A stretch of DNA of 38,535 nt from a virus. The stretch spans positions 1 through 38,535 of the IMG/VR virus record IMGVR_UViG_3300047562_002060; one strand, 5' to 3'. The position numbers and the translations under genes are program-made. This document shows positions 1-38,535 of the stretch, piece after piece. The notes under the pieces are model-generated. The model saw only the letters and a program-made list of their open reading frames with translations, had not been told where the DNA came from and searched no databases. Numbering within the stretch: the stretch's first letter is position 1; each line of letters starts with the position of its first letter.

Positions 1-209
1 TTAAAAGTTTCCTGAGCGGTAAAATTAGCCCTGAAACAATGGTAATTTACGATAAGATTTTCCTGTTCGGTAAACATTTTGATAAGAAACTCCAGGATCC
101 AGTGTGGGAAACCGTCAGCAAAAAGATTAAAAAGTACAGCCCATTCCTAAATATTGATGTACTTAAATATCGTAAAATTTTAAAAGAAGTTGTTTTGGGA
201 GATCAATGA
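1..209 (+). CDS. 59: Loader of replicative helicase, gp59-like (3' end only)
   Basis: An open frame runs in from the window edge and stops at TGA 207-209, giving about 69 C-terminal residues. The tail has a basic stretch (KKIKKYSPFLNIDVLKYRK) that I associate with the C-terminal half of cyanophage gp59, which in T4 binds forked DNA and gp32 and loads the gp41 helicase. The position just upstream of gp32 supports this, since genes 32 and 59 are neighbours in T4-like genomes. The next gene starts inside the stop codon (ATGA at 206-209), so the two are translationally coupled. The identification rests on remembered similarity plus context, because the N-terminal domain is outside the window. An unrelated conserved cyanophage protein is the alternative. 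Confidence 0.55.
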   Translation, partial: KSFLSGKISPETMVIYDKIFLFGKHFDKKLQDPVWETVSKKIKKYSPFLNIDVLKYRKILKEVVLGDQ

Positions 210-550
210 GTTTCTTTAATTCCGAAGTCGTCCGTGCAGAGATGACTAAAATATCTGAAATGCAAGAGGAAGTATATAAAAATGTATTTGAATTTCCTCG
301 CATGAGTAAAGAACAAAAACTTCATCATGTTAATCTTCTAGATAAACTTCTGGAAAAACAAAAGGTGTTGTATACTCGTTTGAGTTTATCTGATGATCCT
401 GAAGCTCAGGAAATGAAAAATCGTATTGCCGAGTCAGCATCATTAATGGGTCTTCCTGCAAATGTTGATATGAATGTGATCTTTAATAACATGACCAAGA
501 TGCTGGAAGCAATGCGCGAAAGGATTGGTGAAACAGGTTCAGATCTTTAG
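206..550 (+). CDS. Conserved cyanophage/cyanobacterial protein, DUF1825-like
   Basis: This is a 114-residue protein that starts in an ATGA overlap with the preceding gene. The N-terminus (MSFFNSEVVRAEMTKI) and the predicted all-helical, charged body (residues 10-60) resemble the DUF1825 family, whose cyanobacterial members begin with a similar FF-[DN]-SE motif and are about 100 residues long. There is no signal peptide, membrane segment or cysteine. Position between a gp59-like gene and gp32 suggests expression with replication genes. I considered gp33, the late-transcription co-activator found near gp59 in T4, but the protein lacks the acidic-hydrophobic C-terminal clamp-binding motif expected there. 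It ends directly against the convergent minus-strand gene with no gap. Function unknown. Confidence 0.75.
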   Translation: MSFFNSEVVRAEMTKISEMQEEVYKNVFEFPRMSKEQKLHHVNLLDKLLEKQKVLYTRLSLSDDPEAQEMKNRIAESASLMGLPANVDMNVIFNNMTKMLEAMRERIGETGSDL

Positions 551-931
551 TTATGATTTCATAAATCTTGCATAACGAAGAGAACGAAGATAATCAATTT
601 CGTTATTTTTAATTGTGTGTAATTTTCCTGCTACTTCTAACCAAGTATAGTTTCTGACAGTTCCCCAATGAAAATTCAATCCTTTGAATCCCCATCTTTG
701 AACCTCAATACAAGCAATTAGAGGGAACTGATCAAAGTCAATTCCTTGTGTTTTGGGGATGTATATAAAGGTATAATACTTTCCAACATCTGGTATAAAT
801 TCAGTATCACGAAATACATCCATTATTTCCATCATAATAGATTCTGAATCAGTCAATCCAGATACTCTTCTTTTGAGCTCTGATACTCTGGGCGATGAGG
901 TTTTAATATCTTTTCCAAAACCTTCTGCCAT
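551..931 (-). CDS. Conserved hypothetical protein coupled to gp4
   Basis: This is a 126-residue minus-strand protein. Its start codon overlaps the stop of the upstream gp4 gene (TAATG), so it is translated from the same message. It has no membrane segment. The central part is rich in aromatic residues (KYYTFIYIPKT, near residues 51-61; WGFKGLNFHWG, near 80-90), which looks like a small compact beta-containing fold. I recall similar proteins (PK-T-x-G-I, then GLNFHWG) in most cyanomyoviruses, usually annotated hypothetical. Co-transcription with head-completion gp4 suggests a late, virion-assembly role, but nothing in the sequence shows a specific activity. It ends at the stop of the convergent plus-strand gene. 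Confidence 0.8.
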   Translation of the reverse strand: MAEGFGKDIKTSSPRVSELKRRVSGLTDSESIMMEIMDVFRDTEFIPDVGKYYTFIYIPKTQGIDFDQFPLIACIEVQRWGFKGLNFHWGTVRNYTWLEVAGKLHTIKNNEIDYLRSLRYARFMKS

Positions 932-1383
932 TACTTGATGCCTAACTCTGACTCTGTTATTATTTTGAAACCTATCATACGATCATCACACCACTCTTGA
1001 ATTGATTTCCATTTTGCTTGATTTACCATATAAGTTTTCATTTCATTGAGATAGGTTTGTTTTCTTTTGTTTCCTTTAACAGGAGGTACAGTTTGTCTTT
1101 TTGGTTTGATCTCTATAATATATTTTCTTACTTTGTTGTCATTTTCTAATACTTCAATAATGAAATCTGGAAAATATCTACAAACTTTATTTTTTACTGG
1201 ATTGAAGTAAGGAACAAAAAATTCTTCTGAACCATATCTTAGTACACTTGGTGTTCTATCACACCATCTCATAAACTTTAATTCCCAAGAACTTCTATAT
1301 ACTATGTTTCGCGGATTTCCAATATATTTTTCTGGATTTTGTGGATGAAAAAATCCTTGATGATACTTTGAATCACGCGGCAT
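931..1383 (-). CDS. 4: Head completion protein gp4
   Basis: This is a 150-residue protein matching the T4 gp4 (gp50/gp65) family. Diagnostic segments are NPEKYIGNPRNIVYRSSWE, the following F-M-R-W-C-D, the RYFPDFIIEV strand and the EIKPKRQT motif; T4 gp4 has close counterparts of each. The D and E-x-K placed after these strands look like a PD-(D/E)XK nuclease-type core, as has been suggested for this family. In T4 the protein finishes the packaged head before tail joining. I chose the ATG at 1383 because it follows a good GAGG ribosome site and a late promoter 32 bases upstream; the frame stays open to 1614, but that extension would run into gp32 and its promoter. Its last base is shared with the next gene. 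Confidence 0.92.
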   Translation of the reverse strand: MPRDSKYHQGFFHPQNPEKYIGNPRNIVYRSSWELKFMRWCDRTPSVLRYGSEEFFVPYFNPVKNKVCRYFPDFIIEVLENDNKVRKYIIEIKPKRQTVPPVKGNKRKQTYLNEMKTYMVNQAKWKSIQEWCDDRMIGFKIITESELGIK

Positions 1384-1414
1384 TTTTTCCTCAACTTTAG
1401 TATGTAAGTAAAAA

Positions 1415-1422
1415 TATTTATT
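1415..1422 (-). promoter_or_regulatory. T4-type late promoter for gp4
   Basis: On the minus strand this reads AATAAATA, one mismatch from the T4 late octamer TATAAATA. It lies 32 bases before the gp4 ATG, similar to the spacing seen before other late genes in this window. Confidence 0.55.
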
Positions 1423-1426
1423 TGAC

Positions 1427-1455
1427 TTGACACGAGGCAGTAAAAGAGGTAGAAT
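1427..1455 (+). promoter_or_regulatory. Sigma70-type promoter for gp32
   Basis: TTGACA at 1427-1432 and TAGAAT at 1450-1455 are separated by exactly 17 bases. Transcription would start near 1462, leaving a leader of about 67 bases before the gp32 ATG at 1529. The promoter sits back to back with the late gp4 promoter on the other strand. Confidence 0.75.
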
Positions 1456-1528
1456 AAAAGAGTTCGGGCTTAGCATCCCTTCTCCCAGAGAGATAAAGTT
1501 GCCCACAGGCCAAATACGGAGAAATCTA

Positions 1529-2473
1529 ATGTCTTTCGAATCACTTAAAAAACAATCTAAACTTGGTTCTCTCACTGAAAAATTGGTGAAAGAAGTTGAG
1601 AAAATGAATAGCAATGGTTCCAGTTCTGCAGATGATCGATACTGGAAACCTACAATGGGTAAAGATGGAGTTGGTTCTGCAGTAATTCGTTTTCTGCCAG
1701 CTCCAGAAAATGAAGATCTTCCTTGGGTAAAAATGTTCTCTCATGGATTCCAAGGTCCTGGTGGATGGTATATTGAAAACTCTCTGACTACTCTTGGTCA
1801 GAAAGATCCAGTGTCTGAGTACAACAGAGAACTTTGGAACAGTGGTCATGATGCAGATAAAGAAACTGTTCGTAAGCAGAAGCGTAAACTGTCTTACTAC
1901 AGCAACATCTATGTTGTAAAGGATCCTGCTAATCCTGCAAACGAAGGTAAAGTCTTCCTCTTCAAGTATGGTAAGAAGATCTTTGATAAGATCATGGAAG
2001 CAATGCAACCTGAGTTTGAAGATGAAACTCCTATCAATCCCTTTGACTTCTGGCAGGGTGCTAATTTCAAACTCAAACTGGTAAAGAAAGATGGGTATTG
2101 GAACTACGATAAGTCAGAATTTGACCGCGTTGCACCACTCCTGGATGATGATGATGCTCTTGAATCCGTCTGGAAGAAGCAGTACTCACTGACAGCAATT
2201 ACTGCTCCTGATCAGTTTAAGTCTTATGAAGATCTTGAGAAGCGTCTCAAGTATGTTCTTGGCCAGAAGAGTGCTCGTGCTGCAGTTCAGGAACAAGAGG
2301 ATCAGTATGAGTCCTATGCTCAAACTCCTTCTCAAGAAGAAAGTGTGATTGCTGAACTTGAACAATCCTTTGCTCGCTCTAAGTCACCTTCTCTTCCTGT
2401 GGTAAACAAGGAAACTGATGATGAAGATGAAGATGATGCTCTTTCCTATTTTCAGAAACTTGTAGACGACTGA
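1529..2473 (+). CDS. 32: Single-stranded DNA-binding protein gp32
   Basis: This is a 314-residue protein. It coats single-stranded DNA during phage replication, recombination and repair. The N-terminus (MSFESLKKQSK) carries a basic cooperativity motif. The central OB-fold core contains the segments NIYVVKDPANPANEGKVF and WQGANFKLKLVKKDGYWNYD, close to T4 gp32, and the C-terminus is the usual acidic tail (DDEDEDDALSYFQKLVDD) that recruits replication partners. I chose the ATG at 1529 over an upstream TTG at 1427: it has a GGAGA site, and the upstream extension overlaps the promoter. Unlike T4 gp32 it has no cysteine at all, so the structural zinc site is missing. A strong terminator lies just after the stop. 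Confidence 0.95.
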   Translation: MSFESLKKQSKLGSLTEKLVKEVEKMNSNGSSSADDRYWKPTMGKDGVGSAVIRFLPAPENEDLPWVKMFSHGFQGPGGWYIENSLTTLGQKDPVSEYNRELWNSGHDADKETVRKQKRKLSYYSNIYVVKDPANPANEGKVFLFKYGKKIFDKIMEAMQPEFEDETPINPFDFWQGANFKLKLVKKDGYWNYDKSEFDRVAPLLDDDDALESVWKKQYSLTAITAPDQFKSYEDLEKRLKYVLGQKSARAAVQEQEDQYESYAQTPSQEESVIAELEQSFARSKSPSLPVVNKETDDEDEDDALSYFQKLVDD

Positions 2474-3493
2474 TTACTCAAATAATCTAATATTGTCTCC
2501 TTTCTTCAAGGTGGAACTTACATATTGAGTTCCACCTTTTTTATATTCCATTAGATCTTCAAGATCATTGAAGACTACATTTAGATATCTTGGTTTGAGT
2601 ACATATATGTTTCTTTTTCCATCTTCAATTTGTGATTCATATTCATAGTTTGTCACGGGAACTAAGAAAGAAGTTGATGGTATTTGTACTAAAGATCCTA
2701 GTCCAGAATCATAGTACTCATAATAGTATGAGTTACCAGTATACAGGCCATTTTCAATGGTAAAGAGTGCTTCTTCTTGTTGACTTGTACTCATTGTTGG
2801 ACTTGCAACAGATGGTGCTGAGGATAATTCATAAGTAAATGATCTTGCGGAACCATCATCAAATGGAATATAAACTGAAGTTACTTTGTATCTTCCATTA
2901 TATACTGTCTCTGATATATTATTGATCGTTACTTCAGATCCAACTTGTAATCCTTGAATACCATTGTTCATGGTAACAGTTACTGTTGTTGAAGGAGTTT
3001 GACCGTTTCCAGAAAATATCTGACTGATTTTTGAATTGATAACCTCAGTGAAATTACCATTCGTTTTCCACTGATTTGGCATTCTGAGTCCTTCTGGAAT
3101 TAAAGTAATTCCATTTGAATCTGTAATTTTAGTTGTTTGATAATGATGAATTCCAGAGTATAAGTTCTCATAGGAACCATATCTTTCTAACATGATCTTA
3201 TCAAATGATGTCTGCGATAATGGCCATTCTGATTGAACATTGAGAATATTGTTTGATAGAAGAACTACCCAGTCAAGGGTGGAATCCTCATAGATTTTAT
3301 ATGCCACATTATCAGGTCTTTCATCTCCTACGATCTTATACTTTGTAAAGAATGATAGGTTTCCAAAGATATCTTCTCTGAGTTTTCCTCTCTTGAAAAG
3401 ATTTTTTACATCAGTGTAATCTGATATTTTTGCATCCAGATTACGATTTACATATGAAAAATTTGGTACTTGTCTGAAATATGGCTTAGTCAT
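2474..3493 (-). CDS. 53: Baseplate wedge protein gp53
   Basis: This is a 339-residue protein. T4 gp53 clamps neighbouring wedges together during baseplate assembly. The family signature is at the N-terminus: a D-Y-T-D-V-K-N-L-F-K-R segment, then the basic R-P-D-N-V-A-Y-K-I-Y element and WVVLLSNNI near residue 75, matching the RPEELANAIY and WVLLMCND motifs of T4 gp53 (196 residues). The protein is much longer than the T4 one. An extra beta-rich module occupies about residues 165-260 and resembles repeats in the 1989-residue fibre at 21274-27243. The C-terminus returns to a gp53-like end (KPRYLNVVFNDLEDLM). It follows gp48 after two bases and ends flush against gp32. Confidence 0.85.
   Translation of the reverse strand: MTKPYFRQVPNFSYVNRNLDAKISDYTDVKNLFKRGKLREDIFGNLSFFTKYKIVGDERPDNVAYKIYEDSTLDWVVLLSNNILNVQSEWPLSQTSFDKIMLERYGSYENLYSGIHHYQTTKITDSNGITLIPEGLRMPNQWKTNGNFTEVINSKISQIFSGNGQTPSTTVTVTMNNGIQGLQVGSEVTINNISETVYNGRYKVTSVYIPFDDGSARSFTYELSSAPSVASPTMSTSQQEEALFTIENGLYTGNSYYYEYYDSGLGSLVQIPSTSFLVPVTNYEYESQIEDGKRNIYVLKPRYLNVVFNDLEDLMEYKKGGTQYVSSTLKKGDNIRLFE
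2508..2542 (+). terminator. Rho-independent terminator of gp32, inside gp53
   Basis: An 11-bp perfect stem (2508-2518 with 2528-2538, loop of 9 bases) is followed by a T run through 2542. It terminates plus-strand transcription from gp32. The hairpin lies inside the 3' coding end of the convergent gp53 gene. On the minus strand it has no U tract after the stem, so it should not stop gp53 transcription. Confidence 0.85.
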
Positions 3494-3495
3494 TT

Positions 3496-4728
3496 TTAGT
3501 ACTCTATGTTTCCGTTTAATTCTGCTGCATAATCATTACTATAAATTGGTTCAAGTTCTTGGAATTGTAACGATAAGGTATAGGATACCATAGTTCCATC
3601 AGGATATGTCATATAAGTTCCAAGTGGAGTGTAATCAACAGAACAATTTGTAAGAGCACATTCTTTAATTTTATTTAATCCAGGATGTGGATTGCCCGCC
3701 CCGAACTGATATTCTATAAAAAATGTTTTTGGTGCTTTTAAGAATATGTTTGGATCTTCTCTAACTGGAGCCATATTCTTTTTGAAATAATTAATAATAT
3801 CTTTTACTTCCTTTGCTTCATCCTCACTTCTTGGCGATAATTTAAAAGTAAAATTAAAAGGTCTTAATTGGGGACCAGTAAATAATAATTCTAAGTTTGG
3901 ATTTAATACTTGTCCGAATCTACCGAGAATGTTTTGAATTCCTAATGCTTCACCTGCTAAAGCAACTTTAATTTCCTTTGCATATCCTGCAACTTCAGTT
4001 ATAACAGATCCCACATCTTTTTGCACTTGTTCTACTACTTGTTTGCCTGGCATTTCCATATATGATATAGAACGATTTGCCAATCTTCTTTCTATTTCGT
4101 TTAGACCTGCACCTTGCCAATCTACACTATTATTATCAGTTATTGAAGATTGTATTGCTAAAAACACTGAGGTTCCATCTCTTACAGTTGTTCTATTTTT
4201 TCTTGTCAAACCTTGCTGATCATTTGTTCCTAAACCAAATCTTTCAAATGTTCCTGTGGGTAAATATTCAACAGCAGTAAACTTTATTCTGTCTTGAGTG
4301 CCTGATATATTAGATGGATAAGTTAATCTTTGAGATTTTGGTTTCTGATTTTCTTGTGGTGTAGAACCTCCTGTTGATTCTGTTTGATTTGGATCAACTG
4401 ATGTTGTATTTGGTGATTGAGTTCCTGTTGCTTGTTTATAAAAGTTTGGATCACTATTCATTTCAGCAACAAGATTAACATTAGAAATTCCATTTAAAAT
4501 ATTTTGATCTCCTGCTGGTCCATTAGGAACAGTTTTTAGATTTTTAGATCCTTTATCATACTGAGCAATATATACAGCATTTCCGTAAATAAAATATTGA
4601 CCATACTCTCTTCCAATTCTATCTATCTGAGTTTGGTCGGCTTCATATGTAACTATTGTTGTCCCATCAGTTGCTTCAAAAGTTGCTAATCTTCTTCCTT
4701 TGTATGGAAATCTTCTTACTTCTGCCAT
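3496..4728 (-). CDS. 48: Baseplate tail tube cap gp48
   Basis: This is a 410-residue protein. In T4, gp48 sits on the hub and, with gp54, starts tail-tube polymerisation. The C-terminal half carries the family features: FNFTFKLSPRSEDEAKEVKD near residue 292 (T4 has FTWDLTPRSTEDLMAI), a CSVDYTPLG strand, and the terminal YTLSLQFQELEPIYSNDY (T4 ends with LEITMREIITLNRASLY). Residues 100-140 form a low-complexity Ser/Thr/Gln linker. Translation starts behind a perfect AGGAGG site at the expected distance. It is the first gene of a two-gene minus-strand operon with gp53, divergent from gp54. Confidence 0.85.
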   Translation of the reverse strand: MAEVRRFPYKGRRLATFEATDGTTIVTYEADQTQIDRIGREYGQYFIYGNAVYIAQYDKGSKNLKTVPNGPAGDQNILNGISNVNLVAEMNSDPNFYKQATGTQSPNTTSVDPNQTESTGGSTPQENQKPKSQRLTYPSNISGTQDRIKFTAVEYLPTGTFERFGLGTNDQQGLTRKNRTTVRDGTSVFLAIQSSITDNNSVDWQGAGLNEIERRLANRSISYMEMPGKQVVEQVQKDVGSVITEVAGYAKEIKVALAGEALGIQNILGRFGQVLNPNLELLFTGPQLRPFNFTFKLSPRSEDEAKEVKDIINYFKKNMAPVREDPNIFLKAPKTFFIEYQFGAGNPHPGLNKIKECALTNCSVDYTPLGTYMTYPDGTMVSYTLSLQFQELEPIYSNDYAAELNGNIEY

Positions 4729-4808
4729 CAGAAACCCTCCTCAATTCTAAGAGGACTAATCATCTCAATTTTTTGTAGAGTATGAGACATTTATAAGGAG
4801 TTTTTATT

Positions 4809-4815
4809 TATTTAG
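4809..4815 (-). promoter_or_regulatory. Possible late promoter for gp48-gp53
   Basis: The minus strand reads CTAAATA here, in a very AT-rich 229-base divergent intergenic region (4729-4957). The gp48 start is about 80 bases away. A second candidate, TTATAAATG on the minus strand near 4788-4796, is closer, so which one is used is uncertain. I see no convincing single promoter or ribosome site for gp54 on the plus side. Confidence 0.35.
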
Positions 4816-4957
4816 TGTCTTTTTTGCATAAAAGAAAGATATTAAATAATCAATTTTTTGCTCTACCATATCAAACAAATTACATAAATTTTTTTAGTGT
4901 TAAATTTATAACTTCTTTTTTCTATTATACATAATATATCGGTAGAAATATTTATAG

Positions 4958-5932
4958 ATGTCAGTTATAACTGATCCTATAGGACCTAGATCAGGTGCTC
5001 CAACACAACCATTAGTTGTTGAACCATATCCAGGAACTCCTCAAACTCCTACTGGAAATCAATCCGGTGATCAGCAAGTTCAAAATGGAAATGGGCAACC
5101 TGTTAAGGGAAATTCTTCTAGTGCTCCAAAACCTACACCAGTTAAAATGTCTGGTGTTAAGGAAAAATTACTTCGTCCTGCATTAACATCTAATTTCCAG
5201 TGCTGGTTTAATCCTCCAAATATATCGAGTATAAAACCATATTATGATTCTGAGTTAATTTCATTATTATGTTCAGAAGCATCTTTGCCAGGATCTTCAT
5301 TAGCTACAAATGAAGTTAATGATGATTATACTGGCATTACTGAACGATTTGCATATAGAAAACAGTATGATGATCGGGCAGATTTTACTTTTTATGTAGA
5401 TCATGGAAGACAAAATGGAAATTATAATCTAATTTTATTTTTTGAAGAATGGATTAGGCATGTAGTTAATGAAACTTCAACTGCAGAAGATCCTAATTAT
5501 AATTATAGAGTGAACTTTCCTGATGGAAATGAGGGATATAGATCTCCTGCAATTTACATAAACAAATTTGAAAGAGATTTTGCTGGACAATATCTGGAAT
5601 ATAAATTTTTGAAGGCATACCCTATTAGTATAACCTCTATGCCAGTTTCTTATGATTCTTCGGAACTTTTAAAATGTAGTGTTTCTTTTACATATACTAG
5701 ATATGTTTTGAGAAGACAGGAAAATTTACTAACAAATTCTGAAATTCAAAGATTTACTAACAATGCATTTGATGCTTCAACAAGAGCTATTGGTGATGTT
5801 GCAGCTCAAATTGGATCTGATATTGCCCAAGAATTTATTAATAAATCTAGTGGAGCAGTAACCAATACTCCTCCCAGACAATCCAGATCATTATCTCAAC
5901 AACAAATAAGAAATAGAAGAGTAGGTCGGTAA
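4958..5932 (+). CDS. 54: Baseplate tail tube initiator gp54
   Basis: This is a 324-residue protein, close in length to T4 gp54 (320). In T4, gp54 caps the hub with gp48 and nucleates tube subunits. Residues 1-65 are a Pro/Gln/Asn-rich low-complexity leader not seen in T4. The rest has the tube-like fold pattern: CSEASLPGSSL followed by RFAYRKQYDDRADFTFYVD (about residues 104-145), then YPISITSMPVSYDSSELL with a final beta strand (SVSFTYTRYVL), like the T4 pattern of cardinal strands ending in TFDVTFAYR. Location opposite gp48 supports the call. The ATG at 4958 lacks an obvious Shine-Dalgarno sequence. Because of the odd leader the true start could lie further in, near the Met at about residue 64. 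Confidence 0.75.
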   Translation: MSVITDPIGPRSGAPTQPLVVEPYPGTPQTPTGNQSGDQQVQNGNGQPVKGNSSSAPKPTPVKMSGVKEKLLRPALTSNFQCWFNPPNISSIKPYYDSELISLLCSEASLPGSSLATNEVNDDYTGITERFAYRKQYDDRADFTFYVDHGRQNGNYNLILFFEEWIRHVVNETSTAEDPNYNYRVNFPDGNEGYRSPAIYINKFERDFAGQYLEYKFLKAYPISITSMPVSYDSSELLKCSVSFTYTRYVLRRQENLLTNSEIQRFTNNAFDASTRAIGDVAAQIGSDIAQEFINKSSGAVTNTPPRQSRSLSQQQIRNRRVGR

Positions 5933-5939
5933 ATCTTCT

Positions 5940-5946
5940 CTAAATA
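5940..5946 (+). promoter_or_regulatory. Late promoter for gp26
   Basis: CTAAATA lies in the 41-base gap after gp54, 28 bases before the gp26 ATG. That spacing matches other late promoter candidates in this window. Confidence 0.5.
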
Positions 5947-5973
5947 ATCACACTGAAACTTCTATAGGACATT

Positions 5974-6693
5974 ATGCCTTTACCTAAGATTTCTACACCA
6001 ACTTATGAACTTGAGTTGCCTTCAACTGGACAAACAATTAAATATAGACCTTTTCTTGTAAGAGAAGAGAAACTGTTAGTTCTTGCATTGGAATCTGAAG
6101 ATACAAAACAGATTACCACAACAATCAAAACAGTTATTAAAAACTGTATTGAAACAAAGGGAGTTAAAGTAGAATCACTTCCTACATTTGATATTGAATA
6201 CCTCTTCCTCAACATTCGTGGTAAGTCAGTTGGAGAAGAGATTGAAGTCAATATCATTTGTCCTGATGATGAAGAGACAACGGTACTTGTAAAGATTGAT
6301 GTTGATTCTGTTCAAGTTCAAAAGAATCCAGAGCACATTAATAAGATCAAACTTGATGATTCAATTATGATGGAGATGAAGTATCCATCACTTGATCAGT
6401 TTATTAAGAGTAACTTTGATTTTACTGCAGATAATACAATGGATCAATCCTTTGAGTTGATTGCATCTTGTATTGATAAAATTTATACTGAAGAGGAAGT
6501 TTGGGCATCTGGTGATGTAACCAAGAAAGAATTGACAGAGTTCTTGGATCAGATGAACTCTTCTCAGTTTAAAGAAATTGAGAAGTTCTTTGAAACTATG
6601 CCTAAATTATCTCATACTGTTAAAGTTAAGAATCCAAATACTGAAGTTGAGAGTGAAGTGACATTGGAGGGCCTCTCAAGTTTTTTCGCATAG
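5974..6693 (+). CDS. 26: Baseplate hub assembly protein gp26
   Basis: This is a 239-residue protein starting MPLPKISTPTYELELPSTG, a beginning I recognise from cyanophage gp26. The N-terminal beta strands are followed by PFLVREEKLLVLALES and a mostly helical body (residues 30-150). The C-terminal third is acidic and helical (EIEKFFETMPKLSHT), ending in a small strand pair. T4 gp26 (208 residues) is needed to assemble the central hub but is a minor or absent virion component. Two bases separate it from the following 56-residue gene. This pairing is reminiscent of tail-assembly chaperone pairs of other phages, an analogy I infer from size and order. No membrane segment or enzyme motif is visible. 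Confidence 0.75.
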   Translation: MPLPKISTPTYELELPSTGQTIKYRPFLVREEKLLVLALESEDTKQITTTIKTVIKNCIETKGVKVESLPTFDIEYLFLNIRGKSVGEEIEVNIICPDDEETTVLVKIDVDSVQVQKNPEHINKIKLDDSIMMEMKYPSLDQFIKSNFDFTADNTMDQSFELIASCIDKIYTEEEVWASGDVTKKELTEFLDQMNSSQFKEIEKFFETMPKLSHTVKVKNPNTEVESEVTLEGLSSFFA

Positions 6694-6695
6694 GG

Positions 6696-6866
6696 ATGTC
6701 CCATATGGATCTTGAGAATTACTTCAAACTTAATTTTGCGTTAATGCAGTATCATAAATATTCATTAACGGAGATTGAGAATATGATACCTTGGGAGAGA
6801 GACATTTATGTTGGTCTTCTCAAGAATCACTTAGAGGAAGAAGAACTCAAACAAAAGACGGGATAA
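6696..6866 (+). CDS. Small hub-assembly protein, possible gp51 counterpart
   Basis: This is a 56-residue frame from the ATG at 6696 to TAA at 6864-6866, beginning two bases after gp26 and ending one base before the next ATG. The product is helical and acidic at its end: MSHMDLENYFKLNFALMQYH, then the motif IENMIPWERDIYVGLLKNHL and a Glu/Lys tail. The IPWERDIY pattern followed by a charged helix recalls small proteins encoded directly after gp26-type genes in T4-like phages, where gp51 is the hub-assembly factor. The assignment is tentative. Tight packing in the operon and a clean start and stop make it a real gene. Confidence 0.65.
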   Translation: MSHMDLENYFKLNFALMQYHKYSLTEIENMIPWERDIYVGLLKNHLEEEELKQKTG

Positions 6867-6867
6867 A

Positions 6868-9117
6868 ATGAACTCAGTATCAGAAAAAATCGATGAAAGA
6901 ATTCTGAGGCTACTGGGTCTTGATGATGTCTTTGACCTTGATTATGATACTTACATGACCCTCCTTAAGGAGGCCATTGTAGTTAGTAAAGATAAGATAC
7001 CACAAGAAGAACTTGCTTTACTGGCAAATGAAAGAAAAAGAATAAGAGGGAAAAAAGGTAGATTTAGACCAAAGATAGAAAAGATAACTTCTGATAAGGT
7101 TGCAACAACTAAGTTTTTAAGACCAACCAAAAAAACTTTAGCACTTCCTGCGTCTATATCATCAACTAATGTACAGCAAAACTTTGGTGGTATTGGAAAA
7201 CCACTGGAAACAATTGCAAAAACTCTTGGTGCAATATTAAAGTTCAATAAAAAAACTAATGAGGAAGAAAGAAAAGAAAAAGAATCTCAGAAAAGAACTA
7301 AAAGAGAAGAAGGTCTAGAAGGATTTAAGAAGGGAATTTCTGCAGTTTCTGGTGCTGCAAAGAAAATGCTTGCACCATTCCAAAGTATTATAGATCGTAT
7401 TTGGAGATTTATATTTTTTACTTTGTTGGGTAGGGCATTCACTCAGTTGATGGATTGGTTAGGTGATCCTGCAAATAAGAAAAAAATAGAAGTTCTTGGT
7501 AGATTCTTAAAGGATTGGTGGCCTTCTTTAGCATTTGCTGCTGGATTATTCTTAACTCCTTTTGGTGGATTTATTAGAAAAACTATAGGATTATTGAGGG
7601 GATTTATTCCCATTATAGCAAGACATCCTTTACTTGCTTTGACTATTGGTGGTTCTGTTGCTGCTGGTGTTGCTGGTGTTTCTTTAGAGAAAAATTTAAA
7701 AAATGTAGATGAAAAACTTCTACAGAGAAGAATACAAGAATCAAAAGATAAAGGAAAACCTTTATCAAAACAAGAGATTGAAAAAATAAGATTGGAGCAA
7801 CTGCAAAAAAGAGTTCAAGATATTTCTGGGTCTAATCTTCCTGGTAGTGCTCTTCTTGCTTCTGGTGGGGTTGTTCCAAGATTTACCATGGGTGGTATGA
7901 ATCTTGGAACGGGATATAATGGTATTGATAGCAATACTGGCGAAAGAGTAAGTGGATTTGGTCCTGACACTCAAGCAATTATTGCACAACCTGGTGAAAT
8001 TGTCATAAACAAAAAGACAGTTGATGCTATGGGTCCTGATTATTTCTTGGGACTTAATAGACAATATGGTGGCCCTGGTGCAAATAAACCAAAGATGGGT
8101 AAGTTGTATAATAGTGGTGGCATGGTTGGTAATATTCCTGTTAGAGCAGAAAATCCAAAAATGTCTTCTTCTAGTGTTTCTTGGAATTCACGCAATACCA
8201 CTAGAAAACCTTTAAGAGTTTCTATTCAAGAGGCACAAGATAGATTATTAGAAAAAGAAAGAGAAAGAAATACTAATATTAAAAACAAAAATTTTAGGCC
8301 ATGGTGGGATAGATTAAATCCTTTTTCAAATAAAACTCCATTCAACCAATCAATGCCAAATCCCCCAATTGAAAACTATAGAATGCCTGGATATACTTAT
8401 AATAAATGGTTGGATTTAGATCGGTTTAGAACTGATCCTAATCCGGAGACATACAGACCAAATCCAAATAATCCAAAAAGTAGATTTGCTCCTTATTATC
8501 AAAGACCTGGTGTAAATAAACCTTTATTACTTCAGGGTGGAGGATTTCTTGGTGTATTGGATAATATGGGTAGAAGTGTTTTTGAAAATGTTGGTGGAAC
8601 TATAGGGAGAAATAGAGGAAGAGAAACTGGAATTCCTGGTGGAGGATTTTTAGGTGAAAAACTTGGAGAAAGAGAGGGTAGAAAAAGATATGAACAATTA
8701 TTGAGTCCTTTCAAGAGAATGGGTGGTGGTCTAATTAAAGAAAATACTGGAATGAATATTCCTGGAGCAACTGCCGATAGGCAACTTGCAGCACTGCATC
8801 CCGGAGAATATGTTCTACCCGCAGGAACTGTATCCAAACTTGGAGTTCCCATGATTGATATGATGGTTGCAATGACTGATTATGATTCTACCCCTGCAAA
8901 ATTAGGTGAGAAACCAATTAATAGGCCAAATATTACTCCACTTTCAAGAGCAGGAAAGAGTGGTATGATGACTCTTCCACCAATTACACAGTCGGCAGGA
9001 GGATCTATGGGTAATGGATCTCCAGGTGGTTCAAAAGTTCCTTCATTCTCTGCAGTATCTCCAAGTGGTGGTGATGAAAGATCTACGAATGCTAGTATCT
9101 ATGGGATCGTAGGATAA
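6868..9117 (+). CDS. Large tail protein, tape-measure/hub candidate
   Basis: This is a 749-residue protein. Residues 1-30 (KIDERILRLLGLDDVFDLD) form a conserved-looking helical start, followed by a very Lys/Arg-rich helical region to about 165. Residues 175-200 contain DRIWRFIFFTLLGRAF, and about 215-275 are strongly hydrophobic (AGLFLTPFGGFI; LLALTIGGSVAAGVAGV), as expected for a membrane-penetrating part of a tape-measure protein. The rest is Gly/Pro/Asn-rich. It has two copies of a PGE-[IY]-V motif (PGEIVINKKTVDAMG; PGEYVLPAGTVSKLG) that I associate with tail tape-measure proteins. Its N-terminal architecture repeats in the next gene. Position between gp26 and the hub genes agrees with a gp29-like role, but I see no direct gp29 similarity. 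Confidence 0.55.
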   Translation: MNSVSEKIDERILRLLGLDDVFDLDYDTYMTLLKEAIVVSKDKIPQEELALLANERKRIRGKKGRFRPKIEKITSDKVATTKFLRPTKKTLALPASISSTNVQQNFGGIGKPLETIAKTLGAILKFNKKTNEEERKEKESQKRTKREEGLEGFKKGISAVSGAAKKMLAPFQSIIDRIWRFIFFTLLGRAFTQLMDWLGDPANKKKIEVLGRFLKDWWPSLAFAAGLFLTPFGGFIRKTIGLLRGFIPIIARHPLLALTIGGSVAAGVAGVSLEKNLKNVDEKLLQRRIQESKDKGKPLSKQEIEKIRLEQLQKRVQDISGSNLPGSALLASGGVVPRFTMGGMNLGTGYNGIDSNTGERVSGFGPDTQAIIAQPGEIVINKKTVDAMGPDYFLGLNRQYGGPGANKPKMGKLYNSGGMVGNIPVRAENPKMSSSSVSWNSRNTTRKPLRVSIQEAQDRLLEKERERNTNIKNKNFRPWWDRLNPFSNKTPFNQSMPNPPIENYRMPGYTYNKWLDLDRFRTDPNPETYRPNPNNPKSRFAPYYQRPGVNKPLLLQGGGFLGVLDNMGRSVFENVGGTIGRNRGRETGIPGGGFLGEKLGEREGRKRYEQLLSPFKRMGGGLIKENTGMNIPGATADRQLAALHPGEYVLPAGTVSKLGVPMIDMMVAMTDYDSTPAKLGEKPINRPNITPLSRAGKSGMMTLPPITQSAGGSMGNGSPGGSKVPSFSAVSPSGGDERSTNASIYGIVG

Positions 9118-12050
9118 TGGCAGTTAATACTCAGAAATTATTACCAGCAGCAAAGGGATCTCCACTCGCAAAGATTAGCACTGCGAAGATAACTAAAGGA
9201 ATGTCAATCAAAACAAAAACGATTGACACCAAAAAATTAATGGGATCTAAAGAAGAAGATCAGGAAAATATTAAACAAACTTTATTGAATATTGATTCTC
9301 TGTTGAAATCTATATTAGGAGAAGAAAAAAAGAATAAAAGTAAGAAAAGAAAAGAAAAAGAAAAGGCTGATTTTGAAAAAGAAGAAAAAAAATTAGAGGC
9401 ACCTAAAGAAGCAAAGAAATTTAAGTTACCTGGACTTGCTGCTCCTGGAATGAGTTTTCTGGATAGAATCAAGAGGTTCTTATTCTTCACTGCACTTGGT
9501 TGGTTATTCACTAAGTTCCAAGATCAACTTCCAAAATTAGAAGGAATTGTAAAAACAATAGCACAAGTTTATGTGGTTGCTGAGGACATCTTTAAATCAT
9601 TATTGAGTGGTGTTGTCAATTTTATTGATATTGGATATCAAACTTATGATGGTCTTCGCAAACAGGTTGAAAATCTTGGTGGTAAGGATGCAGTAAAAAC
9701 TTTTGATGAATTCTCTAGTCATTTAAATAAACTGATAAATGGTGCTATAATTGCTGCAACATTAATAGCATCAACCACTCCTAAGACACCTAAGATGCCT
9801 ACTGGTGGAGCATCAAGTGCATTAGGTGCATCTGCTAAGGCTACCTCTGCATATGCTCAAACGGCTGCTGGAAAATCTTATGCAGCAATGCAGCAGTTTG
9901 GGAATCTTCCTAAATGGGCACAATCCATATCTGCATCTAGTGCTGGTAGGTTTAGTGCATCGCAATCAAGAATTATTGCAGGAACTGCTAATATAGGAGA
10001 TAAGTTGCGAGTAGGAACAAGAGGATTTATTCCTGGTGTTGGTCAAATAGCAGAGAAAGTTGCATCTAAAGGAACAACTAAAGTAGCTGGATCCGTTGCA
10101 CAAGGTGCTAAGTTTGGAGGGGGAAGAATTCCTATAATTGGACCTTTAATTACTTTTCTTGTTAGAAGATATGTTTATGGAGAAAAACCAGAAAAAGCAG
10201 CCGCAGCTGCAGTTGGTACTGGTATCGGACAAGCAATTGGTGGGTTTATTGGAACTATTGGTGCTGGAGCATTAGGGTTAGGAACTGCTGGACTTGGTGC
10301 TGTTGTTGCTCCTCTGATTATTGGAGCAGGATCTGTAATTGGAGGACTAGTTGGTGAATGGTTAGGTGCATTACTTTACGATTTTGTTGTTGGATCTGAA
10401 GTACCTAAACCACAACTGAAAGCAGCAGGAGGCTCAGTTACAAGAGGAGGAAAAAGACAAGGACCAGTAACAAGATCTATAAAAATCACAAGAAATAGAA
10501 GACCACCAAAAGTAAAACCAAAACAATCACAACCAGGAAAAGATGTTGGTGGTAAGAAGAATATTCAGAAACTTTATCCAGACACTTCTGCAATACCTGA
10601 ACTTGAAGGAGCACAACAAAGTCCTTGGTATGATTTATTATCAAAGGATAAGGAAGAAAGAGATAAGCAACTAAAGAAACTTCCAAACTCTTATAAAGCA
10701 CTGACAGGAGTTGCTAAGAAACTGAAAGAGATTCCTTTTGGTATTGGATCATTGATGGGAGGTGCTGTTGATATTGCTTTAGGACAAAAACTTCCTCAGG
10801 ATGCAATTGATAGTTTAGGTAATGGTATTGCATATTTAATAAATGCAGTTGCAAGTCAACAAGTATCTGCAAGTATTTCTGACATTGGAAAAGAAATATC
10901 CAAGATGCAAACTGGCGGTGTTGTCCCGAGGTTGCGTGACTTTTCTAAGCAGGATCAAATGGGTTCTGATGTTAATAAGGTTCTGAATGGTCTTATTCGT
11001 CAGAAAGTTGATGAGGCTATTAAGGAAGTTCAGAAACAGATGATGCCTGGTAAGTTTGATGAAGGTGGTAGACCTACTCCCCCTCCTGGAACAACATCTC
11101 CTGGAACAACATCTCCAGGACCTCCTCCAACAGGAAAGGGACTTAATCAACCAAATGTTAAAGGAAAAAGTGGGTATCAGGGATCCACAAATGTAGTTGA
11201 TACTGGTTTAAAAGATTACAAGGGAAGACCTATTAAATTAAATCCTGGAGCATCTCAGGCATTTAAACAAATGATTTCAGAAGGAATGCCTTTCAAATCC
11301 TCTGATGTTACCAGTGTTTATAGAGATGAGTCTGAGTACTTACGATTAGTTGCAGAGGGTTATAGTCCAGCATCAAATTCTGCACACAATTATGGTGAAG
11401 GTGCCGATATTCATGGTTCTATGGGTGAATGGATAAAGAAGAATGGAAAAAAATATGGTTGGTATTATGTTGATTATCCGGGAACTCATGGTGGACACTT
11501 TGAATGGAAAGGATCGGTTGCGGCTCCACCTACACAAAAAGTAAAAAAATCTGGTAAAGCTTCTTGGTATGGACCAGGTTTTTATGGAAATAGAACTGCT
11601 GATAATACTGGAAACTATATTTTAAAAAGAGATAGTCTCTGGGTAGCACATAAAACATTGCCATTTGGCACTAAAGTTAAATTCACATATAATGGAAGAA
11701 CTATAACTTTGCCTGTTAGAGATAGAGGTCCTTTTAAACCTGATAGAGAATGGGATTTAACAGAAGCCGCAGCAGATCAACTAGGATTAAAGGCATCTGG
11801 TGTTGGAAATGTTCAATATGAAGTTTTAGGGAAAAAGGATGGTGGTTATATTCCAAAGCAATCTCCAAATAGAAAAGTATCATCATTGAGATCTTATCCT
11901 TCATATTCTGATGGTGGTGTAATGATTGCTATTCAACCAATGATTATTGAAAAACCAGTTCCTATACCAATGGGTGGAAATAAAACCGTAATGTTTCCAG
12001 TTCCTGTTGGTGTAAATAATAGTAATATGCCAAATCTAAGCAGAGGATAA
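9117..12050 (+). CDS. Tail protein with M15 peptidase-like and RlpA-like domains
   Basis: This is a 977-residue protein that overlaps the previous gene by one base (TAATG). A Lys-rich helical N-terminus is followed by DRIKRFLFFTALGWLFTKF (about 120), paralogous to the preceding protein. A long hydrophobic Gly/Ala stretch lies at about 340-425. After a Pro/Gly/Thr linker (about 650-670) comes an M15-like metallopeptidase module, with putative zinc ligands in SAHNYGEGADIH (His757, Asp764) and GGHFEW (His793). Residues about 813-905 form a double-psi beta-barrel of RlpA type: GKASWYGPGF, VAHKTLPFGTKV, VRDRGPF and WDLTEAAADQLG. Both modules act on peptidoglycan in other families. I infer a tail component that opens the cell wall during infection, taking the place of the lysozyme domain of T4 gp5. 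Confidence 0.8.
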   Translation: MAVNTQKLLPAAKGSPLAKISTAKITKGMSIKTKTIDTKKLMGSKEEDQENIKQTLLNIDSLLKSILGEEKKNKSKKRKEKEKADFEKEEKKLEAPKEAKKFKLPGLAAPGMSFLDRIKRFLFFTALGWLFTKFQDQLPKLEGIVKTIAQVYVVAEDIFKSLLSGVVNFIDIGYQTYDGLRKQVENLGGKDAVKTFDEFSSHLNKLINGAIIAATLIASTTPKTPKMPTGGASSALGASAKATSAYAQTAAGKSYAAMQQFGNLPKWAQSISASSAGRFSASQSRIIAGTANIGDKLRVGTRGFIPGVGQIAEKVASKGTTKVAGSVAQGAKFGGGRIPIIGPLITFLVRRYVYGEKPEKAAAAAVGTGIGQAIGGFIGTIGAGALGLGTAGLGAVVAPLIIGAGSVIGGLVGEWLGALLYDFVVGSEVPKPQLKAAGGSVTRGGKRQGPVTRSIKITRNRRPPKVKPKQSQPGKDVGGKKNIQKLYPDTSAIPELEGAQQSPWYDLLSKDKEERDKQLKKLPNSYKALTGVAKKLKEIPFGIGSLMGGAVDIALGQKLPQDAIDSLGNGIAYLINAVASQQVSASISDIGKEISKMQTGGVVPRLRDFSKQDQMGSDVNKVLNGLIRQKVDEAIKEVQKQMMPGKFDEGGRPTPPPGTTSPGTTSPGPPPTGKGLNQPNVKGKSGYQGSTNVVDTGLKDYKGRPIKLNPGASQAFKQMISEGMPFKSSDVTSVYRDESEYLRLVAEGYSPASNSAHNYGEGADIHGSMGEWIKKNGKKYGWYYVDYPGTHGGHFEWKGSVAAPPTQKVKKSGKASWYGPGFYGNRTADNTGNYILKRDSLWVAHKTLPFGTKVKFTYNGRTITLPVRDRGPFKPDREWDLTEAAADQLGLKASGVGNVQYEVLGKKDGGYIPKQSPNRKVSSLRSYPSYSDGGVMIAIQPMIIEKPVPIPMGGNKTVMFPVPVGVNNSNMPNLSRG

Positions 12051-12051
12051 G

Positions 12052-13362
12052 ATGCCAGCAGCAAACATTGCCGCACAGGCTGGTGAAGCCCAAATAAGAC
12101 TATTTGAATTCCATTCAGATTTCGTTGAACCAGTAGATGTTTCTAGTGGTTCTATAGAACTTAATTATTATGAGAGTATTTTGGATACTACAGTAAGAGT
12201 CACTGCAACTTTTGTTGATACTGGATATCGTTTTGATAAAGAATCCGGAAATACAACTGCTCTCAAGTCAGAGAACATTGACGGAGCATCGGTAAATCTT
12301 AAAATTTCTGATGGATATGATAATGAAATTAAATTCATGAATGATAATCAACTGAGAATTGAAAGCACCAGAAATATGGATGATGCTAGAAATAAGCAGA
12401 TATTTACAGTTGATATGACATCAAAAGAATATGATGATAATTTAAAATTAAAATGTTCGGTTGTTAAATCATATGATGGTAAGATTGATGAGAGTGTCAA
12501 AAAAATATTATTAGAATGTATAAAAACAGAAAAAAATATTGATGTAGATCAAACCTTAAATAACTTTAACTTTTCTGGAAAATCACAAACTCCTTTTTAT
12601 ATTTGTACTTGGTTAGCAACAAGATCTGTTCCTGATATGCAAGATGCAAATCAAAATCTTGCTGGATATTTTTTCTATGAAACATCTGAGGGATATAAAT
12701 TTAAGTCAATTGATAAACTATTTTTACAAAAACCAAAAAGAATTTTAATTTATAATGATCTTATCGGAGATATTCCTCCTGGGTATGATGGAAAAATATT
12801 AGATTATTCTTTTGATAAAACTTTTAATTTAAGGCAATTGAGACAGACTGGAGCACTAGGTCAAACTCAATTGAGGTCTTTTAACCTATATGATAATAAG
12901 TATGAAGAGTCTGAATTCAACTACACAAATCAATACAAAGAAGAAAATAATGGAGGAACAAGGCCAATTCGTTATGGAAATGATCAAGATGAAACTTCAT
13001 TAAGATTTTTTTCAATAAAAGATTTTGGAGTTAAACCTTCTGGATCAGTGGATCAACAATTGGAAAAATCAAGAGACACTTTAAATTTTAATGTTGATGA
13101 TATCATGAGGCAATCTACAATGAGATATAATAGTTTATATGCTGTTAAGTTATCAATAACAATTTCTGGCGATATTAATTTACGAGCAGGAGATTTGGTT
13201 CATTGTGATTTTCCCCAAGTTAGCGGAGAATCTTTAAGAACTGTGAGTATGGAAAAAAGTGGTATATATATGATACATGATCTATGTCATAGAATTACCA
13301 AAAACGGATGCTATACTAGATTAAATCTTGTGAGAGATTCCATCGGCAGAAAACCTTTCTAA
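12052..13362 (+). CDS. Baseplate hub protein, gp27-like
   Basis: This is a 436-residue protein with a beta-rich pattern: an N-terminal RLFEFHSDF and SIELNYYESILDTTVRVTAT region and a C-terminal INLRAGDLVHCDFPQVS segment followed by YMIHDLCHRITKNGCYTRLN. The last part parallels the end of T4 gp27 (LTPGVKIIF, then FYVDEVIHELSNNNSVT), and the overall size is close (T4 gp27 has 391 residues). In T4, trimeric gp27 forms the hub torus that holds the gp5 spike. Here gp5 lies just downstream with only cp12 between them, which supports the call. Primary similarity is weak. A profile search would be needed for certainty, and another hub or late-control-like protein is the alternative. Confidence 0.65.
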   Translation: MPAANIAAQAGEAQIRLFEFHSDFVEPVDVSSGSIELNYYESILDTTVRVTATFVDTGYRFDKESGNTTALKSENIDGASVNLKISDGYDNEIKFMNDNQLRIESTRNMDDARNKQIFTVDMTSKEYDDNLKLKCSVVKSYDGKIDESVKKILLECIKTEKNIDVDQTLNNFNFSGKSQTPFYICTWLATRSVPDMQDANQNLAGYFFYETSEGYKFKSIDKLFLQKPKRILIYNDLIGDIPPGYDGKILDYSFDKTFNLRQLRQTGALGQTQLRSFNLYDNKYEESEFNYTNQYKEENNGGTRPIRYGNDQDETSLRFFSIKDFGVKPSGSVDQQLEKSRDTLNFNVDDIMRQSTMRYNSLYAVKLSITISGDINLRAGDLVHCDFPQVSGESLRTVSMEKSGIYMIHDLCHRITKNGCYTRLNLVRDSIGRKPF

Positions 13363-13363
13363 T

Positions 13364-13579
13364 ATGGACAGAACACTTCAACAACACATTAATGATGATA
13401 AGGATCAGATTGATGATCCAAACACAAGTGGCCAACGGCGTCGTCATTTAGAAGATGAGTTGGAACATCTTGAAAAATATCAAGCAAATCATCCAGATAC
13501 TGATCACGATCCCACAGGATTTGAAATGTATTGTGATGAGAATCCTGATGCTCTTGAATGTAGAATTTACGAAGATTAA
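13364..13579 (+). CDS. cp12: CP12-like Calvin cycle inhibitor
   Basis: This is a 71-residue acidic protein. Its end, YCDENPDALECRIYED (Cys57 and Cys66, spacing C-x8-C), is the diagnostic C-terminus of CP12, which docks into GAPDH in cyanobacteria and chloroplasts. Cellular CP12 also has an N-terminal cysteine pair and an AWD-x-VEEL core for binding phosphoribulokinase. Both are absent here and replaced by a charged helical segment (QRRRHLEDELEHLEKY, residues 24-39), as I recall for cyanophage CP12. Viral CP12 is proposed to block carbon fixation so that reducing power goes to the pentose phosphate route and nucleotide synthesis. The gene is placed one base after the gp27-like hub gene and just before gp5, so it would be expressed with late structural genes unless internal promoters exist. 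Confidence 0.85.
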   Translation: MDRTLQQHINDDKDQIDDPNTSGQRRRHLEDELEHLEKYQANHPDTDHDPTGFEMYCDENPDALECRIYED

Positions 13580-13585
13580 TAACAA

Positions 13586-15811
13586 ATGAGTAATTTAGAT
13601 GCTAAGGCAACTATTCCCGCTTTAATTTGGTGGGGACAAATAGTTGATGATACTGTTTGGAAGGGGAATCTTCCTGCGACTAAATGGGAAGCATCTAGTG
13701 AAATACCTGGATGGGGTACAAGATACAAGGTTCGTATCTTAGGTAGAGATACTGAAACCAAAGATGTTCCCGATGATCAATTAGAGTGGGCAGAATGTTC
13801 ATTTCCCGTTACCGCAGGTTCTGGACATGGTGGTAGTTATCAAACTTCAAATCTAAGAAAAGGTGCTTTTGTCTTTGGTTTCTACAAAGACGGAACCAAT
13901 ATGTCAGAGCCCTTTATATTGGGATGTTTAGGTAACAACGAACAAACTAAATTATCACAATCAATTCCACTAAAGGGATTTGTTCCTTTTAGTGCTTATA
14001 TTAAAGAATCAGTATCTGTCAATGACATTCCACCAGAAGGATCGGCAGTACCAAAAAATGGAACTCCACCATTAGAAGGATCCCAGGCACAAAATCAAAC
14101 AACATTTTCTGATAATGTTCAAAAAGATGATGGAAATAAGGAAACTTATCTTACTGTTCCTACAGATTGTGATGAACTTCAACTTGGAGCAATTCAAGTT
14201 GAAATCAAAAAACTAATTCAAGATATTCAAGAGTTTAAAAAAAGATCTAATAGTTGGAAATATACAATTCTAAAACCAATCAGTGAAGAAGGAAAAGAAT
14301 ACTCAATTGAAGAATATATTCGATACAAAGTTCAAAATGTTTCTAAGTGGATATCTGGAAAAGTTAAAAATATAATTTATAAAACTCAAGAATATGTCAC
14401 TAACAAAGTCAATAATACTGCAAAAGATTTTTATTATACTTTGTTTCCAAATAGAAGACCTGGGCAATTAATGCCTCCTGTGAACACTTTTAATGATCTT
14501 TTTGTTTGTTTTATCCGAAAGATCATTGCGAATCTTTTGAAAATGGTAACTGATTTTCTACTTGCTATTGTAGACAGATTTATTAATGCTCCTCTATGTG
14601 CAATAGAAAATATTATTGGTGCTCTTCTTGGCAAACTCACTGGACTAATTACAAGTGCTGTAAATGCATTGTTAGCACCATTAAATGCATTGTTAGGAGT
14701 TTTTGATATTGCAGGTGATATTATTGATTTTGTTGTTAACCTTTTATCTTTTCTTTCTTGCGAAGAGAATCCAGAATGTCCTGGTGTTACTGGATGGACA
14801 CCTTGGCAAGGAGCAACTAAATTTAATGTAGGATCTAATATATCAGATTTAACAGATAAAGTAAGAACCTTTGCTTCAAATGCAGAACAGTCAATAGATC
14901 CTGATAATTTTGATTTTAATTTGGATTTTAGTGATATTTTTGATAATATTTGTAATGTGGATGCTTTATTCTGTGGTCCCCCAACAGTTGAGTTTTATGG
15001 TGGAGGAGGATCTGGTGCTTCTGGAAATGCGATTATAAGTGCCACTGGTGATATTCTTGGTGTTGATTTAACTGGATTGGGATCTGGATATCAATCTGCA
15101 CCTTTTGTAAGGTTTGTTGATGCGTGCGGTAAAGGTCAAGGTGCTGTTGGTAGAGCAGTTATAAATTCTTCTGGCCAGGTTGAAAAAGTTGTTATGGAAA
15201 ATTCTGGATCTGGATATTTACCCTCACCTAATGGTGATCGTGGAGGTGATGGTAGAACTTGGGCCAAATCTGGCGATACTATTGTCAAGAGAAATGATGG
15301 AACATATGATAGGCCATATGAAGCAGGAGAAACATTCCAAGTTAATTCGGGAGATACAGTTTATTCTTGTGAAAATACGACTTTCATCACCGAACCTCAA
15401 GTTCTTACAGCACCAACTTGTACTTCAGGATCTTTTGGTTCTGGTCAAAATCCAGTAACAAGTGATGGATCTTATCCGATATTTTTGGAAATTGATAGTA
15501 TTTTTATTGATAAACCTGGCATTAATTATGATCCAAATAAAGATAAAATTACAGTAACTCCATCAAATGGCCTAGAATTAAAACCAATATTTGATGAATT
15601 GGGATCATTAAATAGAGTGGATGTAGTTAAACCTGGAATAGGATTTAAAGAGATGCCAACTATTGAAATTGAAACAGAAACAGGATATAATGCATCCTTA
15701 CTTCCTGTTTTTAGAGTAAATAGAATTGGTGATGGTCTTGGCACAGATGTTCCACCATCACAAATTATTTCTGTAGTAGATTGTGTAGGTAAATTTAATG
15801 ACGGAAACTAA
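13586..15811 (+). CDS. 5: Baseplate hub and spike base protein gp5 (no lysozyme domain)
   Basis: This is a 741-residue protein. Residues 9-120 look like the gp5 OB-fold: WGQIVDDT, TRYKVRILGRDTETKDVPDD, LEWAECSFPVTAGSG and LRKGAFVFGFYKDG correspond to the strand order of T4 gp5 (VVED, GRVRVRV, LPWMSVIQP, EGTRVYGHF). T4 gp5 continues with a T4-lysozyme domain and a beta-helix. Neither is recognisable here. Instead there is a long helical, partly hydrophobic stretch (about 190-395, including LITSAVNALLAPLNALLGVF), then Gly-rich beta repeats with GSGY motifs (about 465-735). The following gene overlaps by 14 bases and looks like the spike part. The role is the membrane-puncturing hub at the tail tip; cell-wall digestion must come from elsewhere. 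Confidence 0.8.
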   Translation: MSNLDAKATIPALIWWGQIVDDTVWKGNLPATKWEASSEIPGWGTRYKVRILGRDTETKDVPDDQLEWAECSFPVTAGSGHGGSYQTSNLRKGAFVFGFYKDGTNMSEPFILGCLGNNEQTKLSQSIPLKGFVPFSAYIKESVSVNDIPPEGSAVPKNGTPPLEGSQAQNQTTFSDNVQKDDGNKETYLTVPTDCDELQLGAIQVEIKKLIQDIQEFKKRSNSWKYTILKPISEEGKEYSIEEYIRYKVQNVSKWISGKVKNIIYKTQEYVTNKVNNTAKDFYYTLFPNRRPGQLMPPVNTFNDLFVCFIRKIIANLLKMVTDFLLAIVDRFINAPLCAIENIIGALLGKLTGLITSAVNALLAPLNALLGVFDIAGDIIDFVVNLLSFLSCEENPECPGVTGWTPWQGATKFNVGSNISDLTDKVRTFASNAEQSIDPDNFDFNLDFSDIFDNICNVDALFCGPPTVEFYGGGGSGASGNAIISATGDILGVDLTGLGSGYQSAPFVRFVDACGKGQGAVGRAVINSSGQVEKVVMENSGSGYLPSPNGDRGGDGRTWAKSGDTIVKRNDGTYDRPYEAGETFQVNSGDTVYSCENTTFITEPQVLTAPTCTSGSFGSGQNPVTSDGSYPIFLEIDSIFIDKPGINYDPNKDKITVTPSNGLELKPIFDELGSLNRVDVVKPGIGFKEMPTIEIETETGYNASLLPVFRVNRIGDGLGTDVPPSQIISVVDCVGKFNDGN

Positions 15812-16376
15812 AAATAATCATACTATTGGATATGGTAATAAAGATGGTGAGTTAAAGTTTGGACATATTCATGATGATGGAGTTTTATCTTCAACAATTT
15901 TAAGAAGTGGTTACGAATCAAACCATTATATTACTCTTGATTCTACTGGTGAAAAGCATAGAAAACATGGAACTATTGCTAGATCAATGGGATCATTTCA
16001 AGTAATTGCTGGAGATAATGTTCCCGATGAAATTCCTGGTGTTTATATTGATGCTGTAAACGGTGACTTGGTTTTAAACGCAAAGAATGGTAGAATAAGA
16101 ATACTTGCGGAGAATATTGATTTAATTGCAAATGGTCCAGATGGTAAAAATGGAGTTATAACTATTGATGGCAATGAAAAAGTCATTATTAAAGCACCGA
16201 CGATAGATGTTCGTTCCAAAGTATCTACAAAGATTTTCTCCGAAAAGACGGTAGAGTGTATAGGAAAAGGAATCTTAAATATATACGGAGGACTTATTGA
16301 TTGTGCAGATGGTGCAACAAAAGTTAAAGGGTCCAAAGGTGGCATATTTATTAACGAAATTCAAAACAAATTATGA
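15798..16376 (+). CDS. Spike-like beta-repeat baseplate protein
   Basis: This is a 192-residue protein whose start overlaps the end of gp5 by 14 bases. From about residue 80 the sequence is a run of short beta strands with regular turns (GDLVLNAKNG, RIRILAENIDLIANG, EKVIIKAPTIDVRS, VSTKIFSEKTVECIG), the pattern of the trimeric beta-helical needle of T4 gp5 and other membrane-piercing spikes. The N-terminal 75 residues are a separate part with HYITLDSTGEKHRKHGTI. Together with the N-terminal OB domain in gp5, this suggests that spike functions are split over two genes. I see no metal-binding tip motif such as HxH at the C-terminus. The next gene begins in an ATGA overlap at 16373. Confidence 0.6.
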   Translation: MTETKNNHTIGYGNKDGELKFGHIHDDGVLSSTILRSGYESNHYITLDSTGEKHRKHGTIARSMGSFQVIAGDNVPDEIPGVYIDAVNGDLVLNAKNGRIRILAENIDLIANGPDGKNGVITIDGNEKVIIKAPTIDVRSKVSTKIFSEKTVECIGKGILNIYGGLIDCADGATKVKGSKGGIFINEIQNKL

Positions 16377-17149
16377 AAGTACCAGATTTATATGTAGGAA
16401 AAAGATTATTTGTTGGGGAAGGCGATCCTATTGCATTGGGAGTAGGTCCTTTAGAAGCAAGAGGTTCTGCTTATATTGAAGGCCCTGCAATTATTGGGGA
16501 ACCAAGTTCTTTTCCATTTAACTATGCGACTTTAATGGTTGGTCCAAATCGCAATGGAGAAGCAATACCTCCAATTGTTCCTGGAGCACTTTGTACAGGA
16601 ATTAATAATCCATATTCATTGGCAATTGATGGTGATGCAGCAATCTTTAATACTTTAGATGTTGCATTGAATGTCAATGCTGGATTGAACATTGTTGCAC
16701 AGGGAGAGGTAATGTCTCGTTGTGGCGGCCACATTCTTTCTGCTAAGAAGAACTTTGATATTCCTCATCCAACAAAAGAAGGTTGGAGACTTCGCCACAC
16801 TTGCCCAGAAGGTCCATCTAATGATGTTTACACTCGCGGTAGAGTAACTGGTAAGAAAGAGATTGAACTCCCAGAATATTGGACTGGCCTTGTTGATCCA
16901 AAATCAATTACAGTATCACTCACTCCGATTGGTGCTCATCAAGATGTGATTGTAAAAAGAATTGGAGATAATAAAGTATTTTTGCAATCAAGAGGAAACA
17001 TGCCAATTGATTGTTACTATCATATTTTTGCTGAAAGAAAGGATGGTGAGAAACTCATTCCAGAATACCAGGGAGAAACACCTGCAGATTATCCTGGAAA
17101 CAATGATGAATATTCTGTTTCTGGATATCACTATGATACTAAGGAGTAA
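16373..17149 (+). CDS. Virion structural protein, paralog A
   Basis: This is a 258-residue protein beginning in a four-base overlap with the spike-like gene. Residues 1-120 are small-residue-rich beta sequence (MKVPDLYVGKRLFVGEGD) of the kind found in fibre or spike caps. Residues about 125-250 contain a module shared with the next gene: RHTCPEGPSNDVYTRGR, ELPEYWTGLVDPKSITVSLT, PIGAHQDVIV and YQGETPADYPG. I recall this EGP-x-Y-x-RG...LPEYW module in many phage fibre or baseplate-attached proteins, but its role is not established to my knowledge. The tandem arrangement after the hub and spike genes points to a peripheral baseplate or short-fibre component. No enzyme motif is visible. Confidence 0.6.
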   Translation: MKVPDLYVGKRLFVGEGDPIALGVGPLEARGSAYIEGPAIIGEPSSFPFNYATLMVGPNRNGEAIPPIVPGALCTGINNPYSLAIDGDAAIFNTLDVALNVNAGLNIVAQGEVMSRCGGHILSAKKNFDIPHPTKEGWRLRHTCPEGPSNDVYTRGRVTGKKEIELPEYWTGLVDPKSITVSLTPIGAHQDVIVKRIGDNKVFLQSRGNMPIDCYYHIFAERKDGEKLIPEYQGETPADYPGNNDEYSVSGYHYDTKE

Positions 17150-17151
17150 TT

Positions 17152-17850
17152 ATGGCAAACGCATTTGAACCAAGAAATATAGGAAACAAAAACTGCGATG
17201 GTCCAGTAGTTGGAATTCCACATCCAAGTTATGACTATATTCACAGATCAACAACTGGAGATGATGATTATCCTATAGATGCATGTCCAAGATATCTTCA
17301 AGTCAATGGAAGATTTACTAACCTTCAAATTGATACGCAAGCAACGGCACCAATATTCAATGGAAATTTAAATGGTGTTGCAAGTGGAAATAAGACTCTT
17401 GCTGCTTTTGATATTCCACATGTGAGGAATAAGAATAAAAGAATTCGTCATATTGTTGCTGAAGGGCCTGAACCAGGAATTTATATTCGAGGAAAACTTA
17501 AAGACTCAAATATAATTGAATTGCCAGAATATTGGGATGGGTTAATTGATCCAGAAACAATTACAGTTACTCTTACTCAAATTGGATACTCTCAAGATTT
17601 GATTGTTGATAGGATTGAATGGGGCAGAAAAGTAATTATTCGTTCTGGAGTTGGTGCAAACATCAATTGTTTTTATGAGGTTTGGGCTGCAAGATGGTTG
17701 AATCCCATGAATCATGAAGAAAAACTTCAAGTGGTTTATGAGGGAGAAACTCCAGATGATTATCCTGATGGCAATAAAAACTTCTTAATTGGTGGATGGG
17801 ACTATGATCGAAGGAATCCACAGTGGGAAGGGGTTGACAGAGCGGACTGA
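17152..17850 (+). CDS. Virion structural protein, paralog B
   Basis: This is a 232-residue protein. The ribosome site AAGGAG sits in the last codons of the previous gene. It shares with that protein the C-terminal module: RHIVAEGPEPGIYIRGKL, ELPEYWDGLIDPETITVTLT, QIGYSQDLIVDRI, a YEVWAAR strand and YEGETPDDYPDG. The N-terminal 90 residues differ and include an HPSYDYIHR segment. The two genes look like an old tandem duplication with divergent N-terminal attachment parts. It is the last gene of the 12-kb tail operon. Its final codons contain the -35 box of a sigma70-type promoter that serves the genes downstream. Confidence 0.6.
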   Translation: MANAFEPRNIGNKNCDGPVVGIPHPSYDYIHRSTTGDDDYPIDACPRYLQVNGRFTNLQIDTQATAPIFNGNLNGVASGNKTLAAFDIPHVRNKNKRIRHIVAEGPEPGIYIRGKLKDSNIIELPEYWDGLIDPETITVTLTQIGYSQDLIVDRIEWGRKVIIRSGVGANINCFYEVWAARWLNPMNHEEKLQVVYEGETPDDYPDGNKNFLIGGWDYDRRNPQWEGVDRAD

Positions 17851-17862
17851 GTATCCTATAGT
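17834..17862 (+). promoter_or_regulatory. Sigma70-type promoter into the tRNA/small-gene island
   Basis: TTGACA at 17834-17839 and TATAGT at 17857-17862 are separated by 17 bases. The -35 box is inside the last codons of the preceding structural gene. Transcription would start near 17869, about 20 bases before the small gene at 17888. Confidence 0.7.
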
Positions 17863-17887
17863 ACATAGGTAATCAACGGATGGCCAA

Positions 17888-18070
17888 ATGCAAGACGAGT
17901 ACCTCTCACGCTGCGTGGTGGACCCTGTAAAGCGTACAGTGTATCTGTACTCCAGTGAAGGGTCAGAAAAGCAAGTGACCTGTGATACCGTAGAAGAGTT
18001 CATGAATGTGCTAGACTTTGTTCGTGCTACAGTGGATGCAGAGACACTCTCATACGCAAATCCACTTTAG
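17888..18070 (+). CDS. Small conserved cyanophage protein
   Basis: This is a 60-residue protein, MQDEYLSRCVVDPVKRTVYL at the start, then a Glu/Ser-rich turn and a helical end (EEFMNVLDFVRATVD). The layout is a beta hairpin followed by a helix. I recall close relatives in many cyanomyoviruses, all without function. It follows a near-consensus sigma70 promoter by about 25 bases, so early or middle expression is likely. There is no clear Shine-Dalgarno sequence; the bases before the ATG are ATGGCCAA. Confidence 0.7.
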   Translation: MQDEYLSRCVVDPVKRTVYLYSSEGSEKQVTCDTVEEFMNVLDFVRATVDAETLSYANPL

Positions 18071-18129
18071 CTTCCATTTTAGGTTGTAAAAATTCCCGGC
18101 AAAAATTCTCACACGATACTTTTTTCAAA

Positions 18130-18336
18130 ATGAATCCTTATCGCATTAACTACAAAGCACTGAAAGAAGAACCAGTGAAAACAACACCAGAGAATGTGAA
18201 GGAAGCAAATGAGAACTTGTTTCGTGCCAAATGGAATCTCCCTCAAGCAGCAAAGTATTGTGGAATGTCACATAAAGAAATGAAGTTGACATTCTGGGAG
18301 TTCCTAAAGTACAATCCTATGACTTACCAAGCGTAA
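18130..18336 (+). CDS. Small helical protein, possible DNA-binding
   Basis: This is a 68-residue basic protein. Residues 36-50 (NLPQAAKYCGMSHKE) look like a helix-turn-helix, with a first helix, a C-G-M turn and a second helix before the WEFLKYNP end. Such small proteins are common in cyanophages and are annotated hypothetical. A regulatory role is an inference from this motif only. No ribosome site stands out before the ATG. The gene lies between a small conserved gene and tRNA-Leu, seven bases upstream of the tRNA, so it may share a transcript with it. Confidence 0.6.
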   Translation: MNPYRINYKALKEEPVKTTPENVKEANENLFRAKWNLPQAAKYCGMSHKEMKLTFWEFLKYNPMTYQA

Positions 18337-18343
18337 GTTTTTT

Positions 18344-18416
18344 GGGAGTGTAGCCCAGCGGAAGAGGCAGTGGACTTAAAATCCATCCAGGGTGGGTTCG
18401 AATCCCACCACTCCTA
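18344..18416 (+). tRNA. tRNA-Leu (anticodon UAA), short variable loop
   Basis: A 73-base cloverleaf can be drawn: acceptor GGGAGTG with CACTCCT and discriminator A, D arm GCC/GGC, anticodon stem GTGGA/TCCAT with loop CTTAAAA (anticodon TAA), a five-base variable loop CCAGG, and T arm GTGGG-TTCGAAT-CCCAC. UUA codons are frequent in this AT-rich phage. The oddity is the class I shape: bacterial leucine tRNAs have a long variable arm, and this one has only five bases there. CCA is not encoded. Confidence 0.85.
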
Positions 18417-18429
18417 TGAGGTTTAACCT

Positions 18430-18436
18430 CTAAATA
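18430..18436 (+). promoter_or_regulatory. Possible late promoter between the tRNAs
   Basis: CTAAATA lies 25 bases before the ATG at 18461. This is the same motif and spacing as other late candidates in the window. AT-rich sequence makes chance matches common. Confidence 0.35.
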
Positions 18437-18460
18437 CTCAAAAGTAATAGGAACACTCCT

Positions 18461-18730
18461 ATGAAGTACAGAATTGATGCCGCATATGTCTGGTACAATC
18501 GCGGAAGACAAATTGTTCTTATGTATTTCATAAATTCAATTCCTTTTACTTTTGATGAACTCCCTGACGAATCTATATTTGACTTGGAGTTAATCAATCT
18601 AGCAGACAACGAAAGACGCTTTGAACCAGAGGACTTGTATCAATCTTCTTACTATCTTATGCTAGAAGAATGTCATCCTTTACTTTATGAGTTGGATTTA
18701 GAAAATCCAGAAATGTTGCCTGTTGATTAA
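18461..18730 (+). CDS. Hypothetical acidic protein between tRNA genes
   Basis: This is an 89-residue acidic protein. It begins MKYRIDAAYVWYNRGRQIVL, a likely beta strand pair, and continues with aromatic and acidic segments (FTFDELPDESIFDLELINLA; a later SSYYLMLEECHPLLYEL). There are no membrane segments despite the aromatic content. It lies between tRNA-Leu and tRNA-Thr, five bases upstream of the latter. An ACTCCT sequence precedes the start instead of a Shine-Dalgarno. I do not recognise a family. Codon use resembles the neighbouring phage genes. Confidence 0.65.
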   Translation: MKYRIDAAYVWYNRGRQIVLMYFINSIPFTFDELPDESIFDLELINLADNERRFEPEDLYQSSYYLMLEECHPLLYELDLENPEMLPVD

Positions 18731-18735
18731 TTTTT

Positions 18736-18808
18736 GCTGGTGTAACTCAATTGGTAGAGTAATTCTTTTGTAAAGAATAAGTTGCAGGATCGTGCCCTGT
18801 CACCAGCT
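18736..18808 (+). tRNA. tRNA-Thr (anticodon UGU)
   Basis: A 73-base cloverleaf: acceptor GCTGGTG/CACCAGC with discriminator T, D arm ACTC/GAGT, anticodon stem ATTCT/AGAAT with loop TTTGTAA (anticodon TGT, reading ACA), variable loop AAGTT, and T arm GCAGG/CCTGT with loop ATCGTGC. The T loop begins with A instead of the nearly invariant T54, and its last bases are also unusual. The other arms pair well, so it is probably functional, though somewhat degenerate. CCA is not encoded. Confidence 0.85.
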
Positions 18809-18847
18809 TAACTAAATAAAATTACCTGAATGACGGCAATCTTCAGG

Positions 18848-18872
18848 AGGAGGGTGAAAGTCCCTCCTTTTT
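18848..18872 (+). terminator. Terminator after tRNA-Thr
   Basis: A seven-bp GC-rich stem (AGGAGGG with CCCTCCT, loop of 7) is followed by a T run to 18872. It would end transcripts that carry the tRNAs, before the HNH gene. Confidence 0.7.
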
Positions 18873-18874
18873 AG

Positions 18875-18882
18875 CATAAATA
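18875..18882 (+). promoter_or_regulatory. Possible late promoter for the HNH gene
   Basis: CATAAATA, one mismatch from the T4 late octamer, lies 27 bases before the HNH start and just after the terminator. A further CTAAATA occurs at 18812-18818. Confidence 0.45.
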
Positions 18883-18908
18883 ATAATGCCGTCATTTAGA
18901 GTAGAACT

Positions 18909-19520
18909 ATGCCAAATTGGTCAGAGGAAGGATTTCAGCGTATATTAGATGCTGCAAATAGAGGCAGAATAAGACAACAAGAAAAAGTTAAAAAACTTAA
19001 GGAAGAATATTATAAAAATCCAAAGTTATGTTTAAGTTGCAATAAAGCAATACCATATAGCAAAAAAACAGAAAATAAATTTTGCAGTAAAAAGTGTGCG
19101 GATGTATTTAATGCTGCAAAAAGAGTAAAGATAAAAAAATGTTTAGTGTGTGATAATCAACTTAAAAAAGGAGCATCAAAATATTGTTCGCTAACTTGTC
19201 AAAAAACCTATCATTTTAATCAAAGATTGTCTGACTGGATTAATGGAGACACCACAACAAAATCAAGAAATTTCTTTAGAAGATACCTAACAGAAACATA
19301 TGGATACAAATGCTCTTGTTGCAATATAAGTGAGTGGAAAGGAAAATCAATTGTTTTAGAAATAGACCATATAGATGGAAACTCTGAAAATAATAGACCA
19401 GAAAACTTGAGGTTTATATGTCCAAATTGCCATTCACAAACTGATACATATAAAGGCAAAAATGTGGGCAAAGGAAGACATTATAGGAGAGAACGATATG
19501 CTGCTGGACAAAGTTACTAA
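18909..19520 (+). CDS. HNH homing endonuclease with zinc-finger repeats
   Basis: This is a 203-residue basic protein. Residues about 40-100 hold two similar zinc-ribbon units (CLSCNKAIP with FCSKKCADVF; CLVCDNQLKKG with YCSLTCQKTYH), which probably bind DNA. The C-terminal nuclease is an HNH domain: CSCCNISEW, then EIDHIDGNSENNRPENLRFI, then CPNCHSQTD. The D-H pair, the following Asn and the C-P-N-C-H cluster supply the catalytic and zinc sites. Such free-standing HNH enzymes in phages nick or cut intronless relatives and spread by gene conversion. Its site next to tRNA genes, behind an elaborate hairpin region, fits a mobile insertion. It appears intact. Confidence 0.9.
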   Translation: MPNWSEEGFQRILDAANRGRIRQQEKVKKLKEEYYKNPKLCLSCNKAIPYSKKTENKFCSKKCADVFNAAKRVKIKKCLVCDNQLKKGASKYCSLTCQKTYHFNQRLSDWINGDTTTKSRNFFRRYLTETYGYKCSCCNISEWKGKSIVLEIDHIDGNSENNRPENLRFICPNCHSQTDTYKGKNVGKGRHYRRERYAAGQSY

Positions 19521-19533
19521 ATTATGATAGGAT
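19505..19533 (+). promoter_or_regulatory. Possible sigma70-type promoter
   Basis: TGGACA (19505-19510) and TAGGAT (19528-19533) are 17 bases apart, at the end of the HNH gene and upstream of two small genes. Both boxes have mismatches. Confidence 0.4.
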
Positions 19534-19555
19534 AATAAAAGAGACAGAACTCCAA

Positions 19556-19714
19556 ATGTCACTTATTTCACAAAAAGACCGCCAAATGGCGATTGAAGCA
19601 CTTGAATATTATGTTCAAAAACTTAAGGACGATAATTGCACAGATGCTTCCATCACAGCATTTCAAACCCTCCTTAACTGGATCGAACTTGAACATTTCA
19701 AAAATGAACATTAA
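19556..19714 (+). CDS. Small helical hypothetical protein
   Basis: This is a 52-residue frame from ATG 19556 to TAA 19712-19714. The product (MSLISQKDRQMAIEALEYYV, then a Lys/Asp turn and AFQTLLNWIELEHF) reads as two amphipathic helices, compatible with a small dimerising protein. The codon pattern is that of the neighbouring phage genes. The last 11 bases overlap the next gene in another frame, typical of a compact phage operon. I do not recognise a family. Confidence 0.5.
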   Translation: MSLISQKDRQMAIEALEYYVQKLKDDNCTDASITAFQTLLNWIELEHFKNEH

Positions 19715-19877
19715 ACTCTGGTATTGCGAATCTATGAATCAGTGGAGATGGACCTTGACAGATAGTTCAAGACCCATTCGTAAACAAGAATCTGGTCAGA
19801 GACCTTTTCTTCGTGATGCAATGAATGATGTTGCTAATACTGTAGAGTACATGCTAGAATGTAAGCAAAGTGAGTGA
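19704..19877 (+). CDS. Small hypothetical protein
   Basis: This is a 57-residue protein. I place the start at ATG 19704 because the longer open frame (from 19593) lies almost wholly across the preceding small gene. The product begins MNIKLWYCESMNQWRWTLTD, a Trp-rich hairpin, and ends in a helix (AMNDVANTVEYMLECK). The W-x-W-T-L strand followed by an R-rich turn looks like a small beta-beta-alpha fold. I recall similar small cyanophage proteins without known function. It stops three bases before the oxygenase gene, so the two are probably co-transcribed. Confidence 0.5.
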   Translation: MNIKLWYCESMNQWRWTLTDSSRPIRKQESGQRPFLRDAMNDVANTVEYMLECKQSE

Positions 19878-19880
19878 GTT

Positions 19881-20501
19881 ATGGCCTTTCAGAGTGTTTT
19901 TTATAAGACAGATCTTTCTGATATTTTAATTGACCAAATCAATCATAAGTTTAATCTAGAAATCGAACTCAATAAATCAAAATTAGTAGGAGATATCATC
20001 GAACCAAAGATAAGAAATTCTGATAATACATGGATTTCTACAGAACATTGGTTAGGTGGATTTGTTTGGCATTATATTGATAAAGCAAATAAGAATAATT
20101 TTCTTTATGATATTTCAAATATTGATGGAGACTCAATTCAATATACTCAATATTCTATAGGACAATATTATAATTGGCATACAGATACTTCTATTGACCA
20201 GTATTTTTTATTATCTGAAGCTGCTTCGTCAGAATTGTCTAATGAATATGCAAATGAAAAAATAGGAATTGAGTATGAACTTTGTAGAAAGTTGTCATTT
20301 TCAATTCAATTATCGGGCCCTGAAGAATATGAGGGAGGCGAGTTGCAGTTTCAAAAAGATGATGGATCTGTCTATTTTGCTCCTAAAGAAAAAGGAGTAA
20401 TTGCTGTTTTTGACTCTCGAGCTAGACATAGAGTTAGAAAGGTAACAAAAGGTGTAAGAAAAAGTTTAGTTGGGTGGGTTGTTGGTCCTAGATGGAAATA
20501 A
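19881..20501 (+). CDS. 2OG-Fe(II) oxygenase, prolyl 4-hydroxylase-like
   Basis: This is a 206-residue protein. The iron site is visible: H-T-D at His100 and Asp102 (YYNWHTDTS) and the distal His183 (SRARHRVRKV), with Arg193 ten residues further on as the likely 2-oxoglutarate anchor. A P-E-E-Y-E-G-G-E-L-Q-F strand lies between, the typical double-stranded beta-helix feature of the P4Hc family. These enzymes hydroxylate proteins, often Pro, or small molecules, using O2 and 2-oxoglutarate. Unlike the three other oxygenases of this window it lies away from the fibres, among early-type genes. The substrate cannot be told from sequence. Cyanophages often carry several such genes. Confidence 0.85.
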   Translation: MAFQSVFYKTDLSDILIDQINHKFNLEIELNKSKLVGDIIEPKIRNSDNTWISTEHWLGGFVWHYIDKANKNNFLYDISNIDGDSIQYTQYSIGQYYNWHTDTSIDQYFLLSEAASSELSNEYANEKIGIEYELCRKLSFSIQLSGPEEYEGGELQFQKDDGSVYFAPKEKGVIAVFDSRARHRVRKVTKGVRKSLVGWVVGPRWK

Positions 20502-20510
20502 TGTTATAAT
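20482..20510 (+). promoter_or_regulatory. Sigma70-type promoter for the Mom-like gene
   Basis: A perfect TATAAT (20505-20510) lies 17 bases after TTGGTC (20482-20487). The -35 box is weak. Transcription would begin about 23 bases before the next start codon at 20540. Confidence 0.5.
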
Positions 20511-20539
20511 TTCCACATATAATGAGTAAAAATACTTAG

Positions 20540-21160
20540 ATGAAATCGGATTTTTATATAGATAATGTAGGTAAAGAAGAAATCAAAGAACTTCTTTATA
20601 CCTATCATTATCTTAAAGATGAATCCAAAGATTTCAAATCTGGTTTTAACTATGGCCTTTTCAGATCCTCGGTTTCTGACATTTTGCGCGTTGGTGGCTG
20701 CTTGGGTACTTGTATCTTTACTGGGTTACCAGTCCCCGAAATAGCAGTCGGAGCATTTGGTCTAGAGAGAAATCAACAAGAGGGAATCTACGAACTCTCC
20801 CGACTTTGTGTACATCCAGATTTGCAGAAAGAAGAATATAATATCACCTCTTGGTTCGTCAGTCGTTGTATAAGAAGATTTAGAAAAGATGCCCGCGTTC
20901 GTTGTATTCTTAGCTACGCTGATGCTAATCACCACTCTGGAGTTATATACAGAGCTTGTAATTTTACTTACTACGGTTTAACTGATAAGAAATCAGATTT
21001 CTGGATTAAGCAATCTGATGGGTCATATATAAAACACTCAAGAGGTCCTATCAAAGGATTAGAAGGTGAATGGAGAGAAAGAAGTAGGAAGCATAGATAC
21101 TTGATGATATTTGATCAGAGCCTCAAAAAACGCTTGACATGGGAAGAGCAAAAGTGGTAA
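20540..21160 (+). CDS. Mom-like acetyltransferase-fold protein
   Basis: This is a 206-residue protein. The central part (GIYELSRLCVHPDLQKEEYN, then a basic helix of the form SRCIRRFRKD and ILSYADANHHSGVIYRACNF) follows the pattern of the Mom family and relatives: ELxRL-x-hPD, the liSYAD strand, a G-x-I-Y-x-A-x-N-F helix, and a final basic segment ending with a K-x-R-Y motif. Mu Mom is a GNAT-fold enzyme that modifies adenines in phage DNA and protects it from restriction. I recall similar unnamed proteins in many phages. A DNA-modifying role here is an inference. An ordinary GNAT acyltransferase acting on another substrate is the alternative. It has its own promoter, and its last codons hold another promoter. 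Confidence 0.65.
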   Translation: MKSDFYIDNVGKEEIKELLYTYHYLKDESKDFKSGFNYGLFRSSVSDILRVGGCLGTCIFTGLPVPEIAVGAFGLERNQQEGIYELSRLCVHPDLQKEEYNITSWFVSRCIRRFRKDARVRCILSYADANHHSGVIYRACNFTYYGLTDKKSDFWIKQSDGSYIKHSRGPIKGLEGEWRERSRKHRYLMIFDQSLKKRLTWEEQKW

Positions 21161-21163
21161 AAT
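21134..21163 (+). promoter_or_regulatory. Sigma70-type promoter for a small RNA
   Basis: TTGACA (21134-21139) and TAAAAT (21158-21163) are 18 bases apart, overlapping the end of the Mom-like gene. The only thing downstream before a strong terminator is about 60 bases without a reading frame. Confidence 0.65.
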
Positions 21164-21169
21164 AATATG

Positions 21170-21229
21170 GTGTGAAGGAAGGCGCACTTAATGTGCAGAC
21201 GAGCATCCAGGCAACTGGATGCTTTTTTT
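21170..21229 (+). ncRNA. Putative small RNA of about 60 nt
   Basis: The segment lies between a near-consensus promoter (21134-21163, predicted start near 21170) and a strong rho-independent terminator ending at 21229. Inside it a small hairpin (GCAC at 21184-21187 with GTGC at 21193-21196) precedes the terminator stem, with unpaired GAAGGAAG at its 5' side. No ATG-led frame of useful length is present. It may be a trans-acting sRNA, or the promoter and terminator may only insulate the late fibre gene. The 5' end is estimated from the -10 box. Confidence 0.5.
21203..21229 (+). terminator. Strong rho-independent terminator
   Basis: An eight-bp perfect stem (GCATCCAG with CTGGATGC) closed by a GCAA tetraloop is followed by seven T. 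It separates the early-type island from the late fibre gene. Confidence 0.9.
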
Positions 21230-21235
21230 CTTATA

Positions 21236-21242
21236 CTAAATA
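21236..21242 (+). promoter_or_regulatory. Late promoter for the long fibre gene
   Basis: CTAAATA lies directly after the terminator, 31 bases before the start of the 1989-residue fibre gene. Motif and spacing match the other late candidates. Confidence 0.55.
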
Positions 21243-21273
21243 ACTTATAACGGAACTATAAGAATTAGTAACA

Positions 21274-24200
21274 ATGGGATTAAGTCGTCTTGATAATTTT
21301 CTGAAGTCTGTTCGCGGAAATATCATTTATGTTGATCCAAACAGTATCGATGCTACAGACAGTATCGAAAATCAGGGGAATTCATTAACTCGCCCTTTCA
21401 AAACTCTACAAAGAGCATTGGCTGAGGCATCAAGATTTTCCTATCAAAGAGGTTTAGATAACGATAGATTTGAAAAGACTACAATTCTATTGTATCCTGG
21501 AGATCATGTTGTAGATAACCGTCCAGGTTGGATTCCTGATGGTGCAAATAATTATAGACTTCGTAATGGACTAACATCAAACGACTTCCCTTCTTGGGAT
21601 CTTACAACTAATTTTGATCTAGAGACTCCAAATAATGCACTCTACAAGTTGAATTCGATTCATGGTGGAGTTATTATTCCTAGAGGCACATCAATTATTG
21701 GTCTAGATCTTAGAAAGACTCGTATTCGTCCTAAGTATGTTCCTAATCCAGAAAACGATCAAATTGAGAGATCTGCAGTATTCCGTGTAACTGGTGCATG
21801 TTATCTTTGGCAGTTTACCGTTCTTGATGCGAATCCAAACGGAACTTGCTATAAAGATTATACTACTAATGTTTTTGTTCCTAATTTTTCTCACCATAAA
21901 CTTACTGCATTTGAATATGCTGATGGTGTAAATGGAGTAAGCATTGCTGATGATTTCCAAACTTATTCTACAACCAGAACAGATCTGGACATGTATTATG
22001 AGAAGATTGGATTGGCATATGGATCATCTTCTGGTCGTGAAATTCAACCAGATTATCCATCATCTTCACTTGATATTCAACCTAAAATTGACGAGTATCG
22101 TATTGTTGGTTCTCGTGGCGCTGAAGTTGGAATTACTAGCATTAAGGCTGGAGATGGTGTAACTCCAACTACAAACATTACAGTAACACTTGGCAATTCA
22201 CTTGCTGGTCTTGATGTTGACACTCCAATTCGTATTGAAGGAGTAGGTTCGTCTGGTTATGATGGTCAATATGTTGTAAGTGAAGTTAATAGTTCTACGG
22301 AAATTGTTTATCAGGTACAGAATGCTCCTGTAGATCCACTTCCTTCTGTTGTAAGTGCAACTCTGAATATTTCTGTTGATACAGTAACATCAGCATCTCC
22401 ATACATTTTTAATGTTTCTATGAGATCTGTGTATGGAATGTGTGGTCTTCATGCAGATGGAGATAAGGCTGATGGATTTAAGAGCATGGTCGTTGCTCAG
22501 TTTACTGGTATCGGTCTACAAAAAGATGATAATGCTTTTGTAAAGTATAATACCACTTCTGGTGTGTATGAAGATAATACTGCCTTTGGAAATGATAATA
22601 TACACACAGATTCTCGTGCTCGTTTCAAACCCGAATATGAGAACTATCACATTAAATGTTCCAATGATGCGTACCTTCAGTTAGTATCTGTATTTGCAAT
22701 TGGATATGCAAATCATTTCTTAGCCGAATCTGGTGGCGATCAGTCAATTAATAATTCCAACTCAAACTTTGGATCAAAAGCACTTGTTGCATCTGGATTC
22801 AGAGATGTAGCATTCTCAAGAGATGATGTTGGATATATCACTCATGTTATTCCTCCAAAAGTCCTTGAGTCTGAAGAAACAACCGTTGAGTTTACTTCTA
22901 TTGATGTTGGAGTCACAACATCTGTAGGAATTTCATCACATCTTTATCTCTATAATCAAACAAATGTTAGTGTTCCTCCAGAGTCAGTAATTGAAGGATA
23001 TAGAATTGGTGCAAAGACTAATGAGACTATCAATGTCTTAATTACTGATAGTGGTACTGCAACAGAGTATTCTGCAAATGTTGTAATGCCAAATACTCTA
23101 GATGTAATTTCAGAGAAGAAACTCACTGTTGGTAGAAGTTCCGCTGGAATCAATAGCATTACCAGTAATGTTTTTACACTAACATCAAATCACAATTTGA
23201 TTAACGGTGAAAGTATTCGTGTTATTTCAAATACTGGCCAACTTCCTGATGGAATTCTTCCAAACCAGGTTTATTATGCTATCACAGACACTGTTGCATC
23301 AATTAATCCAGATCAAATTAAGATTGCACAGACACTGAATGATGCAATTGCTGATAATCCAATTACAATTAATAATAAAGGTGGATTATTGAGTATTGTA
23401 AGTCGTGTATCTGATAAGAGATCAGGAGATATTGGCCACCCAATTCAGTATGATTCTGGAGAAGGACAATGGTATGTAAATGTTGCAACAGCAGCAACTG
23501 CTAATACAATTTATAGTGCCCTTGGAACTTTAGGTGTTTCTGGTCTTGGTGAGGCTACTCCAAGATCATACATCAAGAGAACTCCAGATACTCGTAATAT
23601 CATTGATACTGTTTATAGACTTCGTTATGTTTTACCTTCAGATTCTTCAACTGTAGCGAGACCACCTCTTGATGGTTATATTCTTCAGGAGTCAAATACA
23701 TCTATTGGATCTACTTCAACTGAAGTTGCTTATCAGTTTAATCCTTCAACAGTTACTCTTTCCAATTCTACGGAATTAAGAAATCAAAAAATTATTGCAG
23801 GTGCAACTTGGAGTTCAACTGTAGCTACAATTACCACTGAACTTCCTCATGATCTAAATGCTGGATCTGAAGTTGAGATTCTAAATGTAACTAGCACTAA
23901 TAATACTTCAGGAACTGCAAATGAAGGATACAATGGAACTTTCACTGTAGTTTCTGTAGTTAATAGTAAGAAGTTTACTGTTACTGTTGCTGCAGATCCA
24001 GGAACATTCACAAATGATACTTCAGTAAGAACCACGGATCTTCCTTATCTCAGAAGAAAGAAATTCCTTAATAACTATTACATCTATCGTTCTCAGGAAA
24101 TTCAAAAGTATATTCCTGGAGAACAAGATGGTGTTTATCACTTGCTCGTTGCAAATGCTTCTAATTCACCAACAGTTACTCCATTTAATGAATTAGAATT

Positions 24201-27200
24201 TACGCAACCAATTCAAAATCTATATCCACAGACAAACCGTGATACTCCAGTATCAGATCCAAAGGCATCTGTTTCTTTTGCACTTCCTGATCCAATTGGT
24301 CAAGTTGTAATCAATGAACCACAGAATAGTATCACTAAAGAAAGTTTAGGTAAGGGTTTACTTGACTTTAATGTTGGTATTGGCCTCACAAATATTACAT
24401 CTGGTGTTGCTGGAACAACGCATACATTTGATACCAAACAAGATCATGGTTTAAATCGTATTGTTTCACTTTCTCTAGTAAGTGAAGGTGCTGGTTATGG
24501 TGATGGTACAGCATCTGCAAAGAATTATTTTAATGCACAACTTGTAAATGTTTCTGGTGCAACAAATGGATTCAATGCAACTGCAAGAGTTAGTGTAAGT
24601 GCTGCTGGAACTATTACAGCAATTAAAGTAATGGATGGTGGTAGTGCTTACAGTGTTGGAGATCAACTAAATGTTGTTGGTATTGCAACTACGACAGGAT
24701 TCTCTGTTGGTATTGTAAGTGTTACTGGAATCTATAATAATATTGGCGATACTTTACAAGTTACTGGAATTGTTCCTGAAACATTTGATGCATATAACAA
24801 TTATTATAGAATTACTGGAATTACAAGTAGTAAGACAATTAGTGTCGCATCTGCATCTGCAATTAGTCCTGCTGTCACATCTGGTCTTGGAGTTACCGTT
24901 ACTGCATTCTCAAATACAATTCTAACTGGACAAACACTTAATATTTCTTCTCTTGTTTATGATAATACTGTAGGACTTGCTACAGTTACTACATTACAAA
25001 ATCATGGTTTAAATGTTGATAATAAAGTTCATCTTGGTGGGGCTGTTAATGATTTTTATAATGGAGATTTTGTTGTCAAGAGAGTCGTCAGCAATACTTC
25101 CTTTGTTATAAATCCTGGGGTAAGAACAGATTCTCCTGCAACAACTGGTAATAAGTTTGTATATCAAAGTGGTTTTGTTGCAAGTGGTGGTAACATTACA
25201 AGAACCAATGAAAATCTTGGTGGAAGACAGATCACTCAGTATGCTGGCATCTCAACAACACTAAATTCTACTGTAAGTGATCCAAATTCATCTACTCTTG
25301 ATATTCTAAATGCAACTTCCCTTGATCTTAATGTTGGTGATTATCTACTCCTAGATGAAGAGATCGTTAGAGTCAAGACAACTGTTACGACTTCTAATGT
25401 TTCTGTTTTTAGAGGTCTATTTGGAACTCGTAGGACTTCTCATAATTCTGGAACTGTTGTTCGTAGAATCAAACCAATTCCGATTGAACTCCGTCGCAAT
25501 TCGCTGATCCGTGCATCTGGCCATACTTTTGAATATCTTGGTTTCGGTCCTGGTAACTACTCAACTGCGTTCCCAGAAAGACAAGATCGTACTATTACTG
25601 CACAAGAAGAACTTCTAGCACAAGCAACAAAGCAAAGTGGTGGTATTGTAGTATTCACTGGTATGAATGCTGACGGTGACTTCTATGTTGGTAATAAAAA
25701 GGTTAGCTCTGCAACTGGCCAGGAAGAAGTATTTGATGCACCAGTTCCAACAGTAACTGGTGAAGATCCAGGAACTGGAAGTGTTAACATTGGTTTTGAT
25801 GTTCTGACTCCTCTTGAGGTTTCTATTAGTCGTTCTGTTCGTGTTGAGGGTGGTCCTGATGCAAATATTATTTCTGAGTTTGATGGTCCTGTAATCTTTA
25901 ACAATAAGATTACTTCAACATCAGAGAAAGGAATAGAGGCTAATTCTTTATTCTTACAAGGAGACGCATCAGTTTCCAGAAAGTATACTGTAGGTATTGC
26001 AACACCAGTTCTTGCTGGCAATCCTGGAGATGTTCAGTATAATGCAGTTCCTGTAAGTGGAAATTATATTGGATGGGTTTATACTGATAATAATCGTTGG
26101 GAACAATTTGGTTATATTGGTCAAGAAGTCAATGCTGTTGGAATTTCTTCTGGTGGAACTTATGTAGGACTTTCAACTTTAGTCAACTTTGAAACAGGAC
26201 TTGGAGCGACGATTACAAGTTCTCATGATTCCTCATCTGGAATTACGACCTTAAGATTCCAGTCAAGTCCTTTGAATGTTGGTGTTGGCCTTGGAAACAC
26301 TTATGTTGGTCTTGCTACTCAGATTAACTTTATTGGTTATGGTATTACAGTTGGAATGATCTTTAATGCTGGTATTGCAAGTGTCACATTAAGTGGAGGT
26401 GTTGGTGCTGGAGGTAGTTTACCAGGTCTTCCAAATAATGCTGTACAATATAATGATGGTGGTTTCTTCCGTGGTAGTTCTGGATTTACCTTTAATGGAA
26501 CTAATCTTGAATTAAACAATACATCTACATCTGCATTGTTCCGTATCGTTCAGAACGGAACTGGAAATGCATTCCAAGTTGAAGATAGTGCAAGTGATAC
26601 TACGCCATTCGTAATTGCAAATGATGGATCTGTTGGTATTGGAAGTGCATTGCCAATAGCAAAAGTTGAAGTTGTTGCATCAACTCAAGAGGCAATTAGA
26701 GTTAAATCTACAAGTGGCTCTGGTAATATTGTAAGAGTTGACAATACTGCCAATGATACAACACCAGTTATTATTGATGTAAATGGAAATGTTGGTATTA
26801 ATACTATAACTGCAATTGCTGCACTTGATGTTGTTGGAAATGCAGCCGTTACTGGAGCAGTAAGATATTATGAAACTGACAGAACCAATTATGTTTCTCT
26901 TCAGGCACCCTCACTCTCTTCTAATGTAACTCTCACTCTTCCTCCAGTTGTTGGTGCCGCAAGTAGTGTTCTTTATACAACTGGTAGTGGAATTCTGAAT
27001 TGGATTTCTCCTAGAGCACTCGTTGCGTTAGGACTTACCAACACGGATGGATTATCTGAAGGATCTACAAATTTATATTATACTGATGAGAGAGCACAAG
27101 ATGCTGTTGGCTCTGCGATTAATGCTGGTATTAAGACCGGAATTACCGTGACCTATGATGATGCAAATAATCGCATTAACTTTAATGTTGATAATACAAC

Positions 27201-27243
27201 ACCTTATCCATTTACAACTCGTGGATTTAGTATGCCTCTTTAA
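21274..27243 (+). CDS. Long tail-fibre-like structural protein
   Basis: This is a 1989-residue protein, the largest in the window. The first 600 residues include IYVDPNSIDATDSIENQGNS, TRPFKTLQRALAEASRF and TILLYPGDHVV, the beginning of a right-handed beta-helix (pectin-lyase-like) typical of conserved cyanomyovirus fibre proteins. From about 290 on it carries repeated beta modules with a G-x-x-V...YNG-x-[FY]-x-V pattern (about 295-350, 846-910, 1231-1290), plus Gly-rich GAGY/GGSAY repeats near 1070-1150. The C-terminal 400 residues resemble trimeric fibre heads (PLPGLPNNAVQYNDGGFFRG; LYYTDERAQDAVGSAI; ITVTYDDANNRINFNVDN). Its role is probably host attachment. The stop codon overlaps that of a minus-strand gene (shared TTAA). 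Confidence 0.8.
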   Translation: MGLSRLDNFLKSVRGNIIYVDPNSIDATDSIENQGNSLTRPFKTLQRALAEASRFSYQRGLDNDRFEKTTILLYPGDHVVDNRPGWIPDGANNYRLRNGLTSNDFPSWDLTTNFDLETPNNALYKLNSIHGGVIIPRGTSIIGLDLRKTRIRPKYVPNPENDQIERSAVFRVTGACYLWQFTVLDANPNGTCYKDYTTNVFVPNFSHHKLTAFEYADGVNGVSIADDFQTYSTTRTDLDMYYEKIGLAYGSSSGREIQPDYPSSSLDIQPKIDEYRIVGSRGAEVGITSIKAGDGVTPTTNITVTLGNSLAGLDVDTPIRIEGVGSSGYDGQYVVSEVNSSTEIVYQVQNAPVDPLPSVVSATLNISVDTVTSASPYIFNVSMRSVYGMCGLHADGDKADGFKSMVVAQFTGIGLQKDDNAFVKYNTTSGVYEDNTAFGNDNIHTDSRARFKPEYENYHIKCSNDAYLQLVSVFAIGYANHFLAESGGDQSINNSNSNFGSKALVASGFRDVAFSRDDVGYITHVIPPKVLESEETTVEFTSIDVGVTTSVGISSHLYLYNQTNVSVPPESVIEGYRIGAKTNETINVLITDSGTATEYSANVVMPNTLDVISEKKLTVGRSSAGINSITSNVFTLTSNHNLINGESIRVISNTGQLPDGILPNQVYYAITDTVASINPDQIKIAQTLNDAIADNPITINNKGGLLSIVSRVSDKRSGDIGHPIQYDSGEGQWYVNVATAATANTIYSALGTLGVSGLGEATPRSYIKRTPDTRNIIDTVYRLRYVLPSDSSTVARPPLDGYILQESNTSIGSTSTEVAYQFNPSTVTLSNSTELRNQKIIAGATWSSTVATITTELPHDLNAGSEVEILNVTSTNNTSGTANEGYNGTFTVVSVVNSKKFTVTVAADPGTFTNDTSVRTTDLPYLRRKKFLNNYYIYRSQEIQKYIPGEQDGVYHLLVANASNSPTVTPFNELEFTQPIQNLYPQTNRDTPVSDPKASVSFALPDPIGQVVINEPQNSITKESLGKGLLDFNVGIGLTNITSGVAGTTHTFDTKQDHGLNRIVSLSLVSEGAGYGDGTASAKNYFNAQLVNVSGATNGFNATARVSVSAAGTITAIKVMDGGSAYSVGDQLNVVGIATTTGFSVGIVSVTGIYNNIGDTLQVTGIVPETFDAYNNYYRITGITSSKTISVASASAISPAVTSGLGVTVTAFSNTILTGQTLNISSLVYDNTVGLATVTTLQNHGLNVDNKVHLGGAVNDFYNGDFVVKRVVSNTSFVINPGVRTDSPATTGNKFVYQSGFVASGGNITRTNENLGGRQITQYAGISTTLNSTVSDPNSSTLDILNATSLDLNVGDYLLLDEEIVRVKTTVTTSNVSVFRGLFGTRRTSHNSGTVVRRIKPIPIELRRNSLIRASGHTFEYLGFGPGNYSTAFPERQDRTITAQEELLAQATKQSGGIVVFTGMNADGDFYVGNKKVSSATGQEEVFDAPVPTVTGEDPGTGSVNIGFDVLTPLEVSISRSVRVEGGPDANIISEFDGPVIFNNKITSTSEKGIEANSLFLQGDASVSRKYTVGIATPVLAGNPGDVQYNAVPVSGNYIGWVYTDNNRWEQFGYIGQEVNAVGISSGGTYVGLSTLVNFETGLGATITSSHDSSSGITTLRFQSSPLNVGVGLGNTYVGLATQINFIGYGITVGMIFNAGIASVTLSGGVGAGGSLPGLPNNAVQYNDGGFFRGSSGFTFNGTNLELNNTSTSALFRIVQNGTGNAFQVEDSASDTTPFVIANDGSVGIGSALPIAKVEVVASTQEAIRVKSTSGSGNIVRVDNTANDTTPVIIDVNGNVGINTITAIAALDVVGNAAVTGAVRYYETDRTNYVSLQAPSLSSNVTLTLPPVVGAASSVLYTTGSGILNWISPRALVALGLTNTDGLSEGSTNLYYTDERAQDAVGSAINAGIKTGITVTYDDANNRINFNVDNTTPYPFTTRGFSMPL

Positions 27244-27644
27244 TCCTCTGTGATTGTGAGAATATTATATGCTGATATTGTGCCCTCTGCCCTAAAAACA
27301 TGATTTGGAGCAAGAATATATTCAATAGGTGATAAACCTAACTCACTTCCAGTAAAATTTTTAGATATATATGGTGAAGAATTTAAAGTTATAGTTGGGT
27401 ATCTTGTATTTCCAGAATTTACTGATACATAATTTTGAAGGTCTGATACTGAATTAGTTTCAAATCTTGAGTAACATACATTTTTTCCAAAACTTCCACT
27501 AGTGGAATGTGTTGCAAGAGATGCTACATTTCCCCATGAAAAATTAATAGAACCAGACATAAAATTAATTATAAATCTTACATTTTTTCCTGTAGTATTT
27601 GTGTATGAAATGTTTCCACTACCACTTAAAACTTGAGATGCCAT
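27240..27644 (-). CDS. Small beta-rich virion protein, paralog 2
   Basis: This is a 134-residue minus-strand protein with an AAGGAG ribosome site. Its first residues, MASQVLSGSGNISYTN, match those of the upstream gene, and both share N-T-T/N-T-G and a strand-rich body with a closing YNILTITED (the other ends YNIVVIPENG). Residues LSPIEYILAPNHVFRA parallel LSPINYITS in the paralog. The composition (Ser, Asn, Gly, Thr) and alternating hydrophobic pattern suggest a jelly-roll or Ig-like sandwich. I recall similar short proteins in cyanophages near fibre genes. A decoration or fibre-accessory role is an inference. It is a shorter relative of the next protein, lacking about 45 residues in the middle. 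Confidence 0.65.
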   Translation of the reverse strand: MASQVLSGSGNISYTNTTGKNVRFIINFMSGSINFSWGNVASLATHSTSGSFGKNVCYSRFETNSVSDLQNYVSVNSGNTRYPTITLNSSPYISKNFTGSELGLSPIEYILAPNHVFRAEGTISAYNILTITED

Positions 27645-27664
27645 TTTAATAAACTCCTTTTAAA

Positions 27665-28201
27665 TTAACCGTTTTCTGGAATAACAACAATATTATATCC
27701 TCTTATTGTGGAAGATCCACTTTGGTCAACTTGTGGAGGCCACACTGCATTAAGTCCACTAGAATCTAGAACATATCCTTTTCCTACCACTGAAAAAGTA
27801 TCTCCAGGATTTAAGTATACTTCTGTTGGTAAAGAAGATTCTCTAGTTGGAGGTGGATTTGTTCCAGAAGTGTTGGAAATAATAGCAGAATTTGGTCCAT
27901 TAGCCCATCTTGAAATAGGATCTATGACCATTCCATCACCAACAGTTGATGTAATGTAATTTATTGGCGAAAGACCTGGAATTGCGGATATAACTGAACT
28001 TGAACCATTATGAGATATATTTTTTCCCATACCAAGAACAAATCCCGCAACTGCTTGTGCAGAACTTGAAGGATTTCCCCATCCTATAGTTATTTCTGAG
28101 ACAGTAGTAGATACCACAGAATTGATAATAATTCTTACAATCTGTCCAGTATTATTTGTATAAGAAACATTTCCGCTTCCACTCAACACTTGAGATGCCA
28201 T
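27665..28201 (-). CDS. Small beta-rich virion protein, paralog 1
   Basis: This is a 178-residue minus-strand protein, first of a two-gene unit. I place the start at 28201, where MASQVLSGSGNVSYTNNTG matches the start of its paralog. The open frame reaches 28348, but that part overlaps the divergent gene and the promoter. The body is beta-rich, with an unusual Pro/Thr-rich turn (GTNPPPTRESSLPTEVYLN) followed by PGDTFSVVGKGYV and the closing RGYNIVVIPENG. No signal peptide or membrane segment is evident. No Shine-Dalgarno sequence precedes the ATG. A late promoter on the minus strand lies about 24 bases upstream, so it is late-expressed and probably structural. Confidence 0.65.
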   Translation of the reverse strand: MASQVLSGSGNVSYTNNTGQIVRIIINSVVSTTVSEITIGWGNPSSSAQAVAGFVLGMGKNISHNGSSSVISAIPGLSPINYITSTVGDGMVIDPISRWANGPNSAIISNTSGTNPPPTRESSLPTEVYLNPGDTFSVVGKGYVLDSSGLNAVWPPQVDQSGSSTIRGYNIVVIPENG

Positions 28202-28224
28202 ATTAACTTTAAATGCTTTTCTAA

Positions 28225-28232
28225 TATTTATA
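28225..28232 (-). promoter_or_regulatory. T4-type late promoter, minus strand
   Basis: On the minus strand this is an exact TATAAATA octamer, 24 bases before the start at 28201. It overlaps the plus-strand late promoter by four bases. Confidence 0.7.
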
Positions 28233-28236
28233 AATA
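28229..28236 (+). promoter_or_regulatory. T4-type late promoter, plus strand
   Basis: An exact TATAAATA octamer lies 29 bases before the TTG start of the fibre-like gene. With its minus-strand partner it forms a palindromic divergent late promoter. Confidence 0.7.
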
Positions 28237-28264
28237 AATAAAAGAAACAAGGGGAGAGTGAACC

Positions 28265-29233
28265 TTGGGAATAGATAAGAACTTTGTAGTAAAGCATGGT
28301 CTTGAGGTAAATACAGACCTCATTCTTGCAAATGCCGTAACTGGCCAAGTTGGTATTGCTACCACCATTACAAAATACACTCTACATGTTAATGGTGGTA
28401 TTGGTGCAACTAACCTATCTGTAACTGGTCTTGCAACATTTCCTCAGTTAGTATTATCAGGAACCGTAAGTGCTGCATCATCAACTGGAGTATCAGGTCA
28501 ATATTTAAAATCTACTGGATCTGGAGTTGTCTGGGAAGATTTTCCAGTAGGTAGAACATCTACAACATTTGCAGCAGCTGCAGGACAAGATACATTTAGT
28601 TTTGCATATGCTGTAGGTCTTCTTGATGTATTCGTAAATGGAATTAAACTGACACCATCAGAATTTACTGCATCTGATGGTGTTTCTATTGTATTAACAA
28701 CACCTTGTTTTGGTGGAGAAACGGTTGATGTTCATGCTTATTCTGTATCAGGAATTGGTGTTGGTGGTACTGGAATCACTGGACTAACAGTTCAAGATGA
28801 AGGATCTGTCATTGGAACTCCTCAAGGTGTAACATCAATTAACTTTATTGGTGCTGGATTGACTGCATCAGCATCTGGTGCAGGCCTTACAGTAAGTTTA
28901 CAAGATGCTTGGACACCATCGGATGTTGGAATAAGTACTTTATCAAATGTTGGTGTTGGAACTACAAATCCAACATCAAAACTTACTGTTACTGGTGATG
29001 GTTATTTTACTGGTGTCGTTACTGCAACAAGTTTTGTTGGTGATTTAGTTGGTACTGCATCAAATGCATCTGGGGTTTCTACTGATATTGGAATTTATAC
29101 TACTGGTATTGTTACTGCAACAGGTGGATTTATCAGTCAACTTGGAGTAAATCCCGTTGTGATTACAATCAGTGGTAGTGAACTTGTGTTTACTGTTTCT
29201 GGTATAGGATCAACCTCATTTACACTTGCATAA
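28265..29233 (+). CDS. Fibre-like structural protein with TTG start
   Basis: This is a 322-residue protein. Translation appears to begin at TTG 28265, ten to fifteen bases after AAGGGGAG. There is no ATG nearby, and the resulting start (MGIDKNFVVKHGLEVNTDLI) matches the N-F-V-V-K-x-G-L-E-V beginning I recall from cyanophage fibre proteins. The body consists of Gly/Thr/Ser-rich beta repeats: TLHVNGGIGATNLSVTGLAT, a repeat of GVVTATSFVGDLVGT, and a DTFSFAYAVGLLDVFVNGIK segment typical of phage structural proteins. The C-terminus (VITISGSELVFTVSGIGST) ends in a beta strand. It is probably a trimeric fibre or baseplate-attached rod. A late promoter drives it. Confidence 0.75.
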   Translation: MGIDKNFVVKHGLEVNTDLILANAVTGQVGIATTITKYTLHVNGGIGATNLSVTGLATFPQLVLSGTVSAASSTGVSGQYLKSTGSGVVWEDFPVGRTSTTFAAAAGQDTFSFAYAVGLLDVFVNGIKLTPSEFTASDGVSIVLTTPCFGGETVDVHAYSVSGIGVGGTGITGLTVQDEGSVIGTPQGVTSINFIGAGLTASASGAGLTVSLQDAWTPSDVGISTLSNVGVGTTNPTSKLTVTGDGYFTGVVTATSFVGDLVGTASNASGVSTDIGIYTTGIVTATGGFISQLGVNPVVITISGSELVFTVSGIGSTSFTLA

Positions 29234-29239
29234 TAAATA
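29232..29239 (+). promoter_or_regulatory. Possible late promoter
   Basis: AATAAATA overlaps the stop of the preceding fibre-like gene, 21 bases before the next start at 29260. It has one mismatch from the octamer. Confidence 0.45.
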
Positions 29240-29259
29240 AAACATAAGGAACTCCAGAG

Positions 29260-30891
29260 ATGGCAAATAACCGAGAACTATCACAATTCGGAAACTTTAT
29301 ATCAGTCAATGATACCTCTGAAAACATTGGTATTAGTACTGATGTCATAATTTCTGGAGTTCTGACTGCTACCAGATATTATGGTGATGGATCACAACTC
29401 ACAGGAATTGCAACAGTAGGAGGAGGGACAACTTTAGGAATCACCACAATCACTGATCTTACAGTTACTGGTGTCACTTCTTTAACATCACTGGTTGTCA
29501 GTGGTGTTTCTACTTTTGGAAATATTGTTTTAGATCCAGTAGGAATTATTACTGCTGCTTCTGGAATTGTAACTTATTATGGTGATGGTTCTAATCTAAC
29601 TGGTGTTATTTCTGGTGTTGGAATTAGTACCGAAGGTGGATCAGTAGGTACAGGAGCTACAGTATTAGATTTCCGTGGTGCTGGAATTTCTACAGTTACG
29701 GTTGGATCAGGTATTGGAACTATCTTCATCCAGGGAGGTGGTGGTGGAGGAGCTGTAAGTATCAGTAGTATTGCTCCAACCTCTCCTTCAAATGGTGATC
29801 TGTGGTATAGTATCATCTACGGAAGAACCTTTGTTTATTATGATGAAGTTGCTCTAGGTGTTGGTGCTACTGCCGTATGGGTTGATGCTGCCCCATTTAA
29901 TGTAGGTGTTATAACTGCAATATATGGTGGTGTTGCATTCAGTGATGGTACTGCGTCAACTCCGAGTTGGTATTTCACTGATGATACGACAACTGGTGTA
30001 TTCTCTCCAGTGGATGGTGAACTGACATTTGTATCCACAGGATCTTCTATTTTAAATGTAAACTCAAGTGGAATCATAGTAACTGGCGTAAGTACTTTAT
30101 CTACTGCTCTTGTTAGTGATTTAAATGTTACTGGTGTAAGTACTTTAGGAACTCTACAAATCTCATCAGGTATTGTAACTGCTACATCAGGTATCGTAAC
30201 ATACTATGGTGATGGTCAGTATTTGGAAGGAATTGCAGCAGGTGGTTCTGGACAGTTTAATACTGGAATTACAAGTTCTCTTGGATATGCTGTTACTGAC
30301 TCTATGGCCACTGCATATACTGCTAGTGATGCTGTGGTTGTTCATTCAATTCATGTGACAAACATTGATGGTGAAGCAAGTGCCGATATCAGTGGGCAAT
30401 TATATTCGGGACAATATTCAATTGCACACACTGTTCCTGTTCCTGCGGGTTCTTCTGTTGAACTTCTAAAGCAACCTAAGATATTGAATACTGGCGAAAC
30501 AATCCAATTGCAGGCAAATACTAGTGGTGATCTACATGCAACAATTACAGTAGAAGAAAAAACAGGAGATACCACATACATTGGAGTTGGTGTTGATATT
30601 ACTTCTGCTGCAACTTATACTGATCTCTGGACTGCAACGGCTAACTCAGTTCTCCAAGGAATTCTTCTTGCAAATGATGATGGAACTGCTGATGTGAAAG
30701 CAAGAGTTGTCTGGACTGATGGAAGCAATAATATTCAAGGATATTATGCTTATGATCTAACAATCCCTGCAGATGCAACTGTTGAAATTCTTGAACAACC
30801 AAAATATCTTCCAAGTGGTTATAAGGTTCGTGTCTATGCAAACCAAGCAGATCGATTAGAGGCTATTCTTTCTGCAAGAACCATTGCTTGA
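29260..30891 (+). CDS. Fibre-like protein with duplicated C-terminal beta domain
   Basis: This is a 543-residue protein. The N-terminal 150 residues have the cyanophage fibre repeat G-V-L-T-A-T-x-Y-Y-G-D-G-S-x-L-T-G-I, which recurs as GIVTYYGDGSNLTGV and GIVTYYGDGQYLEGI. A Gly-rich hinge follows near 165, then a PTSPSNGDLWYSIIYGRTFVY strand common in virion proteins. Residues about 360-540 are two similar 85-90-residue beta-sandwich domains in tandem (HSIHVTNIDGEASADISGQL with VPAGSSVELLKQPKILNTGE, and LQGILLANDDGTADVKARVV with IPADATVEILEQPKYLPSGY). It is co-directional with the RCC1 gene that follows after 12 bases and may form a complex with it. Confidence 0.75.
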   Translation: MANNRELSQFGNFISVNDTSENIGISTDVIISGVLTATRYYGDGSQLTGIATVGGGTTLGITTITDLTVTGVTSLTSLVVSGVSTFGNIVLDPVGIITAASGIVTYYGDGSNLTGVISGVGISTEGGSVGTGATVLDFRGAGISTVTVGSGIGTIFIQGGGGGGAVSISSIAPTSPSNGDLWYSIIYGRTFVYYDEVALGVGATAVWVDAAPFNVGVITAIYGGVAFSDGTASTPSWYFTDDTTTGVFSPVDGELTFVSTGSSILNVNSSGIIVTGVSTLSTALVSDLNVTGVSTLGTLQISSGIVTATSGIVTYYGDGQYLEGIAAGGSGQFNTGITSSLGYAVTDSMATAYTASDAVVVHSIHVTNIDGEASADISGQLYSGQYSIAHTVPVPAGSSVELLKQPKILNTGETIQLQANTSGDLHATITVEEKTGDTTYIGVGVDITSAATYTDLWTATANSVLQGILLANDDGTADVKARVVWTDGSNNIQGYYAYDLTIPADATVEILEQPKYLPSGYKVRVYANQADRLEAILSARTIA

Positions 30892-30903
30892 TAGGAGGAT
30901 ATT

Positions 30904-32028
30904 ATGGCAACAACTAGAAAGGGCGTATGGGATCTACAAGAAGTAAGAGATCAGATATTGAATAATGAATGGGAACAACAAATTGAATTATGGTCATGGG
31001 GTAGAAATCCTGCTGGCCAACTAGGACAAAATAATAGAACATATTATTCGTCACCAGTACAAATACCGGGTACTACATGGAGTTCTATAGACTGTGGTTT
31101 TCAACATTCATTAGCAATAAAAACTAATGGAACTTTATGGGCATGGGGTATTAATCAAGTAGGAGAACTGGGACAAGGTAATAAAACACAATATTCATCA
31201 CCAGTGCAAATACCAGGAACAACATGGAGTTCTATAGATTCAGGAACTTATCATATATTAGCAACCAAAACTGATGGAACCTTATGGTCTTGTGGATATA
31301 ATAATAGAGGACAACTAGGACAAAATAATACAACAGATTATTCATCACCAGTCCAAATACCAGGAACCACATGGAATTCTATAAGTGGTGGTAACGGATA
31401 CAATGTATTAGCAACCAAAACTGATGGAACTTTATGGTCTTGGGGTTTCAATCAATATGGACAATTGGGCCAAAATAATACGACATATTATTCATCACCA
31501 GTACAAATACCGGGTACTACATGGAGTTCTATAGACTGTGGTTTTCAACATTCATCAGCAACCAAAACCGATGGAACTTTATGGGCATGGGGTTATAATA
31601 ATAATGGACAATTAGGACAAGGTAATATAACACAGTATTCATCACCAATACAAATACCAGGAACTACATGGAGTTTTATAGTAGTAGGTAGAGATCATGC
31701 ATTAGCATTTAAAAATGATAATACTTTATGGTCATGGGGATCTAATAGTAATGGAAAATTAGGACAAAATAATAGAACATATTATTCATCACCAATACAA
31801 ATACCAGGAACTACATGGAATTTTATAAGTGTGGGACAATTTCATTCATCAGCACTCAAAACCGATGGAACATTATGGTCTTGGGGTTATGGTCTTGGTG
31901 GACAACTAGGACAAAATAATAGAATAGACCAGTCATCACCAATACAAATACCAGGAACTACATGGAGTTCTGTTAGTAGTCGTGTTGGTAGACATTCACT
32001 GGCACTTAAATCATTATTACTCAACTAA
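30904..32028 (+). CDS. RCC1-repeat beta-propeller, putative tail adhesin 1
   Basis: This is a 374-residue protein behind a strong AGGAGG site. Residues 1-27 (TTRKGVWDLQEVRDQI) are a short attachment segment. The rest is seven copies of an RCC1-type blade of about 49-51 residues, each with L-W-[SA]-W-G-x-N-x-x-G-x-L-G-Q-x-N, SSPVQIPGTTW-[SN] and KTDGT; one blade has Cys for the second Trp. Seven blades is the number in eukaryotic RCC1, so a closed propeller is likely. RCC1 itself is a nucleotide-exchange factor, but phage copies near fibres are more likely binding heads. Blade differences cluster in the loops, as expected for a recognition surface. It is followed by two more such genes. Confidence 0.85.
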   Translation: MATTRKGVWDLQEVRDQILNNEWEQQIELWSWGRNPAGQLGQNNRTYYSSPVQIPGTTWSSIDCGFQHSLAIKTNGTLWAWGINQVGELGQGNKTQYSSPVQIPGTTWSSIDSGTYHILATKTDGTLWSCGYNNRGQLGQNNTTDYSSPVQIPGTTWNSISGGNGYNVLATKTDGTLWSWGFNQYGQLGQNNTTYYSSPVQIPGTTWSSIDCGFQHSSATKTDGTLWAWGYNNNGQLGQGNITQYSSPIQIPGTTWSFIVVGRDHALAFKNDNTLWSWGSNSNGKLGQNNRTYYSSPIQIPGTTWNFISVGQFHSSALKTDGTLWSWGYGLGGQLGQNNRIDQSSPIQIPGTTWSSVSSRVGRHSLALKSLLLN

Positions 32029-32033
32029 AATAT

Positions 32034-32041
32034 CATAAATA
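32034..32041 (+). promoter_or_regulatory. Late promoter before the hypothetical protein
   Basis: CATAAATA lies 20 bases before the ATG at 32061, with one mismatch from the octamer. It would restart transcription between the first RCC1 gene and the genes after it. Confidence 0.5.
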
Positions 32042-32060
32042 ACTAAAAAGTATCAAACCA

Positions 32061-32765
32061 ATGAAGATATTCAAGTTCTATAAAGTAGATGGAGAAACTG
32101 GAGTTTCTGTAGCAATTAGAAAGGCACCTGCTGGCCCATGTCTACCAAATCTTCCTGGTCTAAATCAAATTTTTGATTTTCAAGGTTTCATCTATGCAGA
32201 AGTAGATGATAGTGCTGTTGCAGATCCTGATAACTATATCTTTGAAATCACCGAAGAAGAGTTTGGTGTTGATGTACATGCAAAGACCAATCAGTATCTT
32301 GAAGATTATAAGAATGCAGCATATCCAAATGAAAAGGCTCTTCGTGAATTAGTATTTGGCAAGTATGATGCAACTGCTTCTATTGCTGGTGTCTATAAGT
32401 ACACTGAAGCACTTAAGTTTCTTGCAGATGGAACACCTTCAATAGACATTACTGCAGAAGCTGATGCTCGTGGTGTAAGTGAAACTGAGATCGCAGAAAA
32501 AATTGTAGTGAATCATGAGAAGTTTAGATTTGATGATGCAACAATCGCAGGAATTCGTGGTAAAATTCTAGATAGATTGGATGCATATGTATTTGATGAA
32601 ACTGATGCTCTTGGAAGTTGGAATGAACTTGTAAATAGAATGGAAGTCGTTGGCCATCGTGAACCAAGTCCTGATGGTTCTGCATCACAACAAGAAGATT
32701 TAGAAGTTAAAGTTCCTTATTACTATCCAGATATCGCAACTCGTTGGAATTATCTAGGTACTTGA
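32061..32765 (+). CDS. Hypothetical protein between RCC1 genes, possible fibre chaperone
   Basis: This is a 234-residue acidic, soluble protein. The N-terminus MKIFKFYKVDGETGVSVAIR is a beta hairpin, followed by alternating helix and strand. Notable segments are PNLPGLNQIFDFQGFIYAEV (about 28-51), FEITEEEFGVDVHAKTNQYL and a helical stretch with EIAEKIVVNHEKFRFDD; the C-terminus is VPYYYPDIATRWNYLGT. I do not recognise a family. Its place, between two adhesin-like propeller genes and with four bases to the second, resembles that of fibre-assembly chaperones, but the sequence does not demonstrate this. It could also be a structural component. Codon use is like the neighbours. Confidence 0.55.
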   Translation: MKIFKFYKVDGETGVSVAIRKAPAGPCLPNLPGLNQIFDFQGFIYAEVDDSAVADPDNYIFEITEEEFGVDVHAKTNQYLEDYKNAAYPNEKALRELVFGKYDATASIAGVYKYTEALKFLADGTPSIDITAEADARGVSETEIAEKIVVNHEKFRFDDATIAGIRGKILDRLDAYVFDETDALGSWNELVNRMEVVGHREPSPDGSASQQEDLEVKVPYYYPDIATRWNYLGT

Positions 32766-32769
32766 TCTT

Positions 32770-33906
32770 ATGATTACTGACGAAACTTCTGGTGTTTGGG
32801 GCCTTTGGGATACTTATGCCAAAACAAATAAGGGTGTTTATCCTTATGTTGGAGCACCTGGTTTATTTGCATGGGGTGTTAATAATAATGGCGAACTAGG
32901 ACAAAATAATAACACATATGCTTCATCACCAGTACAAATACCAGGAACCACATGGAGTTCTATAAGTGTGGGGAGAGAGCATTCATTAGCAATCAAAACT
33001 GATGGAACTCTATGGTCATGGGGTCAAAATAGTCTTGGACCAGTAGGACAAAATAATATAACACCATATTCATCACCAGTACAAATACCAGGAACCACAT
33101 GGAGTTCTATAGATGCAAGTACTCAATCTATTTTTTCATTAGCAATCAAAACTGATGGAACTCTATGGTCATGGGGTCAAAATAGTCTTGGACAACTAGG
33201 ACAAAATAATATAACACCATATTCATCACCAGTACAAATACCAGGAACCACATGGAGTTCTATAAGTGCTGGTAATAATTATGCTCTGGCAACAAAAACC
33301 GATGGAACCTTATGGTCATGGGGTCGTGGTATAGAAGGGCAATTAGGACAAAATACTTCTGGTACAGGAACATATGTTTCATCACCAGTACAAGTACCAG
33401 GTACTACATGGAGTTCTATAAGTGCTGGTGTTGAACTTTCATTAGCAACCAAAACTGATGGAACTCTATGGGCATGGGGCAATAATAATTATGGAGAACT
33501 AGGACAAAATAATATAACACGATATTCATCACCAGTACAAATACCAGGAACCACCTGGAGTTCTATAAGTGCAAATTTATACAACGCATATGCAACTAAG
33601 ACTGATGGAACTTTATGGGTATGGGGAAGGAATCAATACGGAGAACTGGGACAAAATAATAACACATCATATTCATCACCAATACAAATACCAGGAACCA
33701 CATGGAGTTCTATCTCTTCCGGCATACGCTTTCATTCATTAGCAACCAAAACTGATGGAACCTTATGGGCTTGGGGTTATAATATTAGAGGACAACTAGG
33801 ACAAAATAATCTAACACAATATTCATCACCAGTACAAATACCAGGAATCGGTTGGAGTTCTGTAGATGGAGGTGATTCTTTTTCAATGGCAATCAAAATT
33901 CAATAA
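32770..33906 (+). CDS. RCC1-repeat beta-propeller, putative tail adhesin 2
   Basis: This is a 378-residue protein, starting four bases after the preceding stop. Residues 1-32 (TSGVWGLWDTYAKTNKGVYP) form the attachment part, similar in pattern to G-V-W-D-L in the first propeller gene. Seven RCC1-type blades follow, again a complete ring. The fourth blade has an insertion (QNTSGTGTYVSSP). Blades two and three are almost identical at DNA level over about 130 bases, a sign of recent duplication or gene conversion. It shares long stretches with the first and third RCC1 genes. Its function is probably receptor or glycan binding at the tail tip, inferred from fold and context. Five modification genes follow directly. 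Confidence 0.85.
   Translation: MITDETSGVWGLWDTYAKTNKGVYPYVGAPGLFAWGVNNNGELGQNNNTYASSPVQIPGTTWSSISVGREHSLAIKTDGTLWSWGQNSLGPVGQNNITPYSSPVQIPGTTWSSIDASTQSIFSLAIKTDGTLWSWGQNSLGQLGQNNITPYSSPVQIPGTTWSSISAGNNYALATKTDGTLWSWGRGIEGQLGQNTSGTGTYVSSPVQVPGTTWSSISAGVELSLATKTDGTLWAWGNNNYGELGQNNITRYSSPVQIPGTTWSSISANLYNAYATKTDGTLWVWGRNQYGELGQNNNTSYSSPIQIPGTTWSSISSGIRFHSLATKTDGTLWAWGYNIRGQLGQNNLTQYSSPVQIPGIGWSSVDGGDSFSMAIKIQ
32982..33264 (+). repeat. Near-identical 153-base direct repeat within RCC1 gene 2
   Basis: Bases 32982-33111 recur at 33135-33264 with period 153 (51 codons); reading them side by side I find two differences in 130 positions. The repeat is in frame with the propeller blades, so copy-number change would keep the gene open. 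More diverged copies run through all three RCC1 genes. Confidence 0.85.
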
Positions 33907-33910
33907 ATTC

Positions 33911-34489
33911 ATGAACCTTTTTGAACTTCTTATTATTCAACCAAATATCATTCCACCACAACACATACAACAACTTCTTCAACTCACAAATCAACCAACA
34001 TCACATGCATCAGTTGGTTCTGGAGAAGAGAAGATTGAACTGCAAACAAGAAACACTGAGTGGTATCCAATACCATATCCAGTTCTTCAAAATCTTAACA
34101 ATGCGGTGATGTCCTGTTATCATTCTTTTATTGAGCCAAAGTATCACTCAAAAGTTAAGAACATTGAACCCACACAGTTTCTTTCCTATCCTGTGGGAGG
34201 TCACTACATAGAACATAACGATTCAGAAAACTTTGAAAATGGTCAATGGGTAAGAATTGCTGCAAGAGATATATCAATACTTTTTTATCTCAATGAAAAT
34301 TATACTGGTGGTGAACTTGAATTCACTCAACTTGGTTTGACGATCAAACCAAAAACTGGTATGATGATTGCATTTCCATCCTATAAGGAATTTGCTCATA
34401 AGGTACATCCAGTCACTTCTGGAACTCGTTATTCACTCGTCTCATGGTTAGAAACCGAACAAAAGATTTATGACACAATATCAAGATAA
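33911..34489 (+). CDS. 2OG-Fe(II) oxygenase, prolyl 4-hydroxylase type
   Basis: This is a 192-residue protein. I chose ATG 33911, four bases after the RCC1 stop. The track could extend to 33866, but that would overlap the RCC1 coding end. Iron ligands are seen as His102 and Asp104 (HYIEHNDSE) and a distal His (FAHKVHPV; His163 or His166), followed by Arg173 for 2-oxoglutarate. The strand YTGGELEFTQLG between them is the standard G-G-x-L-x-F of P4Hc-type enzymes. The protein is expected to hydroxylate a residue of a protein substrate. Its operon partners, two more oxygenases and two glycosyltransferases between propeller genes, suggest that virion adhesins are the substrate. It overlaps the next gene by 20 bases. 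Confidence 0.85.
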   Translation: MNLFELLIIQPNIIPPQHIQQLLQLTNQPTSHASVGSGEEKIELQTRNTEWYPIPYPVLQNLNNAVMSCYHSFIEPKYHSKVKNIEPTQFLSYPVGGHYIEHNDSENFENGQWVRIAARDISILFYLNENYTGGELEFTQLGLTIKPKTGMMIAFPSYKEFAHKVHPVTSGTRYSLVSWLETEQKIYDTISR

Positions 34490-35069
34490 AGGATTTCAAG
34501 TTGTTCCGCAATTTATTCCACCTTTCTTTGCACAATATCTAAAGAACTATTTTGATCTTCTTCACAAGAACGATCAAGTATGTAATGAGCCTCCAGATGC
34601 TCTAGGGCATTTTGATGATGGAAAACTTGCAAATTCTGTTGGAATTTATGGCAATCCAGCATTTGATATGCTAATGCTTATGTCTCTTCCAATGGTAGAA
34701 GGTATTGTTGGAAAGAAACTTTTACCAACTTATACTTATGCCAGAATTTATTTCAATGATGCAAATCTTCTTCCTCATCTAGATCGTGAAGAGTGTGAAC
34801 ATTCAGTATCTCTTTGCCTAGGAGGCGAGTATGAGGCACTATGGCCTTTGTGGTTTAAAGATGGAGATAAAGAACCTGAGTATGCTGCAATGAGCGTTGG
34901 AGATGCAGTAATTTACAAAGGTAATAAAATTCATCATTGGAGAGATGAGTTTCAGGGACAAAAACAGTTTCAAGTTTTTATGCACTATGTAGAGGCAGAT
35001 GGTGAATTTAAAGATAAACTATACGACACACGACCTTACCTTGGACTTCCTGCAAACACTAAAAAATGA
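34470..35069 (+). CDS. 2OG-Fe(II) oxygenase superfamily protein
   Basis: This is a 199-residue protein. The H-x-D pair is His103 and Asp105 (LLPHLDREECEHSVSLCLG), and a distal His lies at 155 or 156 (IHHWRDEFQG), with Arg158 near for the co-substrate. The N-terminal FQVVPQFIPPFFAQYLKNYF is the helix-strand start common to phytanoyl-CoA dioxygenase-like and related families. I recall this family as frequent in cyanophages. The substrate is unknown. Overlap with the previous gene (20 bases) and an ATGA overlap with the next tie it to a hydroxylase-glycosyltransferase operon. It is too different from the preceding oxygenase to be a recent duplicate, so the two probably act on different sites. 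Confidence 0.8.
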   Translation: MTQYQDKGFQVVPQFIPPFFAQYLKNYFDLLHKNDQVCNEPPDALGHFDDGKLANSVGIYGNPAFDMLMLMSLPMVEGIVGKKLLPTYTYARIYFNDANLLPHLDREECEHSVSLCLGGEYEALWPLWFKDGDKEPEYAAMSVGDAVIYKGNKIHHWRDEFQGQKQFQVFMHYVEADGEFKDKLYDTRPYLGLPANTKK

Positions 35070-36367
35070 TCAAACAACTTATTATTGAACTCAGTGAAAA
35101 AGGAGAACCAAAAGCAGCAAAAGAACTAGCAATTGCATATCTCAAACATGAAAAGGATGTTGAGATATTAAATTTACTTGGTAAACTTCATCATGATGAT
35201 AAAGAGTTTGATAAGGCACTGGAATGTATGAATGCAATTCCAGAGAGCCCTGGTGTCATCATCAATAAAGCAAAGTGTCTTTATTATTTGAAGAGAGCAC
35301 CAGAGGCAGAAAAACTTTTATATTCATTGCCAAAAGAATACCGAGAGGATCCACTGACTCAGATTGATATGACCTTGTATAAAACTGCACAAGGAAAATT
35401 TGATGAGAGTAAGAAGATTCTTAAACCGCTTGCTAACTCATATCCTCAAGCCGCATTTAATTATGGGTGGTTTCTTCTTGGAGAAAATAAACTTCAAGAA
35501 GGATACAAATATATTCGTGAAGGTGCGAAGTTAAAAGTATGGGGTCATGAATGGATACTAAAAGAACGATATGATATTGATGAAGATCAAAGGTGGAATG
35601 GAGAGACAGTAGATGTGATTGCATACTATCTTGAAGGTGGTATGGGTGACGAGATGATCTTTGTTCGTTATGCAGAACAATTTCAAAAGTATTGCAACAC
35701 TGTAAAGATCTTTTGTACTTCATCTATCAAGAAACTTTTAGAAGATTGTGGTTATGAAAACCTTTATCTTCATGAAGAGATTGTAAGAACAAAATGGAAT
35801 AAGTTTGTTCCTGCAATGTCTGCACCATACTTTCTTGGATTATCTGATCCTTGTGAGAATGTTTCCTTTCCTTACTTTAAGAAGACATCAAATCCAGTAA
35901 AAGAAATGAAAGAAATTGCTGGAGATAAAAAGAAGATTTGTATTCGTTGGAAAGGTAATCCTCAGTTTGAACATGATCAATTCCGAAGTGTTCCAATTGA
36001 GAAACTTTTAGGATTAGAAAAGTTTGGGCAGTTGTTTTCTATTCAAATTGAAGATAGTGATCTACCAAAGAATGCAAATGTATGGGATCTATCACACTTG
36101 ATTTCTTCTTGGAGCGATACCTATGATATCTTTGCAGAAAGTGATTTGATTGTAACTTCATGTACTGCAACGGCTCACTTGGCAGGTGCAATGGGTGCTA
36201 AAGTGATTGTACTTCCTCCTTTAGTTCCTTACATTACTTGGGCTTCAGATACAATGCATTGGTATCCAGATAATGTTGTGGTTGTTTCTCAAATGGAGTA
36301 TAATAACTGGGATAAAACGATTGAAAAATTATATGGAGTTGTAGAAGATGCAATATCAAACACATGA
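35066..36367 (+). CDS. TPR-containing glycosyltransferase (GT-B type)
   Basis: This is a 433-residue protein starting in an ATGA overlap. Residues 1-155 are helix pairs with TPR spacing (LAIAYLKHEKDVEILNLLGK; EFDKALECMNAIP; AFNYGWFLLGENKLQEGYKY). Residues about 180-430 are a GT-B-type glycosyltransferase with EGGMGDEMIFVRYAEQF, IRWKGNPQFEHDQFR and the nucleotide-sugar end VTSCTATAHLAGAMG. The layout resembles bacterial TPR glycosyltransferases related to heptosyltransferases and to O-GlcNAc transferases, in which the TPR part binds the protein substrate. That argues for glycosylation of a protein, likely a virion adhesin or fibre. Donor and acceptor are not known. It overlaps the next oxygenase gene by 20 bases. 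Confidence 0.85.
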   Translation: MIKQLIIELSEKGEPKAAKELAIAYLKHEKDVEILNLLGKLHHDDKEFDKALECMNAIPESPGVIINKAKCLYYLKRAPEAEKLLYSLPKEYREDPLTQIDMTLYKTAQGKFDESKKILKPLANSYPQAAFNYGWFLLGENKLQEGYKYIREGAKLKVWGHEWILKERYDIDEDQRWNGETVDVIAYYLEGGMGDEMIFVRYAEQFQKYCNTVKIFCTSSIKKLLEDCGYENLYLHEEIVRTKWNKFVPAMSAPYFLGLSDPCENVSFPYFKKTSNPVKEMKEIAGDKKKICIRWKGNPQFEHDQFRSVPIEKLLGLEKFGQLFSIQIEDSDLPKNANVWDLSHLISSWSDTYDIFAESDLIVTSCTATAHLAGAMGAKVIVLPPLVPYITWASDTMHWYPDNVVVVSQMEYNNWDKTIEKLYGVVEDAISNT

Positions 36368-36953
36368 GTTATTTCCTACCAGTGTTGTAAGAGTCAATTG
36401 TGATGGTCTTTTTACTCAAGAAGATCAACAGTTGATGATGCAAAGTGTAGATCAACTGATTGAAATGGGCATCTATACACAAAATGAATTAACTCCAAAG
36501 TATCAAACTCATGTTGTTTTATTTCAGGATGATGCACCAGAGATTTGGCAAAGACTAAGAACTAGTTTTTATGGTGCATGTAAAACTTACTTAGAGGTTG
36601 TTAAGGATTTTACAGGCAATCAAAATGCAATTGAATTCACTGGCTCTGGTGCATGGTGCTATAAAGGTTGGAAGTCATTAAATCAAGTAGAATCAAATCC
36701 TTGGCATCATCATAATCCATCATTTCTTTCTGGAGTTTATTATTTGAAAGTTCCTGGTGATGGAAGCACTGGTGGTACAGAGTTTCATGATCCTAGAACT
36801 GCACCAGCTATTGGAACAAGAAATCAATGTGTTTCACCTATTGAAAACTCATGGGTAATTTTTCCTGGTTGGTTACAACATCGTAGTAATTTTGTGAACA
36901 CTGAAGAACCAAGATATGTGATCGCTGCAAACATTTATGCAAAGGTAAGATGA
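36348..36953 (+). CDS. 2OG-Fe(II) oxygenase of the PF13759-like group
   Basis: This is a 201-residue protein. The N-terminus HELFPTSVVRVNCDG and the core NPWHHHNPSFLSGVYYLKVP (His120-122), then IFPGWLQHRSNFVNTEEPRY (His178) are typical of the putative 2OG-Fe(II) oxygenases that I know as PF13759, common in marine phages and picocyanobacteria. In that group the metal pair is of H-x-[HN] rather than H-x-D form, so the exact ligands here are uncertain. It is the third oxygenase of the operon and lies between the two glycosyltransferase genes, overlapping both (20 and 4 bases). I infer that it modifies an acceptor residue for glycosylation, or acts on a sugar. Confidence 0.8.
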   Translation: MQYQTHELFPTSVVRVNCDGLFTQEDQQLMMQSVDQLIEMGIYTQNELTPKYQTHVVLFQDDAPEIWQRLRTSFYGACKTYLEVVKDFTGNQNAIEFTGSGAWCYKGWKSLNQVESNPWHHHNPSFLSGVYYLKVPGDGSTGGTEFHDPRTAPAIGTRNQCVSPIENSWVIFPGWLQHRSNFVNTEEPRYVIAANIYAKVR

Positions 36954-37639
36954 AAAGAGCAATTTTAACTTATTATAATAATGAGATTGATAAAAACCTT
37001 TTAATGTATCAGCAACAGGTTCTGGAGAAATTCAATACCACTGCTGATTATTATCCATTGTTCTGTAAGCTAGGAACTGAACAAATCATTCATTATCAAG
37101 GTCTTGATTATGGAGTGGGTCAGTTGTTTAGTGAAAACTATGATAGTGTTTTGATTTTGGATGTAGATTGTGTTCCATTAAACTCTTATGCACTTGAGTA
37201 TATCTTTGGAAAAGCAGAGCAAAATGTATTGATTGGAAATGCTCAAAGATCTGGACATATTGAGAACGATGAGCATCTTTATATTGGTTCTTCTTGTTTG
37301 TGTTTAAGTCGTCAGATTTATGAGGACTTTGGACGAATGACTTTTGCTCCTGATCATATTAATGCAGATACTTGTGAGTATTATACTTTTGAGGCTGAAA
37401 AAAGAGGAGTAGAAATTGAAATCTTCATGCCTAAGAACTATATTAGAGATCCTATTGGGTGTTCATGGGACTTAGGTAAAGGAAGAGGAAAGTATGGTAT
37501 TGGTACAACTTTTATGAATAATAAGAGTGTGGAGATGTTCTTTCACTTGTTCTCAAGTCGTGATAGAGTGTACAATACTTACTTCTATGATAAATGTGAG
37601 GAGGTGCTTCAAATAAATACTAAAAAAGTAGGTTCTTAA
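36950..37639 (+). CDS. GT-A type glycosyltransferase
   Basis: This is a 229-residue protein starting in an ATGA overlap. A D-x-D motif for metal and nucleotide-sugar binding is at Asp71 and Asp73 (SVLILDVDCVPLNSYALEYI), preceded by the beta-alpha-beta of a GT-A fold (ILTYYNNEIDKN at the start). Further on are a YIGSSCLCLSRQIYEDFG acceptor region and GCSWDLGKGRGKYGIGTTF. It is smaller than many family 2 enzymes, so it is probably a minimal catalytic domain without membrane anchor. The sugar donor is unknown. It is the last of five overlapping modification genes and ends just before the third propeller gene, which suggests that the enzymes act on propellers or the fibres. Confidence 0.8.
   Translation: MKRAILTYYNNEIDKNLLMYQQQVLEKFNTTADYYPLFCKLGTEQIIHYQGLDYGVGQLFSENYDSVLILDVDCVPLNSYALEYIFGKAEQNVLIGNAQRSGHIENDEHLYIGSSCLCLSRQIYEDFGRMTFAPDHINADTCEYYTFEAEKRGVEIEIFMPKNYIRDPIGCSWDLGKGRGKYGIGTTFMNNKSVEMFFHLFSSRDRVYNTYFYDKCEEVLQINTKKVGS
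37612..37619 (+). promoter_or_regulatory. Possible late promoter before RCC1 gene 3
   Basis: AATAAATA lies inside the end of the glycosyltransferase gene, 25 bases before the ATG at 37644. It has one mismatch from the octamer and the usual spacing. Confidence 0.5.
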
Positions 37640-37643
37640 GAGA

Positions 37644-38535
37644 ATGTCTATAAGGAAGAATACTTGGGATTTGGATGGAATTTATGATCTAACAAAAGAT
37701 GGTCAGAATGTTTATGCTGGTACTCCTGCTTTATTTTCTTGGGGATATAATGAATTTGGACAACTAGGACAAAGTAATACCACACAATATTCATCACCAG
37801 TTCAAATTCCAGGACTTACATGGAGTTCTATAAGTGGTCGTATTGAACATACATTAGCAATCAAAACTGATGGAACTTTATGGGCATGGGGTCTTAATCA
37901 AGCAGGAGAACTGGGACAAAATAATAGAACAAGATATTCATCACCAGTACAAATACCAGGAACCACATGGAGTTCTATAAGTGGTGGAGGAAACCATTCA
38001 TTAGCTACTAAAACTGATGGAACCTTATGGGCTTGGGGTGGCGATGCAAATAGTGTTAATGCATTAGGACAAAATAATAGAGTAAAATATTCATCACCAG
38101 TGCAAATACCAGGAACTAATTGGAATTCTATAAGTGCCAACCTTCAACATTCATTAGCAACTAAAACTGATGGAACCTTGTGGGGATGGGGTGGTAATTA
38201 TGATGGCGAATTGGGGTTAAACAATATATCATCACTGGGATCTGGTGTATCTTCGCCAACACAAATACCAGGAACTACATGGAGTTCTATAAATGCTGGC
38301 AGTAGTAATTCATTAGCAACAAAAACTGATGGAACTTTATGGGGATGGGGAAATAATCAATTTGGAAAACTAGGACAAAATAATAGAACATACTATTCAT
38401 CACCTGTACAAATACCAGGAACCACATGGAGTTCTATAAGTGGAGAATCTTTTGCAATCAAAACTGATGGAACCTTATGGTCATGGGGGTATAATACTCA
38501 AGGACAACTAGGACAAAATAATAGAATACAATATT
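37644..38535 (+). CDS. RCC1-repeat beta-propeller, putative tail adhesin 3 (cut by window end)
   Basis: The frame is open from ATG 37644 to the window edge, 297 codons without a stop. Residues 1-30 (MSIRKNTWDLDGIYDLTKDG) are an attachment segment like those of the other two RCC1 genes, ending in YAGTPALFSWG, very close to YVGAPGLFAWG of gene 2. Six RCC1-type blades are visible, so one more would complete the seven-bladed ring beyond the window. Two blades carry insertions (GGDANSVNALGQNN; the region with SSLGSGVSSPTQI). It starts five bases after the glycosyltransferase stop. Like its paralogs it is probably a binding head of the tail. The 3' end is missing only because of the window. Confidence 0.85.
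   Translation, partial: MSIRKNTWDLDGIYDLTKDGQNVYAGTPALFSWGYNEFGQLGQSNTTQYSSPVQIPGLTWSSISGRIEHTLAIKTDGTLWAWGLNQAGELGQNNRTRYSSPVQIPGTTWSSISGGGNHSLATKTDGTLWAWGGDANSVNALGQNNRVKYSSPVQIPGTNWNSISANLQHSLATKTDGTLWGWGGNYDGELGLNNISSLGSGVSSPTQIPGTTWSSINAGSSNSLATKTDGTLWGWGNNQFGKLGQNNRTYYSSPVQIPGTTWSSISGESFAIKTDGTLWSWGYNTQGQLGQNNRIQY

Follow-up and report, generated by a model that had tools for sequence, protein, structure and literature searches.

What does a phage do with five enzyme genes packed between the genes of its RCC1-repeat propellers? In the window (the whole stretch of viral DNA analysed, 38,535 nucleotides of IMG/VR record IMGVR_UViG_3300047562_002060), five plus-strand open reading frames lie between RCC1 genes 2 and 3, overlapping successively by 20, 4, 20 and 4 bases (Table 1). 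Pfam, PHROGs and structural models bear out the families first assigned to them: three 2OG-Fe(II) oxygenases (A, B and C), a TPR plus GT-B glycosyltransferase (TPR-GT) and a GT-A glycosyltransferase with a DVD motif. The mechanically called frame of oxygenase A begins at 33866, and alignment shows that relatives begin at the site equivalent to 33911, the start chosen in the original prediction; the other four starts are as given there. The block is not a chance arrangement, because several distinct IMG/VR contigs, and also Marine virus AG-345-E08, have these genes in the same order. A near-identity DNA search of phage records returned just a 45-base match, to S-SRM01. Our reading is that these genes probably form a cassette with which the phage modifies its own RCC1 tail adhesins, O-glycosylating and sulfating them and, in some lineages, hydroxylating them.

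Table 1. Propeller, enzyme and neighbouring genes of the locus (window coordinates)
Feature	Position	Strand	Evidence
Two upstream fibre/baseplate-like genes	28265-29233, 29260-30891	+	Partial PHROG matches to baseplate proteins
RCC1 propeller 1, putative tail adhesin	30904..32028	+	374 aa, 7 repeats; Pfam WD40_RLD 9e-73, RCC1 4e-64
Conserved gene between RCC1 1 and 2	32061..32765	+	234 aa; no Pfam or PHROG family
RCC1 propeller 2	32770..33906	+	378 aa, 7 repeats; Pfam WD40_RLD 9.6e-70
Oxygenase A, prolyl-4-hydroxylase-like 2OG-Fe(II)	33911..34489	+	2OG-FeII_Oxy_3 1.6e-16
Oxygenase B, 2OG-Fe(II)-type	34470..35069	+	phrog_2954 1.2e-47
TPR + GT-B glycosyltransferase (TPR-GT)	35066..36367	+	TPR by Pfam; GT-B by predicted structure
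Oxygenase C, 2OG-FeII_Oxy_5 family	36348..36953	+	Pfam 1.2e-11
Small GT-A glycosyltransferase with DVD	36950..37639	+	Predicted fold; no Pfam family
RCC1 propeller 3, cut by window end	37644..38535	+	Pfam WD40_RLD 3e-51

The proposed substrates are the three propellers of the window, whose RCC1 repeats have Pfam E-values of 6e-44 to 4e-64. In propellers 1 and 2 they number seven by the RCC1 and WD40_RLD families, as expected of an RCC1 repeat propeller. Propeller 1 opens with GVWDLQEVRD, a position-specific amino terminus common to its orthologues. A guessed repeat pattern sought in the window's own record gave no match; the window makes up the entire 38.5-kb IMG/VR record. The conserved gene between propellers 1 and 2, for which Pfam and PHROG searches returned no family, occupies the same place in all close relatives, a position that would possibly suit an assembly factor. 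The two upstream genes put the block in the tail region and supply possible alternative substrates.

Linkage across phages distinguishes among these candidates. Viral loci picked by the glycosyltransferase alone carry an RCC1 gene within three genes of TPR-GT in 76 of 83 cases, and 15 of the 16 TPR-GT clusters at 50% identity are RCC1-linked; of at least 582 relatives, the 80 closest made up this set, and more distant ones may not follow the same pattern. By the same method, RCC1 lies within three genes of two of the oxygenases at only 19/79 and 19/60 loci. Viewed from the RCC1 side, TPR-GT is present in 60 of 79 viral loci, the remaining 19 being second arrays in GT-carrying genomes or contigs shorter than 13 kb, and in 0 of 72 bacterial RCC1 loci. 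The link is kept while oxygenases come and go, while the sulfotransferase is fused or separate and while repeat number varies (7 to 49 in GT-linked RCC1 genes). TPR-GT is thus an RCC1-specific partner across deeply diverged phages, and the predicted co-occurrence of the enzyme block with RCC1 genes holds for the glycosyltransferase and fails for the oxygenases, which mostly occur without RCC1.

Could the enzymes instead act on another tail structural protein, such as the upstream long fibres or the baseplate, with the propellers as bystanders? In two related contigs (L105/L106) TPR-GT and the GT-A gene adjoin a long fibre and the RCC1 gene is nine genes away, and oxygenases without RCC1 often adjoin other tail genes. 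Against this, RCC1 is the neighbour in the great majority of loci from very different phages, and the blade motif described below tracks the glycosyltransferase; we regard the bystander arrangement as quite unlikely. The original suggestion that the block modifies the propellers or neighbouring fibres is accordingly sustained for the propellers, whereas the long fibres become the less likely substrates, RCC1 being the usual neighbour of the glycosyltransferase. At one further locus (L160) a different repeat propeller-like protein stands beside TPR-GT in place of RCC1, which speaks for propellers as the substrates.

The TPR-GT model (pLDDT 94.3) has TPR helices over residues 1–170. Its predicted fold, TPR plus GT-B, is closest to the GT9 heptosyltransferases, TibC among them: structure comparison of residues 163–433 gives Z-scores of 16.8 for GT9 (3tov), 16.4 for WaaF and 15.7 for TibC. 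TibC transfers heptose to protein, its targets being serines in an adhesin, and has a four-cysteine iron finger motif (PMC4358343). The TibC/AAH systems, which act on the adhesins TibA and AIDA-I, therefore share with TPR-GT a GT9-type core and a repeat adhesin as partner, the serine motif here being a candidate site associated with the glycosyltransferase. They differ in that TPR-GT replaces the amino-terminal β-barrel with TPR helices, lacks the iron finger (a 24-sequence alignment has a single nearly invariant cysteine, C366), adjoins a phage RCC1 propeller rather than an autotransporter and has a sulfotransferase partner. OGT/SPINDLY and HMW1C (GT41) offer a second comparison, combining TPR and GT-B in enzymes that act on proteins, and the top Foldseek rows for TPR-GT are bacterial OGT homologues and SPINDLY; yet a Pfam search at E 0.1 gave TPR-GT no match to GT41, and its GT-B half fits GT9 better than human OGT (Z 10.9).

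A GT9 fold is also typical of lipopolysaccharide heptosyltransferases, and relatives have a GT25-type gene and a nucleotide-sugar epimerase close by, as would suit enzymes that alter lipopolysaccharide or other glycans of the host surface during infection, for example against superinfection or adsorption to debris, and that adjoin the adhesins because the two deal with one receptor. We consider this unlikely: among the block enzymes examined there was neither a membrane gene nor a flippase gene such as serotype conversion uses, the usual partners of TPR domains are proteins, and neither the tight link to one protein fold nor the matching blade motif would be expected. It counts against propeller glycosylation, in turn, that no donor-sugar genes were identified in the window itself.

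Relatives carry a sulfotransferase after the orthologue of RCC1 gene 3, beyond the point where the window ends (for example L004:11736-12566, Sulfotransfer_1, 1.1e-10, directly after that orthologue). Sulfotransferase and glycosyltransferase are fused in 77 of 154 GT loci, the fused form being that of freshwater phages, and a separate sulfotransferase gene is nearby in 29 more, a pattern in favour of propeller modification. For the small GT-A gene a Pfam search returned no family; its model (pLDDT 79.9) adopts a GT-A fold with GT-A matches at Z of about 11, and the DxD (D71/D73) is conserved, D73 and H199 being invariant. Among many GT-A folds the model matches COLGALT1, LH3 and Mimivirus R699, recalling the collagen modification of animals and giant viruses, in which a hydroxylase and a GT-A enzyme act on one repeat protein. 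The resemblance is limited, as the GT-A match is generic, collagen repeats are absent here and most phages with TPR-GT lack the oxygenases.

Candidate sites emerged from an unbiased scan of blade positions comparing GT-linked phage RCC1 with bacterial RCC1. The two largest differences are the two serines of a Ser-Ser-Pro (SSP) motif (divergence 0.43 each; the next is 0.24), both serine codon classes being used at the site. SSP occupies at least half of the blades in 54 of 59 GT-linked lineages versus 0 of 68 bacterial loci, and is absent from five GT-less phages with countable repeats. Exceptions among GT carriers are S-SRM01, whose blades read S/T-T-P, and L127 and L132, which are low in SSP. 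Repeats evolve together within a genome and the blades are therefore not independent; SSP might be a trait handed down within a single phage RCC1 lineage, and not an acceptor. NxS/T sequons, as for HMW1C-like N-glycosylation, are frequent in the window's blades and were set aside in favour of Ser-Ser-Pro because they are not kept across GT-linked phages. Because the glycosyltransferase, often with a sulfotransferase, adjoins propeller genes whose blades carry the matching SSP, these phages probably decorate their own adhesins.

The oxygenases are a looser part of the system. Oxygenase A has an invariant HxD...H (H117, D119 and H178) and its nearest solved proteins are prolyl 4-hydroxylases (3itq, 5hv0; E about 1.3e-14), in keeping with that family. 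Pro-Gly is the sequence used by collagen prolyl 4-hydroxylase. A position scan of oxygenase-positive versus oxygenase-negative phages returned the P and G of Pro-Gly as the two largest differences: Pro-Gly is present in all 38 oxygenase-A loci (17–100% of blades), and occurs in 5% or less of blades at 102 of 107 GT loci that lack oxygenase A. On the tree this association amounts to about two changes (one clade, one loss) and is confounded by descent. From these sequence patterns we propose the proline of X-Pro-Gly in the blades as the target of oxygenase A. Oxygenase B, with no Pfam match, also has an invariant HxD...H and is found in 156 phage records, few of them with RCC1; it is widespread in marine T4-like phages. 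Its family, phrog_2954, is named 'ferrochelatase' in PHROGs and 2OG-Fe(II) oxygenase by some phage annotators. Oxygenase C has an invariant WHxHNP...H...R. A search for close solved relatives of B and C returned none.

Hydroxylation had been proposed as preparation for glycosylation. Two findings weaken that order of events: in most GT-RCC1 phages the block lacks oxygenases, and the glycosyltransferase and the oxygenase have different candidate sites, Ser-Ser-Pro and Pro-Gly respectively. The oxygenases might instead be cargo serving other roles, gathered with other small metabolic genes in a marine phage fibre region; cyanophage 2OG oxygenases are numerous and mostly without RCC1, and roles in 2-oxoglutarate balance or DNA repair have been proposed for them (PMC3037559). 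The 2OG-Fe(II) clusters of marine T4-like phages commonly contain relatives of the window's oxygenases, often in the tail-to-neck region, although RCC1 and TPR-GT are missing from most of these genomes. Such a hotspot would leave unexplained the GT-RCC1 linkage, the sulfotransferase-GT fusion and the Pro-Gly in every oxygenase-A locus, and we find it improbable as an account of the block. Hypermodification of phage DNA by an oxygenase and then glucosylation, as in TET-type systems, is highly improbable: oxygenase A has a weak Tet_JBP match below cut-off and the window encodes a Mom-family protein (20540-21160), but the enzyme is much closer to prolyl hydroxylases, and TPR and sulfotransferase partners are ill-suited to DNA.

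From the observed enzyme families and folds, linkage, fusion and motif–enzyme associations, we infer the chemistry, donor sugar, sites and role of the cassette. The three β-propellers would be made as tail adhesins and bound in the infected cell by the GT9-like TPR-GT, which would add a sugar to a serine of the SSP loop. This loop occurs in almost all blades, giving a propeller up to about seven such sites. The sugar may be lengthened by the GT-A enzyme, and the sulfotransferase may sulfate either the glycan or a tyrosine close by. In the window's lineage, oxygenase A would hydroxylate the X-Pro-Gly proline of the same blades, and B and C would act on residues as well. Propellers so decorated might be changed in host binding, stability or recognition.

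More tentatively, and with rather more reserve than for the cassette itself, we suggest a widespread, undescribed phage module in which a protein O-glycosyltransferase and a sulfotransferase encircle RCC1 adhesins with sulfated glycans, each blade offering a single serine motif, making the receptor-binding tip a glycoprotein to which one lineage adds prolyl hydroxylation. Searches of open-licence papers, pairing RCC1 with phage tails, propellers or glycosyltransferases, and phage sulfotransferase with glycosyltransferase and tail fibre, returned no account of it. In mycobacteriophages, virion proteins are the proposed targets of phage-encoded glycosyltransferases (PMC11256854), a parallel in enzyme origin and type of target; there the capsid is concerned, in contrast to the propeller adhesin here, and no sulfotransferase or oxygenase module is described. 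The proteins with which phages bind their receptors are as a rule regarded as polypeptides free of modification. If many aquatic phages do carry such a module, predictions of host range made from sequence only would be incomplete, and an adhesin produced for study in ordinary E. coli would not have the form it takes in nature. Some of the numerous orphan 2OG oxygenases in marine phages would gain a job, with the exact residues predicted. Cultured phages carrying the module genes are S-SRM01 and BUCT-ZZ01.

The window belongs to a T4-like tailed phage (a 38.5 kb IMG/VR virus record), with genes for the tail tube, a T4 baseplate protein and the baseplate hub/lysozyme lying upstream of the enzyme block. 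The predicted arrangement of RCC1 propeller genes, with five overlapping genes between the second and third (overlaps of 20, 4, 20 and 4 bases), was confirmed, as was the start of oxygenase A, at which its orthologues also begin.

RCC1 propeller genes and intervening enzyme genes of the window
Gene	Start	End	Strand
RCC1 gene 1	30904	32028	
RCC1 gene 2	32770	33906	
Oxygenase A	33911		
Oxygenase B	34470		
TPR glycosyltransferase (GT)	35066	36367	+
Oxygenase C	36348		
GT-A enzyme	36950	37639	+
RCC1 gene 3	37644	end of window	

Oxygenase A (2OG-FeII_Oxy_3) is closest to the prolyl 4-hydroxylase family (nearest solved relatives 3itq and 5hv0, E ~1e-14), followed by prolyl 3-hydroxylase, PKHD hydroxylases and LH3; oxygenase C is 2OG-FeII_Oxy_5. 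Oxygenase B gave no match in a Pfam search, fits a phage family labelled 'ferrochelatase' by PHROGs and retains HxD...H. Five PHROGs families (phrog_2954, phrog_3531, phrog_2297, phrog_274 and phrog_4219), labelled 'ferrochelatase', 'DNA endonuclease V' or 'regulator of chromosome condensation (DNA metabolism)', appear to be misannotated 2OG oxygenases and tail propellers. The GT model (pLDDT 94.3) comprises TPR helices (residues 1–170) and a GT-B domain (residues 183–433), the latter matching GT9 3tov (Z 16.8, RMSD 2.9, 240 aligned), WaaF (Z 16.4) and TibC (Z 15.7) best among solved structures. The GT-A enzyme, for which a Pfam search returned no family, is modelled (pLDDT 79.9) as a GT-A fold with generic matches, including LH3 and COLGALT1, at Z ~11.

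Linkage was scored as an RCC1 gene at most three genes from the enzyme, in viral loci picked per enzyme from one collection with one tool. RCC1 is near in 76/83 GT-selected loci and in 15/16 GT clusters at 50% identity, a set formed by the best 80 of at least 582 relatives, so that the linkage is established down to ~30% identity; the corresponding counts are 19/60 for oxygenase B and 19/79 for oxygenase A. Among the GT exceptions, L135 and L174 (evidently one phage) carry RCC1 on both sides, four genes off; contigs L138 and L148 start at or close to the GT; and in L105 and L106 the GT adjoins a long fibre gene, the RCC1-repeat gene lying many genes away. In L160 a different, propeller-like repeat protein stands in RCC1's stead (L160:3-4691; 926 aa, repeat TSSDGxxW), as though it had replaced the propeller. 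Conversely, 60/79 RCC1-selected viral loci contain the GT, the other 19 being second RCC1 arrays of contigs with the block elsewhere, or contigs below 13 kb; none of 72 bacterial or archaeal RCC1-like loci has it. Among annotated phages, a search with the GT recovered four records from three phages, each with RCC1 genes nearby. Oxygenase B occurs in 156 such records, chiefly cyanophages and pelagiphages, and in the five examined lies in oxygenase clusters close to tail, neck or other flexible genes. The GT is therefore the RCC1-specific partner, down to ~30% identity, and the oxygenases, mostly found without RCC1, are general marine-phage enzymes recruited into the block; for oxygenases of cyanophages, roles in 2-oxoglutarate balance and in DNA repair have been proposed (PMC3037559). 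The original prediction that the operon modifies the propellers or neighbouring fibres is partly supported and refined, the close linkage to RCC1 being that of the GT rather than of the oxygenases. Tandem arrays of at least eight genes annotated RCC1-type or 'DNA condensation' also occur, without the GT, in the jumbo phages Hallingskeid (Erwinia) and Munch (Salmonella), where their location suggests virion proteins.

Residue frequencies in a single-blade alignment (one RCC1 repeat; one locus for each of 59 GT lineages versus 68 bacterial loci) differ most at the two residues preceding a conserved Pro (divergence 0.43 each; next 0.24), which are Ser-Ser in phages (85–89%) and an Asn/Thr/Ser/Val mix in bacteria (Ser 16–18%). 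The Pro is found in 92% of bacterial blades, so the register is sound. Because blades co-evolve within a genome, we counted loci and lineages rather than blades: Ser-Ser-Pro (SSP) fills at least half of the blades in 54/59 GT lineages versus 0/68 bacterial loci, and is absent from the five GT-less phages whose repeats were numerous enough to count. Exceptions to the SSP pattern are S-SRM01 (S/T-T-P), L127 and L132. Both serine codon classes occur at these positions, in some cases inside one genome and in others between sister lineages, a pattern that favours selection for the residue. Tyrosine directly precedes SSP in about one-fifth of these blades.

Comparing GT phages with and without oxygenase A, the two largest differences (0.53 each) fall on the Pro and the Gly of a Pro-Gly motif further along the blade than SSP; X-Pro-Gly is the sequence used by collagen prolyl 4-hydroxylase. 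Pro-Gly is present in 38/38 oxygenase A loci (17–100% of blades) and in at most 5% of blades in 102/107 GT loci lacking the enzyme; among the remaining five, contig L133 begins inside the GT. On the GT tree the carriers of oxygenase A group into a single clade, with one loss, so this association is one evolutionary contrast and may reflect shared descent. Second arrays in genomes that carry the block (L021, L024–L029; six to seven RCC1 genes of 520–750 aa) have SSP and Pro-Gly in almost every blade and no adjoining enzymes.

In a freshwater group the GT is fused at its N-terminus to a sulfotransferase (Sulfotransfer_3, E values as low as 4e-17). Such fusions account for 77/154 GT loci, with a separate gene close by in 29 more (loci not dereplicated). 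In the marine clade (L004) RCC1 gene 3 is followed by a separate sulfotransferase gene and then a GT25-type gene, and in S-SRM01 and others separate sulfotransferases adjoin RCC1 or the GT. Fusion is good evidence of two activities in one pathway. NUMOD3-type homing endonuclease genes (L048:2664-3467, L054:11464-12159) are inserted immediately next to the fusion gene and an RCC1 gene.

From these families, folds, linkages, fusions and motif associations we infer a chemistry in which the TPR domain would hold the newly made propeller while the GT-B domain adds a sugar to the SSP serine of every blade; the GT-A enzyme would lengthen it, the sulfotransferase would sulfate the glycan or the tyrosine before SSP, and oxygenase A would hydroxylate the Pro of Pro-Gly. 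The propellers are probably the GT substrate; that SSP is the glycosylated site has a little under an even chance, and prolyl hydroxylation is a more tentative proposal. Modification might serve receptor-binding tuning, stability or masking. In TibC/AAH systems a GT9-like enzyme adds heptose to adhesin serines (PMC4358343), and we propose that the phage cassette works similarly; by analogy with GT9 the donor may be ADP-heptose. The GT lacks the iron finger and N-terminal barrel and is therefore not a TibC/AAH member. Our literature search found no paper that connects RCC1 with phage tails and glycosyltransferases; adhesin-modifying enzyme cassettes are a known kind, and one acting on phage RCC1 propellers would be new.

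Elsewhere in the window, two minus-strand genes (27240-28348) share the start MASQVLSGSGN[IV]SYTN, one having a weak lectin-like (PA-IL) match, and several relatives have an opposite-strand ORF at a comparable position. A TnsA-like endonuclease N-terminal domain (931-1614, minus strand; E 8e-18) lies within the tail region, and a gene of the DNA-modification family Mom (20540-21160, plus strand; Pfam Mom, E 7e-21) adjoins a further 2OG-Fe(II) oxygenase at 19881-20501.
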